Of a stretch of DNA of 64,000 nucleotides, positions 1-64,000 are shown piece by piece. The notes under the pieces were generated by a model. That model ran no database searches, was not told the origin of the DNA, and was given only the letters and a program-made list of their open reading frames with translations. The translations under genes were made by a program, and so were the position numbers. The stretch is taken from positions 6,159,501 to 6,223,500 of the forward strand of contig NZ_JAGIOH010000001.1 in assembly GCF_017876625.1 (NCBI RefSeq), in the 5' to 3' direction. Within the stretch, counting starts at the first letter, position 1. Each line of letters begins with the position of its first letter. The stretch comes from Streptomyces syringium. Lineage in GTDB: Bacteria; Actinomycetota; Actinomycetes; Streptomycetales; Streptomycetaceae.

Positions 1-1
1 C

Positions 2-973
2 CTCGGTGAGCCGGCCGACCTGCTGAACTGCGCCTGGTACGGCGCGGAGAAGGACGCCCTGAACGCCGGGCTGTCCTGCGCGGGTGCCGTTCCCGGCGCC
101 GGCTGGGTCGCGGTGGGCGGCAAGTGGGTCAAGAAGGGCTCGGGCCTCTTCAAGAAGCTCTTCGGCAAGGTCCCGGGCTGCAACAGCTTCACCCCTGAGA
201 CGCCCGTGGTGATGGCCGACGGCTCCACCAGGCCGATCCGGAACGTCAAGATCGGTGACAAGGTTCTGGCCACCGACCCCGTCGGGGGCCGGACCGAGGC
301 GAAGCCGGTCGAGGACGTCATCACCGGCGACGGCTCCAAGCACCTCGTCGCGCTCACCGTCGACACCGACGGCGACAAGGGCGGCGCCACCGGCACCGTC
401 ACGGCGACCGACGCCCACCCGTTCTGGCTGCCCGACCAGCACGCCTGGGTCAAGGCCCGCGACATCAGGCCGGGTGCGCTGCTGCGTACCTCCTCGGGCA
501 CGTCCGTGCAGGTCACGGCGGTACGCGCGTGGACCGCGGCCCAGCAGGTCTTCAACCTCACCGTCAGTGACCTCCACAGCTACTACACCCGGGCGGGTGC
601 CGCACCGGTCCTCGTCCACAACGCGAGCTGCCCGGTCGGGTTCCGCGACCTCGGCGGCAACAAGTTCGAGTCCCCCGGGGGCCTCGTCTACGGCCCGGGT
701 TCGGCGCACGGTCACCGCCTCGACCACGTCCTGGCGCACGCCACCCCCGACCCGTCCAAGGTGAAACACTCGGTATTCGCCAACGGCAATCAGCGGGACA
801 TCGTCAATCTCATCGACGAGGGCTGGGCCAAGCGCGGTGCGCACGTCCCCGGTGACCCCGCGGCCTTTATAGTCCCGATGGGCAAAGCCGTGGGAACGGC
901 GGGAGAGCAGAGTCTGCGCATCGTCGTCGCCCCGGGAACCAACAAAATCATTTCGGCCTATCCATGGGCCTAG
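2..973 (+). CDS. Polymorphic toxin C-terminus: Hint domain plus nuclease-like toxin tip (5' end outside window)
   Basis: The reading frame is open from the first bases, so only the C-terminal about 323 residues are seen. A pretoxin-like stretch (DLLNCAWYGAEKDALNAG) leads into a Hint domain. The Hint domain starts at the Cys of CNSFTPETPV, carries the block TDAHPFW, and ends at VHN followed by Ala, which is the usual autocleavage point. The about 115-residue tip after it has VKHSVF, IDEGW and a terminal SAYP motif. Small RNases of the EndoU/colicin D (BECR) type found at the ends of polymorphic toxins show a similar pattern of conserved His and terminal Ser/Tyr. That fold is my inference and the exact toxin family is not identified. 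The next gene is the likely immunity protein. Confidence 0.8.
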   Translation, partial: LGEPADLLNCAWYGAEKDALNAGLSCAGAVPGAGWVAVGGKWVKKGSGLFKKLFGKVPGCNSFTPETPVVMADGSTRPIRNVKIGDKVLATDPVGGRTEAKPVEDVITGDGSKHLVALTVDTDGDKGGATGTVTATDAHPFWLPDQHAWVKARDIRPGALLRTSSGTSVQVTAVRAWTAAQQVFNLTVSDLHSYYTRAGAAPVLVHNASCPVGFRDLGGNKFESPGGLVYGPGSAHGHRLDHVLAHATPDPSKVKHSVFANGNQRDIVNLIDEGWAKRGAHVPGDPAAFIVPMGKAVGTAGEQSLRIVVAPGTNKIISAYPWA

Positions 974-987
974 GAAAGGGTCCACGG

Positions 988-1209
988 ATGGACTGGTGCC
1001 CCCGGTGCGATCAGGGGTGGGTCGTCAGATGTCGCGTGCGCGAGCGGGCCGACCTCATCAAGGTCTGCGAGGAGTGCGACACCGTGTGGCTCGAAGGCCA
1101 GCCGGTGAGCATGGACGCGTACACCGATCTCGACCCGTATATGAGCGGCTTCGGCAAGGAGCCGCTGTGGTCGAACCTCGTACCGCTCGAACGCGGTGCC
1201 CAGCGTTGA
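988..1209 (+). CDS. Small zinc-ribbon-like protein, likely immunity partner of the upstream toxin
   Basis: This is a 73-residue protein. I chose the ATG at 988 because GGAAAGGG lies just upstream at 973-980. An in-frame ATG at 964 would overlap the toxin gene end. The protein opens with CPRCDQGW and has CEECD about 25 residues later, so two CxxC pairs could bind one zinc. It sits directly behind the toxin gene, where immunity genes normally are, and both end before a strong hairpin. The immunity role is inferred from position only. Confidence 0.6.
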   Translation: MDWCPRCDQGWVVRCRVRERADLIKVCEECDTVWLEGQPVSMDAYTDLDPYMSGFGKEPLWSNLVPLERGAQR

Positions 1210-1220
1210 TCAGGTAGGAA

Positions 1221-1256
1221 TTCCGGGGCCGCACGCCGTCGCGTGCGGCCCCGGAA
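1221..1256 (+). terminator. Strong hairpin terminator
   Basis: A perfect 16-bp inverted repeat (TTCCGGGGCCGCACGC and its complement) is separated by the 4-base loop CGTC. It lies 11 bases after the small zinc-ribbon gene. There is no clear T-tract, which is usual for Streptomyces terminators. Confidence 0.8.
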
Positions 1257-1384
1257 CGCGTCGCGGAAGGCCTTCCCGTCCGCACCGCGCCGAGGGCTCA
1301 CGTTGACAGCCAGTCACCGCGGAGCGAGTCTGACTCCCGCGCGGTGATCATCGGCGGTCACCCGACACACCTTCGGAGGCAGTA

Positions 1385-2278
1385 GTGGCAGAGGCTTACG
1401 CACGCGGTGGGCGGTACGGGAAGGCGCTGGCGGCGTTCGGCGCGGCAGGGGCGCTGGCGGTCGGCGCGGCCGCTCCCGCGGGAGCCTCCGAGGCGGGCGC
1501 GGGCATGCGCGGAGAGCGCTACGTCGCCCTCGGCGACTCGTACACCTCCGCGCCGGGCGTCCCCGAGCAGACGGGCGGCGACTGCGCGCGGTCCAGCGTC
1601 AACTACCCCTCGGTCACCGCGAAGTGGCTGCACACGAGAACGTTCAAGGACGTCAGCTGCAGCGGCGCGACCACCGACGACATGCGGCGGGCGCAGGGCG
1701 CCAACCCGCCCCAGCTGAACGCCCTTGGGAAGGGCACCACGCTCGTCACCGTCGGCATCGGCGGCAACGACATCGGCTTCGGCGACATCATCGGCACCTG
1801 CGCACAGCTGTCCGTGACCGACCCGGCCGGCGCGCCCTGCCGCACCAAGTACACCGACGGCGGCAAGGACCAGCTCACCGCCCGGATCGCCGCCGCCGCG
1901 CCCAATGTCGCCCAGGTGCTGAAGGAGGTGCGCAAGCGCGCCCCGCACGCCCGCGTCGTGATCGTCGGCTACCCCACGATCATGCCGGACAACGGCGTCG
2001 GCTGCTTCCCGGCCGTCCCGATCGCCGCCGGTGACGTGAGCTACCTGCGGGACACCGAGAAGCACCTCAACACGATGCTGAAGCAGCAGGCCGCCAAGGC
2101 CGGCGTCCGCTACGCCGACACCTACGGCCCGACCGTCGGCCACGACGTCTGCAAGCCCGCCGCCGACCGCTGGGTCGAGGGCGCGAACCCGGAGAACCCG
2201 GCCGCCCCCTTCCACCCCAACGCCAAGGGCGAGGAAGCCATGGCGCGCGCGGTCCTCGGCGTCGCCAAGAAGCGCTGA
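1385..2278 (+). CDS. Secreted SGNH/GDSL-family esterase or lipase
   Basis: This 297-residue protein starts at GTG after GGAGGCAG. A hydrophobic N-terminus (AFGAAGALAVGAAAPAGA) ending in Ala-rich sequence is a Sec signal peptide, so the enzyme is exported. The catalytic Ser lies in ALGDSYTSAPG (block I). GIGGNDIGF gives the oxyanion Gly and Asn, and HPNAKGEEAMARA holds the catalytic His near the C-terminus. Several Cys (DCARSS, VSCSG, GTCAQ, APC, VGC, DVC) could form the disulfides known from Streptomyces SGNH lipases such as that of S. coelicolor. It hydrolyses ester or lipid substrates; the natural substrate cannot be told. It is monocistronic, with the gamma-glutamyltransferase gene following in the same direction. 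Confidence 0.88.
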   Translation: MAEAYARGGRYGKALAAFGAAGALAVGAAAPAGASEAGAGMRGERYVALGDSYTSAPGVPEQTGGDCARSSVNYPSVTAKWLHTRTFKDVSCSGATTDDMRRAQGANPPQLNALGKGTTLVTVGIGGNDIGFGDIIGTCAQLSVTDPAGAPCRTKYTDGGKDQLTARIAAAAPNVAQVLKEVRKRAPHARVVIVGYPTIMPDNGVGCFPAVPIAAGDVSYLRDTEKHLNTMLKQQAAKAGVRYADTYGPTVGHDVCKPAADRWVEGANPENPAAPFHPNAKGEEAMARAVLGVAKKR

Positions 2279-2390
2279 AGGAGCGGCACCGAAGGGTACG
2301 CACGGGCGAGGTGACCGTGCGCGGCACCCTGTCCTCCGGCCCGCCCTCCGAGTAGGCTCCGGGGCTCGTTCGCCCCGCTTGGAGGTAGGG

Positions 2391-4232
2391 ATGGCCCGCG
2401 CGAGATCGACCGCCCAACGACGTCTGCCCGTACTCGCCGTGACGGCCGCGCTGGTCGCCACCACGGCCGTCGTGCCCGCCGCCTCGGCGGCGGGCACGAC
2501 GGAGCGCACGGGCACCCCCCACGCCAGTACCCCCGCGAAGACCCCCGTCGCCGTCGGCCACGGCGGCGCGGTGGCCAGCGTCGACCCCGACGCGTCGGCC
2601 GCCGGCATCGAAGTACTGCGCAAGGGCGGCAACGCCGTCGACGCGGCGGTGGCCACCGCCGCCGCGCTCGGCGTCACCGAGCCCTACTCCGCCGGCATCG
2701 GCGGCGGCGGCTACTTCCTCCACTACGACGCGAAGCGGCACCGGGTCTCCATGATCGACGGCCGTGAGCGCGCCCCGCTCAGCGCTGGCAAGGACCTCTT
2801 CCTGGAGAACGGCAAGCCCATCCCGTTCGCGGACGCCGTCACCAGCGGCCGCAGCGTCGGCACCCCCGGCACCCCCGCCACCTGGGACACCGCCCTGCGC
2901 ACCTGGGGCAGCCGGTCGCTCGCCCAGGTGCTGCGCCCGGCCCAGCGCATCGCCCGCGAGGGCTTCACCGTCGACGCCACCTTCCGCAAGCAGACCGCCG
3001 ACAACCAGGAGCGTTTCAAGGACTTCCCGGCCAGCGCCGAGCTCTTCCTGCCGGGCGGTCAGCCGCCGGCCGTCGGGACGACCCTGAAGAACCCCGACCT
3101 CGCGCGCACCTACGGGCTGCTGGCGCAGAAGGGCACCGACGCGGTCTACCGGGGCGAGGTCGGCCGCGACATCGTACGGACCGTACGCAAGCCCCCCGTC
3201 GACCCCAGGGCCGAGCGCGTCGTGCGCCCCGGCGACCTGACGGCACGGGACCTGCGCGCGTACGCGGCGAAGCAGCAGGACCCCACCCGGACGTCCTACC
3301 GGGGCCTGGACGTCTACGGCGTCGCCCCCTCGTCCTCCGGCGGCACCACGGTCGCCGAGGCGCTCAACATCCTGGAGCGCGGCGACCTCTCGCAGCTCGA
3401 CACGAAGACCTATCTGCACCGCTACATCGAGGCGAGCCGGGTCGCGTTCGCCGACCGCAACCGCTGGGTCGGCGACCCGGCGCACGAGAAGGTGCCCACC
3501 AAGGGGCTGACCTCCCAGCGCTTCGCCGACGCGCGCGCGTGCCTGATCAAGGACGATGCCGTGCTGACCAGCCCGCTCGCCCCGGGCGACCCGCGCCGGC
3601 CGGCGCCCTGCGGCACACACGGCAAGGCCGCACCCACCCCCTACGAGGGCGAGCACACCACACATCTGACGACCGCCGACAAGTGGGGCAACGTCGTCGC
3701 CTACACCCTGACCATCGAGCAGACCGGCGGCAGCGGCATCACCGTGCCCGGGCGCGGCTTCCTGCTCAACAACGAACTGACCGACTTCTCCTTCGTGCCG
3801 GTCAGCCCGGGCGTCCACGACCCGAACCTGCCCGGCCCCGGCAAGCGCCCGCGCTCGTCCGTCTCGCCGACGATCGTCCTCGACGACGGGCGGCCCGCCT
3901 TCGCGCTCGGCTCGCCCGGCGGCGCCACCATCATCACCACCGTCCTGCAGACGTTGCTCAACCACGTGGACCGCGGGATGCCGCTCGTCGACGCGATCGC
4001 CGCGCCGCGCGCCAGCCAGCGCAACGGGGCGGTGACCGAGCTGGAGCCCGGCCTGTGGGACAGCCGGCTGAGAGGACGGCTCGAAGCCCTCGGTCACGTG
4101 TTCAAGCAGAACCCGGAGATCGGCGCGGCCACCGGCGTCCAGCGGCTGCCGGACGGCCGCTGGCTGGCGGCCGCCGAACGGGTCCGGCGCGGCGGCGGAT
4201 CCGCGATGGTCGTCCACCCGTCGGGCCGCTGA
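2391..4232 (+). CDS. ggt: Gamma-glutamyltransferase (glutathione hydrolase type), secreted
   Basis: This is a 613-residue Ntn-hydrolase proenzyme. The start is the ATG at 2391, nine bases behind GGAGG; an upstream in-frame TTG would place the RBS inside the gene. A signal peptide (LPVLAVTAALVATTAVVPAASA) exports it. Family motifs are present in order: KGGNAVDAAVA, EPYSAGIGGGGY, then the autocleavage site in EHTTHLTTAD. Its nucleophile should be Thr424, the Thr directly before His425 being the family position (Thr423-Thr424-His; the first of the pair normally becomes the new N-terminus). LLNNELTDF and LGSPGGATI form the glutamate-binding and oxyanion parts. Length is normal for the family. The enzyme cleaves or transfers gamma-glutamyl groups from glutathione and related peptides outside the membrane. 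Confidence 0.93.
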   Translation: MARARSTAQRRLPVLAVTAALVATTAVVPAASAAGTTERTGTPHASTPAKTPVAVGHGGAVASVDPDASAAGIEVLRKGGNAVDAAVATAAALGVTEPYSAGIGGGGYFLHYDAKRHRVSMIDGRERAPLSAGKDLFLENGKPIPFADAVTSGRSVGTPGTPATWDTALRTWGSRSLAQVLRPAQRIAREGFTVDATFRKQTADNQERFKDFPASAELFLPGGQPPAVGTTLKNPDLARTYGLLAQKGTDAVYRGEVGRDIVRTVRKPPVDPRAERVVRPGDLTARDLRAYAAKQQDPTRTSYRGLDVYGVAPSSSGGTTVAEALNILERGDLSQLDTKTYLHRYIEASRVAFADRNRWVGDPAHEKVPTKGLTSQRFADARACLIKDDAVLTSPLAPGDPRRPAPCGTHGKAAPTPYEGEHTTHLTTADKWGNVVAYTLTIEQTGGSGITVPGRGFLLNNELTDFSFVPVSPGVHDPNLPGPGKRPRSSVSPTIVLDDGRPAFALGSPGGATIITTVLQTLLNHVDRGMPLVDAIAAPRASQRNGAVTELEPGLWDSRLRGRLEALGHVFKQNPEIGAATGVQRLPDGRWLAAAERVRRGGGSAMVVHPSGR

Positions 4233-4275
4233 CCGGCCCCGACGGACGGCAGGACGTCACGCATCCGCCGTGCTC

Positions 4276-4308
4276 ACGGGCGGCGGGCCTGTCCGGCCCG
4301 CCGCCCGT
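4276..4308 (+). terminator. Hairpin terminator after ggt
   Basis: A 14-bp GC-rich stem (ACGGGCGGCGGGCC and its complement) with loop TGTCC lies 44 bases behind the gamma-glutamyltransferase stop codon and ahead of the pyrimidine operon. Confidence 0.7.
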
Positions 4309-4510
4309 TGCGCGAACACCCCGGGGCGCGCCCCCTCCGGCCCGTCCGCGCCCACCCGTTTCCGTCCGTTTCCGTCCGCGCTCCTCCGCGCGACGCGGGT
4401 TATCCACAGGAAGCCGGATGGTCTTGCCACGAGTCGGGGCGGGTCATACGGTCGCATCCACACGTGATCTACGTGACGGGCTGGCTGACGCCCCGGCAAA
4501 GGAGCAGCTC

Positions 4511-5353
4511 ATGGCCAACGTTGTCCGCGCCGCACTCGTCCAGGCGACCTGGACCGGTGACACCGAGTCGATGATCGCCAAGCACGAGGAACACGCCCGT
4601 GCCGCCGCCGCGCAGGGTGCGAAGGTGATCGGCTTCCAGGAAGTCTTCAACGCCCCGTACTTCTGCCAGGTGCAGGAGAGCGAGCACTACCGCTGGGCCG
4701 AGCCGGTCCCGGACGGCCCCACGGTGGCCCGGATGCGCAAGCTCGCCCGCGAGACCGGCATGGTGATCGTCGTGCCCGTATTCGAGGTCGAGCAGTCCGG
4801 TTTCTACTACAACACCGCCGCCGTCATCGACGCCGACGGCAGCTATCTGGGGAAGTACCGCAAGCACCACATCCCCCAGGTCAAGGGCTTCTGGGAGAAG
4901 TACTACTTCAAGCCCGGCAACATCGGCTGGCCCGTCTTCGACACGGCCGTCGGCAAGGTCGGCGTCTACATCTGCTACGACCGCCACTTCCCCGAGGGCT
5001 GGCGCTCGCTGGGCCTCGCCGGAGCCCAGCTGGTCTACAACCCCTCCGCCACCTCCCGCGGCCTCTCCGCCCATCTGTGGAAGCTGGAACAGCCCGCGGC
5101 GGCCGTCGCCAACGAGTACTTCATCGCCGCGATCAACCGGGTGGGCCAGGAGGAGTACGGCGACAACGACTTCTACGGCACGTCCTACTTCGTCGACCCG
5201 CGCGGCCAGTTCGTCGGTGACGTCGCGAGCGACACCAAGGAGGAGCTGATCGTCCGCGACCTCGACTTCTCCCTGATCGACGAAGTACGCCGGCAGTGGG
5301 CGTTCTACCGGGATCGCAGGCCCGACGCGTACGACGGGCTGGTCCAGCCATGA
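4511..5353 (+). CDS. Nitrilase-family beta-ureidopropionase (N-carbamoyl-beta-alanine amidohydrolase)
   Basis: This 280-residue cytosolic enzyme starts at the ATG behind AAAGGAG. The nitrilase catalytic triad is visible: Glu44 in GFQEVFNAPYF, Lys118 in GKYRKHHIP, and Cys155 in VYICYDRHFPEG. It should hydrolyse N-carbamoyl-beta-alanine to beta-alanine, CO2 and ammonia, the last step of reductive pyrimidine degradation. The close relative N-carbamoylputrescine amidase uses the same fold. The assignment to ureidopropionase rests on the neighbours: a class III aminotransferase overlapping by 4 bases and then a dihydropyrimidinase. It is the first gene of a coupled four-gene operon. Confidence 0.88.
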   Translation: MANVVRAALVQATWTGDTESMIAKHEEHARAAAAQGAKVIGFQEVFNAPYFCQVQESEHYRWAEPVPDGPTVARMRKLARETGMVIVVPVFEVEQSGFYYNTAAVIDADGSYLGKYRKHHIPQVKGFWEKYYFKPGNIGWPVFDTAVGKVGVYICYDRHFPEGWRSLGLAGAQLVYNPSATSRGLSAHLWKLEQPAAAVANEYFIAAINRVGQEEYGDNDFYGTSYFVDPRGQFVGDVASDTKEELIVRDLDFSLIDEVRRQWAFYRDRRPDAYDGLVQP

Positions 5354-6705
5354 GCGCGGGGGCCCCCGAAGGCGCGGCCTCCGCCCCGGCTCCCGCCCCC
5401 TCCGGTCTGCGCGACCGGCACCGGGCCGTCATGCCCGAGTGGCTCGCCCTCTACTACCGCGACCCGCTGGAGATCACCCACGGCGAAGGCCGCCATGTGT
5501 GGGACGCCGAGGGCAGGCGCTACCTCGACTTCTTCGGCGGCATCCTCACCACCATGACCGCCCACGCCCTGCCCGAGGTCACCAAGGCCGTCGGCGACCA
5601 GGCCGGGCGCATCCTGCACACCTCCACGCTCTACCTCGACCGGCACATGGTCGAGTTGGCCGAGCGGATCGCCGCCCTCTCCGGCATCCCCGACGCCCGG
5701 GTCTTCTTCACCACCTCCGGCACCGAGGCCAATGACGCGGCCCTGCTGCTCGCCACCACCCACCGCCGCTCCAACCAGGTCCTGGCGATGCGCAACAGCT
5801 ACCACGGCCGGTCCTTCGCCTCCATCGCCATCACCGGCAACGCCGACTGGTCGCCCACCAGCCTCTCCCCGCTGCAGACGCTCTACGTGCACGGCGGCAT
5901 CCGCACCCGCGGCCCCTTCGCCCACCTGTCCGACGCGCGGTTCATCGAGGCCTGTGTCGCGGACCTGGAGGACGTGCTCGCCCAGACGCACGGCAACGTC
6001 GCCGCGCTGATCGCCGAGCCCGTCCAGGGCGTCGGCGGGTTCACCGCACCCCCCGACGGGCTGTACGCGGCCTTCCGCGAGGTCCTCGCCCCGCGCGGCA
6101 TCCTGTGGATCACCGACGAGGTCCAGACCGGCTGGGGCCGGACCGGCGACCACTTCTGGGGCTGGCAGGCCCACGCCCGAAGCGGCCCGCCCGACGTGCT
6201 CACCTTCGCCAAGGGCATCGGCAACGGCATGTCGGTGGGCGGCGTCGTCGCCCGGGCCGAGGTCATGAACTGCCTGGAAGCCAACTCCATCTCCACCTTC
6301 GGCGGCAGCCCCGTCACCATGGCGGCCGGCCTCGCCAATCTCACCTACCTCCTGGAGCACGACCTCCAGGGCAACGCCCGCCGGGTCGGCGGCCTCCTCA
6401 TCGAGCGGCTGCGGGCCGTCGCCGCCGGCCTGCCGGTCGTCCGCGAGGTACGCGGCCGCGGCCTGATGATCGGCATGGAGCTGGTCGGGGACGACGGCTC
6501 GCCCTCCCCGGAGGCCGCCGCGCTCACCCTCGAAGCCGCCCGGGAGCTCGGCCTGCTCGTCGGCAAGGGCGGCCGCGACGGCAACACCCTGCGCATCGCC
6601 CCGCCGATGACCCTCACCATCACCGAGGCCGAGGAGGGCGCCGCCCTCCTCGAAGAGGCCCTGCGCCGGGCCCAGCACGCGATCTCCGGAAAGGAACGGC
6701 CATGA
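5350..6705 (+). CDS. Class III pyridoxal-phosphate aminotransferase (beta-alanine/omega-amino acid type)
   Basis: This 451-residue fold-type I enzyme has an ATG that overlaps the previous stop codon (ATGA). It shows class III signatures: FTTSGTEANDAALLLA for cofactor phosphate binding, SYHGRSFASIAITG, ITDEVQTGWGRTG, and the PLP-binding Lys in VLTFAKGIGNGMS. FGGSPVTMAAG follows. In this operon the likely amino donor is beta-alanine, or beta-aminoisobutyrate from thymine, giving malonate or methylmalonate semialdehyde. An alanine-glyoxylate type acceptor is plausible. The substrate assignment is inferred from the flanking beta-ureidopropionase and dihydropyrimidinase genes. Confidence 0.88.
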   Translation: MSAGAPEGAASAPAPAPSGLRDRHRAVMPEWLALYYRDPLEITHGEGRHVWDAEGRRYLDFFGGILTTMTAHALPEVTKAVGDQAGRILHTSTLYLDRHMVELAERIAALSGIPDARVFFTTSGTEANDAALLLATTHRRSNQVLAMRNSYHGRSFASIAITGNADWSPTSLSPLQTLYVHGGIRTRGPFAHLSDARFIEACVADLEDVLAQTHGNVAALIAEPVQGVGGFTAPPDGLYAAFREVLAPRGILWITDEVQTGWGRTGDHFWGWQAHARSGPPDVLTFAKGIGNGMSVGGVVARAEVMNCLEANSISTFGGSPVTMAAGLANLTYLLEHDLQGNARRVGGLLIERLRAVAAGLPVVREVRGRGLMIGMELVGDDGSPSPEAAALTLEAARELGLLVGKGGRDGNTLRIAPPMTLTITEAEEGAALLEEALRRAQHAISGKERP

Positions 6706-8102
6706 CCAGGACCGTCATCCGCGGGGGGCTCGTCATCACCGCGGCGGAGGAGGGCCGCATGGACGTCCTCGTCGAGGACGGCAAGGTCGCGGCCCTCGCC
6801 ACGCCCGACAGCGCCCTCGCCGAGGGCTGGACCGCCGACCGGACCATCGACGCCACGGGCATGTACGTCATCCCGGGCGGCGTCGACGCCCACACCCACT
6901 TCGACCTGCCCTTCGGCGGCACCGCCTCCTCCGACACCTTCGAGACGGGCACCCGCGCCGCGGCGTGGGGCGGCACCACGACCGTCGTCGACTTCGCCGT
7001 CCAGTCCCGCGGCCGGTCGCTGCGCGAGGGGCTCGACACCTGGCACGCCAAGTCCCAGGGCACCTGCGCGATCGACTACGCCTTCCACATGATCGTGTCG
7101 GACGTCAACGAGCACACGCTCAAGGAGATGGACGGACTCGTCGAAGAGGGCGTGACCTCGTTCAAACTGTTCATGGCCTACCCGGGGGTCTTCTACTCGG
7201 ACGACGGCCAGATCCTGCGCGCCATGCAGCGGGCCTCCGGCAACGGCGGCCTGATCATGATGCACGCGGAGAACGGCATCGCGATCGACGTGCTCATCGA
7301 GCAGGCACTCGCCCGCGGGGAGTCCGACCCCCGCCACCACGGCGAGGTCCGCAAGGCGCTGCTGGAGGCCGAGGCCACGCACCGCGCCATCCAGCTCGCC
7401 CGCGTCGCCGGCAGCCCCCTGTACGTGGTGCACGTCTCCGCCGAGGAAGCCGTCGCCGAGCTGGCCCGGGCCCGGGGGATGGACCTGCCCGTCTTCGGCG
7501 AGACCTGCCCGCAGTACCTCTTCCTGTCCACCGACAACCTCGCCGAGCCGGGCTTCGAGGGCGCCAAGTACGTCTGCTCGACACCGCTGCGGCCCCGCGA
7601 GCACCAGGCCGCGCTCTGGCGCGGACTGCGCACCGACGACCTCCAGGTCGTCTCCACCGACCACTGCCCCTTCTGCTTCTCCGGCCAGAAGGAGCTGGGC
7701 CGCGGCGACTTCTCCAAGATCCCCAACGGGCTGCCCGGCGTGGAGAACCGCATGGACCTCCTCCACCAGGCCGTCGTCGACGGGCACCTCTCCCGCCGCC
7801 GCTGGATCGAGATCGCCTGCGCCGCCCCCGCCCGGATGTTCGGCCTCTACCCGCGGAAGGGCACGATCGCGCCCGGTGCCGACGCCGACATCGTCATCTA
7901 CGACCCGAACGCGCGGCAGACGCTCTCCGCCGAGACCCACCACATGAACGTCGACTACTCGGCGTACGAGGGGAAGACCGTCACCGGCCGGGTCGGGACG
8001 GTCCTCTCCCGCGGTGAACTCGTCATCGAGCGGCGCGAGTTCGTCGGACGTGCCGGCCACGGCCGCTTCACCCCCCGTGCCACCTGCCAGTACCTGAACT
8101 AG
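6702..8102 (+). CDS. hydA: Dihydropyrimidinase / D-hydantoinase
   Basis: This 466-residue amidohydrolase starts at an ATG that overlaps the aminotransferase stop codon. Metal ligands of the family are visible: His pair in GVDAHTHFDL, the carboxylated Lys in TSFKLFMAYPG, His in MMHAENG, His in YVVHVSAEEA, and Asp in STDHCPF. The C-terminus has the cyclic-amidohydrolase motif PGADADIVIYDPN. It opens dihydrouracil or dihydrothymine (and 5-substituted hydantoins) to the N-carbamoyl amino acid, which is the substrate of the first gene in the operon. No dihydropyrimidine dehydrogenase gene lies beside it. Confidence 0.92.
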   Translation: MTRTVIRGGLVITAAEEGRMDVLVEDGKVAALATPDSALAEGWTADRTIDATGMYVIPGGVDAHTHFDLPFGGTASSDTFETGTRAAAWGGTTTVVDFAVQSRGRSLREGLDTWHAKSQGTCAIDYAFHMIVSDVNEHTLKEMDGLVEEGVTSFKLFMAYPGVFYSDDGQILRAMQRASGNGGLIMMHAENGIAIDVLIEQALARGESDPRHHGEVRKALLEAEATHRAIQLARVAGSPLYVVHVSAEEAVAELARARGMDLPVFGETCPQYLFLSTDNLAEPGFEGAKYVCSTPLRPREHQAALWRGLRTDDLQVVSTDHCPFCFSGQKELGRGDFSKIPNGLPGVENRMDLLHQAVVDGHLSRRRWIEIACAAPARMFGLYPRKGTIAPGADADIVIYDPNARQTLSAETHHMNVDYSAYEGKTVTGRVGTVLSRGELVIERREFVGRAGHGRFTPRATCQYLN

Positions 8103-8113
8103 GAGACACCCGC

Positions 8114-9112
8114 GTGGACTTCGGACTCGTCCTGCAGACCGACCCGCCCGCCAGTGCCGTGGTGGACCTCATGCGCCGCGCCGAGAGCGCCGGTTTCCGC
8201 TACGGCTGGACCTTCGACTCCGCCGTGCTGTGGCAGGAGCCCTTCGTCATCCACAGCCGCATCCTGGACCACACCGAGCGGCTGATCGTCGGTCCGATGG
8301 TCACCAACCCCACCACCCGCGCCCCGGAGGTCACGGCCTCCACCTTCGCCACGCTCAACGACATGTACGGCAACCGCACCGTGTGCGGCATCGGCCGCGG
8401 CGACTCGGCCATGCGGGTCGCCGGCCGCAAGCCCAACACCCTGGCCACCCTGCGCGAGGCGATGAGCATCATCCGCGACCTCGCGGAGGGCCGCGAAGCC
8501 GACGTCGGCGGCACGACACTGCGCCTGCCCTGGGTGCGGGACGGCAAGCTGCCCGTCTGGATGGGCGCGTACGGGCCGAAGGCCCTCGCCCTCGCCGGGC
8601 AGGAGGCCGACGGCTTCATCCTCCAGCTCGCCGACCCGACGCTGACCGCGTGGATGGTCCGGGCCGTCCGCACCGCCGCCGCCGACGCCGGCCGCGACCC
8701 GGCGTCCGTCACCGTCTGCGTGGCCGCGCCCGCGTACGTCGGGGACGACCTGGCGCACGCGCGGGAGCAGTGCCGCTGGTTCGGCGGCATGGTCGGCAAT
8801 CACGTCGCCGACCTGGTCGCCCGCTACGGCGAGGGCTCCGGCATGGTGCCCGAGGCCCTCACCGCGTACATCAAGCAGCGCGAGGGCTACGACTACAGCC
8901 ACCACGGCCGGGCCGGGAACCCCTCCACCGACTTCGTGCCCGACGAGATCGTGGACCGCTTCTGCCTGCTCGGCCCGGTCGGGTCCCACCGCGAGCGGCT
9001 GGAGGAGCTACGGGCCCTGGGCGTGGACCAGTTCGCCGTCTACGCCATGCACGACGCGAAGGAGGCCACGATCGACGCGTACGGGGAGCACATCATCCCG
9101 GCGCTGTCCTGA
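8114..9112 (+). CDS. F420-dependent LLM-class oxidoreductase (TIGR03842-like)
   Basis: This 332-residue protein starts at GTG behind AGGAGA, 11 bases after the dihydropyrimidinase. It has the luciferase-like monooxygenase TIM barrel: SAGFRYGWTFDS, VGPMVTNPTTRAPEVTA, CGIGRGDSAMR and LPVWMGAYGPKALALAGQEADGFILQ. Members that travel with hydantoinase genes in actinobacteria are annotated as F420-dependent oxidoreductases. F420 use and the substrate are inferred, not proven. As last gene of the pyrimidine operon it may act on a pyrimidine ring or a downstream semialdehyde. Only 19 bases separate it from the convergent lipoate ligase. Confidence 0.82.
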   Translation: MDFGLVLQTDPPASAVVDLMRRAESAGFRYGWTFDSAVLWQEPFVIHSRILDHTERLIVGPMVTNPTTRAPEVTASTFATLNDMYGNRTVCGIGRGDSAMRVAGRKPNTLATLREAMSIIRDLAEGREADVGGTTLRLPWVRDGKLPVWMGAYGPKALALAGQEADGFILQLADPTLTAWMVRAVRTAAADAGRDPASVTVCVAAPAYVGDDLAHAREQCRWFGGMVGNHVADLVARYGEGSGMVPEALTAYIKQREGYDYSHHGRAGNPSTDFVPDEIVDRFCLLGPVGSHRERLEELRALGVDQFAVYAMHDAKEATIDAYGEHIIPALS

Positions 9113-9131
9113 ACGCCCCGCCCGTCCGGGC

Positions 9132-10199
9132 TCACGGCACGCGCGCGGTCCACTCGGCCGAGGAGAACTTCGCCGCCGCCAGCTCCTCGGCCCGCGCCAT
9201 CTCCTCGGGGGTGACCGTGCCCTCCGCCAGCCCGTACCGGCCGCGGAAGGACGCGACCATCTTCTCGATCACGGCGGAGCGCGGCAGCCCGGTCTGGCGG
9301 CGCAGCGGGTCGACGCGCTTCTTGGCGCTCTTGGTGCCCTTGTCGGACAGCTTCTCCTTGCCGATGCGCAGCACGTCGAGCATCTTCTCGGCGTCGATGT
9401 CGTACGCCATGGTCACGTGGTGCAGCACCGCGCCGTCCGTGCCCACCAGACGCTTCTGCGCCGCGCCCGCGATCTTGCCGGCGTCGGTGGCGATGTCGTT
9501 GAGCGGCTGGTACCAGGCCTTGACGCCCATGTCGTTCAGGGCGCCGAGCACCCAGTCGTCGAGATAGGCATAGCTGTCGGCGAAGGACAGGCCCTGGACG
9601 AGCGCGTCGGGGACGGACAGCGAGTACGTGATGGTGTTGCCGGGCTCGATGAACATCGCGCCGCCGCCCGAGATCCGGCGCACCACCGTGATGCCGTGCC
9701 GCTCGGCCGCCTCCGCGTCGACCTCGTTGCGCAGCGACTGGAAGCTGCCGATCACCACGGCGGGGGAGCCCCACTCCCACACCCGCAGCGTCGGCGGCCG
9801 CCGCCCGGCCGCGACCTCGGCGGTCAGCACCTCGTCCAGCGCCATGTGCAGCGCGGGGGGCTGCGGGCCGACGTGGACGAGCTCCCAGTCGTAGTCCCGC
9901 CAGTCGGTGGCCTGCGCGAGCGCCCGGCGGACCGCGATGCCCACGGCCTCGGAGGAGAAGCCGAACATCACGGTGTCCTCGGGGAGCGCCGCGTCGATCC
10001 GCGCCGCGAGCTGCGGGGCGGGGGTGTCGGCGGGGGCGCCCTCCAGGGCGCGGTCGATGTCGAGGATCGCCTCGTCGGGCTCCAGGAAGAAGTCCCCGGC
10101 CACGCGCACGCCGCGCAGCACGTCCCCCTGCGGGGAGGGCTCGACCTCCAGGTCCACGACGACGAGCTTGCCGCCCGGCACCTTGTATTCACCGTGCAC
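9132..10199 (-). CDS. lplA: Lipoate-protein ligase A family protein
   Basis: This protein has 355 residues from the GTG at 10199, which has GGAGGA seven bases upstream; a longer in-frame start exists but lacks an RBS. The first about 85 residues form an accessory-like domain (GEYKVPGGKL, GDFFLEPDE). The catalytic biotin/lipoate ligase fold follows: WEWGSPAVVIGSFQS, RRISGGGAMF for lipoyl-adenylate binding, GKIAGAAQKR with the conserved catalytic Lys, and HHVTMAYD. It attaches lipoate to the E2 and GcvH proteins of 2-oxoacid dehydrogenases and the glycine cleavage system. The N-terminal placement of the accessory part is common among actinobacterial members. Confidence 0.85.
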   Translation of the reverse strand: MHGEYKVPGGKLVVVDLEVEPSPQGDVLRGVRVAGDFFLEPDEAILDIDRALEGAPADTPAPQLAARIDAALPEDTVMFGFSSEAVGIAVRRALAQATDWRDYDWELVHVGPQPPALHMALDEVLTAEVAAGRRPPTLRVWEWGSPAVVIGSFQSLRNEVDAEAAERHGITVVRRISGGGAMFIEPGNTITYSLSVPDALVQGLSFADSYAYLDDWVLGALNDMGVKAWYQPLNDIATDAGKIAGAAQKRLVGTDGAVLHHVTMAYDIDAEKMLDVLRIGKEKLSDKGTKSAKKRVDPLRRQTGLPRSAVIEKMVASFRGRYGLAEGTVTPEEMARAEELAAAKFSSAEWTARVP

Positions 10200-10293
10200 G
10201 GCGCATCCTCCACTTTGTCTCTTCGGCCGGCTCGGACGGCCGGTAGCACCGTCCACCGTAACGCCGCCACCGGCTCGATCGGCCCGGGGCGGC

Positions 10294-11505
10294 CTACAGC
10301 TCAGGGGACAGCCCGGACCGCTTGGCCATGGCCATCAGCTCGGGCCTGCTGCGCTGATGCATGATGACAAGCACACGCAGGACCTCGCGGCTCATGGGAT
10401 GTATAGCCGCCATTTGTGGAGCGATGCGGAACGTGGACCTCAGAGCGTCCTCAGCGCCTTCGAGGTCACCCAATGTCAGGCGGGCTCGTGCGGTGTCAAT
10501 ACACAGGCGCCCCAGCCGGGAAGCGCGCAACCCCTTGGGAGGCGTCTTGATGAGAGGCTGGGCCATCGTGGATGCTTCGCCAGGATTTCCGAGTTCGATG
10601 TTGGCGCCCACTTCATAGAGCGCCAGATTGCCAGGGCCGAATGTGAGGTTGTGGGCAATGACGTCGCCCTGGCCGCTCGGGAGGCGCTTGGACAACTCCC
10701 GGGCTCGAAGCGTGTGAGCCTTGGCGGTGTCCTTGTCCCTGGCTCGGGAGGCCAGGACGATCCCGCGGAGGTGTAGCGACCCGAGAGTCAGGACGGAATC
10801 GGGCCCGTCCGGACGCGGGCCCTGTTCGTATTTGACGATGGCCCGATCCACGATCGCCAGGCCGTCGGCGTACTCGCCAGCGCTCTGGTAGGTGCCGGCC
10901 TCAGTCCACGCGGCGATGGCCTCGGCTTCGGGGTTCCAGGTCTGCTGCGCTGCCCATGTCTGCCGCGAGACGATCATGTCTGCGAGATCAGGTTGCATCA
11001 GCCGGTGCGCGATGGTGTAGGCGCAGCCGTAGGCGTCGGCTGTACGCGACCATGCGCCAGCTTCTCCAGGGTTGGAGAGGGCGGTCGCGGTGACCTGTCC
11101 AAGGAGCGTGGGGAGCATGCGCAACAGTTCGAGGTACTGGCTCCCTGCCCGGAGAGCTGTGACCTTCCGCATGTCCTCTTCAAGCTGGGCAGGGTCAGGA
11201 ACGTTTTCCTTCGGCAACGTGTAGCGGCGCAGCGCGCCACGGAGATCGTCGAGGAGATCGCTTTGCTCCGACGGCCCCAGGAAGGGCTGACCGTTAATCC
11301 GAGCGGTGGTCACATGAAGGGCCTTCGCGATCGCGGCCACCGTTGGGGGTGTCGCGGCGCGGGATCCCTGTTCGATCTTCCGAAGGAGCGAGATCGAGAT
11401 GTTGGCGTCCCGAGCAAGCTTCGTCTGGCTGATCCCCCTGGCCTTGCGTAGCACCTGGATGTTCTCGCCAGCGGCCGGGGTGCGTTCCACTTGTGCGCTG
11501 TCCAT
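10294..11505 (-). CDS. XRE-family transcriptional regulator with TPR-like C-terminal region
   Basis: This is a 403-residue protein. Residues about 14-70 form a Cro/CI helix-turn-helix (IQVLRKARGISQTKLARD, then SISLLRKIEQGSR). The remainder is alpha-helical with TPR-like repeats (LRMLPTLLGQV, AYTIAHRLMQPDLADM, EYADGLAIVDRAIVKYE). Many Streptomyces regulators with this architecture sit at the edge of accessory gene clusters. It is divergent from the small-protein and radical SAM genes to its right, which it may control together with its own promoter. Base composition is less GC-biased here than in the pyrimidine operon, in line with an acquired island. Confidence 0.85.
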   Translation of the reverse strand: MDSAQVERTPAAGENIQVLRKARGISQTKLARDANISISLLRKIEQGSRAATPPTVAAIAKALHVTTARINGQPFLGPSEQSDLLDDLRGALRRYTLPKENVPDPAQLEEDMRKVTALRAGSQYLELLRMLPTLLGQVTATALSNPGEAGAWSRTADAYGCAYTIAHRLMQPDLADMIVSRQTWAAQQTWNPEAEAIAAWTEAGTYQSAGEYADGLAIVDRAIVKYEQGPRPDGPDSVLTLGSLHLRGIVLASRARDKDTAKAHTLRARELSKRLPSGQGDVIAHNLTFGPGNLALYEVGANIELGNPGEASTMAQPLIKTPPKGLRASRLGRLCIDTARARLTLGDLEGAEDALRSTFRIAPQMAAIHPMSREVLRVLVIMHQRSRPELMAMAKRSGLSPEL

Positions 11506-11555
11506 ACCATCACTCTCCCACTCCGGTTCGCCTGCCCCTTGGCTGATGCCCGCTC

Positions 11556-11584
11556 AACCTGTCGCTGTGTCACTTATGTGTCAA
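11556..11584 (-). promoter_or_regulatory. Candidate promoter of the XRE regulator with TGTGTCA direct repeats
   Basis: On the minus strand TTGACA and CAGGTT are separated by exactly 17 bases, a good vegetative-sigma match, giving a leader of about 45 bases before the XRE gene. The -35 region overlaps two direct TGTGTCA copies (plus strand 11566-11572 and 11577-11583) spaced by one helical turn. These could bind a regulator, for example the XRE protein itself. Confidence 0.55.
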
Positions 11585-11653
11585 CTGATCTTGAATCTAA
11601 GGAGTTTCCTTCATGTAGGCATCCAGCGTCGGAACGGTTGAGGAAGGACGGCC

Positions 11654-11842
11654 ATGACGTACCGCACCGGGGTGTTGGTGGTGGACACCACTCGTGAGGA
11701 CAAGGTCGGTGAGGTTATGGAGGAACGAGGTTCGCTGGTGTGGCTTCGCCCGCCCGGCGGAGGACGTGAGTGGTACTGCTCACCTGGTGCTTTGAGACTG
11801 GCGACTCCTAACGAGCGGAACGCTTCGGGGGGCGAGTGCTGA
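11654..11842 (+). CDS. Small conserved Streptomyces-type protein of unknown function
   Basis: A 62-residue protein beginning MTYRTGVLVVDTTRED and containing LRPPGGGREWYC. Short proteins with this beta-rich GxLV..D...GxV...RPPGGGxEW pattern are frequent in Streptomyces next to XRE regulators and small-protein genes. The function is not known. It is the first rightward gene after the divergent XRE regulator, 119 bases before the next small gene. Confidence 0.7.
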   Translation: MTYRTGVLVVDTTREDKVGEVMEERGSLVWLRPPGGGREWYCSPGALRLATPNERNASGGEC

Positions 11843-11962
11843 TGTTGTGCTGTCCAGAGGGTGCCCAGCCAGAGAGGGCGAAGGTGGAAGCGCGCCACCA
11901 AGGCAACATGTCCAAGGTCACCGCCTTGTTGTACTGATCACCTGTCGTGCAAGGAAGCGTTG

Positions 11963-12286
11963 ATGCGACGGCTCTACCGACACGCGGACTGGACCATCAT
12001 CCAGGACCCGAACATCTGTGCCGAATACTCCGCCGAGTGCAGCGAAAAGGGCTGCGAAGCGGAGTTCAGCATCACGGACGACCAGCAGGCGGCCGACTCG
12101 TGGATGTACGACCACACGGCCAGAACAGGTCACCGAAGGTTTTGGCAGACATTCGGGAACGCCGTGGTTGTCGGCCCCCCTCCTGGGTCGATCGTCGCCG
12201 CATTGGCCGCCGACCGTGCGAGCGCTGTCGAGCATCAGTGCAAACCCTCCCAGCCCTCGCGCGAACCGGCGCGTACCACCGCCTAG
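11963..12286 (+). CDS. Small DUF7848-like protein with possible zinc-binding cysteines
   Basis: A 107-residue protein. I take the ATG at 11963 behind AAGGAAG; the frame is open further left but without an RBS. The sequence MRRLYRHADWTIIQD, then CAEYSAECSEKGCEAEF with three spaced Cys, then HTARTGHRRFW, resembles small Streptomyces proteins annotated DUF7848, which often occur near XRE regulators. The about 45 residues after HRRFW are low-complexity. The function is unknown. The radical SAM gene follows after 127 bases. Confidence 0.65.
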   Translation: MRRLYRHADWTIIQDPNICAEYSAECSEKGCEAEFSITDDQQAADSWMYDHTARTGHRRFWQTFGNAVVVGPPPGSIVAALAADRASAVEHQCKPSQPSREPARTTA

Positions 12287-12413
12287 AGCCTGCAGCCTCT
12301 TCCCCCGTGTGAAGAGGCTGGGTCCAGCCCCGTCCTGGTCGGCACCCCGAGGCCCAGGGTGGGGCGCTTTGTGGCACGCCGCACCTCCACCCAAGCCTGT
12401 CTGGAGGACCACT

Positions 12414-13442
12414 GTGCACATCACACCTCTGAGTCCGTTCCCAGGCCCTGCCGTTGATTGGACGGCGTGGCGCAATTACATCGCGCTTCGGGGCCAGTTG
12501 AGGGTTTCGCTCACGCCTTACTGCCCGATCGGTTGCTGGTTCTGCCACAACGAGGGCGACGTCCCCCCACCCGTCCTGCACGTGGATCGCTCACAGCGGC
12601 CGAGGAATCGGGAGCTCCGCGCCGAGCACTACGTCAGCGTCCTCTCCCAGCTGATGAACGCTGGCCTCAAGCGTGTCTATTTCACCGGGGGCGAGCCTCT
12701 GACTTCGCCTTTGGCCCGGCCGGTGCTGGAGCGGCTGCCTGACCCCGGGCCTGACGGCGCCTACACGCTGATCACTAATGGGCTCCGTGTCCGCCGTCAC
12801 CAGTCGTGGCTGTCGAAGACCCGTCTGGACAAGGTGAAGGTGTCCCTGCACTACTTCTCGGACAAGTCGTTCCGCGCCATCGCGCAGACGTCCTTCAGTA
12901 TTCAGGAGGTGTTCGACGGCATCGCAGCCGCTCGCGAGTCCTTCGAGCGCGTCGAGCTGAACACGCTGCTCCAGCGGGAGAACGAACACGAGATCACGGA
13001 CATCCTCCACTTCGCCCTGGAACGTCGTATGCCCGTGCAGTTCATCGAACTGGTGGGTACCCACTTCAACGAGGACCGGGCATCGTCCGCAGTGTCCGCC
13101 GAAGGCGTCATCTCCTACCTGAGGTCCCTCACCAGTGACGAACACGTCGAAGTCGCAGGCGTCGGGCAGGGGCGACGCGTCTTCCGTGTCGACGGCATCG
13201 AAGTCGACGTGATCCACCGCAACCTTGGCCGGCACCATGTCGGTCAGTGTGGAAACTGCCCTGTTAGGGATAAGTGCGTCGAAGGGTTCTGGGCTCTGCG
13301 TATCGATCACGCGGGCGGGTTCCAGCCGTGCCTCCTCCGGGATGATCTCCGCCTCGATCTCCGGCCGATGCTGTCCAACCCGGAGGGCATCCCTAAGGCC
13401 GTGGCCCGGCATGTTGCCGCCTTCACGGAGGGGACGCTGTGA
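12414..13442 (+). CDS. MoaA-like radical SAM enzyme
   Basis: This 342-residue enzyme starts at GTG five bases behind GGAGGA. The SAM-cluster motif is C37-x3-C41-x2-C44 (CPIGCWFCHNEG). The GGE motif in YFTGGEPLTSP binds SAM, and KVSLHY matches the core barrel. A second set C279-x2-C282-x5-C288 and C306 (QCGNCPVRDKC, FQPCLLR) looks like the C-terminal 4Fe-4S site of MoaA-type enzymes, which bind GTP there. The MoaA terminal GG tail is absent and no other molybdopterin gene is near, so this is not a housekeeping MoaA. It overlaps the following kinase gene by GTGA. The substrate is unknown; a nucleotide or small phosphorylated molecule is my inference from the cassette. Confidence 0.85.
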   Translation: MHITPLSPFPGPAVDWTAWRNYIALRGQLRVSLTPYCPIGCWFCHNEGDVPPPVLHVDRSQRPRNRELRAEHYVSVLSQLMNAGLKRVYFTGGEPLTSPLARPVLERLPDPGPDGAYTLITNGLRVRRHQSWLSKTRLDKVKVSLHYFSDKSFRAIAQTSFSIQEVFDGIAAARESFERVELNTLLQRENEHEITDILHFALERRMPVQFIELVGTHFNEDRASSAVSAEGVISYLRSLTSDEHVEVAGVGQGRRVFRVDGIEVDVIHRNLGRHHVGQCGNCPVRDKCVEGFWALRIDHAGGFQPCLLRDDLRLDLRPMLSNPEGIPKAVARHVAAFTEGTL

Positions 13443-14077
13443 ATCCGCTGTATGGCCCGTACGCACCGAGCAGCGCCGACCGCAGTGGGAATCCGTTCGT
13501 GGTCTGCGAGGGCGTGTCCGGCGTAGGCAAGACCACTCTCGTCGCCGCAGTGGCCAAGCGTCTCAAGGCTGCAACCCTTCACACATTGCCTGAGCCACTG
13601 AACCCGGTCTCCGGCACGGTCAACGCGAATCTCCGGCCCCTGCCTCAGTTCGCGTTCTACCTGGCGGGGGCTCTGCACGCCTCGGACATTGCCCGCGAGG
13701 CGTCGAGGCGCGGCCCAGTGATCGCCGACCGCTATGTGTCCTCGGTCGTCGCCTGCCACGCAGCGGTGCACGGCCTCACTGTGGACCAAGTGACGGCGCT
13801 GCTGGAGCCGTTCCGCCCCTACCTCGCCGTCCCCGACATCACGTTCTACCTGCGCAGCTCCGAAGGCTCACTCCGGGAGCGCATGCGGCACAAGGCGGAT
13901 GTGAAGCAGGACGACACCGACCTCCTCGCCGTATCTGGTCGGCTGACTTCGCTGCTGGCCACCTTCGCCACGGTGGCGGAGTCCGACCCGAGTGCGGTCG
14001 TGCTCGACACGGACGGACGCACCCCGGACGACTTGGCCTCGATCGTAATTGATCACCTGGAGAGGCGCCGTGCTTAA
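13439..14077 (+). CDS. Thymidylate-kinase-like P-loop nucleotide kinase
   Basis: A 212-residue protein, translationally coupled to the radical SAM gene. The Walker A motif is EGVSGVGKTT, and VIADRYVSSV is the DRY/H motif that positions the nucleoside monophosphate in thymidylate and deoxynucleoside kinases. FYLRSSEGSLRERM followed by DVKQDD is the lid-like region. Its overall length matches dTMP kinases (about 210). It is unlikely to be the essential tmk gene because it is embedded in an accessory cassette. It should phosphorylate a (deoxy)nucleotide or an analogue made by the radical SAM enzyme; the latter is inference. Confidence 0.8.
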   Translation: MNPLYGPYAPSSADRSGNPFVVCEGVSGVGKTTLVAAVAKRLKAATLHTLPEPLNPVSGTVNANLRPLPQFAFYLAGALHASDIAREASRRGPVIADRYVSSVVACHAAVHGLTVDQVTALLEPFRPYLAVPDITFYLRSSEGSLRERMRHKADVKQDDTDLLAVSGRLTSLLATFATVAESDPSAVVLDTDGRTPDDLASIVIDHLERRRA

Positions 14078-14579
14078 CCCGATCAACGCCGAGGCCGTCA
14101 TCCGTGACGGTCAGGTGTCGGGGGTGTTCCCCGACGAAATCCACGAGGGCGTGGCCTGGTGGGTGGCCTCATGCTTCGTCGTGGTCAGCCAGACACACAG
14201 TCTGGCAGTCGCCCGCGACGACCACCCGATCACGGCTGAATTCTTCCGACGCTTCTGCTGGGGAGCAGCGAACGCTCAGCACTGGGCCTGCGCAGTTCAC
14301 GATCTGGGCCTTGCCGAGGAACGGCAGCTCCTTCGGGCAATGCAGGAGCTCGGTGCAGTCCCGGGAGCCCTGTTGACCACAGCGGAGCACGAAGAGCAGC
14401 GATCGGTCACTATCCGCCTCTATGGCTCGGACGGCCGACGTTCTAACGACTCGACAGGGCTCGGCGTCATTCGGGAAATGATCGCCAACGACCATGTGCC
14501 TATCCCCGTGAACAATGGCGCCAAGGGGCACGTGGAGGAGCGCCACTACGTCATCGCGCGGATGGAGGCTACCAAGTGA
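14070..14579 (+). CDS. Stand-alone phosphohexomutase domain I-like protein without the catalytic serine
   Basis: This 169-residue protein starts at GTG, overlapping the kinase gene by 8 bases. The order of motifs resembles domain I of phosphomannomutase/phosphoglucomutase: GVFPDEI, LAVARDDHPITAEFFRR (for VGRDxRxSS), VHDLGLAEERQLL, then ALLTTAEHEEQ where active enzymes have the phosphoserine loop TASHNP, then IRLYGSDGR. The Ser is Glu here, and domains II-IV are missing. It could be a sugar-phosphate-binding or structural subunit. Similarity was judged by eye from motif order, so the family call is tentative. It sits inside a fully coupled operon, so it is probably functional. Confidence 0.5.
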   Translation: MLNPINAEAVIRDGQVSGVFPDEIHEGVAWWVASCFVVVSQTHSLAVARDDHPITAEFFRRFCWGAANAQHWACAVHDLGLAEERQLLRAMQELGAVPGALLTTAEHEEQRSVTIRLYGSDGRRSNDSTGLGVIREMIANDHVPIPVNNGAKGHVEERHYVIARMEATK

Positions 14580-15370
14580 TCAACACGAGGCAGGTCATCG
14601 AATCCGGGACAAGGATCCTCTTCGTGACGCTCGATTCACTGCGTTACGACGTCGCTCGTGCCGCCATGCACAGCGGCGCCACGCCGAGCCTCGCCCGCCT
14701 GCTTCCCGGCGGCCAGTGGGAAGAGCGCCGCACGCCGGGCACCTTCACCCTGCCCGCTCACATCGCTTTCTTCTCCGGCTTCCTGCCGAAGCTTCCCCTC
14801 CCGAAGCAGCCCCCGCGGCTATGGGAGTGTCGGCCACCAGCCTTCAAGGAAGTCGGCCCCTTGACGTTCGTCTTCGACGCACCGAACCTGCTGGTCGGCC
14901 TGGCAGAGCACGGCTACCGCACAGCGTGTGTGGGAGGGGTGACCTACTTCTCCCGCGAGACACCTCTCGGATCGGTCCTCCCTGACATGTTCGACGAGGA
15001 CCATTGGCGCCCGGAGTTCTGCTCACCCCATCCTGACTCCACGCGTCACCAGGTGAACAAGGCCCTGGAGATCGCCGACGAGCACCACGGCCCGCTGTTC
15101 CTGTTCGTCAACGTCTCCGCCACACACGTGCCCCACGGGCACTACCTCGGCGAGAGGGCGGACACGTGGCAGTCCCAGTACGCGGCGCTCGCATACGCCG
15201 ACCAGCACTTGGGCCACCTCATCAGAGCTCTGAGCAAAGAGAAGAGCTGGCTGGTCATCATGTGCGCGGACCACGGGGACGCTTTCGGCGAGGATGGGTA
15301 TTTCGGAAGGGGGATCGCACACCCGACGGTGATGAATGTGCCATTCGCCGCCATGCTCCTCAGTCACTGA
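14576..15370 (+). CDS. Sulfatase/alkaline-phosphatase-fold hydrolase or transferase
   Basis: A 264-residue protein starting with GTGA overlap. The motifs ILFVTLDSLRYDV (metal-binding Asp), GTFTLPAHIAFFSG (the nucleophile position is Thr, as in phosphoglycerol transferases and alkaline-phosphatase relatives, not the formylglycine Cys/Ser of true sulfatases) and VIMCADHGDAFGEDG with a later His (AHPT) define the superfamily. It is short for the family and has no membrane segment or signal peptide, so it should act in the cytosol. It may remove or transfer a phospho group on the product of the upstream enzymes. The reaction is unknown. Confidence 0.75.
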   Translation: MINTRQVIESGTRILFVTLDSLRYDVARAAMHSGATPSLARLLPGGQWEERRTPGTFTLPAHIAFFSGFLPKLPLPKQPPRLWECRPPAFKEVGPLTFVFDAPNLLVGLAEHGYRTACVGGVTYFSRETPLGSVLPDMFDEDHWRPEFCSPHPDSTRHQVNKALEIADEHHGPLFLFVNVSATHVPHGHYLGERADTWQSQYAALAYADQHLGHLIRALSKEKSWLVIMCADHGDAFGEDGYFGRGIAHPTVMNVPFAAMLLSH

Positions 15371-15385
15371 CTACGCTCACGCCCC

Positions 15386-15838
15386 ATGACCGACGAACGA
15401 AGCAGCGAGCCAATGCGTGACGCCTCCGTGGTCGTCGCAAGGGATGCGAACGGACTCGTCGCACTCCTCACTGCGGATTTCCCCGATCACGGGGGCGAGT
15501 ACCTCTTCCTCCCCGGCGGCCGGCGCGAAGAAGGCGAAACTCCGGAAGAGTGCGCGCGCCGCGAACTACGCGAGGAAGCCGGCATCACAGCGGCCTCATG
15601 GTGCTCCCTCGGCTCGTACATCATCACGCTGAAGACTCCGGCTCGCGTCCACCTCTTCGCAGCAGAGGGCCTGACCTGCGGACCTCAGCAGCTGACTTCC
15701 TCCGAGGAGGGCTTCAAGCTCATGTGGTGGCCCATGCCCCAGGCGATCACAGCTGTCACCGAAGGGCGCTTCCTCCTCCAAGGCGGCCCGCTCGCTCTCC
15801 TCCTTGCGGAACGCGTATTCAGCGCCTCTGCTTTGTGA
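15386..15838 (+). CDS. Nudix hydrolase
   Basis: This 150-residue protein has a clear Nudix box at about residues 48-70: GGRREEGETPEECARR followed by ELREEAGI. The fold-forming strands ASVVVARDANGLVALL and YLFLPGG precede it. Nudix enzymes cleave nucleoside diphosphates linked to another group and often clean up nucleotides. It lies 15 bases after the phosphatase-fold gene and is probably the last gene of the cassette. Together with the kinase it points to nucleotide chemistry. Confidence 0.85.
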   Translation: MTDERSSEPMRDASVVVARDANGLVALLTADFPDHGGEYLFLPGGRREEGETPEECARRELREEAGITAASWCSLGSYIITLKTPARVHLFAAEGLTCGPQQLTSSEEGFKLMWWPMPQAITAVTEGRFLLQGGPLALLLAERVFSASAL

Positions 15839-16039
15839 TCTAGAGCCGCCAACCGTGCACTGGCCCGTACGGCGTCAACCATGACAGCGCGCAACCGCCC
15901 TCGTAGGCTCATAAGCGGAGGAGAGCCTGGTCTCGGTGTAGCACGTGTCTGCGGACACGACCGCCGGGATCCGCAGGCCCGCCTGGAAGTAGGCGAAGGT
16001 GGACGAGCCTCGGGTAATTGCCTCTCAACGTTCGCTAGT
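15839..16039. other. Gene-poor stretch, nothing recognised
   Basis: No reading frame here has convincing codon bias or known motifs. The only open frames on either strand give low-complexity Arg/Ser/Pro-rich translations. It probably is decayed sequence between the Nudix gene and the gene remnant to its right. Confidence 0.4.
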
Positions 16040-16479
16040 TTCATGGTGGCCCGGCTCACGGCCGACACGGTCGGCTCAAGCGCAAAGCAGTACGCCGGGA
16101 CCGTCGCATCAGCGCACGGCCAGACCAGGACGATCAACCTACCGAGCGACCTGAGCGCGGACGGTCCTCAGTTCCTGGCCTCGCCCAGCCCTCGGTCGTC
16201 GAGTTCACCCTCGTCAACGACGACGGTGAGCAAATGCTCAGCCTCTACGACGAGGCTTCCGAGTCGTGGGCCCGTTTGACACCCAGTGGCGTCCGCGTGG
16301 CGATGCTGGAACACGACGGCCCTCGCGACCTGTGGGCCGAGCGAGAGCCAGTACTGACCCATTGGGCTCTCCGCGGCAAGCCGGCCCCTGAACGGTACGG
16401 CCTGACTGTCGAAGATGACGGCTCGCACACGCTGTGGCTCGACTCTCCGAGCGGGGACTCCTTCTCACTCGCTGTCTGA
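16040..16479 (+). pseudogene. Remnant resembling the C-terminus of Streptomyces protein-L-isoaspartate methyltransferase-like proteins
   Basis: From about 16195 the frame reads VVEFTLVNDDG, then SWARLTPSGVRVAML, DGPRDLWAE, and RYGLTVEDDGSHTLWLDSP to a stop at 16479. This W...GPR.LWDE...W...G.P...R.GLTV...G...WLD pattern is typical of the C-terminal tail of a group of Streptomyces isoaspartate-methyltransferase-like proteins. The methyltransferase core is missing. A plausible coding stretch upstream (VARLTADTVGSSAKQY) lies in another frame, suggesting a frameshift near 16180. The family call is from memory of that tail pattern, so tentative. Confidence 0.4.
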
Positions 16480-16494
16480 GCGTCCAAGTCCACC

Positions 16495-16528
16495 CCGTCC
16501 GAATGCTTTCCCTGAGGCATTCGGGCGG
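16495..16528 (+). terminator. Hairpin terminator
   Basis: A 12-bp stem with one mismatch (CCGTCCGAATGC against GCATTCGGGCGG) and a 10-base loop closes the accessory island, 15 bases after the gene remnant. Confidence 0.55.
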
Positions 16529-16695
16529 GCGCAGCGACGGCGTTCAACTATTGCCGCGTACACTCTGTGTACCCCACACCTCGCCACATCCCCCCACCCC
16601 GCCTTCCCGGAACTGCCGGGCGCCGGCTCGCGACCGGATGCGGAGCCATGCGCGGAACGTCTCCGCGCAGCAGTACGACAGGGGGGATCCTGATC

Positions 16696-17172
16696 GTGAG
16701 CACGTTCAAGAGGTACGGACTGGGACGAGCGGGCGCGGCGCTGCTGGCCGCGCTGGCCCTTGGCTTCGGCGCAGTGGGCTGTGACGACGGGGACGGCGGG
16801 GCCAAGCCGGACCTCAAGCCGACCCCGTCGGCCTCGGTTTCGGCGACGCCTTCGGATATAGCCACGCCGTCTCCGACTCCCACGCCGACGGCCGAGCCCA
16901 CCCCCACCAGTGCCCCCACCAGCGCCGCGCCCTCGACGGAGCCGCCCGCCGACGGGGCTGGCTCGGTCGGGGGCGGATCCGGCTCGGTCGGGGGCGGGGC
17001 GGGCGGCACCTCCGGCGGCGGTGCGTCCACGGCAGGTGTGTCCACGGGCGGCTCGCACAGCGGCGCCTCCGCGCTCTGCAACGACGGCAGCTATTCCTAC
17101 TCGGCTCACCGTAGGGGCACCTGCTCCCACCACGGCGGTGTCGCGCAGTGGCTCAAGGACCTCCCGTCCTGA
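16696..17172 (+). CDS. Lipoprotein with DUF3761 domain
   Basis: A 158-residue protein starting at GTG. The N-terminus GAALLAALALGFGAVGC is a lipoprotein signal with the lipid-acceptor Cys at the end. The next about 85 residues are a disordered Thr/Pro/Ser/Gly-rich spacer. The last 30 residues contain CNDGSYSYS and GTCSHHGGVAQWL, the signature of DUF3761, found in small secreted proteins. The two Cys may form a disulfide. It is anchored outside the membrane; the function is unknown. Confidence 0.8.
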   Translation: MSTFKRYGLGRAGAALLAALALGFGAVGCDDGDGGAKPDLKPTPSASVSATPSDIATPSPTPTPTAEPTPTSAPTSAAPSTEPPADGAGSVGGGSGSVGGGAGGTSGGGASTAGVSTGGSHSGASALCNDGSYSYSAHRRGTCSHHGGVAQWLKDLPS

Positions 17173-17182
17173 TCGCTGCCCG

Positions 17183-17222
17183 GCCGTGGCCGTCCGCCGA
17201 CTGGTCGGCGGACGGCCACGGC
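17183..17222 (+). terminator. Strong hairpin terminator
   Basis: A perfect 18-bp stem (GCCGTGGCCGTCCGCCGA and its complement) with the 4-base loop CTGG starts 11 bases after the DUF3761 gene. Confidence 0.8.
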
Positions 17223-17299
17223 TACAGCGTTCACCCCGGCGACACCGCCATGTCGCCGGACCACCACCGATTGTCGGTGCGGCGTGGTTCGATGGACGT

Positions 17300-18127
17300 A
17301 TGATCGATGAATTTCTCGCAGGTGACCTGACCGATGTCGAGGAGGCCGTCCGCAAGGCGGCCGCCGTCGAGATCATGCCCCGCTTCCGGCAGCTCGCCGC
17401 GGACGAGATCGTCGAGAAGAACGGCCCGCACGACCTGGTGACCGTCGCGGACCGGCTCGCCGAGCGGCACCTGACGGCCTCGCTCACCGCCCTGCTGCCC
17501 GGCTCCGTCGTGGTCGGCGAGGAAGCCGTGCACGCCGATCTGACGCTGCTCGAGGCGCTCCGCGGCGAGGACCCCGTGTGGATCGTCGACCCCGTCGACG
17601 GCACCCGGCAGTTCGTGCACGGCGACCCCGCCTTCGCCACGCTCGTCTGCCTCGCGCACCAGGGGGAGCTGCTCGCCTCGTGGACGTACGCCCCGGCGCT
17701 GGACCGGATGGCCGTCGCACGGCGCGGCGCGGGAGCGCGGCTCAACGGCTCGCCGCTGCGTTCCGGTTCGCCCGAGCCCGGCCAGGATCTCCACGTGGCG
17801 GTCTCGCACTACGACTTCACCACCGACGAGGAGAAGCACGTCCTCGGGAAGCTGCTCACGGACGGCGTCGTGCCGCGCCCCTGCGGCTCGGCCGGTCTCG
17901 AGTATCTGCGGGTGGCGGAGGGTTCCCTCGACGCGGTGGCCTTCTCCTGGGAGAACGCCTGGGACCACGCGGCCGGGCTGCTGCTCGTCGCCGAGGCGGG
18001 CGGCGCGAGCGCGACCCTCGCGGGGGAGCCGTTCCGGATAGCCGGCGGCAACACCCTTCCCTTCACCGCGGCGAGGGACGCCGCGACGGCTCGGCATATC
18101 CTTGATCTGCTGGCGTCCGCCGGTTGA
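17300..18127 (+). CDS. Inositol-monophosphatase family phosphatase
   Basis: A 275-residue protein. Mg-binding motifs of the family are all present: [25 protein letters not shown] and [16 protein letters not shown]. The start ATG is at 17300, because an upstream ATG at 17292 runs at once into a stop. IMPase relatives dephosphorylate inositol phosphates, histidinol phosphate, PAP or fructose bisphosphate, and sequence alone does not say which. In Streptomyces, members with this length are often annotated inositol monophosphatase or HisN. It stands 28 bases before the next gene, so the two may be cotranscribed. Confidence 0.87.
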
Positions 18128-18155
18128 TCTGCAGGGGACGAGGGGAGTCCGTGCG

Positions 18156-19580
18156 GTGCCCACGATGCTCGACGCGGTCGTCGTAGGGGCCGGGCCCAAT
18201 GGGCTGACGGCCGCCGTCGAACTGGCCCGGCGGGGGCTGCGAGTCGAGGTGTTCGAAGCCGCCGACGCGATCGGCGGCGGAGCCCGCACCCAGGAGCTGA
18301 CCCTCCCCGGCTTCCGCCACGACCCCTGCTCCGCCGTGCATCCGCTCGGCGCGGGCTCGCCCGCCTTCAACGCCATGCCGCTGGCCCGGCACGGACTGGA
18401 GTGGCTGCACCACGAGCTGCCCATGGCGCACCCCTTCCCCGACGGCACGGCCGCGATCCTCTCCCGCAGCATCGGCGAGAGCGCCCACTCCTTCGGCCCG
18501 CGCGACGCCGGCGCGTACCGCAGGCTCGTCGCGCCCTTCCACGGCAAGTGGGACACCGTCGCGGCGGACTTCCTGCGCACCCAGTGGGACGGACTGCCGC
18601 GCGACCCGGTCGGCTACGCCCGGTTCGGCCTGGTCGCCGCCCAGCCCGCCGCGCTGCTCACCCGACGCTTCCGCGACGAGAAGGCGCGCGGGCTCTTCGC
18701 CGGGCTCGCCGCACACGGCATCGCGCCGCTCAGCGGTCTCGGGACCGGTGGCATGGCGCTGATGTTCGCGCTCGCCGCCCACGCGGGCGGCTGGCCGGTA
18801 CCGCGCGGCGGCTCCCAGTCGATCGCCGACGCGCTCGCCTCGTACCTGCGGGCGCTGGGCGGTGCCCTCCACACGGACTACGAGGTCAAGCGGCTGGACG
18901 ACCTGCCGCCCGCCCGCGCGTACGTCTTCGACACCTCCCCGACCGCCGTCGCCCGGATCGCCGGCCTGGGAGACGCCTACCGCCGCTTCCGCTACGGCCC
19001 GAGTGTTTTCAAGATCGACTACGCCCTGGACGAGCCGGTGCCGTGGACGGCCGAGGAGGCCCGGCGGGCCGGTACGGTCCACGTCGGCCCGACCTACGGC
19101 GAGATCTCCGCCGCCGTGCACGCCGCCTTCGACGGCCACGACCCCGCCGTCCCGTTCCTGATCACCGCCCAGCCCAGCCTCGTCGATCCGTCCCGCGCCC
19201 CCGAGGGCAAGCACACCTTCTGGGTGTACGGACACGTACCGAGCGGCTGGGAGGGCGACGCCACCGATGTGATTGAGCGTCAGATCGAGCGGTTCGCCCC
19301 CGGCTTCCGCGATCTCGTCCTCGCCCGCGCCACCGCCGGGCCGCCGCAGCTCGCCGCCCGCAACGCCAATTACATCGGCGGCGACATCGCGACCGGCTCC
19401 GTCGCGGGCCTGCGCCTGCTGATCCGCCCGAAGCTCGCCCGCGTCCCCTACGCCACGGCCCACCCCGCCGTCTTCCTCTGCTCCTCCGCGACCCCGCCGG
19501 GCCCCGGCGTGCACGGGATGTCGGGGCACCACGCGGCGAAGGCCGTATGGCGACGGCTCACGGGCGGCTCCGCGGGCTAG
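18156..19580 (+). CDS. FAD-dependent phytoene-desaturase-like oxidoreductase
   Basis: A 474-residue protein starting at GTG behind GGGGAG; a Met at 18165 is the alternative. The N-terminal Rossmann motif [20 protein letters not shown] with downstream [16 protein letters not shown] binds FAD. The C-terminus has the second flavin-contact region ([26 protein letters not shown]). The family includes phytoene desaturases, isomerases and many uncharacterised oxidoreductases; no other carotenoid gene is near, so a carotenoid role is not supported. Its TAG stop codon lies within the CTAG target at which the IS1182-like element inserted, so the gene escaped disruption by chance. Confidence 0.85.
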
Positions 19581-19597
19581 GAGCGTGTCCCAGTAAC
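19581..19597 (+). repeat. Left terminal inverted repeat of the IS1182-like element
   Basis: GAGCGTGTCCCAGTAAC directly follows CTAG, whose TAG is the stop codon of the FAD-dependent oxidoreductase gene. Its partner lies 3.1 kb away. Confidence 0.75.
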
Positions 19598-19719
19598 CGG
19601 CAACTGACCGGGTGATAGTGGTGCCGAGGCCGGTTGCCGTCGCCCGACCTGCACGCTGCCGGGGTGGCCGGGTCTTGCCGGTCCGGGAAGCGGCCCGAGG
19701 GGCCGGTGGTCCGGGCCGG

Positions 19720-21150
19720 TCAGGCGATCGCGGCGGCGAGTCCGGCGGTTCCGACGTGTCGGAAGATCTTCCGGAAGTTGTGGCAGGCGGCCAGAAGACG
19801 CCACTCTCCTCGGGCGCCGTCCGCGCCGCGCAGGAGGAGCCGGCGGCCGTTCTGGCAGGTCATGATCTGCCCGAAGACGGGTTCGACGATGGCCTTGCGG
19901 CGGCTGTAGGCCTTCCGGCCGGGCTCGGTCCGCAGCTTGCGGGCCATGCGCTCCTTGAGGGTGGCGTCCTTGGGGATGCATCCGCGGGGTGCGGGCGGGA
20001 CCTGCTCGTCGTGCCCGAGCCGGCCGGTGGCCATGAACGTGTCGGTGCCGCAGGTCACTCGGCGACCCCTGACGGCTTCGAGGTTGGTCTCGGAGCAGTA
20101 TCCGGCGTCGACGAGGGCCTGTTCGGGGTGGATGCCGGTGTTCTGGTGGGACTGGTCGAGCATTGGGGTGTAGTTCAATGCGTCGGAGGCGTTGGTCGTC
20201 ACGTCGGCGGCGGTGATCACCTGATGGTGCTCGTCGACGACGGCTTGGGCGTTGTAGGCCTGGATAGGCGCCGTCGCTGTTCTTCATGATCCGCGAGTCG
20301 GGGTCGGTGAAGTTGGCCTGGGCCTTCGGCTTCGGGCGGGCCGTCGTGGCGGCCTTCTCGCCGGCGTCGGTGACGGCCTGCTCGTCGCTGCTGCCTGCAC
20401 GTGCCTGGCGGCGGCGTTCCTTGTCCTCGGCATGGCGGCGGGCCTTGTCGGCAGCCTCGGCCTCGATCTGAGCGCGGGCGGCCTGCAACCTGGCGAGGCG
20501 CTTCTCGCGGCGGTCCAGTTCGGCGGGCAGGTCGGTGTCCTTGCCGTCGACGCCGAAGTGCTCGTCCTCGGCCGTATCGGTGGCCTCGGCGTCGGCCAGC
20601 AGGGACCTTGCCTTGGCCTCCAACTCGGCGATCTCGGCCTCGATCCGTTCCTCCTTGTGACCATGCCGAGTTTCTGCGCGAGGTGCAGGGACCGGAGGAA
20701 CAGGTCGGCGAGGGCGTCGAGGTGGCGGCGGCGGAACCGGGCGATCGAGCGGAAGTCGGGGGCCTGGTCGGCGGCCAGGAACCGGAAGGCGACGTCGTCG
20801 ACGCACTTGCGCTGGATCGCCCGGGAGGAGCGGACGCCGGTGGTGTAGCCGTAGATCAGCAGGCGGACCATCAGGCGCGGGTGGTAGGGCGGGTAGCCGC
20901 GCTTTTCGGTGTAGCCGGCCAGGATCGGCGAGAGGTCGAGAGACTGGTCGACCAGGTCGGCGACGAACCGGGCCAGGTGGTCTTCGGGCAGCCAGTCGTC
21001 CAGCGACGGCGGTAGCAGCAGGACCTGGTGCGGGTCGAACGCCCTGAACCGCTTGTCCACCGCCGCCGCACGCGCCTGTGGCCGCTTCTTCTCGACCGGC
21101 TCGGCCTCGAACAGGCCCTCCCCATCACGCATACCGGGACTATTTCGCAT
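19720..21150 (-). pseudogene. IS1182-family transposase, inactivated by a deletion and a frameshift
   Basis: The N-terminal part reads from the ATG at 21150 (RFRAFDPHQVLLLPPSLDDW, RGYPPYHPRLMVRLLIYGY, DFRSIARFRRRH), typical for IS1182 transposases. At about 20665 the frame changes from LAQKLGMV to HKEERIEAEIAELEAKA. The segment that normally holds the first catalytic Asp (ALDGTK...ASKHKAMSY) is missing, so there is an in-place deletion plus shift. A second shift near 20265 breaks the reading after RIMKNSDGAY. The last part from about 20260 to 19720 (VITAADVTTNASD, ALVDAGYCSE, IVEPVFGQI with the catalytic Glu) is intact in a third frame. The gene cannot make active transposase. Confidence 0.85.
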
Positions 21151-21234
21151 GAATAATCACACAATGGAGGCGGGTTGCCGGTTGCGGCCCTACTTCAGTC
21201 CCCTTGCCCCTACGTTTACCGGCTTCGAGATCGG

Positions 21235-21888
21235 TCAGGGGGCTTGCCGGGGTGTCTGGGAGCGGAAGCTGTGGCCGAGTTCAGGGCCCAGTCCGTAGTA
21301 GTGACGGAAGTTGTAGATCAGCGGGCTCCACGTGGCCGGGTCGACGTGCTGGGAGCCGGGGACGACGATACGCGGATCGGCGTGGACCTTGAGCACGTGG
21401 GCTTCGACGATGAGGAACGCCCCGGAGGCGTCGGGTTGGACCCGGGCTGCGCGTGCCTCCAGCTGGATAGGACATTCGGCGGCCCTGGGCGGCCGGACCA
21501 GCTCGGAGGGTTCAGGTCGCAGGCCGGCTGCGGCGAACTTGTCCGGCTCGAAGCGGAAGGTGTCGCGCTTGTCCACGGGTACCGGGGTGCGTCCGGTCAG
21601 CGGCGCCAGCCGCTCCACCGCCGGCCACTGGGCAGGCTCAGGGAGGTTCACCACGAGATCGGGTCGGCTGCGGAGATTGTGCGCGGTCTGTCCCCCGGGG
21701 CCCAGACCGAGGACGATGACGTGGCCGAGTGCCCAGGCCGAGGACATCGGCGCGAGGTTGAAGGAGCCGTTCTCGTTCTCTGTCGAGAGCAGTACGACCG
21801 GCGTGCCGAAGTACAGGATGCTCGGTTCGATGGTCACATGGGCGGCCGACGTGTTGCCGGGCGTGGTGCTGCGTGTAGCGGTGTCCAT
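21235..21888 (-). CDS. Flavin reductase-like FMN-binding protein (IS passenger)
   Basis: A 217-residue protein with its ATG at 21888. The split-barrel flavin-reductase pattern is visible: SILYFGTPVVLLSTEN, NGSFNLAPMSSAWALG, TAHNLRSRPDLVVNLP and, later, ECPIQLEARAARV. Proteins of this family bind FMN and supply reduced flavin or act as small-molecule reductases. It lies inside the IS1182-like element and is transcribed away from the ArsR-type gene with 68 bases between the two starts. The last about 20 residues (SFRSQTPRQAP) are not conserved-looking and may reflect end erosion. Substrate unknown. Confidence 0.75.
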   Translation of the reverse strand: MDTATRSTTPGNTSAAHVTIEPSILYFGTPVVLLSTENENGSFNLAPMSSAWALGHVIVLGLGPGGQTAHNLRSRPDLVVNLPEPAQWPAVERLAPLTGRTPVPVDKRDTFRFEPDKFAAAGLRPEPSELVRPPRAAECPIQLEARAARVQPDASGAFLIVEAHVLKVHADPRIVVPGSQHVDPATWSPLIYNFRHYYGLGPELGHSFRSQTPRQAP

Positions 21889-21903
21889 GGGAGTCGACCG
21901 TAG

Positions 21904-21927
21904 GGTGAGGACACTTCGGCCCTCACC
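21904..21927. promoter_or_regulatory. Inverted repeat between divergent passenger genes, candidate operator
   Basis: GGTGAGG and CCTCACC face each other across 10 bases in the 68-base gap between the flavin-reductase and ArsR-type genes. The centre-to-centre spacing of about 17 bases fits a dimeric winged-helix regulator. Confidence 0.45.
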
Positions 21928-21956
21928 GAAGGATCGCTGGTGGATGATGGACGGCG

Positions 21957-22679
21957 ATGAGAAACCATGACGCGCACCTGGAGGGCCCGGACCTCGCCGC
22001 TCTGGCCGGACTCCTGGCGGACGGCACCCGCGCAAGCTTCTGCCTGGCCCTCCTGGACGGCCGGGCATGGACCGCGACCGAGTTGGCGCGCCATGCCGGG
22101 GTGGCCGCCTCGACGGCCACCGAGCACCTGAACCTCCTGGTCGGCGGAGGACTGCTCGCCCAGGAGCGTCAGGGTCGCCATCGCTACGTGCGCCTCGCCG
22201 ATCCCGAGACGGCCCAACTGATCGAGACCCTTGCCTCCATGGCGCCTCGTCGCGTCAATCCGCCCCGTTCACTGCCCGCCGTCAACCGGAGCCGGGCGCT
22301 GGCCCGCGCCCGCACGTGCTACGACCACCTCGCGGGCGCCCTCGGGGTCGCGATCACCGAGGCGATGACCGACCGGGGGCTGCTGGACTGGGAGCAGGGG
22401 CTGACGCTCACCGGCAACGGGATCGCCTGGCTGGCCGGTCTCGGCATCGCGCTACCGCCCGCCACACGGCGTCCGCCCGTCCGCGCGTGCCTGGACTGGA
22501 CCGAACGCCGCCCCCACTTGGCCGGTGCCGTCGGTGCCGCCCTGTGCCGCCACGCCTTCGACTCCGGCTGGATCACTCGGATCGGCACCGGCCGCGCCGT
22601 CGCTCTCACCGAGATCGGCCGGCGTACGCTTCAGGACCACCTCGGCCTGTCCGACGAGACGGGCACTCCCGTCAGCTGA
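21957..22679 (+). CDS. ArsR-type winged-helix transcriptional regulator (IS passenger)
   Basis: A 240-residue protein. Residues about 10-80 form the winged helix: LAGLLADGTRASFCLALLDG, WTATELARHAGVAASTATEH, LNLLVGGGLLAQERQGRHRYVRL. The second half (RTCYDHLAGALGVAITEAM, TERRPHLAGAVGAALC, ITRIGTGRAVALTEIGRR) is a conserved extension found in longer ArsR-like regulators. There is no obvious Cys metal site, so it probably senses an organic ligand. It is divergent from the flavin reductase gene and most likely represses it. Both are enclosed by the IS ends, so they move as a regulated pair. Confidence 0.82.
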   Translation: MRNHDAHLEGPDLAALAGLLADGTRASFCLALLDGRAWTATELARHAGVAASTATEHLNLLVGGGLLAQERQGRHRYVRLADPETAQLIETLASMAPRRVNPPRSLPAVNRSRALARARTCYDHLAGALGVAITEAMTDRGLLDWEQGLTLTGNGIAWLAGLGIALPPATRRPPVRACLDWTERRPHLAGAVGAALCRHAFDSGWITRIGTGRAVALTEIGRRTLQDHLGLSDETGTPVS

Positions 22680-22742
22680 TCATCGATCCCGCCCGGTCAG
22701 ACGCTGCCGCTACCCGCGCCTCACCGCGCCGCACCCTTCTGT

Positions 22743-22759
22743 GTTACTGAGACACGCTC
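22743..22759 (-). repeat. Right terminal inverted repeat of the IS1182-like element
   Basis: GTTACTGAGACACGCTC is the complement of the left end with one mismatch and is followed by CTAG (22760-22763). It lies 64 bases beyond the ArsR-type gene, which places both passenger genes inside the element. Confidence 0.75.
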
Positions 22760-22819
22760 CTAGGGGCCGACCGGTCACCGGCGCACCCACGTACCCGGCA
22801 CCGAACGCGCCACCCGCGC

Positions 22820-23419
22820 CTACGCCGCCCGGTCCAGATCGGCCACGAGCCCGGCCCGCACGGTCGCCGGGTCGGTGCCGAGCCTGCGCAGGAGTCCGGC
22901 CGTCACGGCGTCCTCCGGGTGGAGGACGCCCAGCAGTACATGTTCGAGGCCGATGCGGTTGTCCTTGCGGGCCAGCGCCTCGCGCAGCGAACGCTCCAGC
23001 GCCTTCTTGGCGCGCGGGGTGAACGGGATATGGCTCCGGGGCCCCTTCGCACCGCCCCGGTGGCGGCCGAACGGCAACCCCCGCCGCCGGGACGGCGCGG
23101 GCTCTTCTGGTCCCGGCCCCAGCGCGCCCGGCCCGAACCTCTCCTCGGCACGGGCCCGCACCGCGTCGAGGTCGATGCCGAGCGCGCGCAGCGCCTCCGC
23201 GTCACCGGCATCCAGCGGGCCCGCCGGTGTGAGGGCCGCACGGCAGGCGGCGGGCGTGATACCGAGCCGCGCCAGCGTGGCGGCCCCGGGCGCCCCCTCC
23301 TGGGCGGCCACGGCGACCAGCAGGTGCTCGCTGCCGATCCACGTGTGGGCCAGGTCGCGCGCCTCCTCCTGCGCCTGGATCACCGCGAAGCGGGCCTCTT
23401 TGGTGAACTGTTCGAACAT
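22820..23419 (-). CDS. Clp N-terminal domain protein without ATPase
   Basis: A 199-residue protein starting behind AGGAGG. It contains two Clp-N repeats: MFEQFTKEARFAVIQAQEEAR with GSEHLLVA, and FTPRAKKALERSLREAL with IGLEHVLLGVL. Between them is a Gly/Pro/Arg-rich linker. The AAA+ modules of ClpC/ClpA are absent, so this is a stand-alone substrate- or adaptor-binding unit of the ClpC type. It is cotranscribed with the small HTH protein two bases upstream, a pair seen in many actinobacteria. It may deliver substrates to ClpC or sense unfolded or phosphorylated proteins; this is inference. Confidence 0.85.
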   Translation of the reverse strand: MFEQFTKEARFAVIQAQEEARDLAHTWIGSEHLLVAVAAQEGAPGAATLARLGITPAACRAALTPAGPLDAGDAEALRALGIDLDAVRARAEERFGPGALGPGPEEPAPSRRRGLPFGRHRGGAKGPRSHIPFTPRAKKALERSLREALARKDNRIGLEHVLLGVLHPEDAVTAGLLRRLGTDPATVRAGLVADLDRAA

Positions 23420-23421
23420 GG

Positions 23422-23646
23422 CTACCTCCTGGCGTGTTTCTTGTGCACTGCCTGCCTGCTCACACCCAGCGCGGCCCCGATCTCCTCCCAGGACCAGCCC
23501 TGCCGCCGCGCGCTGTCGACCTGGAGCGCCTCCAGGCGCTCGACCAGTCGCCGCAGCGCGGCGACGGCGCGCAGTCCCACGTGGGGATCACCGTTCATGG
23601 CGGCCTCGGTGGTGCCGACCGCGTCCTTCGCATCCGTTCCGGCCAT
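23422..23646 (-). CDS. Small helix-turn-helix protein paired with a Clp-N protein
   Basis: A 74-residue protein ending in a sigma-region-4/AsnC-like helix-turn-helix (GWSWEEIGAALGVSRQAVHKKH). The N-terminal half is helical (LRAVAALRRLVERLEALQV). The ATG at 23646 directly follows a consensus promoter, so the transcript is probably leaderless. It is the first gene of a two-gene operon with the Clp-N protein and may autoregulate through the palindrome in its promoter. Confidence 0.8.
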   Translation of the reverse strand: MAGTDAKDAVGTTEAAMNGDPHVGLRAVAALRRLVERLEALQVDSARRQGWSWEEIGAALGVSRQAVHKKHARR

Positions 23647-23652
23647 GGTGTC

Positions 23653-23692
23653 AACCTAGGGTGACAAGCGCCGGACGTCAACCACCGTTGAC
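23653..23692 (-). promoter_or_regulatory. Promoter giving a leaderless transcript, with palindromic operator
   Basis: On the minus strand TTGACG (23676-23681) and TAGGTT (23653-23658) are spaced by 17 bases. Six bases after the -10 comes the ATG of the HTH gene, so transcription would begin at or next to the start codon. A perfect palindrome GTCAAC-CACC-GTTGAC (23677-23692) covers the -35 box. A second imperfect pair TGTCA/TGACA (23649-23666) covers the -10. These are good candidates for autoregulation. Confidence 0.6.
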
Positions 23693-23790
23693 AAATGGAG
23701 GGGTGGTGAATGACGGCCCCCGAGGTCGGCCCGGCGTCCATGTCGGATTTCCGCGAGCCAAGGCGGCCCCGGACGGGCGATCCTTGACGC

Positions 23791-25263
23791 ATGCACACCG
23801 ACTTCGACCGTTGCGTACGGGCCGTGCGGTCCAAGGACGCCCGCTTCGACGGATGGTTCTACACCGCCGTTCTCACCACCCGGATCTACTGCCGGCCGAG
23901 CTGCCCCGCCGTACCGCCGAAGGACCGGAACATGTCCTTCTACCCGAGTGCGGCCGCCGCCCAGCAGGCCGGCTTCCGGGCCTGCAAGCGCTGCGCGCCC
24001 GACGCCAGCCCCGGCTCACCGCGCTGGAACGAACGCGCCGACGTCGTCGCCCGCGCCATGCGGCTCATCGGTGACGGCACGGTCGACCGCGAGGGCGTCC
24101 CCGGGCTCGCCGCCCGCCTCGGCTACAGCACCCGCCAGATCGAACGGCAGCTGCTCGCCGAGCTGGGCGCGGGCCCCCTCGCCCTCGCCCGCGCCCAACG
24201 CGCCCAGACCGCGCGGATCCTCATCGAGACCAGCGAACTTCCCATGGCCGACGTCGCCTTCGCCGCCGGATTCGCCTCCATCAGGGCCTTCAACGAGACC
24301 GTCCGGGAGGTCTTCGCCCTCGCTCCCACCGAGCTGCGCGCCCGCGCCGCCCGGGGGACCCGGCCCGCCACGCCCGGCGTCCTGACGCTCCGTCTGCCCT
24401 TCCGGGCACCCCTGAACCCCGACAACCTCTTCGGCCACCTCGCCGCGACGGCCGTACCCGGCGTCGAGGAGTGGCGCGACGGCGCCTACCACCGCACCCT
24501 GCGGCTGCCCTACGGGCACGGCACGGTCGCGCTGCGCCCGCGCCCCGACCACATCGACTGCCGGCTCGCCCTCTCCGACCAGCGCGACCTGGCGGGCGCC
24601 ATCAGCCGCTGCCGCCGGCTCCTCGATCTGGACGCCGACCCGGAGGCCGTCGACTCGCTGCTGCGCACCGATCCGCTGCTCGGCCCCCTGGTCGACAAGG
24701 CGCCGGGGCGGCGGGTGCCCCGCACGGTGGACGCCGAGGAGTTCGCCGTACGGGCCGTGCTCGGCCAGCAGGTGTCGACCGCCGCCGCCCGCACCCTCGC
24801 CGCCCGGCTCGTCCTCGCGCACGGCGAACCGCTGGCCACCCCGCACGGTGGCCTCACCCACCTCTTCCCCACCGCCGAGGCGCTGGCCGGCCTGGACCCC
24901 GCCGCCCTCGCCATGCCCACCGGGCGCCGCGCCACCGTCGTCCGCGTCGCCGAGGCCCTCGCGAGCGGCGAGCTCGCCCTCGGCGTCGGCAGCGACTGGG
25001 AACGGGCCCGCGCCCACCTCACCGCGCTGCCCGGCATCGGCCCCTGGACGGCGGAGATCATCGCGATGCGGGCGCTCGGCGACCCCGACGCCTTCATCCC
25101 CACGGACCTCGGCGTCCGGCGCGCCGCGGCCACCGCGGGCCTGCCCGCCACGCCCGGGGCGCTCACCCGGCACGCCGCCGCGTGGCGGCCCTGGCGCGCG
25201 TACGCCGTCCAGTACCTGTGGTCGGCCGACGACCACGCGGCGGCCCGTATGCCCGCGGCCTGA
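23791..25263 (+). CDS. Ada-AlkA fusion: methyl-phosphotriester sensor, AraC-type HTH and 3-methyladenine glycosylase
   Basis: A 490-residue fusion. The N-terminal Ada zinc domain has Cys34, Cys38, Cys65 and Cys68 (YCRPSC, CKRC); the first is the methyl acceptor for DNA methyl-phosphotriesters. An AraC-type DNA-binding region follows (LAARLGYSTRQIERQL, MADVAFAAGFASIRAFNE). The last about 290 residues are AlkA, with the helix-hairpin-helix LPGIGPWTAEIIAMRALGD and the catalytic Asp in IPTDLGVRRA. It removes alkylated bases and probably activates alkylation-repair genes. The Ogt gene follows after 53 bases and is likely cotranscribed. Confidence 0.92.
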   Translation: MHTDFDRCVRAVRSKDARFDGWFYTAVLTTRIYCRPSCPAVPPKDRNMSFYPSAAAAQQAGFRACKRCAPDASPGSPRWNERADVVARAMRLIGDGTVDREGVPGLAARLGYSTRQIERQLLAELGAGPLALARAQRAQTARILIETSELPMADVAFAAGFASIRAFNETVREVFALAPTELRARAARGTRPATPGVLTLRLPFRAPLNPDNLFGHLAATAVPGVEEWRDGAYHRTLRLPYGHGTVALRPRPDHIDCRLALSDQRDLAGAISRCRRLLDLDADPEAVDSLLRTDPLLGPLVDKAPGRRVPRTVDAEEFAVRAVLGQQVSTAAARTLAARLVLAHGEPLATPHGGLTHLFPTAEALAGLDPAALAMPTGRRATVVRVAEALASGELALGVGSDWERARAHLTALPGIGPWTAEIIAMRALGDPDAFIPTDLGVRRAAATAGLPATPGALTRHAAAWRPWRAYAVQYLWSADDHAAARMPAA

Positions 25264-25316
25264 CCGGCCGAGGGCGCGCCCTTGTCCATCCGCCACCCCG
25301 AACGGAGAACGCTCCC

Positions 25317-25823
25317 ATGACTCGCGTCCACACCGTCATCGACAGCCCCTACGGCCCGCTCACCCTCGTCGCGACCGACGGCCTCCTGTCGGGTGTCTAC
25401 ATGACCGACCACCGGCACCAGCCGCCCGTGGAGACCTTCGGAGAGCGGGACGGCACGCCCTTCCCCGAGGTGGAGCGCCAGCTGGAGGCCTACTTCACCG
25501 GCGCGGCCACCACCTTCGACCTCCCGCTGCACCAGGACGGCACCCCGTTCCAACGCCGCGTCTGGGACGGTCTCCAGCAGATCGCCTTCGGCGAGACGCT
25601 CTCCTACGGTGAACTCGCGGAGCTCATCGGGGCACCGGGCGCCTCCCGCGCGGTCGGGCTCGCGAACGGCAAGAACCCCATCAGCATCATCGTCCCCTGC
25701 CACCGCGTGATCGGTGCGAACGGCAGCCTCACCGGCTACGGCGGCGGCCTGAACCGCAAGCGCCGGCTGCTGGACTTCGAGCGCGGCGCGGCCCAACCGT
25801 CCGTGCAGGACGAGCTGTTCTGA
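25317..25823 (+). CDS. ogt: Methylated-DNA-protein-cysteine methyltransferase
   Basis: A 168-residue suicide repair protein. The acceptor is Cys128 in IIVPCHRVIG. The helix-turn-helix region (FQRRVWDGLQQIAFGETLSY) and the Asn hinge (GLANGKNP) are standard. It removes O6-alkyl groups from guanine. With the upstream Ada-AlkA gene it forms an adaptive-response-like repair pair. Its end nearly touches the convergent BCCT gene. Confidence 0.93.
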   Translation: MTRVHTVIDSPYGPLTLVATDGLLSGVYMTDHRHQPPVETFGERDGTPFPEVERQLEAYFTGAATTFDLPLHQDGTPFQRRVWDGLQQIAFGETLSYGELAELIGAPGASRAVGLANGKNPISIIVPCHRVIGANGSLTGYGGGLNRKRRLLDFERGAAQPSVQDELF

Positions 25824-25829
25824 GGCGGC

Positions 25830-27575
25830 TCAGGTCCGGGGGCCGTCCTCGGTGTCGTCGCGGCCGCGGACGCTCTCCGCGACCCGGCGCAGCCGGGGGT
25901 GCCGGTTCGGGCCCCGCTCGGTGATCGCCTCGCCGATCATCGTGCGCATCGCGTCCCGCAGCCCGTGCGCCGCGTGATGGCGGGCGGGACCCGCGCCCGG
26001 GTCCGTGCGCAGCTCCGTCAGCAGCGACCAGCACAGCGCCAGCATCACCAGCACGAACGGCAGCGCGACCAGGATCGTCGCCGACTGCAGGGAGCCGAGC
26101 CCGCCGGCCACCAGCAGCACGGCGGCGACCGCCGCCATGAGCACCCCCCAGGTCACCACGAGCCAGGTGCGCGGGTGCAGCGCGCCCCGGCTGGAGAGCG
26201 AGCCCATCACCAGCGACGCGGAGTCCGCGCTGGTGATGAAGTACGTCATCACCAGCAGCATCGCCACCCACGACACGAGCGTGGCCAGCGGCAGGGTGTC
26301 CAGCAGCGCGAACATCGACGCCTCCGCGCCGTCCGCGACCGTCCCCGCCATGTCCGCCGCGCCGGTCATGTCCAGGCGCAGCGCGCTGCCGCCCATGACG
26401 CAGAACCACACCACCGTCGCACCGCTGGGCACGAGCAGGACGCCGACGAGGAACTCGCGGATCGTCCGGCCGCGCGAGATACGGGCGATGAACGTGCCCA
26501 CGAAGGGGGCCCACGACAGCCACCACGCCCAGTAGAAGATCGTCCATGCGCCGAGCCACTTCGAGTCCGTGAACGCCCCCGTGCGCGTCGCCAGCACCAG
26601 CAGGTCGTGCAGATAGCTGCCGGTGGCCGCGGGGATGGTGTTGAGGATGTTGACCGTGGGCCCGAGGAGGAAGACGAAGAGCATCAGACACGCGGCGAGC
26701 ATGATGTTGATCGTGCTCAGCCACTTCACGCCCTTGTGCAGCCCGGAGAAGGCGGACAGGACGAAGGCGCCCGACAGCCCCGCGATGATGATCAGCTCCA
26801 GGGTGGTGGAGTCCTCGACGCCGGTCGTGATGTTCAGGCCCTTCGACACCTGGAGCGCGCCCAGGCCGAGGCTCGTCGCCGTCCCGAACACCGTCGCGAA
26901 GACGGCCAGCAGATCGATGGCCCGGCCCGGCCAGCCGTCCGCCCGCCGCTGCCCGAGCAGCGGCACGAACGCCGAGCTGAGCCGGTTGCCGCGGCCCTTG
27001 CGGAAGCCGGCGTAGGCGAGGGCGAGGCCGGCCATTCCGTAGATCGCCCACGGGTGCAGGGTCCAGTGGAAGAACGAGTATTCCAGCGCCGTCCGGGCCG
27101 CGGCGGGGGTCCCGGCGGGGACACCGCTGCCGGGCGGCGGGGAGACGAAGTGCTGGAGCGGCTCGCCGACCCCGTAGAACATCAGGCCGATGCCCATGCC
27201 GGCGCTGAACATCATCGCGATCCAGGCGAGGCTGCCGAATTCGGGCCGGTCGTCGTCCTTGCCCAGCCGGATCCGGCCGAACCGGCTCGCGGCGATGACC
27301 ACGCACAGCACGAGGAAGACATCGGCCGCGATCACGAACAGCCAGGCGAAGTTCGACAGCACCCAGCGCAGGGCGGACGACGACACGCTGTCGAACGAGT
27401 GCTTGCCGAGCGCCGCCCAGCCGACCACCGCCAGGACCGCGGCGCCCCCGATGGCGACGACGGCGAGGTCGGGGGGACCGTCCTGCGGTGGGCCGTCCTG
27501 TGACCGGTCCCGGGGCGGCTCGGACGGGCCGGACGGCGGGGGTCCGCCGGGCGACTCGGATGCGTCGGTGCTCAT
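25830..27575 (-). CDS. BCCT-family betaine/choline/carnitine transporter
   Basis: A 581-residue membrane protein with about 12 hydrophobic segments. BCCT hallmarks are GMGIGLMFYGVGEPLQHF near TM3, HPWAIYGMAGLALAY, and the Trp-rich substrate site FYWAWWLSWAPFVGTFIARI followed by SRGRTIREF. The about 50-residue N-terminal cytosolic tail is Pro/Asp/Ser-rich, and the C-terminal tail is Arg-rich and may sense osmotic stress as in BetP. It takes up a quaternary amine compatible solute with Na+ or H+; the exact solute is not clear. Convergent with ogt, divergent from glycerate kinase. Confidence 0.9.
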   Translation of the reverse strand: MSTDASESPGGPPPSGPSEPPRDRSQDGPPQDGPPDLAVVAIGGAAVLAVVGWAALGKHSFDSVSSSALRWVLSNFAWLFVIAADVFLVLCVVIAASRFGRIRLGKDDDRPEFGSLAWIAMMFSAGMGIGLMFYGVGEPLQHFVSPPPGSGVPAGTPAAARTALEYSFFHWTLHPWAIYGMAGLALAYAGFRKGRGNRLSSAFVPLLGQRRADGWPGRAIDLLAVFATVFGTATSLGLGALQVSKGLNITTGVEDSTTLELIIIAGLSGAFVLSAFSGLHKGVKWLSTINIMLAACLMLFVFLLGPTVNILNTIPAATGSYLHDLLVLATRTGAFTDSKWLGAWTIFYWAWWLSWAPFVGTFIARISRGRTIREFLVGVLLVPSGATVVWFCVMGGSALRLDMTGAADMAGTVADGAEASMFALLDTLPLATLVSWVAMLLVMTYFITSADSASLVMGSLSSRGALHPRTWLVVTWGVLMAAVAAVLLVAGGLGSLQSATILVALPFVLVMLALCWSLLTELRTDPGAGPARHHAAHGLRDAMRTMIGEAITERGPNRHPRLRRVAESVRGRDDTEDGPRT

Positions 27576-27719
27576 GACGCCCCACTATGGCCGGGACAGT
27601 CCCAATTGGGCGGCCTGGCACGCCGCCCGAGGGCATGGGCAACGCCATATGCCGCCGGGTAGGGTCGCTGCGGCGCGACTGCCTGTGCGCGAGCAGGCCC
27701 GGAGAACAGGGGATGCAAG

Positions 27720-28979
27720 GTGGCAGACGCTGCGAGGACGACCGGCACGGACGGGAACGACCGGCCGGGACCGACGATGACCGCCTCGGTGGGACGGCCG
27801 GCGGACACGGACGCCGCAACGGCGCCGGGCCCCGTGCCCGCGGGTGCGCTTCCGCGGGTGCTGATCGCCGCGGACAAGTTCAAGGGCTCGCTCACGGCCG
27901 TACAGGTCGCCGAGCACGTCACGGCCGGACTGCGGCGCGCGGTGCCCGGACTGACCGTCGAGGCGCTCCCGGTCGCCGACGGCGGGGACGGCACGGTCGA
28001 GGCGGCCCTCGCGGCGGGCTTCGAGCGCCGCCAGAAGCACGTCAGCGGGCCGCTGGGGGCGCCGGTCGACGCCTCGTACGCGCTGCGCGGCGAGACGGCC
28101 GTGGTGGAGATGGCCGAGGCCTCGGGCCTGCGGCACCTCCCGGAAGGCGTCCGGGCCCCGCTCACGGCCACCACGTACGGCACCGGCGAGCTGCTGCGGG
28201 CCGCGCTGGACGCGGGCGCCCGGCGCATCGTCCTCGGCGTCGGCGGCAGCGCCACCACGGATGGCGGAGCCGGGATGCTCGCGGCGCTCGGCGCGCGCTT
28301 CCTCGCCGCGGACGGGCAGCCGCTCACCCCGGGCGGCGGGCCGCTGGCCGGGCTGGTGACCGCGGACTTCTCCGGGCTGGACCCGCGCCTTGCACAGACC
28401 GTCGTCACCCTCGCGAGCGACGTCGACAACCCGCTGACGGGGCCGACCGGTGCCGCGGCGGTCTACGCGCCGCAGAAGGGTGCCGACGAGGGTGACGTCG
28501 CGGAGCTGGAGACGGCCCTCGCGCACTACGCGTGGATCCTGGAGCAGGCCGTCGGCCCCCAGGCGGCCGAGTACGCGCGCGCCCCGGGCGCGGGGGCCGC
28601 GGGCGGCCTCGGCTACGGGGCGCTCGTCGGCCTCGGCGCGCGCTTCCGGCCGGGCATCGAGGTGATGCTGGAGGTCCTGGGCTTCGAGGCGGCGCTGGAC
28701 CGGGCGGACCTGGTGATCACGGGGGAGGGCTCCCTGGACGAGCAGACCCTGCACGGCAAGGCCCCGGCGGGCGTGGCGACGGCGGCCCGCGCCCGGGGCC
28801 TGGAGGTCATCGCGGTCTGCGGCCGCCTGGCCCTCCCCCCGGAATCCCTGGGCCGCGCAGGCATCCGCCGCGCCTACGCCCTGACCGACCTGGACCCCGA
28901 CCCCACCCGCTGCATGACGGAGGCGGCGTCCCTGCTGGAACGCACGGCGGAACGGATCGCTCGCGACTTCCTGTCGTAA
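27720..28979 (+). CDS. Glycerate kinase (GarK/GlxK type)
   Basis: A 419-residue protein; the GTG start is a choice, and the ATG at 27777 is possible because the first about 40 residues are low-complexity. Conserved motifs are VLIAADKFKGSLTA, EALPVADGGDGTVEA, LGVGGSATTDGGAGML, and the C-terminal ITGEGSLDEQTLHGK. It phosphorylates D-glycerate to 2-phosphoglycerate (type 2 family). It could act in glyoxylate or glycerate use, which would fit the nearby ethylmalonyl-CoA pathway that releases glyoxylate. That link is inference from position. Confidence 0.9.
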   Translation: MADAARTTGTDGNDRPGPTMTASVGRPADTDAATAPGPVPAGALPRVLIAADKFKGSLTAVQVAEHVTAGLRRAVPGLTVEALPVADGGDGTVEAALAAGFERRQKHVSGPLGAPVDASYALRGETAVVEMAEASGLRHLPEGVRAPLTATTYGTGELLRAALDAGARRIVLGVGGSATTDGGAGMLAALGARFLAADGQPLTPGGGPLAGLVTADFSGLDPRLAQTVVTLASDVDNPLTGPTGAAAVYAPQKGADEGDVAELETALAHYAWILEQAVGPQAAEYARAPGAGAAGGLGYGALVGLGARFRPGIEVMLEVLGFEAALDRADLVITGEGSLDEQTLHGKAPAGVATAARARGLEVIAVCGRLALPPESLGRAGIRRAYALTDLDPDPTRCMTEAASLLERTAERIARDFLS

Positions 28980-28985
28980 CGGGTT

Positions 28986-29272
28986 CCGCTGCCGCGGTGG
29001 GATGGGGTTGCCCGGCCAGGGCAGTCCGCTGCCTCACGCGGTCACGGTCCGGTACCGCCAGGGGCCGGGCAGGTTCGGCACCGCCGGGCACGGCGGCTGT
29101 GGTTGTTCGCCGTCGCGGCAGGGATGGGTTGCCCGGCCTGGGCAGTCCGCTGCCTCACGCGGTCACGGTCCGGTACCGCCACGGGCGGAGCGGTTTCGGC
29201 ACCGCCGGGCACGAGGGGCGTGGTCGCTCGCCGTCGCGGCGGGAATCAGTTGCCCGGCCAGGGCAGTGCCGC
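28986..29272. repeat. 121-bp tandem repeat, about 2.4 copies
   Basis: A unit opening with GTTGCCCGGCC(A/T)GGGCAGT recurs at 29007, 29128 and 29249, exactly 121 bases apart. Units 1 and 2 share the long segment CTGCCTCACGCGGTCACGG and GGTACCGCCA. A partial unit precedes the first, and the third stops after about 25 bases. No coding frame with normal codon use runs through it, so it is an intergenic repeat between glycerate kinase and the pssA terminator. Confidence 0.85.
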
Positions 29273-29356
29273 CCGTCCGCGCGGGGCCCGCGCCCCGCGG
29301 CCGCGGCGGCATCCGCCCCGCCCCTGGCCAGGGGGGCCATAATTCCTACGACAAAT

Positions 29357-29395
29357 GGCGTGGGCCCGGGCGATCGTATCGCCCGGGCCCACGCC
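29357..29395 (-). terminator. Strong hairpin terminator after pssA
   Basis: A perfect 18-bp stem (GGCGTGGGCCCGGGCGAT and its complement) with the 3-base loop CGT lies 29 bases beyond the pssA stop codon. Its symmetry allows it to stop transcription from both sides. Confidence 0.8.
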
Positions 29396-29424
29396 GTTGT
29401 TCGGTTACTACAGCGCTACCGCGC

Positions 29425-30276
29425 CTACCGCGCAGCCGCTCGCGCCTCGCGGCGGTTGTCGCGGAAGGTGTTCACCCGGCGGGCCGTCGCGAAGAGCGGG
29501 ATGACCGCGCCGAGGACGACCTGGAGGGCACAGCCGGTCTGCAGGAGCAGCTCGCCGCCGGGGGCGTCGAAGGCCCACGCGGCCAGCAGGCCCATGCTGA
29601 GCATGATCCAGCTGAGCATCGCCACCGCCAGGCGGCCCCGCGGCTTGGGGTACTCGACCCGGCTCACCATCAGCCACGCCACACCCACGATCGCCAGCAG
29701 CGTCGGGATGAAGGGCAGCTCCAGGAGCACGATCGAGACCACCGTCAGCGCCCCGAAGGGGCTCGGCATCCCCTGGAAGATCCCGTCCCGCAGCTGGACG
29801 CACGAGAAGCGCGCCAGTCGCAGGACGACCGCGAGCAGCACCACGATCGCCGCCACCGCCGAGACCCGCTGGTGCGCGTCGTCGGCGACCATGCCCCACA
29901 CGACCACGAAGTACGCGGGCGCCAGCCCGAAGCTGATCAGGTCGGAGAGGTTGTCCAGCTCCGCGCCCATCGCCGAGCTGCGGAGCTTGCGCGCCACGAG
30001 CCCGTCGAACAGGTCGAAGACCGATGCGAGGAGCATCAGTATCACCGCGGTGGCCGCGCTGTGGCGGGCCATGCCGCCGTCCTCGTTGCCCGTCAGATGC
30101 GGGATGAGGACGCCGGTGGTGGTGAAGTACACCGCCATGAAGCCACAGATCGCGTTACCCAGCGTGAGGGTGTCCGCTATTGAGAGCCGGGTCGACAGCG
30201 GCATGTCGTCCGTGTCGTCGTCGGCCTCCACCTCGGGCACCCAGGAGGTCTGTGTCTCCGGATCAATCACGGTCAA
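29425..30276 (-). CDS. pssA: CDP-diacylglycerol-serine O-phosphatidyltransferase
   Basis: A 283-residue integral membrane enzyme. It carries the CDP-alcohol phosphotransferase signature FDGLVARKL...GAELDNLSD, i.e. DG-x2-AR-x8-G-x3-D-x3-D, followed by SFGLAPAY. About seven to eight hydrophobic segments make up the rest. It makes phosphatidylserine from CDP-diacylglycerol and serine. Its start overlaps the end of the decarboxylase gene by 14 bases, so the two steps of phosphatidylethanolamine synthesis are coupled. Confidence 0.93.
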   Translation of the reverse strand: MTVIDPETQTSWVPEVEADDDTDDMPLSTRLSIADTLTLGNAICGFMAVYFTTTGVLIPHLTGNEDGGMARHSAATAVILMLLASVFDLFDGLVARKLRSSAMGAELDNLSDLISFGLAPAYFVVVWGMVADDAHQRVSAVAAIVVLLAVVLRLARFSCVQLRDGIFQGMPSPFGALTVVSIVLLELPFIPTLLAIVGVAWLMVSRVEYPKPRGRLAVAMLSWIMLSMGLLAAWAFDAPGGELLLQTGCALQVVLGAVIPLFATARRVNTFRDNRREARAAAR

Positions 30277-30910
30277 GGCGTGTCACCCCTGCCGTGGTGG
30301 CCTGGCCGACCTCGACCGCGACCTCGACACCCTCCGGGAGGTAGATGTCGACGCGCGAGCCGAACCGGATCAGGCCGATCCGTTCGCCCTGCTCCACCTT
30401 CGTGTCCTGGGGCACGTAAGGAACGATGCGACGGGCGACGGCGCCGGCGATCTGCACCATCTCGATGTCACCGAGCTCGGTGTCGAAGTGCCAGACAACG
30501 CGCTCGTTGTTCTCGCTCTCCTTGTTGAACGCCGGGATGAACCCGCCGGGGATGTGCTCCACGGACGTCACCGTGCCGGCCAGCGGCGCGCGGTTGACGT
30601 GGACGTTCAGCGGGCTCATGAAGATCGCGACGCGGGTGCGCCCGTCCTTCCACGGCATGATGCTCTGCACCACGCCGTCGGCAGGGGAGATGACTCGCCC
30701 GCGCGTGATCTCGCGCTCGGGGTCGCGGAAGAACCACAGCATGCCCGCCGCGAGCGCGGTGGTGGGCACGGCCAGCGCCGCCCAGCGACCGGAGCGCCGG
30801 GCGCGGGTGAGGCTGACCGCCGCGGTGGCGACGGTCGGGAGGAGCCACGGCGATGCTCCGCGCGCAAGGCGGACGCGGCCGCGTGGTGCAGAGGAAGAGC
30901 TGTGGGGCAT
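30263..30910 (-). CDS. psd: Phosphatidylserine decarboxylase (small, pyruvoyl-dependent)
   Basis: A 215-residue proenzyme; I use the ATG of MPHSSSSAPRG at 30910. Membrane-near segments (WLLPTVATAAVSL, ALAVPTTALAAGMLWFF) precede the catalytic part FFRDPERE, VISPADGVVQSI, FMSPLNVHVNRAP and HIPGGFIPAFNKESENNER. Self-cleavage should occur at Gly-Ser in IRFGSRVDIYLP, with Ser becoming the pyruvoyl group. It converts phosphatidylserine to phosphatidylethanolamine and precedes pssA in the same operon. Confidence 0.92.
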   Translation of the reverse strand: MPHSSSSAPRGRVRLARGASPWLLPTVATAAVSLTRARRSGRWAALAVPTTALAAGMLWFFRDPEREITRGRVISPADGVVQSIMPWKDGRTRVAIFMSPLNVHVNRAPLAGTVTSVEHIPGGFIPAFNKESENNERVVWHFDTELGDIEMVQIAGAVARRIVPYVPQDTKVEQGERIGLIRFGSRVDIYLPEGVEVAVEVGQATTAGVTRLDRD

Positions 30911-31079
30911 GGATGACCTTCGTGGCGGAGGGTGCCGCGTAACGATTGGGGGACGGCGGCTTTCCGGGGATGGTATCGGTTGCGGGCGGCAACTGGGCAA
31001 GCGCCAGGGCCAGTCCGTGGCCGAACGCCGATGACAGGGTGTGATCTTCTTCTCTAACAAAACACCCCTAACCGGACAT

Positions 31080-32285
31080 TTATCCCTGGATTCGGTACTC
31101 CTCGAGTAGTCGGCGGCCGATGATCATTTTCTGGATCTCGGCGGTACCTTCACCGATCAGCAGCATCGGAGCCTCACGGTAGAGGCGCTCGATCTCGTAC
31201 TCCTTGGAGAAGCCGTAGCCGCCGTGGATACGGAAGGCGTCTTCGACTACCTCCTTGCAGTACTCGGAGGCCAGGTACTTGGCCATTCCTGCTTCGAGGT
31301 CGTTGCGCTGACCCGAGTCCTTCTTCCGGGCCGCATTCACCATCATCGCATGCGCCGCTTCGACCTTTGTCCCCATTTCGGCCAGTTTGAATTGAATGGC
31401 CTGATGTTGGGCGATCGGTTTTCCGAAAGTGTGACGTTGCTGCGCGTAGGACACACCCAGCTCGAACGCGCGCTGAGCGACGCCGCAACCACGCGCCGCG
31501 ACGTTCACCCGCCCCACCTCGACGCCGTCCATCATCTGGTAGAAGCCCCGGCCGGTGGCCCCGCCGAGCACCCGATCGGCCGGAACGCGCAGTCCGTCCA
31601 TGATCAGCTCGGTGGTGTCGACGCCCTTGTAGCCCATTTTGTCGATCTTGCCGGGGATGGTCAGCCCCGGCTTGACCTGGCCGAATCCCGGCTCCTTCTC
31701 GATCAGGAAGGTGGTCATCGACTTGTGCGGGGCGGTGCCCTCGGGGTGGCCCTCGTCCGTCCGGCACAGCACCGCGACCAGGGTCGAGGAGCCGCCGTTG
31801 GTGAGCCACATCTTCTGGCCGTTCAGGACGTACTCGTCCCCGTCGCGGACACCCTTGGATGTGATTGCGGACACATCCGAGCCGAGGCCCGGTTCCGACA
31901 TCGAGAAGGCGCCCCGGACATCGCCCGTGGCCATCCGCGGCAGGAAGTACTCCCGCTGCTCCTGAGTGCCGTGCTGCTTGAGCATGTACGCGACGATGAA
32001 GTGCGTATTGATGATCCCGGACACGCTCATCCAGCCGCGGGCGATCTCCTCGACGCACAGGGCGTATGTGAGAAGGGACTCACCGAGGCCGCCGTACTCC
32101 TCCGGGATCATCAGGCCGAACAGCCCGAGTTCCTTGAGGCCCTCGACTATGCGGGTCGGGTATTCGTCCCGGTGCTCCAGCTCGGTCGCGACCGGGATGA
32201 TCTCTTTGTCGACGAATTCATGGACGGTGGCGAGGATTTCCCGCTGGATGTCCGTCAGCCCGTCGGTGTGCGCGAGGCGGCCCAT
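31080..32285 (-). CDS. Acyl-CoA dehydrogenase, probable (2S)-methylsuccinyl-CoA dehydrogenase
   Basis: A 401-residue flavoprotein. AFSMSEPGLGSDVSAI and MWLTNGGSSTLVAVL are FAD-binding signatures, RHTFGKPIAQHQAIQ is the CoA/FAD region, and the catalytic base is Glu in LIGEGTAEIQKMIIG. In the ethylmalonyl-CoA pathway this enzyme oxidises methylsuccinyl-CoA to mesaconyl-CoA, whose hydratase gene lies one base away. The specific substrate is inferred from the operon order, which matches other Streptomyces. It is the last gene of the five-gene block that begins with ccr. Confidence 0.85.
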   Translation of the reverse strand: MGRLAHTDGLTDIQREILATVHEFVDKEIIPVATELEHRDEYPTRIVEGLKELGLFGLMIPEEYGGLGESLLTYALCVEEIARGWMSVSGIINTHFIVAYMLKQHGTQEQREYFLPRMATGDVRGAFSMSEPGLGSDVSAITSKGVRDGDEYVLNGQKMWLTNGGSSTLVAVLCRTDEGHPEGTAPHKSMTTFLIEKEPGFGQVKPGLTIPGKIDKMGYKGVDTTELIMDGLRVPADRVLGGATGRGFYQMMDGVEVGRVNVAARGCGVAQRAFELGVSYAQQRHTFGKPIAQHQAIQFKLAEMGTKVEAAHAMMVNAARKKDSGQRNDLEAGMAKYLASEYCKEVVEDAFRIHGGYGFSKEYEIERLYREAPMLLIGEGTAEIQKMIIGRRLLEEYRIQG

Positions 32286-32286
32286 C

Positions 32287-32808
32287 TCACTTCTCCCGGA
32301 CGATCGGCTCGGGGCGGCCGGGCTGTTCCCCGCCGCGCTCCTTGATGTACGTGGCGGTGGGGACCATCACCTTGCGCCGGAAGACGCAGACGACGGTGCC
32401 GTCCTGCTTGTAGCCCTTGGTCTCGACGTGGACGATCCCGCGGTCGCTCTTGGACTTCGACGGCGTCTTGTCCAGCACGGTCGTCTCGCCGTAGATCGTG
32501 TCGCCGTGGAAGGTCGGCGCGATGTGCTTCAGCGACTCGACCTCCAGATTGGCGATGGCCTTGCCCGAGACATCGGGGACGGACATGCCCAGCAGCAGCG
32601 AATAGATGTAATTGCCCACCACGACGTTCCGGCCGAAATCGGTCGTCTTCTCCGCGTAGTTGGCATCCATGTGCAGCGGGTGATGATTCATCGTGAGCAG
32701 ACAGAAAAGGTGGTCGTCGTATTCGGTGACCGTCTTGCCGGGCCAGTGCTTGTACACATCGCCGACGGTGAACTCCTCGAAGGTGCGGCCGAACTGCATG
32801 GTGCTCAC
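32287..32808 (-). CDS. MaoC-family mesaconyl-CoA hydratase
   Basis: A 173-residue hot-dog-fold protein starting with GTG coupled to the lyase gene; an ATG nine bases later is possible. The hydratase-2 motif appears as NHHPLHMDANYAEKTTDFG, supplying the catalytic Asp/His pair, and FEEFTVGDVYKHWPGKTV is the typical beginning. It should add water to mesaconyl-CoA to form beta-methylmalyl-CoA, the substrate of the lyase encoded just upstream in the transcript. Pathway placement is from context. Confidence 0.88.
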   Translation of the reverse strand: MSTMQFGRTFEEFTVGDVYKHWPGKTVTEYDDHLFCLLTMNHHPLHMDANYAEKTTDFGRNVVVGNYIYSLLLGMSVPDVSGKAIANLEVESLKHIAPTFHGDTIYGETTVLDKTPSKSKSDRGIVHVETKGYKQDGTVVCVFRRKVMVPTATYIKERGGEQPGRPEPIVREK

Positions 32809-33782
32809 GCCTCCGGGATCTCGAACTTGGAGTGACGGGTCATGCCGGCCGCGCGGCCCTTGCCCGCGACGACGAGCGCCATCTTCCGGCTGGCCTCGTC
32901 GATCATCTCGTCACCGAGCATCGCCGAGCCCTTCTTGCCGCCGGCCTCGGACGTGCAGTAGTCGTACGCGTCGAGGATCAGCTCGGCGTGGTCGTAGTCC
33001 TCCTGCGAGGGGGAGAAGACCTCGTTGGCCAGCTCGACCTGGCCCGGGTGGAGCACCCACTTGCCGTCGAAGCCCAGCGCCGCCGCGCGCCCGGCGACCT
33101 CGCGGTAGCCGTCCTCGTTGCGGATCTGCAGGTACGGGCCGTCGATCGCCTGGAGGTCGTTGGCGCGGGCCGCCATCAGGATCCGCATGAGGATGTAGTG
33201 GTAGGCGTCCGCGGAGTAGCCGGGCGGCTGCTCGCCGACGACCAGGGACTTCATGTTGATGGAGGCCATGAAGTCGGCCGGGCCGAAGACGATGGTCTCC
33301 AGGCGCGGCGAGGCGGCGGCGATGTCGTCGACGTTCACCAGGCCCTTGGCGTTCTCGATCTGCGCCTCGATGCCGATGCGGCCGACCTCGAAGCCCATGG
33401 TCTTCTCGATCTGCGTCAGCAGCAGGTCGAGGGAGACGATCTGCTGGGCGTCCTGCACCTTCGGCAGCATGATGCAGTCGAGGTTCGGCCCGGCCCCCTC
33501 GACGACGGTGATGACGTCCCGGTACGTCCAGTGCGTGGTCCAGTCGTTGACCCGGACGACCCTGGTCTTGCCCGTCCAGTCGCCGTTGTTGAGCGCGTCG
33601 ACGATCGTGTGCCGGGCGCCCTCCTTGGCCAGTGGGGCGCAGGCGTCCTCCAGGTCCAGGAAGACCTGGTCGGCGGGCAGGCCCTGGGCCTTCTCCAGGA
33701 AGCGCGGGTTGCTGCCGGGGACGGCGAGGCAGGAGCGGCGCGGACGCAGGCGGTTGACGGGGCCGGCGGCAATACCAGTCAT
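32805..33782 (-). CDS. CitE-like L-malyl-CoA/beta-methylmalyl-CoA lyase
   Basis: A 325-residue TIM-barrel enzyme of the HpcH/CitE family. RRSCLAVPGSNPRFLEKA, FLDLEDACAPLAKEGAR, and IEAQIENAKGLVNVDDIAAA hold the Mg-binding Glu and Asp (with Asp in FGPADF). It should split beta-methylmalyl-CoA into glyoxylate and propionyl-CoA, and may also handle malyl-CoA. It is coupled on both sides: GTGA-type overlap with the hydratase gene, and 4 bases with the mutase gene. Confidence 0.88.
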   Translation of the reverse strand: MTGIAAGPVNRLRPRRSCLAVPGSNPRFLEKAQGLPADQVFLDLEDACAPLAKEGARHTIVDALNNGDWTGKTRVVRVNDWTTHWTYRDVITVVEGAGPNLDCIMLPKVQDAQQIVSLDLLLTQIEKTMGFEVGRIGIEAQIENAKGLVNVDDIAAASPRLETIVFGPADFMASINMKSLVVGEQPPGYSADAYHYILMRILMAARANDLQAIDGPYLQIRNEDGYREVAGRAAALGFDGKWVLHPGQVELANEVFSPSQEDYDHAELILDAYDYCTSEAGGKKGSAMLGDEMIDEASRKMALVVAGKGRAAGMTRHSKFEIPEA

Positions 33783-35791
33783 GCGGAGACCTCCAGAGGG
33801 TCGAGCTTGTTCGCTTTCCGGATCTCGTCGACGATACGGCCGATGATCTCCGTGATTCCGAAGTCCTTGGGTGTGAAGACGGCCGCGACACCGGCCGCCC
33901 GCAGGGCGGTGGCGTCGGCCGAGGGGATGATGCCACCGACGATCACGGGCATGTCGTCGGCGCCGGTGGCCCGCAGCCGGGCCAGGACGTCCGGCACCAG
34001 CTCGGCGTGCGAGCCGGAGAGGATCGACAGGCCCACGCAGTGCACGTCCTCGGCGACGGCCGCCGAGACGATCTGCTCCGGAGTGAGCCGGATGCCCTGG
34101 TAGACCACCTCGAAGCCGGCGTCACGCGCCCGTACGGCGATCTGCTCGGCGCCGTTGGAGTGCCCGTCCAGGCCCGGCTTGCCCACCAGCAGGCGCAGCT
34201 TGCCGCTGCCCAGCTCGTCGGCGGTCCGGGCGACCTTCTCGCGGACCGCGGCGAGCGGGGTGCCGGCCTCGGCGGTGACCGCCACCGGGGCGCTGCTGAC
34301 GCCCGTAGGGGCCCGGAACTCGCCGAAGACGTCCCGCAGGGCCCAGGACCACTCCCCGGTCGTCACACCGGCGCGTACGCACTCCAGCGTGGCCGTCATC
34401 AGGTTCTCCGAGCCCGCCGCCGCCTTCTTCAGCGCCGACAGCGACTCCTGCGCCCGGCCCTCGTCGCGGTTGTCGCGCCAGGAGTGCAGGCCCGCGACCA
34501 CGCGCGCCTCGTTCGCCGGGTCGACCGTCATGATCGCGGCGTCGAGGTCGGCGGTGAGCGGGTTGGGCTCGGTGGACTCGTAGCAGTTGACCCCGACGAT
34601 CTTCTCCTCGCCGGCCTCGATCCGGGCCCGCCGCTCGGCGTGCGAGGAGACCAGCCGGGACTTCAGATAGCCGGACTCGACGGCCGCCATTGCGCCGCCC
34701 ATCTCCTCGATCCGCGCCATTTCCGCCAGGCACTCGGTGACCAGCGCCGCCACCTTGGCCTCGACGACGTGCGACCCGGCGAAGATGTCCTCGTACTCCA
34801 GCAGATCGCTCTCGTGCGCGAGGACCTGCTGGATGCGCAGGGACCACTGCTGGTCCCAGGGGCGCGGCAGGCCCAGCGCCTCGTTCCAGGCGGGCAGCTG
34901 GACGGCCCGGGCGCGGGCGTCCTTGGAGAGGGTGACGGCCAGCATCTCCAGGACGATGCGCTGGACGTTGTTCTCCGGCTGCGCCTCGGTCAGCCCCAGG
35001 GAGTTGACCTGGACGCCGTAGCGGAAGCGGCGCTGCTTGGGGTTCTCGATGCCGTACCGCTCCCGGGTGATCTGATCCCAGATGCGGCCGAAGGCGCGCA
35101 TCTTGCACATCTCCTCGACGAACCGGACCCCGGCGTTGACGAAGAACGAGATCCGGGCGACGACATCGCCCTTGCGCTCCTCGGGGACCTGGCCGGAGGC
35201 GAACACCGCGTCGAGCACGGCGATCGCCGTGGACATCGCGTACGAGATCTCCTGGACCGGTGTGGCCCCGGCCTCCTGCAGGTGGTAGCTGCAGATGTTG
35301 ATCGGGTTCCACTTGGGGATGTGGTTCACCGTGTAGGTGATCATGTCCGTGGTCAGCCGGAGGCTCGGACCCGGCGGGAAGACGTGCGTCCCGCGCGAGA
35401 GGTACTCCTTGACGATGTCGTTCTGCGTCGTCCCGGAGAGCTTGGTGATGTCGGCGCCCTGCTCCTCCGCGACCACCTGGTACATCGCCAGCAGCCACAT
35501 GGCCGTGGCGTTGATGGTCATGGAGGTGTTCATCTGCTCCAGCGGGATGTCCTGGAACAGCCGCCGCATGTCCCCGAGGTGGGAGACCGGCACCCCGACC
35601 CGCCCGACCTCACCGCGGGCGAGGATGTGGTCGGGGTCGTAACCGGTCTGCGTCGGGAGGTCGAACGCGACCGACAGACCGGTCTGGCCCTTGGCGAGGT
35701 TGCGTCGGTAGAGCTGATTGGACGCCTCGGCCGTGGAGTGCCCGGCGTAGGTCCGCATCAGCCACGGACGATCCTTCTGACGCTCAGTCAT
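33779..35791 (-). CDS. meaA: Coenzyme B12-dependent ethylmalonyl-CoA mutase
   Basis: A 670-residue single-chain mutase. The N-terminal barrel has RTYAGHSTAEASNQLYRRNL, GLSVAFDLPTQTGYDPDH and the substrate region TMTINATAMW-like MNTSMTINATAMWLLAMY. The C-terminal cobalamin domain has the base-off signature DGHSNG in GKPGLDGHSNGAEQIA and GGIIPSADATALRAAG. Shorter than methylmalonyl-CoA mutase large subunits (about 720-740) and embedded with ccr, it fits the MeaA/Ecm clade, which rearranges ethylmalonyl-CoA to methylsuccinyl-CoA. 51 bases separate it from ccr. Confidence 0.9.
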   Translation of the reverse strand: MTERQKDRPWLMRTYAGHSTAEASNQLYRRNLAKGQTGLSVAFDLPTQTGYDPDHILARGEVGRVGVPVSHLGDMRRLFQDIPLEQMNTSMTINATAMWLLAMYQVVAEEQGADITKLSGTTQNDIVKEYLSRGTHVFPPGPSLRLTTDMITYTVNHIPKWNPINICSYHLQEAGATPVQEISYAMSTAIAVLDAVFASGQVPEERKGDVVARISFFVNAGVRFVEEMCKMRAFGRIWDQITRERYGIENPKQRRFRYGVQVNSLGLTEAQPENNVQRIVLEMLAVTLSKDARARAVQLPAWNEALGLPRPWDQQWSLRIQQVLAHESDLLEYEDIFAGSHVVEAKVAALVTECLAEMARIEEMGGAMAAVESGYLKSRLVSSHAERRARIEAGEEKIVGVNCYESTEPNPLTADLDAAIMTVDPANEARVVAGLHSWRDNRDEGRAQESLSALKKAAAGSENLMTATLECVRAGVTTGEWSWALRDVFGEFRAPTGVSSAPVAVTAEAGTPLAAVREKVARTADELGSGKLRLLVGKPGLDGHSNGAEQIAVRARDAGFEVVYQGIRLTPEQIVSAAVAEDVHCVGLSILSGSHAELVPDVLARLRATGADDMPVIVGGIIPSADATALRAAGVAAVFTPKDFGITEIIGRIVDEIRKANKLDPLEVSA

Positions 35792-35842
35792 GTGGTGTTC
35801 GGCTTTCGATGATCGGACGGCGCGGATTCGGCTGTGCGGGGT

Positions 35843-37204
35843 TCAGACGTTCCTGAAGCGGTTGATGGCTTCGATGTGCTGTTCACGCATCTCCGGGTCG
35901 CGCACGCCCATGCCCTCCTCGGGAGCCAGCGCGAGCACGCCGACCTTGCCCTGGTGGAGGTTGCGGTGCACGTCGTACGCGGCCTGCCCGGTCTCCGCCA
36001 GGGTGTAGGTCCTGGAGAGGGTGGGGTGGATCTTCCCCTTGGCGATGAGGCGGTTGGCCTCCCACGCCTCGCGGTAGTTGGCGAAGTGCGAGCCCACGAT
36101 CTTCTTCAGCGACATCCACAAGTAGCGGTTGTCGTACTCGTGGTTGTAGCCCGACGTCGAGGCGCAGGTGACGATCGTGCCGCCCTTGCGGGTGACGTAC
36201 ACCGACGCGCCGAAGGTCTCGCGGCCCGGGTGCTCGAAGACGATGTCGACGTCCTCGCCACCGGTCAGTTCGCGGATGCGCTTGCCGAAGCGCTTCCACT
36301 CGCGCTGGTCCTGGTGGTGCTCGTCCTTCCAGAACCGGTAGCCCTCGGCGTTGCGGTCGATGACCGCCTCGGCGCCCATGGCCCGGCAGATCGCGGCCTT
36401 CTCCGGGCTGGAGACCACGCAGATCGGATTGGCGCCACCGGCCAGCGCGAACTGCGTGGCGTAGCTGCCGAGTCCACCGCTCGCGCCCCAGATCAGGACG
36501 TTGTCGCCCTGCTTCATCCCGGCGCCGTTGCGGGAGACGAGCTGCCGGTACGCGGTCGAGTTGACCAGCCCGGGGGCCGCGGCCTCCTCCCAGCTGAGGT
36601 GGCGGGGCTTGGGCATCAGCTGGTTGGACTTCACGAGCGCGATCTCGGCCAGACCGCCGAAGTTGGTCTCGAAGCCCCAGATGCGCTGCTCGGGGTCGAG
36701 CATCGTGTCGTTGTGCCCGTCGGCGGACTCCAGCTCGACGGACAGGCAGTGCGCGACGACCTCGTCCCCGGGCTTCCAGGCGTTGACGCCGGGACCGGTG
36801 CGCAGCACCACGCCCGCCAGGTCGGAGCCGATGACGTGGTACGGCAGGTCGTGCCGCTTGGCGAGCGGGGACAGCTTCCCGTAGCGCTCGAGGAAGGCGA
36901 AGGTGGAGACGGGCTCGAAGATCGAGGTCCAGACGGAGTTGTAGTTCACCGAGCTGGCCATGACGGCCACCAGGGCCTCGCCCGGGCCCAGTTCGGGCAC
37001 CGGCACCTCTTCGACGTGCAGGGACTTGCGCGGATCCTTCTCCCGGGTGGAGAGGCCGGCGAACATCTCGGCCTCGTCCTTGTGCACGGTCACCGCGCGG
37101 TAGGACTCGGGGAGGGGCAGGGCGGCGAAGTCTTCGGCTGTGACCGCGGCGGAGCCGCTGTCGGACGCTGTCGACGCGAGAATCGCGTCCAGTATGTGGT
37201 TCAC
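35843..37204 (-). CDS. ccr: Crotonyl-CoA carboxylase/reductase
   Basis: A 453-residue MDR-superfamily enzyme starting at GTG behind GGAGG. Signatures are VNYNSVWTSIFEPVSTF, the NADPH site IWGASGGLGSYATQFAL, and the CO2-binding region around GFETNFGGLAE and VFEHPGRETFGASVYV (Glu and His/Phe contacts known in the family). It reductively carboxylates crotonyl-CoA to ethylmalonyl-CoA, the committed step of the ethylmalonyl-CoA pathway, and a source of ethylmalonyl extender units for polyketides. It is the first gene of the operon and has a long upstream region with two palindromes. Confidence 0.95.
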   Translation of the reverse strand: MNHILDAILASTASDSGSAAVTAEDFAALPLPESYRAVTVHKDEAEMFAGLSTREKDPRKSLHVEEVPVPELGPGEALVAVMASSVNYNSVWTSIFEPVSTFAFLERYGKLSPLAKRHDLPYHVIGSDLAGVVLRTGPGVNAWKPGDEVVAHCLSVELESADGHNDTMLDPEQRIWGFETNFGGLAEIALVKSNQLMPKPRHLSWEEAAAPGLVNSTAYRQLVSRNGAGMKQGDNVLIWGASGGLGSYATQFALAGGANPICVVSSPEKAAICRAMGAEAVIDRNAEGYRFWKDEHHQDQREWKRFGKRIRELTGGEDVDIVFEHPGRETFGASVYVTRKGGTIVTCASTSGYNHEYDNRYLWMSLKKIVGSHFANYREAWEANRLIAKGKIHPTLSRTYTLAETGQAAYDVHRNLHQGKVGVLALAPEEGMGVRDPEMREQHIEAINRFRNV

Positions 37205-37369
37205 GGTGTGGCCTCCGGCGAAGCACGTCGTGGGAACGGCTTGAGGGAACGTCGGGGGTGGTGCAGAGGCGGTGCCGTCGGTTCGGCGGGTGGTGCTCGG
37301 CTGCGCGGGTGAGCGCTTGCGGTATCGCCCAGCGGTGACTGGGGAGCCTGTGACGCAGGCGTCCGGGCG

Positions 37370-37384
37370 CACAAGGTGCTTGTG
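37370..37384. promoter_or_regulatory. Perfect palindrome CACAAG-GTG-CTTGTG upstream of ccr
   Basis: A 15-base perfect inverted repeat with 6-base arms lies 166 bases before the ccr start, within the probable leader. A further CACAAG half-site is at 37437-37442, next to the candidate promoter. It may be an operator or an RNA hairpin. Confidence 0.45.
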
Positions 37385-37439
37385 GGGACAGCCGACGCGC
37401 GACGGTTGTGTCAGACGCGCCGGCCGCCCGGACACCCAC

Positions 37440-37468
37440 AAGGTATGGCACCGCGTGCCACTGGACAA
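37440..37468 (-). promoter_or_regulatory. Candidate ccr promoter with palindrome in the spacer
   Basis: On the minus strand TTGTCC (37463-37468) and TACCTT (37440-37445) are 17 bases apart. The spacer contains the perfect palindrome TGGCAC-CGC-GTGCCA (37446-37460), and a third GTGCCA copy is at 37477-37482. A repressor bound here would block the promoter. The leader to ccr would be about 230 bases long. Confidence 0.45.
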
Positions 37469-37546
37469 GACACTGGGTGCCAACAATTTCTCTCAGATGT
37501 CATCCGCAGGGCACGTATGAGCAACTACAGGCGACGCCACCACCGG

Positions 37547-37574
37547 CAAAGGCCGCCCCGAAGGGCGGCCTTTG
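37547..37574 (-). terminator. Hairpin terminator after the TetR-family gene
   Basis: A perfect 12-bp stem (CAAAGGCCGCCC and its complement) with loop CGAA lies 86 bases beyond the regulator's stop codon and separates it from the ccr control region. Confidence 0.75.
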
Positions 37575-37659
37575 TGGTGATTGAGACGGAAATGCCCGCT
37601 GTGACTATCCGGGCGGAAGTGCGGGAACGGGGTGCGGGACGGGTGTGCGGGAAAGCGCG

Positions 37660-38505
37660 TCAGTTCTTCTTCTTGAGCGCCTTCTCGATCGCGCGCATCA
37701 CCTCGTCGAGCGGGGCGTCCGTACGGGCCACCGTGACCAGCACCTCGCCCTCGGCGCCCGCGGTCCGCGCCGTCGCGGCCGGCCCGCTCGCCGGGGTGCC
37801 GGCCGAGGTGGTGCGCCCGGCGCCGATGCCCGAGCCGAAGGTGTCCCGCACGATGGCGAAGGCGTGATCGAGCTGGGCCTCCACATCGCCCTCACCGCCG
37901 CCGCGCAGCCAGCGGCGCAGCACGTGGTTGTGCGCGGTGACCACGGCCGAGGCGGCGACCTCGGCGAGCAGCGGATCGTCGTCGCCCACGTGGTGGGCGC
38001 CCTCGTCGAAATGGCCGAGAAGGTACCGGGTGAACAGCCGTTCGTAGCGGGCCACCGAGGCGATCTCGCGCTCCCGCAGGGCGGGCACCTCGCGGGTGAG
38101 GCGGTAGCGCTCGACGGACACGGCGGGGGAGGCCGCGTACATCCGCATGACCTCCTTGATGCCCCGGCAGACGGTGTCCAGCGGGTTCTCCTGCGGCGGC
38201 GCGGCGTCCAGCACCCCCGCGGCCCGTACGAGCGTGTCGTCGTGGTCGGGGAAGATGGCCTCTTCCTTGGAACGGAAGTGGCGGAAGAAGGTGCGGCGGG
38301 CGACACCGGCCGCGGCCGCGATCTCGTCGACGGTCGTCGCCTCGTAGCCCTTCGTCGCGAACAACTCCATGGCGGCCGCCGCGAGTTTGCGGCGCATGGT
38401 GAGTCGCTGGGCGGCGGCACGGCGGGTGCCGGTGCTCTCGGAGCCTTCCGGTGACCCCTTCTTGGCCGGGCGCGACGGTCGAGCGGGCTTTACGGGCTGG
38501 GACAT
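37660..38505 (-). CDS. TetR-family transcriptional regulator
   Basis: A 281-residue protein starting at MSQPVKPARPSRPAK. A basic Pro/Ser-rich tail precedes the helix-turn-helix at about residues 38-85 (AAAAMELFATKGYEATTVDEI, GVARRTFFRHFRSKEEA). The ligand-binding part has RGIKEVMRMYAASPAVSVERY, and the C-terminus is a long extension ending in ALKKKN. It lies between ccr and the hydroxyacyl-CoA dehydrogenase gene, all in the same direction, so regulation of the ethylmalonyl-CoA genes by a CoA ester is plausible but not shown. Confidence 0.88.
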   Translation of the reverse strand: MSQPVKPARPSRPAKKGSPEGSESTGTRRAAAQRLTMRRKLAAAAMELFATKGYEATTVDEIAAAAGVARRTFFRHFRSKEEAIFPDHDDTLVRAAGVLDAAPPQENPLDTVCRGIKEVMRMYAASPAVSVERYRLTREVPALREREIASVARYERLFTRYLLGHFDEGAHHVGDDDPLLAEVAASAVVTAHNHVLRRWLRGGGEGDVEAQLDHAFAIVRDTFGSGIGAGRTTSAGTPASGPAATARTAGAEGEVLVTVARTDAPLDEVMRAIEKALKKKN

Positions 38506-38605
38506 GTGGGGAACGTAACACGCGTCCGTACGGCTGTGCCGGGGCGGACTGCCGGCCGGTTCGAGCAGTCCGCCCCACCCCACCCCCTGATCGGGCACGG
38601 CCGGA

Positions 38606-40441
38606 TCAGCGCCGGGCGTACTCACGGAAGCCGCGGCCCGTCTTGCGTCCCAGGCAGCCCGCCGCCACCAGGTGCTCCAACAGCGGCGCGGGCGCCAGCC
38701 CCGGGTCACGGAACTCGCGGTGCAGCACCTTCTCGATGGCCAGGGAGACATCGAGGCCCACGACGTCGAGCAGTTCGAAGGGCCCCATCGGATAGCCGCC
38801 GCCGAGCTTCATCGCCGCGTCGATGTCGTCCAGCGTCGCGTAGTGCTCCTGCACCATCTTGATCGCGTTGTTGAGGTAGGGGAACAACAGCGCGTTGACG
38901 ATGAACCCGGCCCGGTCCCCGCAGTCCACCGGGTGCTTGCGGACCGCGGCGCACACCGCGCGGACGGTGGCGTGCGCCTCGTCGGAGGTCAGCACCGTAC
39001 GGACCACCTCGACCAGCTTCATCGCCGGCGCCGGGTTGAAGAAGTGCATGCCGACCACGTCCTGCGGGCGCGCGGTGGCCCGGGCGCAGGCGATGACGGG
39101 CAGCGAGGAGGTGGTCGTGGCCAGCACCGCGCCCGGCTTGCAGATCTTGTCGAGCGCCGCGAAGAGCTGCTGCTTGACCGCCAGGTCCTCGGCGACCGCC
39201 TCGACCGCCAGATCGACCTCCGCGAACGCGTCGAGCGAGCCCGCCGGGGTGATCGCCGCGAGGGCCGCGTCCCGCGCCCCGGCCGTCAGCCGGCCCTTGT
39301 CCACCGAACGGGCGAGGGACTTCGCGACCCGGGCCTTTGCCGCCTCGGCCTTCTCCGGCGAGCGCGCCGCGAGCACCACCGCGAAGCCGGCCTTGGCGAA
39401 CACCTCGGCGATGCCGCTGGCCATCGTCCCGGAACCGGCGACCCCGACCGAGGTCACCACCTGCGCGCCCGCCGTCTCGTGCCGGGTGCCCGGGGTCTGC
39501 GCGTCCGCGACGACGGTGGCCGAGCCGGGCGTCTCGTACGTATAGAAGCCGCGGCCCGACTTGCGGCCGGTCAGCCCGGCCTCGGCGAGCTGGCCGAGGA
39601 TCGGCGCGGGAGCGTGCAACCGGTCGTGGGAAGCGGTGTACATCGCCTCCAGGACCGTACGGGCGGTGTCGATGCCGATCAGGTCCAGCAGCGCGAGCGG
39701 ACCCATCGGCAGGCCGCAGCCCAGCTTCATCGCCGCGTCGATGTCCTCGCGGGTGGCGTACCGCGCCTCGTACATCGCGGCCGCCTGGTTGAGGTAGCCG
39801 AACAGCAGCCCGTCGGCCACGAAGCCCGGCCGGTCGCCGACCGCGACCGGCTCCTTGCCCAGCTCGCGGGCGAGATCGGTGACGGCGGTGACGGCGGCCG
39901 GCGCTGTGAGCACCGAGGAGACGATCTCGACCAGCTTCATCGCCGGCGCCGGATTGAAGAAGTGCAGCCCGAGCACGCGCTCGGGGCGCGCGGAGTCGGC
40001 GGCGAGGCGGGTCACCGACAGGGCGTTGGTGCCGGTCGCCAGGATGGTGTCGGGCCGCACGATCGCGTCGAGCGCGGTGAAGACGTCGTGCTTGAGGGCG
40101 TAGTCCTCCGGCACGACCTCGATCACCAGATCGGCGTCGGCGGCGGCGCCCAGCTCGCGGGAGGTGCGGAAGCGGGCCAGCGCGGCCCGCCGCTCCGCCT
40201 CGGTGATCCGCTCGCGCCGCACCGCGCGGGCGGTGGCCGCGTCGAGGGCGGCCGTGGCCTGCACGGCGGCGGCCTCACGGATGTCGATGCCGACGACCTC
40301 GCGGCCGGCCAGCACCAGCACCTCGGCGATGCCGGTGCCCATGGTGCCGAGGCCGATCACGGCGACGGTCCCCAGCCGGGGCGCGGGCAGGGGAGAGGAG
40401 GGGGACAGAGGGGACGGCTCAGGGCTGGACGTACGGTCCAT
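38606..40441 (-). CDS. Duplicated-fused 3-hydroxyacyl-CoA (3-hydroxybutyryl-CoA) dehydrogenase
   Basis: A 611-residue protein consisting of two complete 3-hydroxyacyl-CoA dehydrogenases in tandem. Half 1 has VIGLGTMGTGIAEVLVLAG, LHFFNPAPAMKLVEIV and PMGPLALLDLIGID; half 2 has VAGSGTMASGIAEVFAKAG, MHFFNPAPAMKLVEVV and PMGPFELLDVVGLD. Each half ends in GRKSGRGFYTY or GRKTGRGFREY. The catalytic His in HFFNP is kept in both, so both may be active. It should form or oxidise 3-hydroxybutyryl-CoA, feeding crotonyl-CoA to Ccr. No enoyl-CoA hydratase domain is attached, unlike FadB. Confidence 0.92.
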   Translation of the reverse strand: MDRTSSPEPSPLSPSSPLPAPRLGTVAVIGLGTMGTGIAEVLVLAGREVVGIDIREAAAVQATAALDAATARAVRRERITEAERRAALARFRTSRELGAAADADLVIEVVPEDYALKHDVFTALDAIVRPDTILATGTNALSVTRLAADSARPERVLGLHFFNPAPAMKLVEIVSSVLTAPAAVTAVTDLARELGKEPVAVGDRPGFVADGLLFGYLNQAAAMYEARYATREDIDAAMKLGCGLPMGPLALLDLIGIDTARTVLEAMYTASHDRLHAPAPILGQLAEAGLTGRKSGRGFYTYETPGSATVVADAQTPGTRHETAGAQVVTSVGVAGSGTMASGIAEVFAKAGFAVVLAARSPEKAEAAKARVAKSLARSVDKGRLTAGARDAALAAITPAGSLDAFAEVDLAVEAVAEDLAVKQQLFAALDKICKPGAVLATTTSSLPVIACARATARPQDVVGMHFFNPAPAMKLVEVVRTVLTSDEAHATVRAVCAAVRKHPVDCGDRAGFIVNALLFPYLNNAIKMVQEHYATLDDIDAAMKLGGGYPMGPFELLDVVGLDVSLAIEKVLHREFRDPGLAPAPLLEHLVAAGCLGRKTGRGFREYARR

Positions 40442-40797
40442 CGCGAGACTCCAGGATGTGTTCCCGGCGCGCAGGGGAATGTCGAAGGAGGGGCCCCTGG
40501 CCGGGCTGCGGCGACTGAGGATTTTCCGGGCACGGTAAGGAACGTCCACGGAAAGGGAGTTGTGCGACCGGCCGGCCCTGTCCCGGGGCCGTGCCGTACT
40601 CGAAGCGCCGAACCGACGAACCGCCATCGAGAGTGCTGAACGAGAGCGCTGAAGCCGCTGCGGCGGCTGCGTCACCAGGCCGCCGAGCAGGTGTGCTGCT
40701 CTTGTCCGGGAGATTAACCCACCGGTAACCAAGAGCGCCAGAGGGCATGCGCGCCACTTACCATGTGGTCTGGGCCACTCGGGGAGGAGAGCGGTAC
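40442..40797. other. Divergent promoter region, no gene seen
   Basis: This gap separates the leftward hydroxyacyl-CoA dehydrogenase from the rightward HEAT-type gene and must hold both promoters. GGAG sits 8 bases before the dehydrogenase ATG. I see no coding frame with normal codon use and no strong palindrome. Confidence 0.5.
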
Positions 40798-41421
40798 ATG
40801 GAAGACGAATTCCGCGCACTGCTGAGGCGGGTACGGGCCGAACTGGTCTCCCCGGCCGAATTCACGGCCTACGAGCGGCTGCTCGAACTCGCCGTCGACG
40901 GCGGCCCGGCCCCCGGTGCCCCGGCGGCTGCCGACCGGGCCGACCGGCTCGCCGGCATCCTGGTGGCCGGCGAACAGCCGCTGTGGGCCCGTGAGATCGC
41001 CGCCTTCACCCTCGGTGTCCAGGGCGACCGCCGCGCCTTCGAGACCCTCGTCCTCCTCCTCAACTACCGCGAACCCGTGCGCTGCGCGACCGCCGCCCAC
41101 GTCCTCGGCCGGCTCCGCGACCCCCGCACCGCCCGCGCCGCCGCCGCCCTCGCCACCAATCCGCTGCGCACCGCCTACGCCCTGCACCCCGTCCGGCTGC
41201 TCACCGAGCTGCGCGCCCCCGAGTCCGTGCCCGCCCTGCTGTCCACACTGGAGCGGCTGCTGGCCGCCCCGGACCACTGCTGGCCGGTGGCCAGGGCCTG
41301 CGTCGAAGGCCTGAGCGCCCTCGGCGACGACCGCGCCACGCGCGTGCTCCTCGCCGCGCGGTCCCATGACCGGCTGCGCTCGCTGGCCGACGAGGCGCTG
41401 GCCCGTGTTCGCGGGGGGTGA
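40798..41421 (+). CDS. HEAT/Armadillo-repeat-like protein
   Basis: A 207-residue helical protein. I take the ATG at 40798, behind GGAGGAGA, rather than the one at 40747. The repeats LWAREIAAFTLGVQGDRRAFETLV, PVRCATAAHVLGRLRDPRTA and HCWPVARACVEGLSALGDDRAT show the HEAT pattern of paired helices with an Asp turn. Orthologues beside the hydroxyacyl-CoA dehydrogenase are sometimes labelled adenylosuccinate lyase, which the sequence does not support. A scaffold or binding role is likely; the partner is unknown. Confidence 0.7.
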   Translation: MEDEFRALLRRVRAELVSPAEFTAYERLLELAVDGGPAPGAPAAADRADRLAGILVAGEQPLWAREIAAFTLGVQGDRRAFETLVLLLNYREPVRCATAAHVLGRLRDPRTARAAAALATNPLRTAYALHPVRLLTELRAPESVPALLSTLERLLAAPDHCWPVARACVEGLSALGDDRATRVLLAARSHDRLRSLADEALARVRGG

Positions 41422-41480
41422 GTCTGGTCGGCGGGTCGTTCGGCTGCGGGTCGTGGCGGGTGCACCTCCGCTGCGCGGCT

Positions 41481-41564
41481 GTGTCCTCAATCGCCGGACG
41501 GGCTGCTGTGCTGTGTCCTCAATCGCCGGACGGGCTTATATAAGCCCGTCCGGCGATTGAGGAC
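41481..41564. repeat. Direct repeat followed by a 50-bp perfect palindrome
   Basis: GTGTCCTCAATCGCCGGACG occurs at 41481 and again at 41513. The second copy is the left arm of a perfect 50-base palindrome (41515-41564) centred on CTTATATAAG. The right arm repeats the sequence inverted (GCCCGTCCGGCGATTGAGGA). Such TCAATCGCCGGACGGG elements are dispersed between genes in Streptomyces. It can act as a bidirectional terminator. Confidence 0.8.
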
Positions 41565-41664
41565 GTGCCCGCAGGGCGCCCGCCGCCGCAGGCGGCAAGA
41601 CGGGCCGGTAGCCGAGGATCCGCCGGCCAGGCGGGAGGCGCCTGCCGCCGCAGGCGGTAGAACG
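41565..41664. repeat. GCCGCCGCAGGCGG repeats, low-information spacer
   Basis: The self-complementary GCCGCCGCAGGCGG is present twice, about 62 bases apart, directly after the palindrome. No gene is seen until the SRPBCC gene at 41793. Confidence 0.6.
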
Positions 41665-41792
41665 AGCCCGTGCGAGAGCGGCACACACGTTCGCCACCGG
41701 CGACCCGCCCCGGATTTGGGCGGGTGTGGCGATGATGGTTGGCTTTGCCGCACAGGCAGGTATGCCAAGCACGACGTCCGGGAGGACAAGTC

Positions 41793-42236
41793 ATGGGCCA
41801 GGTCGAGGCCACCACGGAGCGGATCATCGCGGCGGACCCGGAGGAGGTGTTCGACGCGCTGGCGGACTACACCGGCACCCGCGCCAAGCTGCTGCCCGAG
41901 CACTTCAGCGAGTACGAGGTGCGCAAGGGCGGCGACGGCGAGGGCACCCAGGTGCACTGGAAGCTCCAGGCCACCAGCAAGCGCGTCCGCGACTGCCTGC
42001 TGGAGGTCACCGAGCCGACCACCGGACAGCTGGTCGAGAAGGACCTCAACTCCTCCATGGTCACCACCTGGACCGTCACCCCGGCCGGCGAGGGCAAGGC
42101 CAACGTCGTGGTCAGCACGGTCTGGCAGGGCGCGGGCGGCATCGGCGGCTTCTTCGAGCGGGCCTTCGCGCCCAAGGGGCTCGGCCGGATCTACGACGCC
42201 GTCCTCGACAACCTCGAGGCCGAGGTCAAGAAGTAG
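41793..42236 (+). CDS. SRPBCC (START-like) family protein
   Basis: A 147-residue protein with its ATG behind GGAGGAC. It begins with VEATTERIIAADPEEVFDALADY, followed by HFSEYEVRKGGDGEGTQVHW and ends with FAPKGLGRIYDAVLDNLEAEV, the helix-grip pattern of polyketide cyclase/dehydrase-type SRPBCC proteins. This fold binds lipids or other hydrophobic ligands in a deep pocket. Function and ligand are unknown. It stands alone between repeat-rich sequence and the MFS gene. Confidence 0.85.
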   Translation: MGQVEATTERIIAADPEEVFDALADYTGTRAKLLPEHFSEYEVRKGGDGEGTQVHWKLQATSKRVRDCLLEVTEPTTGQLVEKDLNSSMVTTWTVTPAGEGKANVVVSTVWQGAGGIGGFFERAFAPKGLGRIYDAVLDNLEAEVKK

Positions 42237-42476
42237 CGGACCAGGGGTGCCCGGCGGCGGGCGGTCTGCGGAAATGACCGGACCCCGCCCGGTTCGCGCT
42301 CACCGATTCGAGTGGTTTTCATAGCAGCACCTCAACGTGCTGTACGCCTCCGACCGGCACGAAAGCCGCACAGGCACCCCTCTTGGGCCCTCTCCGGCCA
42401 ATCGTCGCGCTTGCTCGCCGTTGTCGCGTAATGCGAGAAATGGGCGGCGACGCAGGCGCGACGAGGGGAGACGTAC

Positions 42477-44879
42477 GTGGGCGTGACCACCTTCGAGACC
42501 ATCGTGGTGAAGAGCGAGGAACCGCTCGCCCTGCCCGCCGCCGAACCCGCGCCGGCCGTCTGCGCACCGTGCCCCGGCCCCGTCCGGGTCCGTCTCGTCC
42601 TCACCGGTCTGCTGCTCACGCTGCTCCTCGCGGCGCTCGGCCAGACCGTCGTGGCCACCGCCCTGCCGAAGATCGTCGGCGAACTGCCCGGCCTCGGCGG
42701 CATGTCCTGGGCCGTGACGTCCTATCTGCTGGCCTTCACGGTCGTACTGCCCCTCCACGGCAAACTCGGCGATCTCCTCGGCCGCAAGAGCGTCTTCCTC
42801 TTCGCGATCGTCGTCTTCGTCATCGGCTCCGCGCTGGCCGGCGCCTCCCGCACGATGGAGCAGCTCATCGCCTTCCGCGCGCTCCAGGGCATCGGCGGCG
42901 GCGGGTTGCTGATCGGGGCCCTGGCGATCATCGCCGACCTCGTCCCGCCCCGTGAGCGCGGCCGCTTCCTGGGCGTCATCAGCGCCGCCTACGCGACCGC
43001 CGTCGTCGCCGGACCGCTGCTCGGCGGCTGCCTCGCCGACCACGCCTCCTGGCGCTGGTGCTTCTACGGCAACGTCCCCCTCGGCCTGCTCGCGCTCGCG
43101 TTCGTCGCGTTCGCCCTCAAGCTGCCCCGGCCGCCGCGCCGGGCGCGCTTCGACGTCCTCGGGGCACTGCTGCTGCTGACGTCCTCGACCTGTCTGGTGC
43201 TGCTGGCCACGTGGTGCGGCACCGTATACGCGTGGAGTTCCCACGTCGTCCTCGGCCTCGGGGCGGGTGCGCTGGGCACCGCACTGCTCTTCTTCGTGGT
43301 CGAGTTCTACGCAGCAGAACCGATTATCCCACCGCACCTCTTCCGTGACCGGGCCTTCATCGTCAACGCGCTCCTCGGCGCGTTCGTCGGCGCCGCCCTC
43401 GTGGGCGCCGCGAGCTGTCTGCCGACGTATCTGCGGATGGCCGACGGTGTCGGCGTCACCACGTCCGGACTGCTGATGCTGCCGCTGATGTGCGGCATCG
43501 CCCTCGCCTCGCCGGTGGCGAGCCACTTCGCCGACCGCACAGGACGCCGCACGCTCCTCCCCGTCCTCGGCTGCGCCCTGACCGCCGTGGGCATGTATCC
43601 GCTCTCCCACCTCGACGCCGGCACCGGCCGAGCGGCCTACAGCCTCTGGACGGGTGTCCTCGGCCTCGGCATCGGCATGCTCCTGCCGGTCCTCGTCCTG
43701 GCCGTGCAGAACTCCGCGCACCCGGCCGACCTCGGCGCGGCCACCGGCGCCCACGCCTACTTCCTGCAGATCGGCGGGTTCGCCGGCACCGCCGTCTTCG
43801 GCACCCTCTTCGCCCGCCGGCTCGCCGACCGCCTCGCGGGCGAACTGCCCGGAGACGCCGCCCTCCCGCCGTCCGACTCCCTCCCCCCGCAGCTGGTGCA
43901 CGCCCTGCCGGCCGCCCTGCGCGACGGCTACGTCCGGGCCTACGCCGAGGCCATGCCGCGGGTCTTCCTCTACCTCGTGCCGGTCCTCATCGTGGGCTTC
44001 CTGCTCGCCTTCCTGCTGAAAGAGAAACCACTGGTGTCCCACAACGCCCCCGAGGCCCCCGTCGTCCCGTCCCCCCGAGCCGCCGCGCTGCCTTCGGCCG
44101 GCGAACCGGCGCCACCGACCGCGGGCGTCCCCGTCACCGGAACCGTCCAGCACCCCGACGGCACCACGGTGCCCCGCGCCGCCCTCACCCTCATCGACGT
44201 CCAGGGCCGCCAGATCGGCCGCGGCGCGACGGGTGAGGACGGGCGGTACGCGCTGAGCACACCCGGCACCGGCGCCTACGTCCTCATCGCCGCCGCCGGC
44301 GGCCACCAGCCGCAGGCCGTCACGGTCACCGTCGGCGAACGGCCGGTCGAGCTCGACGTCGTCCTCGGCGGCGCCGGGCGGCTGGCCGGCACCGTGCGCA
44401 CCGGCGACGGCACCCCCGTGCGCGAGGCCATGGTCACCCTGACCAATGTGCACGGCGAGGTCGTCGCCTCCACCCGCAGCGGGCGCGAAGGCGACTACCT
44501 CATCAGCGAGTTGGTCTCGGGCGAGTACACCCTCGCCGCCAGCGCCCCCGCCTTCCGCCCCGCCGCGCTGCCGGTCACCGTCCAGTCCGCCCGCGAGACC
44601 CGGCAGGACATCGAGCTCGCGGGCGGCGCCGTGCTGCGCGGGACCGTACGGGCCGGGGCCGGGCGGCCCGTCGAGGACGCCCGGGTGACCCTCCTCGACG
44701 CCGGGGGCAACGTGGTGGACACCGCCACGACCGGCGCGGACGGGGCGTTCCGCTTCGTCGACCTCTCCGCGGGCGAGTACACGGTCGTCGCCACCGGCTA
44801 CCCGCCCGTCGCCACCGTCCTCCAGATCGCCGGCGGCGGCCGGACCGAGCGCGACCTGCAACTCGGCTACGCCGACTAG
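42477..44879 (+). CDS. MFS drug transporter fused to three transthyretin-like (carboxypeptidase-regulatory) repeats
   Basis: An 800-residue protein starting at GTG. Residues about 40-510 form a 14-segment EmrB/QacA-type (DHA2) exporter: LAALGQTVVATALPKIVGEL, HGKLGDLLGRKSVFLFA, FRALQGIGGGGLLIGALA and ISAAYATAVVAGPLLGG. From about residue 555 follow three beta-sandwich repeats of about 80 residues: VTGTVQHPDGTTVPRAALTL, LAGTVRTGDGTPVREAMVTL and LRGTVRAGAGRPVEDARVTL, each with a G.Y.......G.Y.L/V.A tail. These resemble carboxypeptidase-regulatory or MSCRAMM-type domains. The topology would place them after the last membrane segment; which side is not certain. Substrate unknown. Confidence 0.88.
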   Translation: MGVTTFETIVVKSEEPLALPAAEPAPAVCAPCPGPVRVRLVLTGLLLTLLLAALGQTVVATALPKIVGELPGLGGMSWAVTSYLLAFTVVLPLHGKLGDLLGRKSVFLFAIVVFVIGSALAGASRTMEQLIAFRALQGIGGGGLLIGALAIIADLVPPRERGRFLGVISAAYATAVVAGPLLGGCLADHASWRWCFYGNVPLGLLALAFVAFALKLPRPPRRARFDVLGALLLLTSSTCLVLLATWCGTVYAWSSHVVLGLGAGALGTALLFFVVEFYAAEPIIPPHLFRDRAFIVNALLGAFVGAALVGAASCLPTYLRMADGVGVTTSGLLMLPLMCGIALASPVASHFADRTGRRTLLPVLGCALTAVGMYPLSHLDAGTGRAAYSLWTGVLGLGIGMLLPVLVLAVQNSAHPADLGAATGAHAYFLQIGGFAGTAVFGTLFARRLADRLAGELPGDAALPPSDSLPPQLVHALPAALRDGYVRAYAEAMPRVFLYLVPVLIVGFLLAFLLKEKPLVSHNAPEAPVVPSPRAAALPSAGEPAPPTAGVPVTGTVQHPDGTTVPRAALTLIDVQGRQIGRGATGEDGRYALSTPGTGAYVLIAAAGGHQPQAVTVTVGERPVELDVVLGGAGRLAGTVRTGDGTPVREAMVTLTNVHGEVVASTRSGREGDYLISELVSGEYTLAASAPAFRPAALPVTVQSARETRQDIELAGGAVLRGTVRAGAGRPVEDARVTLLDAGGNVVDTATTGADGAFRFVDLSAGEYTVVATGYPPVATVLQIAGGGRTERDLQLGYAD

Positions 44880-44886
44880 GGGGTTG

Positions 44887-44911
44887 GCCCCGGCCGGGCG
44901 CCGGCCGGGGC
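44887..44911 (+). terminator. Hairpin terminator after the MFS fusion gene
   Basis: A perfect 11-bp GC stem (GCCCCGGCCGG and its complement) with loop GCG begins 8 bases beyond the stop codon. Confidence 0.7.
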
Positions 44912-45050
44912 GATGGACGCGCGCGCCGGGGCACGCGCACGCACCGGCGCACGACGGATTCCGCCAATGGACCGCGCCCGGCCCCGCCCGGGGCCTACCG
45001 TGGTAGTGGTGGCGCAGATCTTGCGTACGCGTACGAAGGAGCAACCGCTC

Positions 45051-47549
45051 ATGGACCGTGGCACGTCAGAGCCCGCCTTCGCACAGCGGGGAGCCTCCCT
45101 CGGGCGGCTTCCGCTCGCGGTCGTCGTCGTGGACTCCGCGGGGTCGGTGACCCACTGGAGCACCGGCGCCCGCAGGCTGTTCGGGCACACCCGGCAGGAG
45201 GCCGTCGGCAGCGCCGCCACCGACCTGCTGCCCGTGCACGGTGCCCTGCCCGGCGCCGACGGCTTCCAGGGCTACGCCGCGTACGACTCCCTCGACTGGG
45301 ACGAGGCCCCGTCGGCCGGCACCGACGCGGCACCCGGCTATCCGAGGGCCGGGCGGGCCCGTCTCGCCGACCCCGGGCGCGGCCCGCTCGACGTGCTGTG
45401 GTGGGCGTACCCGCTGGCCGGACCCGGGCCGGAGCGGCTGCTGGTGCTCGCCGCGGACGCCGCACGGCTGCCCGGCGGCGAGGCGGAGCGGGTGGCCCCC
45501 TGCTTCGCCCCGCACACCGACTTCCCCGGCGCGGACGACCTCGTCGACCGGCTGCCGGACATCCTGCCCAGCATGGGCCCCACGACGAGCGGCCGCATCG
45601 TCGAGCAAATGCTGGAACTGGGCTACCCCGCCCTGGAGACGATCCGGTCCGAGCGGGTCCCCGTGACCCCCGACTGGGGCACGCCCAAGTACCTGGAGCG
45701 GCGTGCCCGGCGCCGGCGCGGGTTACCGGCGGCCAACGGCCGGATCCCGGACCCGCGGGCGGGCTCGGGCCCGGCCGGGGAGCCCGAAGGCGCCGACGGA
45801 ACCGAAGGGTTCGACCCGACCGAAGAGTTCGACGGGGCCGAGGACCTCGAATACGCAGCCGTGCGCGAGCGGCTGGAGTTCCTCAACGAGGTCAGCGGCC
45901 GCATCGGCACCTCCCTCGATCTGGAACGCACGATCCGCGAGGTCACCAGCGCCGCCGTGCCCCGCTTCACCGACTTCGCCGGCACCCACCTGCGGGCCGC
46001 CGTCCTGGCGGGGGAGGGCTTCCCCGACGGCCCGCCCGACGTCACCACCGTCTGGCACCGCGTCTGGGTCGAGCACAACGACGAGCCCGGCCGCTGGGAC
46101 GACACGGTGCCGGTCGGCGAGGCCATCGCCTTCCCCGAGCACACCCCGTTCTTCCGGTGCATGGTCAGCGGCGAGCCGGTGCTGATCCCCCACGTCAGCG
46201 AGGAGATGGGCAACCGCATCTCCGGCCGGTTCGAGAAGCGCGACCTGCGCCCGCTGATCAACGGCCGGTCCATGCTCATCGTGCCCCTCAAGGCCCGCGA
46301 CGTGGTGCTCGGCTTCATGGTCCTGATGCGCCGCGCCGGGCGCGAGCCGTTCGACGACATGGACCGCACGACCGGCGCCGAACTCGCCGCCCGCGCCGGG
46401 CTCGTCCTCGACAACGCCCGCATGTACACCTACCAGGAGAACGTCGCCGACACCCTCCAGGACAGCATGCTGCCGCGGCTCGACCCGCGCATGGCCGGCT
46501 GTGACACCGCCACCCGCTATCTGCCGGGAACCCGCCTCGGCCGGGTCGGCGGCGACTGGTTCGACAGCGTCAAACTGCCCGGCTCCCGCACGGCGCTCGT
46601 CGTCGGCGACGTCATGGGTCACGGCCTCAACTCGGCGGCCATGATGGGCCAGTTGCGCACCGCCGTACAGACCATGGCCGCCCTCGACCTGCCGCCCGAG
46701 CAGCTGCTGCGCAATCTGGACGGCATCGCGCAACGCCTCGGCGAGCACTATCTCGCCACCTGTCTCTACGCCGTCTACGACCCCATCCGCTCCGAGCTGA
46801 CCCTCGCCAACGCCGGCCACATCCCGCCCGTCCTGGTACGGGCCGAGGACGGCCGCAGCATGCTGCTGGACCTGCCCACGGGCGCGCCCATAGGCGTGGG
46901 CGGAGTGCCGTTCGAGGCGGCGACGGTCCGGGTGGCGCCCGGTGACCGGCTCGTGCTGTGCACGGACGGCCTGGTGGAGGTGCGCGGGCAGGACATCGGC
47001 ACCGGCCTCGCGGCCCTGTGCGAGTCCGCCGCCCATCCGGCGGCCTCCATGGACGACGCCTGCGACACCATCATCCGGGCCCTCAACAGGGGTGACGGAC
47101 GCAAGGACGACGTGGCCCTGCTGATGGCCCGGCTCAACGGCATCCCGCCCGAGGACGTCGCGGAGTGGGAGCTGGAGGCGGATCCGCGCGAGGCGGCCCG
47201 GGCCCGGCGGCTCGTCCGGGACCGGCTGACGGAGTGGGGACTGCGGGAGGCCGTGGAGACCGCCGAGATCCTCGTCGGCGAGATCGTCGGCAACGCCGTA
47301 CGGCACGCCCGGACGGACCGCATCGGGCTCCGGCTGGTGCGGACCGACGTACTGCTCTGCGAGGTCACCGACGACGACCACACGCTGCCCGCGCTGCTGA
47401 GCACGGACGCCGGCGACGAATTCGGCCGGGGTCTGCGGGTGGTGGGCGCCCTCGCCCGGGCATGGGGCGCGAGCCACTCGGGGCGGGGCAAGACGGTCTG
47501 GTGCGAGCAGGCGCTGCTGCGCCCGCCACGGCGGTCCCCGGCCGGGTGA
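45051..47549 (+). CDS. PAS-GAF-SpoIIE phosphatase-ATPase regulator with a TTA codon
   Basis: An 832-residue signalling protein starting behind GAAGGAG. It has a PAS domain (LPLAVVVVDSAGSVTHWSTG, FGHTRQEAVG), a variable middle, a GAF domain (VRERLEFLNEVSGRIGTSL to AGLVLDNARMYTYQENVA), a PP2C/SpoIIE phosphatase (GGDWFDSVKLPG, VGDVMGHGLNSAAMMGQLRT, CTDGLVEVRGQDI) and an anti-sigma-type histidine kinase-like ATPase (LVGEIVGNAVRHAR, GRGLRVVGALARAWG). It should dephosphorylate anti-sigma antagonists and may also act as a kinase, thereby releasing a sigma factor. Leu225 is encoded by TTA (45723-45725), so translation should depend on the bldA tRNA in Streptomyces. Confidence 0.92.
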   Translation: MDRGTSEPAFAQRGASLGRLPLAVVVVDSAGSVTHWSTGARRLFGHTRQEAVGSAATDLLPVHGALPGADGFQGYAAYDSLDWDEAPSAGTDAAPGYPRAGRARLADPGRGPLDVLWWAYPLAGPGPERLLVLAADAARLPGGEAERVAPCFAPHTDFPGADDLVDRLPDILPSMGPTTSGRIVEQMLELGYPALETIRSERVPVTPDWGTPKYLERRARRRRGLPAANGRIPDPRAGSGPAGEPEGADGTEGFDPTEEFDGAEDLEYAAVRERLEFLNEVSGRIGTSLDLERTIREVTSAAVPRFTDFAGTHLRAAVLAGEGFPDGPPDVTTVWHRVWVEHNDEPGRWDDTVPVGEAIAFPEHTPFFRCMVSGEPVLIPHVSEEMGNRISGRFEKRDLRPLINGRSMLIVPLKARDVVLGFMVLMRRAGREPFDDMDRTTGAELAARAGLVLDNARMYTYQENVADTLQDSMLPRLDPRMAGCDTATRYLPGTRLGRVGGDWFDSVKLPGSRTALVVGDVMGHGLNSAAMMGQLRTAVQTMAALDLPPEQLLRNLDGIAQRLGEHYLATCLYAVYDPIRSELTLANAGHIPPVLVRAEDGRSMLLDLPTGAPIGVGGVPFEAATVRVAPGDRLVLCTDGLVEVRGQDIGTGLAALCESAAHPAASMDDACDTIIRALNRGDGRKDDVALLMARLNGIPPEDVAEWELEADPREAARARRLVRDRLTEWGLREAVETAEILVGEIVGNAVRHARTDRIGLRLVRTDVLLCEVTDDDHTLPALLSTDAGDEFGRGLRVVGALARAWGASHSGRGKTVWCEQALLRPPRRSPAG

Positions 47550-47635
47550 AAGCGGGCCGGGCGGTCTTGCCCGGGACCGGTGACGGCGGTAGTCAAGATC
47601 GTGACGAGTCGTCGCCCTCGGCATCGGGAGCACCC

Positions 47636-48364
47636 ATGAGCGTGTCGGACCAGTACAGCAAGGCCTGGGAAGGTTTCTGGGAGGAGACCTCCGACGTCCC
47701 GGGCGAGGTGATCTGGGATTCGGACCCGGCCCTGACGGCAGCGCCCCATCTGGCGCTCCTCGAACCGTATCTGGACCCCGCGCTGCCGATCGTCGACCTC
47801 GGCTGCGGCAATGGCACCCAGACCCGTTTCCTGGCCACCCGCTTTCCTCGCGCGCTCGGCGTGGACCTCTCGCGGGCCGCGGTGGAGCACGCACGGCGCT
47901 CGAACGGGGCCGCCGGGGCCGGGAGCCCCGCGTTCGAGCAGCTCGACCTGGTGGACACGGAGGCCGTCCGCGCCCTCCACGGGCGGCTCGGGGACTGCAA
48001 CGTCTATATGCGCGCCGTGATCCACCAGAGCGACCCGCAGGACCGGATGGCCGTCGCGGAGGCGGTGGCCGAGCTGGTCGGCGTCAGGGGGCGGGGCTTC
48101 GTGGCCGAACTGCGGGGGCGGGCCAAGGAGGTGCTCCAGGAGGCGGCGGGCCGGCCGGGCGGGCCGTCGCGCAAACTCCAGCGGGTGTTCGCCCATGGGC
48201 TGCGGCCCGCGGAGGTCGCCGACGACGAGGTGCGGGAACTGCTGCGGGCGGCGGGCCTGGAGTTGTTCGCCGAGGGCGACATCGACCTGGCGATGGAGGA
48301 TTTCCACTCGGACGGCAGACGTATCGAATTGCCCGCCCGCTGGTTCGTGACCGGGCGGAAATAA
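47636..48364 (+). CDS. Class I SAM-dependent methyltransferase
   Basis: A 242-residue protein. VDLGCGNGTQTRFLATRF is motif I for SAM binding, ALGVDLSRAAVEHAR holds the acidic residue, and VYMRAVIHQSDPQDR is the region of motif IV. The N-terminus (SDQYSKAWEGFWEET) and the end (IELPARWFVTGRK) look complete. Small-molecule methylation is likely; the substrate is unknown. It sits between the phosphatase regulator and the biosynthetic cluster, with 800 bases to the latter, so membership in the cluster is uncertain. Confidence 0.82.
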   Translation: MSVSDQYSKAWEGFWEETSDVPGEVIWDSDPALTAAPHLALLEPYLDPALPIVDLGCGNGTQTRFLATRFPRALGVDLSRAAVEHARRSNGAAGAGSPAFEQLDLVDTEAVRALHGRLGDCNVYMRAVIHQSDPQDRMAVAEAVAELVGVRGRGFVAELRGRAKEVLQEAAGRPGGPSRKLQRVFAHGLRPAEVADDEVRELLRAAGLELFAEGDIDLAMEDFHSDGRRIELPARWFVTGRK

Positions 48365-48475
48365 CGGCCGTCGGCATTCTCGGCACCGTGGCGGACTTCG
48401 GCCGACCGGAATGGGTTCAACCATCCGAAGCGCTGAGTGTCGAGCCAAGGGTTCGTCAACAATCCGCACTTCACA

Positions 48476-48508
48476 TCGGGCCTTCCGAAACGTCCCCGGA
48501 AGGCCCGA
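48476..48508 (+). terminator. Hairpin terminator before the biosynthetic cluster
   Basis: A perfect 12-bp stem (TCGGGCCTTCCG and its complement) with a 9-base loop lies about 110 bases after the methyltransferase gene. Confidence 0.7.
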
Positions 48509-49169
48509 CGTGTGGTGACCTGTACAGGGGCCGCCACACCACCCACCGCCTCGCGGACCAATGAGTGCCGCTTGTTCAACTGCTCGCCCCCGCACAGACG
48601 GAGGCGAGCCGGACGGTACCCGGGCTCGGGGCGCGAGGGCTGACCCACGGTAACCGCGCTGCCTGACGGTAGGTGCCATTCCGGCCGCCCAGCACCCGGA
48701 TTTCGATCTTCCGAATCCGTGTTTCCGCTGATGAACGTAAAGCGCGGGCCAAAAAGACGATGCGGGATTCCGGTTGCCCGCCCATGCCTTCCTCTACAGG
48801 GAGTGTGCGATTCCATAACTCCCGAACCGCCGGTGATGTGGATCACGTTGCGACTGCTTGATCTTCGGCAGTCGCCTGTTCCTATAGTGATCCGCGCAAC
48901 GGGGAAGCCGGTCGATGGGGCGACCGGCGGTTGAATCCATATTGCGAATGCCCGTATCACGTGGCCGGAGGGGCATTCCGGTGTGGGGAAATCTTTTACC
49001 GGGTTTGCCGGACTCCTGTCCTTCGGACAGCCGACCTCGTTCCGGGAACAGCCGGACGTGATGACTCCGCGCCTGCGGGCGCGTTGTGGCCCACGCCCTC
49101 GGCACGGCGAAAGAACCGGCAGTCCCCGTCCGCCGCGTACGCAACTCGACGAAGCCCGAGGGAGGGTTC
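48509..49169. other. Cluster boundary region, no gene seen, candidate promoter
   Basis: This part is lower in GC than its surroundings and has no frame with normal codon use. A possible rightward promoter is TTGATC (48858-48863) with TATAGT (48883-48888), though the 19-base spacing is long. It probably holds the control region of the KASIII-led operon, whose leader would then be about 280 bases. Confidence 0.35.
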
Positions 49170-50183
49170 GTGACCGATCACGTCACGCGGAGCGATCGCG
49201 TATCCATCGCCGTACGCGGCGCGGCGTCGTATCTGCCGGAGCGGGTGGTGCCGGTGGCCGGCATGGCGGCACTGGACGAGAACGAGCGGCGCACCCGCGC
49301 CGGCCTGGGCATCGACACCGTGCGGGCCGATGACCGGATCGGCGCGGTGGAGCTCTGCGAGCGGGCCGCCCGGCAGGCGCTCGACCGGGCCGGGGTGGAC
49401 GCCCGGGACCTGGGCGCCCTGATCATGGTGGAGTCGCGGGCGCCGGAGACCTTCCTCAGCTCCGAGCCGACACGCTTGCAGCACCTGCTCGGGGCCGAGG
49501 CGGCGACGACCTTCACCGTGGGCGGCCTGGGCTGTGTGTCCGTCACTCCCGCCCTGCTGACGGCCCGGGGACTGCTGGCGGCGGATCCGGACATGGACAA
49601 CATCCTGGTCGTGCACGGCAGCAAGCCGGCCGCCGCCACGCGGTACCGGCACCCGGTGACGGTCAACGGCGACAGCGGGCAGGCCCTGCTGCTCTCCCGT
49701 CGCGGCCCGGTCCGCATCCTCGACATCGCGCAGCAGACCAACGGCCGCTACTGGGACCTCTTCCAGGTGAAGTACCGGGACCGGCCCACCTCGCAGTGGC
49801 GCGAGGAGTGCGCGGACGCCACCGCCTACTCCTTCCGGCTCGCGGTGGAGACGCGCAACAGGACATCGGCGCTGCTGGACGGGCTGCTGTGGCGCAACGG
49901 GCTGCGCCGCGAGGACGTGCGCGGCTACGTCAGCCACAACCTGTCGGCGGGCAGCCTGGCCTTCACCGAGGAGGCCCTGGACATCGGCATCCTGCCCGTG
50001 TGCAGGGAGAACCTCCGGGCCTACGGCCACCTCGGCCCCAACGACGTCTTCCTGAACCTCTACACGGCCCTGGAGCGCAAGGAACTCGCCGCCGGGGACC
50101 GCGTCGTGCTGATCAGTGTCAGCCCGGTGGCTGCCTGGAGCCTGCTGCTCGTCGAGATAGGACCACAGGAGGGTGTGGCGTGA
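49170..50183 (+). CDS. KASIII-like ketosynthase/acyltransferase with altered catalytic triad
   Basis: A 337-residue thiolase-fold protein starting at GTG behind GGAGGG. It begins RGAASYLPERVVPVAGMA, and the nucleophile is Cys122 in TVGGLGCVSVTP. The second residue is His256 in GYVSHNLSAGS. Where canonical KASIII has Asn in YGNTSA, this protein has YGH, so His287 replaces Asn. KASIII-like proteins that form esters, or join glyceryl-ACP to a chain in tetronate pathways, often have altered triads. It is coupled by GTGA to the ACP gene and leads the operon. It is unlikely to be fatty-acid FabH. Confidence 0.85.
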   Translation: MTDHVTRSDRVSIAVRGAASYLPERVVPVAGMAALDENERRTRAGLGIDTVRADDRIGAVELCERAARQALDRAGVDARDLGALIMVESRAPETFLSSEPTRLQHLLGAEAATTFTVGGLGCVSVTPALLTARGLLAADPDMDNILVVHGSKPAAATRYRHPVTVNGDSGQALLLSRRGPVRILDIAQQTNGRYWDLFQVKYRDRPTSQWREECADATAYSFRLAVETRNRTSALLDGLLWRNGLRREDVRGYVSHNLSAGSLAFTEEALDIGILPVCRENLRAYGHLGPNDVFLNLYTALERKELAAGDRVVLISVSPVAAWSLLLVEIGPQEGVA

Positions 50184-50437
50184 ACAGCATCACCGAGGAG
50201 ATCACGGAGTACCTGGCGGCGGCGCTCCGGCGGCCGGTCGCTCCGGACGACGACTACTTCGAACTGGGCCTCGCGGACTCGCTCTTCGCGCTGGAGCTGG
50301 TGACCTTCGTGGAGGAACGTTTCTCCATCGTGGTGGAGGTGGAGGACCTCGACCTGGACAGCTTCCGCACGGCCGAGCGCATCACGCGGTTCGTCAGCCG
50401 CAAGACCGCGCCGGCCGGGTTGGCGGAGAGCCCATGA
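50180..50437 (+). CDS. Free-standing acyl carrier protein
   Basis: An 85-residue carrier with its phosphopantetheine site at Ser34 in LGLADSLFALELV. It lies between the KASIII-like gene and the acyl-CoA dehydrogenase, overlapping both by 4 bases. In FkbH-type systems an ACP of this kind receives the glyceryl unit from 1,3-bisphosphoglycerate and carries it through two oxidations. That role is inferred from the neighbours. Confidence 0.88.
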   Translation: MNSITEEITEYLAAALRRPVAPDDDYFELGLADSLFALELVTFVEERFSIVVEVEDLDLDSFRTAERITRFVSRKTAPAGLAESP

Positions 50438-51645
50438 CCACCGTGCCTGACGGAGGGCAGCAGGGGCCGGACGGGCCGGACGAGCCAATAGGGCCGGACG
50501 GAACGGCCGTGGTGCGGGCAGCGGCGGAGCTGGCGGCCGAGGCGCGCGGCGACGCGGCGGGCTGGGACCGGGACGGTGCCCTGCCCGCGTCCGCCCGTAA
50601 GGCCATGGCCGCGGCCCGCCTGCTCGCCCCGGATCTGCCCCGCCGGTACGGGGGAGCGGACCTCGGCCCGGCCGCCCTCGGGGAGGCCGCCGCGCACCTG
50701 GGCGGGGTGTGCAGCGCGCTGCGCGGACTGCTGACCGTGCAGGGGATGGTTGCGGCGGCACTCGCCCGCTGGGGCACGCGGGAACAGCGCGACGACTGGC
50801 TGCCACGGCTGGCGAGCGGTGAGCTCACCGCGGGCTTCGCGGCCACCGAGGAGGCCGCGGGCAGCACCCTCGCGGCCGTACGGACCCGCGTCGAGGACAC
50901 CGGCACGGACGTCGTCGTGAGCGGCCGCAAGAAATGGGTCACCTTCGGAGCGGTCGCCGATGTGTTCCTGGTCCTGGGGGAATGCGGGGGCAAGCCGGCC
51001 GCCGTGCTGGTGGAGGCGGACCGCGCGGGAGTGGTCCGCGAGCCGGTGAGCGGTCAACTCGGCATGCGCGCGGCTCGGATCGCCCACGTCACCTTCGACG
51101 GTGTAAGGGTGCCCCGGAGCCATCTCGTCGCCCCGCCGGGGCTGGGGCTCTCCCACGTCGCCGCCACCGCGATCGACCACGGGCGCTTCACCGTCGCCTG
51201 GGGGTGCGTCGGCATGGCCGAGGCCTGCGTGGCGGACGCCGCCTCGCACGCCGCCACCCGCGCCCAGGCCGGCGTGCTGCTCGCCGACCACCAGCTGGTC
51301 CGGTCCCTGCTGGCCCGCTCCGCCGTGGCGAGCGAGGGCGCGCGGGAACTGGCCCGCCGGGCAGCCGGGTTCCGGGCGAAGGGTCCCGGGCGCGGCGTGA
51401 GCGAGACCATCGTCGCCAAGTACGCGGCCGCCGCCGCGGCCGCCTCGGCCAGCCGCGACGCCGTGCAGATCCTCGGCTCGGCCGGCTGCGAGCCCGACAG
51501 CAGGGCGGGACGGCACTTCCGGGACGCCAAGGTCATGGAGATCATCGAAGGAGCGCCGCAAGTGGCCGAACTCCACATAGCCGACCGCCTCCTGCGCCGG
51601 TACGGCCCGCCACCGGCCGCGCGGCAGCCCGGGGCGCCGGCATGA
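50434..51645 (+). CDS. Acyl-CoA dehydrogenase-like oxidase of the FkbI type
   Basis: A 403-residue flavoprotein. GFAATEEAAGSTLAAVRTR and KKWVTFGAVADVFLVLG are the flavin-contact parts, and the catalytic base is Glu in MEIIEGAPQVAELHIA. FkbI homologues oxidise an ACP-bound 2,3-dihydroxy or 2-hydroxy-3-oxo propionyl unit on the way to hydroxymalonyl-ACP. The N-terminal about 20 residues are disordered. The assignment to the FkbI role rests on the adjacent ACP and FkbH-like genes, as sequence alone only shows the superfamily. Confidence 0.82.
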   Translation: MTTVPDGGQQGPDGPDEPIGPDGTAVVRAAAELAAEARGDAAGWDRDGALPASARKAMAAARLLAPDLPRRYGGADLGPAALGEAAAHLGGVCSALRGLLTVQGMVAAALARWGTREQRDDWLPRLASGELTAGFAATEEAAGSTLAAVRTRVEDTGTDVVVSGRKKWVTFGAVADVFLVLGECGGKPAAVLVEADRAGVVREPVSGQLGMRAARIAHVTFDGVRVPRSHLVAPPGLGLSHVAATAIDHGRFTVAWGCVGMAEACVADAASHAATRAQAGVLLADHQLVRSLLARSAVASEGARELARRAAGFRAKGPGRGVSETIVAKYAAAAAAASASRDAVQILGSAGCEPDSRAGRHFRDAKVMEIIEGAPQVAELHIADRLLRRYGPPPAARQPGAPA

Positions 51646-52712
51646 CGGCCGCGGCGGGCGCCCCGGTCGTCAAGTGCCTGGTGTGGGACCTGGACGACAC
51701 GTTGTGGGACGGGGTCGTCCTGGAGAACGACGACCCCGATCCCTTCCCGGCGGCGCTGGAGACCCTGAGCGCGCTGGACAAGCGGGGCATCCTGCACGCC
51801 GCCGCCAGCCGCAGCGAGCCCTCCGTCATCCACCGGCATCTGACCGAGCGCGGCCTCGACGACTGGTTCTGCGCGGTGCGGGTGGGCTGGGGCGACAAGT
51901 CCGCCGCGGTGCGCCGGATCGCCGAGACGCTCGGCATCGGCCTGGACACCGTCGCGTTCATCGACAACGACCCGGCGGAACGGGCGGAGGTCGAGGCCGC
52001 GCTGCCCATGGTCCGCTGCTACCCGGCCGACGAGGTCGACCGGCTTCCGGACCGCCCCGAGTTCCAGCCGGAGCACCTCACCGAGGTGGCCTCCCGGCGC
52101 CGCGAGCTCTACCGCACCGAATGGCAACGCCGCGAGGCCGAAGAGGAGTTCGGAGCCGACCGGCAGGCCTTCCTCGCCTCCCTCGACCTCGTCATGGAGC
52201 TGCGCCCGGCGACCGAGGACGACCTGACCCGGGCCAGTGAGCTGACCATGCGCACGCACCAGCTCAACAGCACCGGGCTGTTCTACGACGCGGACGAACT
52301 GCGGCGGCTGAGCGCCTCACCGGCCCACCGGGTGCGCGTGGCGCGGCTTCGCGACCGGTTCGGCGACTACGGGATCATCGGCCTGGCCGTCACCGAACTC
52401 GTCGGCACCGACTCGGTGCTCCGGCTGATGCTCATGTCCTGCCGGGTCGCCTCACGGGGCGTGGGCAGTGTGCTGCTCGGCCATCTGATCCGGGAGGCCC
52501 TGGCGGACGGCCTCCGGCCCGTCGCGCACTTCGTCCCCACCGACGTCAACCGGAACATGCTCGTCACGCTCCGTTTCGCCGGCTACGAACCGGTCGCCAC
52601 CGAAGGCGACCGCATGGTGCTCAGCGTGAACCCGGACCGTCCGCTGCCGGAGAACCGCAGTCACACCCGCGTGATCAGCGAGGGCGGAGTGAGCGGAGTG
52701 ACGGGGGAGTGA
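51642..52712 (+). CDS. FkbH-like HAD-superfamily glyceryl-ACP synthase
   Basis: A 356-residue two-domain protein. The HAD half has the nucleophile Asp16 and Asp18 in LVWDLDDTLWDG, then AAASRSEP and VAFIDNDPAERAEV. The C-terminal half is a GNAT-like acyl transferase part with Cys in LMLMSCRVASRGVGSVLLG, the Cys position that receives glyceryl in this family. The enzyme takes 1,3-bisphosphoglycerate, removes a phosphate and loads D-glyceryl on the partner ACP. Glyceryl-ACP is then oxidised to hydroxymalonyl-ACP or used for tetronate rings. Confidence 0.88.
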   Translation: MTAAAGAPVVKCLVWDLDDTLWDGVVLENDDPDPFPAALETLSALDKRGILHAAASRSEPSVIHRHLTERGLDDWFCAVRVGWGDKSAAVRRIAETLGIGLDTVAFIDNDPAERAEVEAALPMVRCYPADEVDRLPDRPEFQPEHLTEVASRRRELYRTEWQRREAEEEFGADRQAFLASLDLVMELRPATEDDLTRASELTMRTHQLNSTGLFYDADELRRLSASPAHRVRVARLRDRFGDYGIIGLAVTELVGTDSVLRLMLMSCRVASRGVGSVLLGHLIREALADGLRPVAHFVPTDVNRNMLVTLRFAGYEPVATEGDRMVLSVNPDRPLPENRSHTRVISEGGVSGVTGE

Positions 52713-54613
52713 GACGGGAGACCATGGCGGTGCGCACCGGTGCCCGACACCACGACGGAACGGACCAGGAGCCGTGGTCGGTCCTGGCTGCCTTCCGGCG
52801 GCAGGCCGCCCGCGGACCGGAGAAGACCGCCCTGGTCATCGGGGGAGAGACCCTCACCTACCGGGAACTCGACCGGGCCTCGGCCGGGCTCGCCCGGCTG
52901 CTGTGGCGGCGCGGCGCCCGGCCGGGCCGGGTCGTGTGCGTCCGCGTCGAGCCGAGCGCCCTCGCCGTCATCGCGGTCCTGGCCTCCTTGCGGACCGGCG
53001 CGGCGTGGGCGGCCATCGAACCGGACCTGCCGCCCTCGCGAGTGCGGCAGTTGCTGCGCGACACCGACTGCGCGGTGATCCTCGGGGAAGCGCCCGAGCC
53101 GGACCCGGGCGACGTCACCGCACCGCCGGCCGTGCTCGACGCCGCCGGACTCACGGTGGCGGGCCTCGTCGAGGCAGGCGCCTGCACCCCGGACGACTGG
53201 TTCCCGCCCGTCCCCGAAGGCACCCCCGCCTACCTCGTCCACACCTCCGGATCGACCGGGCTGCCCAAGGGGGTCATGGTCAGCCGCGCCCAGCTCGTGG
53301 CGTCCATCGGCTGCCGGGCCGAGGTCTACGGCACCGAACCGTCCACCTTCCTCATGGCCATGCGGCTGTCCTTCGACGGCATGCTCGGCGGCATGTTCTG
53401 GTCGTTCTGCAACGGCCACACGCTGCTGCTGCCCGGCCTGCGGGAGCTGCGGCAGGTGGGGGAGCTGGCCCGGCTGGCGGCCGAGCACCACGCGACGCAC
53501 CTCGTCGTCGTCCCCTCCTACTACCGGGCACTGCTGGCGGAGAGCCGGCTGCTGCCGGACACCCTGCGGCTGGTCGTGGTCGCCGGCGAGGAGTGCACCC
53601 CGGAACTGGTCCGCACCCACCACGAACGGCTGCCCGGCGCGCTGCTCGTCAATGAGTACGGCCCCACCGAGACCACCATCTCCTGCGTGGTCCAGCCCGG
53701 CCTGGACGCCTCCTGGGACCGGATCCCCATCGGCCGGCCCTGGCCGGGCGCCCTGGCGAGGGTGCTGGACGAGCGGCTGCGCGAGGTGCCCGCCGGGGAG
53801 CTGGGCGAACTGTACATCGGGGGCATTTTCGTGGCCCTCGGCTACGCGGGAGCACCCGGCAGAACCGCCGAGCGGTTCGTCGCGGACCCGTTCGGGCCCC
53901 CGGGTGCGCGCCTCTACCGCACCGGCGACCTCGCGGTCACCGACGAGCGGGGAGCGTTGCACTACCGCGGCAGAACCGATCTCCAGGTGAAGATCCGGGG
54001 CATCCGCGTCGAACTCGGCGAGATCGAGAGCGTCCTGGAGAACCACCCGGCCGTCGGACAGGCGGTGGTGAACTGCGAACGGACCGACGGCGACGAACCG
54101 CGACTGATCGCCTTCGTCACCCCCCGGGCGCCCGGGGCCCCGGCACCCACCGGAGCGGAACTGCGCCGGCACTGCCGGGGATCCCTCGTGGAACAGGCGG
54201 TCCCCGAACGGTTCGTCCCCGTGGCCCGCATGCCGCTCAATACCAGCGGCAAGGCCGACCGGGCCGCGCTGCGGGACCTCCTCCCCACGGATGTCCCCAC
54301 GGGCTCCGCCACGGACGAGGCCCCGGCGTGGCGGGACTGGACCCGTGACCAGCGCACCCTCGGCAGGATCTGGGCGGCCGTCCTGCGGCACTCCGACATC
54401 GGACTCGACGACAACTTCTTCGCCGTCGGGGGGAGTTCGCTGAAGGTCATCGACCTGCACACCCGGATGAACCACGAGTGGCCCGGAGTGCTGCGCATGG
54501 GGGAGCTGTTCGACCTGATCACGATCTCTGCCCAGGCCGCCGCGCTCCACGACCGCCTGGGCACAGGCGCCGGGCGCGAAGCCCCCGCACTCCCGACCGC
54601 GTACGAGCTGTGA
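52709..54613 (+). CDS. Free-standing NRPS adenylation-PCP protein
   Basis: A 634-residue protein. GTG at 52709 is coupled to the FkbH gene; an ATG at 52724 is possible. The adenylation domain has core motifs YLVHTSGSTGLPKGV (A3), NEYGPTE (A5), LYRTGDLA (A7), GRTDLQVKIRGIRVELGEIE (A8) and NTSGKADR (A10 Lys). By my hand alignment the selectivity positions read D-G-Y-V-A-E-I-S-K, which I cannot assign to an amino acid. The PCP has Ser577 in FAVGGSSLKV. There is no condensation domain, so it loads an amino acid onto its own PCP, probably to start the chain or feed the next protein. Confidence 0.9.
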   Translation: MRRETMAVRTGARHHDGTDQEPWSVLAAFRRQAARGPEKTALVIGGETLTYRELDRASAGLARLLWRRGARPGRVVCVRVEPSALAVIAVLASLRTGAAWAAIEPDLPPSRVRQLLRDTDCAVILGEAPEPDPGDVTAPPAVLDAAGLTVAGLVEAGACTPDDWFPPVPEGTPAYLVHTSGSTGLPKGVMVSRAQLVASIGCRAEVYGTEPSTFLMAMRLSFDGMLGGMFWSFCNGHTLLLPGLRELRQVGELARLAAEHHATHLVVVPSYYRALLAESRLLPDTLRLVVVAGEECTPELVRTHHERLPGALLVNEYGPTETTISCVVQPGLDASWDRIPIGRPWPGALARVLDERLREVPAGELGELYIGGIFVALGYAGAPGRTAERFVADPFGPPGARLYRTGDLAVTDERGALHYRGRTDLQVKIRGIRVELGEIESVLENHPAVGQAVVNCERTDGDEPRLIAFVTPRAPGAPAPTGAELRRHCRGSLVEQAVPERFVPVARMPLNTSGKADRAALRDLLPTDVPTGSATDEAPAWRDWTRDQRTLGRIWAAVLRHSDIGLDDNFFAVGGSSLKVIDLHTRMNHEWPGVLRMGELFDLITISAQAAALHDRLGTGAGREAPALPTAYEL

Positions 54614-54640
54614 AGGCGGAAGCATGAACGGAACGGTGAC

Positions 54641-57600
54641 ATGAGCGAGACCGGTACGACGCAGGGCGGCCCGGCCGTCGCGGTGATCGGCATCGCCACC
54701 CGGCTTCCCCAGGCGGACACCCTCGAGGAGTTCCGCGAGAACCTGCGCAAGGGCGTCGACTCCGTACGCCCGATCCCCCGCGAGCGGATCGAGTCCACCT
54801 GCCTCGACCCGTCCGTGGACTACCCGGAGCTGGGATACCTGGACCGGATCGACCTGTTCGACCACGAGCACTTCGGTCTGTCGCGGCGCGAGGCCGAGGT
54901 GACCGACCCCCAGCACCGGCTGGCCCTCCACCTCACCCACGACGTCCTGCAGAGCGCCGGATACGCCGCCGCCGGCCTGCGGGACAGCCGCACCGCCGTC
55001 ATCTTCAGCTCGCCCGGCACCGGCTACGCGCCCCTGGTCCGCGAGCAGGGCACCCTCAGCCTGATGGGCAACATCCCCTTCGGACTGCCCGCCCGGATCT
55101 CCCACCTCTTCGGCTTCACCGGCCCCTGCTACGGCGTGGACACCGGCTGCAACGGCTCGCTCGTCGCGGTGCACCAGGCCTGTCGCGAACTGCGCGACGG
55201 CGACGCGGACTACGCCGTGGTCGGCGGCGTCAGCCTCCGCCCGATCGTGGCCCCGGCGGCCGGCGTGGCGGCCTTCCCCGGCATCAGCTCGCCGACGGCC
55301 AGATCCCGGGCGTTCGACCACCGGGCGGACGGCGCCGGCGGTGGCGAGGGCGGCGCCGTCCTGCTGCTCACCACCCTCGACCGTGCCCTGGCCGACGGGG
55401 CGTTCGTCCACGCGGTCATCCGCGGCAGCGCCGTGCTGCACAACGGCGCGCACTCCGCGACCATCGCCACCCCCAGCGCCCGGTCCCAGGCCGAGGTGAT
55501 CCGCAAGGCCTGGCACCGCGCCGGCCTGGACATCGGATCAGCCGGCTACGTCGAGGCGCACGGATCCGGCACCCGGCTCGGTGACGCCGTCGAGGCGGAG
55601 GGCCTGGCCCTCGCCCGTCCCGTCCGCGACCGGAGCCTCGCGGTCGGTTCGGTGAAGACCAACGTCGGGCACCTGGACCACGCCGCGGGCATCACCGGTC
55701 TGGTCAAGACCATCCTCAGTGTGCGCGACGGCGAGCTGTACCCCTCCCTGCACTTCGAACGGGCGGCGGACGAGGTCGATCTCGACGGCGCCCGCCTGGA
55801 GGTCGTGACCTCGCTCCGGCCGTGGCGGGACGACGACGTCCGCCGGGCCGGGATCAGCTCGTTCAGCCTCGGCGGCATCAACGCGCACTGCGTCGTGGAG
55901 CAGGCACCCCCGACCGCCGTGCCGCCCCGCGCGGACGGCGGGCCCGGGGCCGACGCGGCCCGCCTGGTCGGTGTCTCCGCCCGCACCCGGGCGGACCTCG
56001 TCACCCTCTGCGAGCGGCTCTCGCTCGAACTGCGGCACAGCGACCGGCCGCCCGCCGACATCGCCCGGACGCTGAACGAGGGCCGTGACCACCACCCGTA
56101 CCGCGTCGGCGTGGTGGCCCGCCGGACCACCGAGCTGGCGGTCGCACTGGCCGCCGAGGCCACCTGGCAGCGGCTCGACACTCGCCCGGAGCCGGCAGCC
56201 GGGCCCGCGCCCCGGGTCGTGTTCCTGCTCTCCGGGGACGCCGAACCGGTCCCGCTGCCGGACTGTGACCCGCTGCCGGACCCGCTGCCGGACCGGCTGC
56301 CCGTGCCGGCCGACCGCGTCGCGATGATCCAGGGCCAGCTCGCGGCCCACACCCGGCTCACCCGCGCCGGAGTGGCACCGGACGGCCTGATCAGCTCAGG
56401 GATCTCCCGGTACGCCGTCCGCCACCTCAGGGACGGCCTGAGCGCCGCCGACACGGCCGCGCTGGAACAGGCGACGAGCGGCGCGGACCCGGCCGTGGCC
56501 GGAGAGCCCGTCCGGCCGGAGCGACTGCGCGCCGCGGCGGACGAACAGCTCGCCGCCGGTCCCGTGGTCTTCGTCGAACTCGCGGCCCGGGGAGAGCTCG
56601 GCGCACTGCTGAAGGCCCACCTCGCCGACCGGCCCGACGTCACCGTGCTCACCCTGGACTCCGGCACGGACGGCGTGCTCGACGTGCTCGCCCGGCTCTA
56701 CGAGCTGGGGTGGAACCCCGACTGGTCCGCGCTGGCGGCCGACGCGGGCCCCGGCCGGGGAGCGGGCCGCCGGACGGCGCTGCCCGGCCACCGGCTCCGC
56801 GGCGTCCGCTGCTGGGCCCTGCCCCTGGGCGAGGTCATCTCCTTCGACGGCGTCGAGGGCGCCCGGCAGACGGTGGCGAGTGCGGTGGCGGCCCCGCCCA
56901 CCCGCACCAGCCCGTCGCCGGGGCCCGGGCACGCGCCCGCACCCCTGCCGGTACCGGTGCCGGTGCGGGCGACGCCCCCGGCACCCGTGCCCACGGCGTC
57001 ATCCGCACCGCAGACCGTGCTGAGCTGGCTCCAGGAGTCCCTGACCGAACTGCTCCACGCCGACGCCGTCGCGGCCGACGACGACTACTTCGCCATCGGC
57101 GGAAACTCCATCATCGGATTGCAATTCGTCGAACGCGCACGACAGCGCTACGACGTCCACCTCAAGCTGGTGGACATTTACGATCACCCGGTCGTCGGTG
57201 ATCTCGCGGACGCCCTCTCCGCCCGCATGCCGCGGACCGAAGCCCCGCTTCCGGCACCCGAACCCGTGGCCCTCCCCGCCGCGCCCGACGACGACGGGCA
57301 CCACCTGCCCCCGATCCACCCCGGCCCGGAACTCGTGCTGTCGTACGGGCAGGAACGCATGTGGTTCCACCACCAGCTCGACCCGACCACCACGCTCTAC
57401 AACCTCCCCGGAGTCTCCCGCCACCTCGGGCCGCTCGACATCGACGCCCTGCGGCTCGCCTGGGAGGACCTCGCCCGGCGGCACGAGGTCCTGCGCTCCA
57501 ACTTCGTCGAGGAGGACGGGCGGCCGCACCTGGTCATCCGGCCCGAACTGGGCGACTTCTTCCACTACGTCGACGCCTGCGACGAACCCGACCCGGTGAC

Positions 57601-59386
57601 CGCCGCCCGGGCGGCCGCCGAGGCCGCCACCGACCGGGTGCTCGACCTGGCCCGGGACCCGCTGGTCAACGTCACCGTCGTGCGCTGCGCCCCCGACGAC
57701 TACCTGATGTGCTGGGTGATGCACCACGCGGTCAACGACGGCTGGGCACCCCAGATCCAGCGGACGGAGCTCCTGGAGTTCTACACCGCCCGCACCGAGG
57801 GCCGGGTGCACCGGCCCGCGCCGCTGCCCGTGCAGTACCGCGACTACGCCCGCTGGCAGCGGGAGCTGATGGACGGCTCCCGGCTCGACGGCGAACTGGA
57901 CTACTGGCGCGGGCGGCTGACCGATCCCCCCGCCCTCGAACTCCCCACCGACCGGCCGCGCCCCACCCGGATGGACTTCGCCGGGGCGTCGCACGGATTC
58001 ACCATCCCCGCCGAACTCGTGCGCGAGCTCCGGGCGGTGGGCGGCCGGGAGACCGCCACGCTGTTCATGGTGCTGCTCACCGGACTCAAGGTCCTGCTCT
58101 CCCGCTGGTCCGGCCAGCGGGACATCGTGATCGGCACCCCGACCATCGGCCGCAGCCGCCCCGAACTGTGGGACCTGCTCGGCTTCTTCAACAACACCGT
58201 CGCCCTGCGCAGCGACCTCTCCGGCGACCCGACCTTCCGGGAGCTGCTGCACCAGGTCCGCGGGGTCGTGCTCGGCGCGCTGGACCACCAGGAGATCCCG
58301 TTCGACAAGATCGTGCGTGAGGTCGCGCAGCAACGTGACCCGGGCCGGAACCCGGTCTTCGACGTGATGTACGTCCACCAGACGCTGCCGCCGAACGTCA
58401 ACTTCGGCGAGAACCTGTTCGGGACGGGCAGCGACGAGGACACCGGCCCGTACTTCCCCGGACTGCCCCCGGGCACGGCCAAGTTCGACATCACGGTGGT
58501 CGTCGCCGAGAAGTCGGGCGAGGACTCCCTCGACGTCGTCGTGGAGTACGCCACGCAGCTCTTCGACGCCGGCACGATCGAGGCCCTGACCGACTCCCTG
58601 CTGGAGCTGCTGCGCGCCGCCGCGGCCGACGCGGACCTCCGGTACGGGGAGCTGCCCGTCCGGCCCCCGCGCCGTCCCGCGCCGCCCGCCCCCGAGGAGC
58701 ACGCCCGGCCCGCCGATGACCATCTCGACCACTGGAAGAGGACGTTGACCGGGATGGGTGCCTTCGAGCTGCCCGCCGACCGGTCGCGCCCGCTGGGCAG
58801 CGGCCCGGGCGGCCCCGGCGCCTGCCACACGTTCACCGTCCCCGACGACCTCGCCGCCACGCTGATCCGTACCGGTGCCCGGGACCGGCTGCTCGCGGGC
58901 CTCGCCGCGCTGCTCGGCCGGCGCGCCGAGACGGACGAGGTGGTCATCGGCGTCGACGTGCGGGGAAGCCTGCTGCCGCTGCGGATCCCCCTGGCCGACG
59001 ACCCCGCCTACGACGCCCTCACCGAGCGGGTGCGGGCGGGGATCGCCGCCGGGGAGCACCACCGCGACGTGCCGCTCGCCGACATCGAGCGCGCCCTCGC
59101 CCTGAGCCGGGAGCCCGGCCGGCCCCCGCTGTTCGACGTCACCTACACCCACGGAGGCGTCGCGCCGGCCGCCGGCAGGGCCGTCCACGACCTGGCCTGG
59201 TCCGTGACCGAGGGGCCCGAACCGGCCGGGCTGCACGTATCGGTCGCGTACCGCACGGACATGTTCGACGCCGCGACGGTCTCCGCGCTCGCCGACGACC
59301 TGGTCGCGGTGCTACGAGCCGCCGTCCACGACCCCGGGGCGCCGCTCGCCGGGCCGCCGTTCGCCACCGCCTCGCACGCCGACTGA
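54641..59386 (+). CDS. Hybrid PKS-NRPS: KS, degenerate AT, PCP, C and C-terminal half-C
   Basis: A 1581-residue megasynthase. The KS (residues about 10-430) has Cys170 in VDTGCNGSLVAVH, His307 in EAHGSGT and His344 in NVGHLDHAAG, so it should condense. The next about 330 residues resemble an AT region, but the GHSxG site reads ISSGISRY, the Ser is lost and much of the domain is missing; only the tail (LYELGWNPDWSAL, LPGHRLRGVRCW) looks normal. A carrier follows with Ser823 in FAIGGNSII. A full condensation domain has HH-x3-DG at 1028-1034 (MHHAVNDGWA). The last about 220 residues (DHWKRTLTGMGAFELPADRS onward) look like only the second half of another C domain. Extender supply must come in trans. 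Confidence 0.9.
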   Translation: MSETGTTQGGPAVAVIGIATRLPQADTLEEFRENLRKGVDSVRPIPRERIESTCLDPSVDYPELGYLDRIDLFDHEHFGLSRREAEVTDPQHRLALHLTHDVLQSAGYAAAGLRDSRTAVIFSSPGTGYAPLVREQGTLSLMGNIPFGLPARISHLFGFTGPCYGVDTGCNGSLVAVHQACRELRDGDADYAVVGGVSLRPIVAPAAGVAAFPGISSPTARSRAFDHRADGAGGGEGGAVLLLTTLDRALADGAFVHAVIRGSAVLHNGAHSATIATPSARSQAEVIRKAWHRAGLDIGSAGYVEAHGSGTRLGDAVEAEGLALARPVRDRSLAVGSVKTNVGHLDHAAGITGLVKTILSVRDGELYPSLHFERAADEVDLDGARLEVVTSLRPWRDDDVRRAGISSFSLGGINAHCVVEQAPPTAVPPRADGGPGADAARLVGVSARTRADLVTLCERLSLELRHSDRPPADIARTLNEGRDHHPYRVGVVARRTTELAVALAAEATWQRLDTRPEPAAGPAPRVVFLLSGDAEPVPLPDCDPLPDPLPDRLPVPADRVAMIQGQLAAHTRLTRAGVAPDGLISSGISRYAVRHLRDGLSAADTAALEQATSGADPAVAGEPVRPERLRAAADEQLAAGPVVFVELAARGELGALLKAHLADRPDVTVLTLDSGTDGVLDVLARLYELGWNPDWSALAADAGPGRGAGRRTALPGHRLRGVRCWALPLGEVISFDGVEGARQTVASAVAAPPTRTSPSPGPGHAPAPLPVPVPVRATPPAPVPTASSAPQTVLSWLQESLTELLHADAVAADDDYFAIGGNSIIGLQFVERARQRYDVHLKLVDIYDHPVVGDLADALSARMPRTEAPLPAPEPVALPAAPDDDGHHLPPIHPGPELVLSYGQERMWFHHQLDPTTTLYNLPGVSRHLGPLDIDALRLAWEDLARRHEVLRSNFVEEDGRPHLVIRPELGDFFHYVDACDEPDPVTAARAAAEAATDRVLDLARDPLVNVTVVRCAPDDYLMCWVMHHAVNDGWAPQIQRTELLEFYTARTEGRVHRPAPLPVQYRDYARWQRELMDGSRLDGELDYWRGRLTDPPALELPTDRPRPTRMDFAGASHGFTIPAELVRELRAVGGRETATLFMVLLTGLKVLLSRWSGQRDIVIGTPTIGRSRPELWDLLGFFNNTVALRSDLSGDPTFRELLHQVRGVVLGALDHQEIPFDKIVREVAQQRDPGRNPVFDVMYVHQTLPPNVNFGENLFGTGSDEDTGPYFPGLPPGTAKFDITVVVAEKSGEDSLDVVVEYATQLFDAGTIEALTDSLLELLRAAAADADLRYGELPVRPPRRPAPPAPEEHARPADDHLDHWKRTLTGMGAFELPADRSRPLGSGPGGPGACHTFTVPDDLAATLIRTGARDRLLAGLAALLGRRAETDEVVIGVDVRGSLLPLRIPLADDPAYDALTERVRAGIAAGEHHRDVPLADIERALALSREPGRPPLFDVTYTHGGVAPAAGRAVHDLAWSVTEGPEPAGLHVSVAYRTDMFDAATVSALADDLVAVLRAAVHDPGAPLAGPPFATASHAD

Positions 59387-59419
59387 CGGCACGGACCGAA
59401 CCGAAGGAGATCCCCCACC

Positions 59420-60355
59420 GTGGGTGAACACCAGAACACCGTGCGGGCCCTGGCGGCCGGCGCGACCGTCGGCGTCGTCGGCGCGGGAACCATGGGCATC
59501 GGCGTCGCGCAGTGCTTCGCGGAGGCCGGGCACCCGGTGGTGCTCGTCGACCCCGTCCCCGAGGCGCTGGGCACCGGACCCGCACGCCTGCGCGCCGGGG
59601 TGCGCATGGCGCACCTGCTGCGACGGCGGGACGGGCTGCGGGTCCCGGCCGGGGCGGCGCGCCCCGAGGAACGCGTGACGTGGTCCGCCGACCTCGCCGA
59701 CCTGGCCCCCGCCCTCTTCGTGGTCGAGTGCGCGCGGGAGAAGGAGTCGCTCAAGGAGGAGATCCTGCGGCACCTGGACGAGGTGTGCGGACCGGACACG
59801 GTCTTCGCGTCCTGCACCTCGTGCATCCCCATCACCCGGCTCGGGTCCTTCACCGGCCGCCCCGACCGGGTCATCGGCACCCACTTCATGAACCCGGCAC
59901 CCCTCAAGGACGCCGTGGAGGTCATCCGGGCGCCGCGGACCAGCGACCACACCCTGGAGCTGACCACGGCCTTCCTGGCGGGGATCGGCAAGCGGCCCCT
60001 CGTCGTCCGGGACGCGCCCGGCTTCGTGACCAACCGCGTGCTGATGCTGACGCTCAACGAGGCGGCGACGGTGCTGGGCGAGGGCACGGCCGACGCCGAC
60101 ACCGTGGACCGCATCTTCCAGGACTGCTTCGGCCACCCCATGGGCCCGTTGCGCACCGCCGACCTCATCGGTCTCGACACGGTCCTCGACTCGCTGGAGG
60201 TGCTGCGCGAGCACACCGGCGACGAGCGCTTCCGGCCGTGCGACCTGCTCGCTCGCCTAGTCGCGGAAGGCAGAACCGGCCGCAAGGCCGGTGGCGGCTT
60301 CTACCCCTATGCACAGCACCAGCGCGTCGAGCGAGGAGAGATCCGCCATGGCTGA
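59420..60355 (+). CDS. 3-hydroxyacyl-CoA dehydrogenase-like enzyme of the FkbK type
   Basis: A 311-residue NAD-dependent dehydrogenase starting at GTG behind [28 protein letters not shown] binds [19 protein letters not shown] carries the catalytic His, and [16 protein letters not shown] plus [11 protein letters not shown] complete the fold. FkbK homologues oxidise glyceryl-ACP to the 2-hydroxy-3-oxopropionyl-ACP, after which the FkbI-type enzyme makes hydroxymalonyl-ACP. Unlike the hydroxyacyl-CoA dehydrogenase of the ethylmalonyl-CoA region it is a single unit. It overlaps the next NRPS gene by 8 bases. Confidence 0.87.
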
Positions 60356-63300
60356 CCACCGGAGCAGGCACGTCACGATGTCCGCCGCGGGCCTGGAGGC
60401 GTGGCACGCGTCGAGGGACACCCCGGGCGGCCCCGGCGCGTACGCCGCCGAGGTCGTGGAGATCCACGGCCCCCTGGACACCGCGGTGTTCGAGGCCGCG
60501 ACGGCCCAGGTCGCCTCGGAGGCCGACGCGCTGCGGCTGCGGTTCGCCTCGGGCAACCAGGGGGCCGACGAGCCCCCGGCCCTGGAGACCACCGACGGTC
60601 TCCCGCTGACCGTCGTGGACCTCGGCGCCGAGCCCGACCCGGTGGCGGCGGCCGAGGAGTGGGTCCGGGCGGAACTCGCCCGGGCGCCCGGGCGCGCCAT
60701 GTCCGCCCAGGCTCTGCTCCGCCTCGCGCCGGACCGTTTCCATTGGTTCCACCAGCACCACCGGGCCGTCGTCGACGGCCACAGCTGCTCGCTCGTCACC
60801 CGCCGCGTCGCGGAGGTGTACACCGCGCGCGTCGAGGGCCACCCGCCCCAGGACGGCGCCCTGGCGCCGCTCGCCCGGCTGGCGGCCGAGGAGGCCGCCT
60901 ACCGGGAGTCGGACGCCCACGGCCGGGACCTCGCGTTCTGGCGGGAGCGCTTCGCCGACCGGCCCGAGCCGGTGACGCTCGCCCAGGACGCGACCGACGC
61001 CGTCGACCGCCCCGACGGGCCCGCCCGGCCGGTCGTCCTCACCGCGGCCGACACCGACCGGGTGCACGCGGCCGCCCGCTACAGCGGCACCCGGCCGGGT
61101 GCCGTCCTGCTGGCCGCCGTGGCCGCGTACACGCACCGGATGACCGGCGCCACGGACGTGGTGCTGGGCGTGCCCGTGGACGGCCGGCCGAGCAGCGCCG
61201 CCCGGCGTGTCCCCGGCGCCGCCGAGGACATCGCGGCCCTGCGGCTGACCGTACGGCCCGGCACCGGCTTCGCCGGCCTCGTGGGCCAGGTGACCGAGGA
61301 GACCCGCCGCGTCCGGAGCCACCAGCGGCTGCGGCACAGCGAGCTGTGCCGGGAGCTCGGGCTGCCGGGCACCGGCCCGCGCCTGTACGGGCCGGTCGTC
61401 GACGTCCGTACCCCCGGGCCGCGCCTGCGCTTCGGCGCCCTCGCGGCCGTCGTCCGCCGGGTCGGCGCCGAAGCGGCGCCGGACCTGCGCATCGTCATCG
61501 ACGAGGACCCCGCGGACCGCCGCCTGCGGGTCGTCTTCCTCGGCGCCCCGGGCCGCTGTGCCTCCGCCGAACTCGCGGCCCACGGGCGGCGCTTCACGCG
61601 CCTGCTGTCCGCCGCCGTCGCCGCCCCCGGCCGGCCGGTGAGCGCCTTCGACCTCCTGGAGCCCGACGAGCTGGCCGCCGTGCGGTCCTGGGCGCGGGCC
61701 GACGAGCGGCCCCCGGCCGGAACCCTCACGGCACTGCTCGAAAGCGCCGCCGCCCGGCACCCCGAGGCGGTCGCGGTCAGGGACCGCATCCGCAGCCTCA
61801 CCTACGGCGAACTCCACGAGCGGGCCAACCGGCTCGCCCGTCTGCTGATCGGCCGGGGCGCCGGCCCGGAGCGGACCGTCGGTCTGCTGCTGCCCCGCTC
61901 GGCCGACACGATCGTCGCGATGCTCGCGGTCCTCAAGACCGGTGCCGCGTACCTGCCGCTCGACCCGGCCTACCCGGCCGAACGCCTCCGCTACATGATC
62001 GACGACGCCCGGCCCAGCTGTGTGCTGACCAGCGCCGCCGACACCGGCCGGGACCTCGGCGGCCTGTCGGCGCCGCTGCTCGTGCTGGACGCCCCGGACA
62101 CCGTCCGGGAGCTCGGCCGCTGCTCCCCGCAGGCCCCCACCGACGCGGACCGCACCGCACCCCTGCTGCCCGCACATCCGGCGTACGTCATCTACACCTC
62201 CGGCTCCAGCGGAACGCCCAAGGGCGTCGTCGTCCCCCACCACAACGTCGTCCCGCTGATCGCCTGGGCGAGCGCCGAGTTCGGCGCCGAGGCGCTGGCA
62301 CACACCCTGGCCGCCACGTCGTTCAGCTTCGACGTGTCGGTGGCCGAGATCTTCCCCGCGCTCGCGACCGGCGGCAGCGTCGAGGTGGTCGGCAATCTGC
62401 TGTCACTGCTGGACAGCGACCCGCCGCGCTGGTCGGGCGGTCTGCTGTGCGCGATCCCCTCGGTCTTCGCGAAGCTCATGGACTTCAGCGACCTCCGGCT
62501 GTCCGCCAGGACCCTGTCCATGGCCGGCGAGGCACTGCCCGCGGCCATCGCCGACCGGGTCGGGGAGACCATGCCCGGCACCTGGCTCCTCAACGTCTAC
62601 GGACCGACCGAGGCGACGGTGTACGCCACCGCCTGGTCCTCCGACGCCGCCCCGGCCGGGCACACGCCGCCCATCGGCCGCCCGCTGCGGCACGTACGGG
62701 CCTATGTGCTCGACGGGTCGCTCCAGCCGGTCGCGCCCGGGCGGCGGGGTGAGCTGTACCTGGCGGGCGACGGACTGGCGCGGGGCTATCTGCGCAGACC
62801 GGGCCTGAGCGCCGGACGCTTCGTGGCCGACCCCTTCGGCCCGCCCGGCAGCCGGATGTACCGGACCGGCGACCTCGCCCGCTGGCGCGAGGACGGACAC
62901 CTCGACTTCCTCGGCCGGGTGGACGGACAGGTCAAGATCAATGGTTTCCGTATCGAGCTGGGCGAGCTGGAGGCGGTACTCGCCGGTCACCCGGGGGTGG
63001 CCGAGGTCATGGCCTCGGTGGTCAAGGACGCGGCCGGTGACGCCCGGCTCGTCGCCTACGCGGTGCCCGCGGCCGGAGCCCCTCCCCACGCCGTCGAGCG
63101 GCTGCGGGACTGGGCGGCCGAGCGGCTGCCGGCCCATCTCGTCCCGGGCGAGGTGAGCGTGGCGCGGTCACTGCCGCGCACGCCCAGTGGCAAGCTCGAC
63201 CGCGAGGCGGTGCCGGAGCTCGCGGCCGTCACCGAGCGAGCTGTCACCGAGCCCGTCGTGAACGAGCCGGCCGTCGCCGAACCCGCAGTCGCCGAACCCG

Positions 63301-64000
63301 CAGTCGCCGAACCCGCAGTCGCGGAACCCGCCGCCGTCGAGGCTCCCGAGCCGACCCCGGCCGTGTCGCGCGAGCAGCAGGTCGCGCGCGTCTTCTCGGA
63401 GGTGCTGCGCCGCCCCGAGGTCCCCGTGGACGCCAGCTTCTTCGACCTCGGCGGCGACAGCATCATGTCGATCCAGCTGGTCAGCAGGCTGCGTCAGGCG
63501 GGGCTGGTCCTGACCCCGCAGGACATCTTCGAGTACAAGACCGTCAGGGCGCTGGCGGCCGCCGCGCGCGAGACGACGCGCGCGGAGGGCGAGCACACCG
63601 TCTCCGGTGTCGGCGAGGTGCCCCTCACCCCGATCATGCACTGGCTCCGCGAACTCGACGGCCCCGTCGACGGCTTCCACCAAGCCGTACTCCTCCAGGT
63701 GCCCGGCGGGCTGCGGGAGGACCTGCTGGTCAAGGCCGTGCGGCAGCTCGTGGACCACCACGACGCCCTGCGGCTGCGCCTCGACCGGTCGTCGGCCGAC
63801 TGGCGGCTCGAGGTACGGCCGGCCGGCTCCGTGGCCGCCTCCTCCTGCGTCCGGCGGGTCGACGTCCGCGGTCTCGACGACCTGGGGGAGACCCTCGCCG
63901 ACGAAGCGCGGCGGGCCCAGGGGCAACTGGACGTCCAGGCCGGCACGATGGTGCGCGTCGTCTGGCTGGACGCGGGCCCCGACGCGCCGGGCCGGCTGAT
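60348..64000 (+). CDS. NRPS: C-A-PCP-probable epimerization domain (3' end outside window)
   Basis: At least 1217 residues, open at the window end. It starts with a condensation domain holding HHRAVVDG (His137/His138, Asp143). The adenylation domain (about 460-960) has [32 protein letters not shown] and TPSGKLDR. My hand alignment of the selectivity positions gives D-A-V-S-A-V-V-Y-K, unassigned. After a repetitive EPAVA linker comes a PCP with Ser1038 in [10 protein letters not shown]. The final part ([24 protein letters not shown]) looks like the beginning of an epimerization domain, so a D-residue is likely. Positioned last, it should accept the chain from the hybrid protein. Confidence 0.92.
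63273..63332 (+). repeat. 15-bp coding repeat in the NRPS linker
   Basis: GTCGCCGAACCCGCA occurs four times in tandem, the last copy with two changes, encoding the pentapeptide Val-Ala-Glu-Pro-Ala. More diverged copies precede it. It extends the A-to-PCP linker and is in frame, so copy-number change would not break the gene. Confidence 0.85.

Follow-up and report, generated by a model that had tools for sequence, protein, structure and literature searches.

The question raised by this locus is how a ketosynthase module whose own AT domain is dead receives its extender unit. The locus was analysed in a window of 64,000 nt from Streptomyces syringium (GCF_017876625.1, contig NZ_JAGIOH010000001.1, positions 6,159,501-6,223,500, forward strand). 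All coordinates follow the window numbering, and those beyond 64000 refer to an extension of the window in the same genome, with gene calling. On this extension the operon was found to continue, tightly packed, past the window end to about 76,800. The gene order is KSIII-like, ACP, FkbI, FkbH, A-PCP, KS-AT(dead)-PCP-C-half C, FkbK, NRPS2, NRPS3 and MbtH, with the following features.

49170..50183, forward strand, KSIII-like protein and proposed trans-acyltransferase (Pfam ACP_syn_III_C; triad Cys122, His287, Asp292)
50180..50437, forward strand, stand-alone ACP, proposed carrier of the glyceryl and hydroxymalonyl units (Pfam PP-binding)
50434..51645, forward strand, FkbI-like acyl-CoA dehydrogenase family protein (Pfam acyl-CoA dehydrogenase domains)
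51642..52712, forward strand, FkbH-like glyceryl transferase/phosphatase (NCBIfam TIGR01686, 222.9 bits against a cut-off of 146.65)
52709..54613, forward strand, stand-alone A-PCP, termed A1 (Pfam AMP-binding and PP-binding; pocket code DGGVVAEIS)
54641..59386, forward strand, KS-AT(dead)-PCP-C-half C protein (Pfam KS, PP-binding and two Condensation stretches)
59420..60355, forward strand, FkbK-like 3-hydroxyacyl-CoA dehydrogenase family protein (Pfam 3HCDH)
60348..67307, forward strand, running past the window end at 64000, NRPS2 with C(dead, HRAVVDG)-A-PCP-E-C-TE (A code DVACSAVVY)
67304-76564, beyond the window, NRPS3 with C-A(Thr)-PCP-C-A-PCP-E-C
from 76561, beyond the window, MbtH

The start of the KSIII gene was refined from 49086 to 49170. 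The Pfam and NCBIfam matches placed the KASIII-like enzyme, the ACP, FkbI, FkbK, the FkbH-like enzyme, the A-PCP and the KS protein where the original prediction had put them. Its description of the genes as coupled or closely spaced also agrees with the nine junctions from KSIII to MbtH, of which six overlap by 4 bases and one by 8 bases, the other two being gaps of 27 and 33 bases. The NRPS that is cut by the window end had been read as C-A-PCP-E; the extension showed it to be C-A-PCP-E-C-TE, with NRPS3 and MbtH next to it. Similarly, the KS-AT(dead)-PCP-C-half C architecture was recovered, while the half C proved in several relatives to be a full-length C without the catalytic motif. The domains of NRPS2 were typed with our own profiles and PF00668 only, and E domains were separated from C domains by their LTPIMHW start, which we take to be an E-domain motif.

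The genes for FkbH, FkbI, FkbK and a stand-alone ACP co-occur in the operon and are kept together in those relatives whose sequence is of sufficient length, which upholds the earlier reading of glycerate-derived ACP chemistry. As was also predicted, no gene between 49170 and 76564 was found to be of the FkbG O-methyltransferase type, which supports hydroxymalonyl supply. From this gene content, it is very likely that the operon supplies hydroxymalonyl-ACP. In the available text of PMC7489565, the hydroxymalonyl-ACP scheme of tetromadurin employs FkbH, an ACP and two dehydrogenases. The same four parts are common to the methoxymalonyl-ACP operons described there (mad11-mad15, tetromadurin) and to the present operon, which differs in having no O-methyltransferase and in the inserted KSIII. 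A methyltransferase gene does lie upstream, outside the operon, at about 47636-48364; it may carry out an O-methylation and was found beside the cluster in S. netropsis only. It belongs to a stretch (42477-48364) that also holds an MFS-type transporter with a carboxypeptidase-like repeat tail and a large GAF/PP2C-type regulator, both identified by eye, and close copies of these genes were seen in S. netropsis only. Foxicin arose in the literature search as a candidate combining hydroxymalonyl and siderophore features, and was rejected as a known relative since, in the accessible part of PMC5318452, its PKS has AT-DH-KR modules and carries the FkbH domain inside the PKS.

The module that would receive this unit keeps its condensing function and has lost its loading function. 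The catalytic Cys and both His of the KS are retained in the window and all 22 relatives (23/23), whose AT stretches have all lost the nucleophile motif, the commonest form in its place being SSGxSRY. With the threshold relaxed to E 10, the Pfam AT model PF00698 still gave no match in the KS protein. The predicted structure of the AT stretch, of modest quality (mean pLDDT 71.7), had KS-AT and AT structures as its best matches; because of this resemblance, the label of dead AT is fair despite the absent PF00698 match. No other AT was found within 120 kb of the operon in the genome, and the AT search revealed no free-standing transferase of the AT fold in the window cluster.

The most interesting element of the cluster is the KSIII, which the first reading had listed as one part among others. 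Alignment of 22 KSIII sequences revealed that Cys122, His287 and Asp292 are invariant and that the FabH-type Cys-His-Asn triad is absent. His287 occupies the position of the FabH Asn, so that Asn is replaced by His in 22/22, and the other catalytic His of FabH is Gln in 18/22, being retained in the window and three relatives. A second alignment of 25 KSIII sequences agreed, with Gln in 21/25. The KSIII thus carries a Cys-His-Asp triad in which Asp lies five residues after His. In the profile alignment its GHLGPND block lies opposite GHLGASD of ChlB3, the family form being GHLGxxD. The available descriptions report a Cys-His-Asp triad for ChlB3, CerJ and AfcL/AfcO; it is Cys113, His296 and Asp301 in ChlB3, and the His-Asp pair occurs also in CerJ (PMC9573744). 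CerJ is described in the accessible sources as a malonyl transfer enzyme, and the title of structure entry 3t5y places malonate on its Cys. The predicted structure of the KSIII (mean pLDDT 87.8) had NatS and ChlB3 as nearest folds by a small lead over DpsC, which is within about 1 Z of them, and further enzymes of the thiolase fold.

The KSIII neighbourhoods were surveyed for the state of the AT. It was dead or deleted in 50/50 KS modules read beside a KSIII, the window included, although these modules share ancestry and so are not independent trials; in several of them the AT is wholly deleted. The 50 modules comprise the window, 22 relatives, one plasmid locus (L086) and 26 loci from a KSIII search. 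This search gave 35 places, which were the window's own, five repeats (G388, G199, G043, G411, G413), G302 with its KS left out, and 28 that were read. Among the 28, L121 has no KS on its piece, L122 has an intact AT, and the other 26 (21 plus the five of G145, G115, G376, G235 and G169) are without GxSxG. At L122 the KSIII lies near a truncated PKS with the intact AT motif GHSQG. A protein search for AT matched 2 of 51 KSIII-side sequences, namely L122 and G019, where the match lies about 30 kb from the KSIII; in this set of 51, L107 and L132 are one cluster, as are L109 and L133.

Seven other FkbH loci of cluster-bearing genomes (one in G008 and two each in G012, G020 and G022), which are all the additional matches of the FkbH search, served as controls. 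No KSIII was found within about 10 kb of the FkbH/FkbI/FkbK genes at any of the seven, in stretches of about 20 kb. An AT match was obtained at 6/7 of them, four of the type GYSxG and two of the type GHSxG, with none in reach at L081. At module level, the AT motif was present in 4/7 control KS modules; for the remaining three, an AT is encoded at another place in the locus. The hydroxymalonyl-ACP-specific ZmaA-AT is of the GYSxG type (GYSFG) in the available text of PMC4207774.

Five further loci (L108, L109, L110, L127 and L128) keep the KSIII and the AT-dead KS, and no FkbH, FkbI, FkbK or matching ACP was found in the flanking 10 kb or so (19 kb on the upstream side of L109). What the KSIII consistently accompanies is therefore the AT-dead module, and the cargo of the KSIII need not be hydroxymalonyl everywhere. 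A distant FkbH locus may act as hydroxymalonyl supplier for loci that lack nearby glycerate genes. In G058 and G070 the sole FkbH is found at a different place in the genome, next to another KSIII; in G359 the two FkbH genes both lie on other contigs, and at L107 the FkbH belongs to the same cluster at a distance of about 21 kb.

The triad signature, the partner genes and the controls are best accounted for by the KSIII as a putative trans-acyltransferase, which probably loads hydroxymalonyl onto the AT-dead module. The FabH-type His retained in the window KSIII, the ATs at L122 and G019, the three control modules that lack the motif and the five loci without glycerate genes speak against this reading. 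A repurposed ketosynthase seems to be the loader of the glycerate-derived piece because the usual loading domain is broken. According to this proposal, a hybrid peptide-polyketide line would build a short peptide containing a single two-carbon hydroxyl unit derived from glycerate. Judging from their families, FkbH would bring glyceryl from 1,3-bisphosphoglycerate to the stand-alone ACP, and FkbK with FkbI would oxidise glyceryl-ACP to hydroxymalonyl-ACP. The KSIII would then move hydroxymalonyl from the ACP to the PCP of the KS module without decarboxylation, replacing the dead AT, and the KS would join it to the chain arriving from the stand-alone A1-PCP.

Other roles for the KSIII were weighed against the same evidence. 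The same genes would be required if the KS took hydroxymalonyl straight from the stand-alone ACP and the KSIII moved the extended chain from the ACP to the module PCP; this seems unlikely, given the five loci that hold the KSIII and the AT-dead KS with no glycerate genes or matching ACP nearby. Starter or tailoring groups are the cargo of known KSIII-like acyltransferases, namely ChlB3 in the available text of PMC9573744 and reportedly, by title, SfaN. The first C of NRPS3 most resembles an EntF-type C, and both observations would suit a KSIII that loads a starter or capping acyl for this N-terminal C and has no relation to the extender. The KSIII tracks the AT-dead KS even in clusters of very different NRPS make-up, however, and we regard a starter role as decidedly doubtful. 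The original prediction had offered tetronate formation as a second fate of the glyceryl unit. In the accessible part of PMC7489565 the tetromadurin tetronate involves a separate FkbH, ACP and FabH-like enzyme, and KSIII, FkbH and ACP do co-occur here as in tetronate clusters. A tetronate or related ring made from glyceryl-ACP by a FabH-like enzyme is nevertheless hardly credible, since the KSIII has the Cys-His-Asp of an acyltransferase in place of the FabH residues, two dehydrogenases that the same text leaves unused in tetronate formation are conserved, a TE is available for release, and the KSIII occurs without FkbH at some loci.

An enterobactin-type gene set lies beyond the window at about 81484-91216 (EntA, C, E, B, ArCP, an EntF-like protein with a Ser code, and a PPTase), with iron-box-like sites at 81253 and 81455 of 3 mismatches each. 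Its proximity, these sites and its adjacency to the cluster in S. netropsis also would fit a single catecholate siderophore system formed with the operon. Against this, an EntB relative (at least 46% identity) is present in only 12/22 cluster-bearing genomes, the set is adjacent to the cluster in S. netropsis (L067) only among 20 stretches compared, a few others holding just distant EntA or EntC relatives, and no iron box with up to 5 mismatches was found at the operon start near 49 kb, the background being three mononucleotide shuffles scanned on one strand. A joint system was rejected as very improbable on these counts, and the enterobactin-type cluster is treated as separate because the occurrence of the DHB genes is not tied to that of the operon. 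Three peptidase-like genes (DppA-like, M20-like and S9-like, by eye) lie between the two at about 76923-81128; of the stretches compared, only that of S. netropsis has them too.

Returning to the assembly line fed by the proposed trans-acyltransferase, its order was deduced from relatives with different layouts. The KS gene of Rhodococcus directly follows the C-(A remnant)-T end of the NRPS3-like protein, and a stand-alone A there has a code like that of A1; in Actinophytocola and Goodfellowiella the KS protein continues as C-A-T-TE. These layouts therefore give the order NRPS3, A1, KS, A2 and TE. The likely sequence of events would be Thr and then a residue made D on NRPS3, the A1 residue, hydroxymalonyl, the A2 residue on NRPS2, and release by the TE. 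In the KS protein the first C is intact (HHAVNDG in the window), with HH and D of HHxxxDG kept in 23/23. All 21 sequences that have an N-terminal C on NRPS2, the window included, lack its second His, and this C was ruled out as a working domain on this ground; the working C of the A2 step is accordingly taken to be the first C of the KS protein. The KS protein of some relatives ends in a motif-dead C, which faces this motif-dead start of NRPS2 across the protein junction, and the two perhaps serve as docking parts. NRPS2 also has an intact C between its E and TE. No A-PCP belongs to this C, which could, as a guess, re-use A1-PCP.

The pocket positions of the A domains were located by motif, presumably at the usual places, and we assume that the codes DFWNIGMVH, DVWHLSLVD and DAMWWGGTF stand for Thr, Ser and a Val-like residue respectively. 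The codes of A1 (DGGVVAEIS) and A2 (DVACSAVVY) gave no confident substrate assignment, and a PDB search with A1 returned general NRPS matches only. On the domain order and codes, the predicted core is Thr, a D-residue of Val-like code, an unassigned residue, a hydroxy-keto two-carbon unit and a second unassigned residue, with a possible ring closure on Thr. The product is probably a small peptide with a rare glycerate-derived piece.

The proposed feed was compared with known systems. Zwittermicin A also carries glycerate-derived hydroxymalonyl on a stand-alone ACP in a PKS-NRPS line, but in the available text of PMC4207774 it is loaded by an active AT (GYSFG), whereas a dead AT and a KSIII are found here. 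The KS module of the window cluster has no working AT, and a separate enzyme is proposed to feed it, as in trans-AT PKS, where modules have a missing or decayed AT; the feeder there has a FabD-type AT fold, in contrast to the thiolase fold proposed here. ChlB3, CerJ, NatS, SfaN and AfcL have the thiolase fold in common with the window KSIII, but their roles, as far as the accessible descriptions go, are starter, tailoring, ester-forming or shuttle, while the partner here is an AT-dead extension module. The pairing of KSIII and AT-dead module recurs in dozens of related clusters. No case of a KSIII feeding extender units was listed in literature searches on KSIII acyltransferases and extender units. 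It is an evenly balanced proposition that KSIII trans-acyltransferases form a distinct and widespread extender feed for AT-dead KS modules in actinobacterial PKS-NRPS lines, the cargo being hydroxymalonyl, or perhaps malonyl where glycerate genes are absent. The usual view of modular PKS is that extenders are loaded by an enzyme of the AT fold, in cis or in trans. If the proposal is true, a thiolase-fold enzyme has assumed this job and would be a compact means of transferring a rare ACP-linked extender, and genome-mining rules misread such clusters by calling the KSIII a condensing enzyme and the module inactive. The clusters predict unknown peptides with an alpha-hydroxy-beta-keto unit.

The distribution of the cluster was analysed in a collection of 84,980 species. 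The scan for the KS protein revealed 36 loci, a lower bound because exact short peptides are required. Identity of the KS protein over the best segment was 89% in S. netropsis, 53-73% in other Streptomyces, and 43-58% in Rhodococcus, Nocardia, Micromonospora, Goodfellowiella, Actinophytocola and others. The gene order is the same in the Streptomyces loci of sufficient length to judge, and variant arrangements occur in Rhodococcus, Nocardia, Micromonospora and others. At E 1e-100, relatives of FkbI were present in 9/295 genomes of the genus, and at E 1e-50 relatives of the KSIII were present in 30/392 genomes, the own genome being included in both. The flanks vary between species, so the cluster unit is taken to run from KSIII to NRPS3, with MbtH frequently attached. 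Five genomes (G004-G007 and G011) hold a shorter type that has no E-C pairs and no A4 module, except for a C remnant in G006. No characterised product or cluster of the same order was found in the literature, where subscription papers were covered in part. The original statement that no cluster with this exact arrangement is known thus holds, within the reach of the literature searches, for characterised clusters but not for sequenced genomes, as many actinobacteria share the arrangement. A diverged second family of ten loci (L111-L120) has the order FkbK, ACP, FkbI, KSIII and FkbH, and its neighbours are AT-less KS modules and small NRPS pieces. The cluster is also borne by a linear 265-kb plasmid of S. 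californicus (NZ_CP070247.1, the L086 locus at 1-40990) and can therefore ride on a replicon of mobile size. On this plasmid it lies about 19 kb from the type I-E CRISPR genes cas1e and cas2e.
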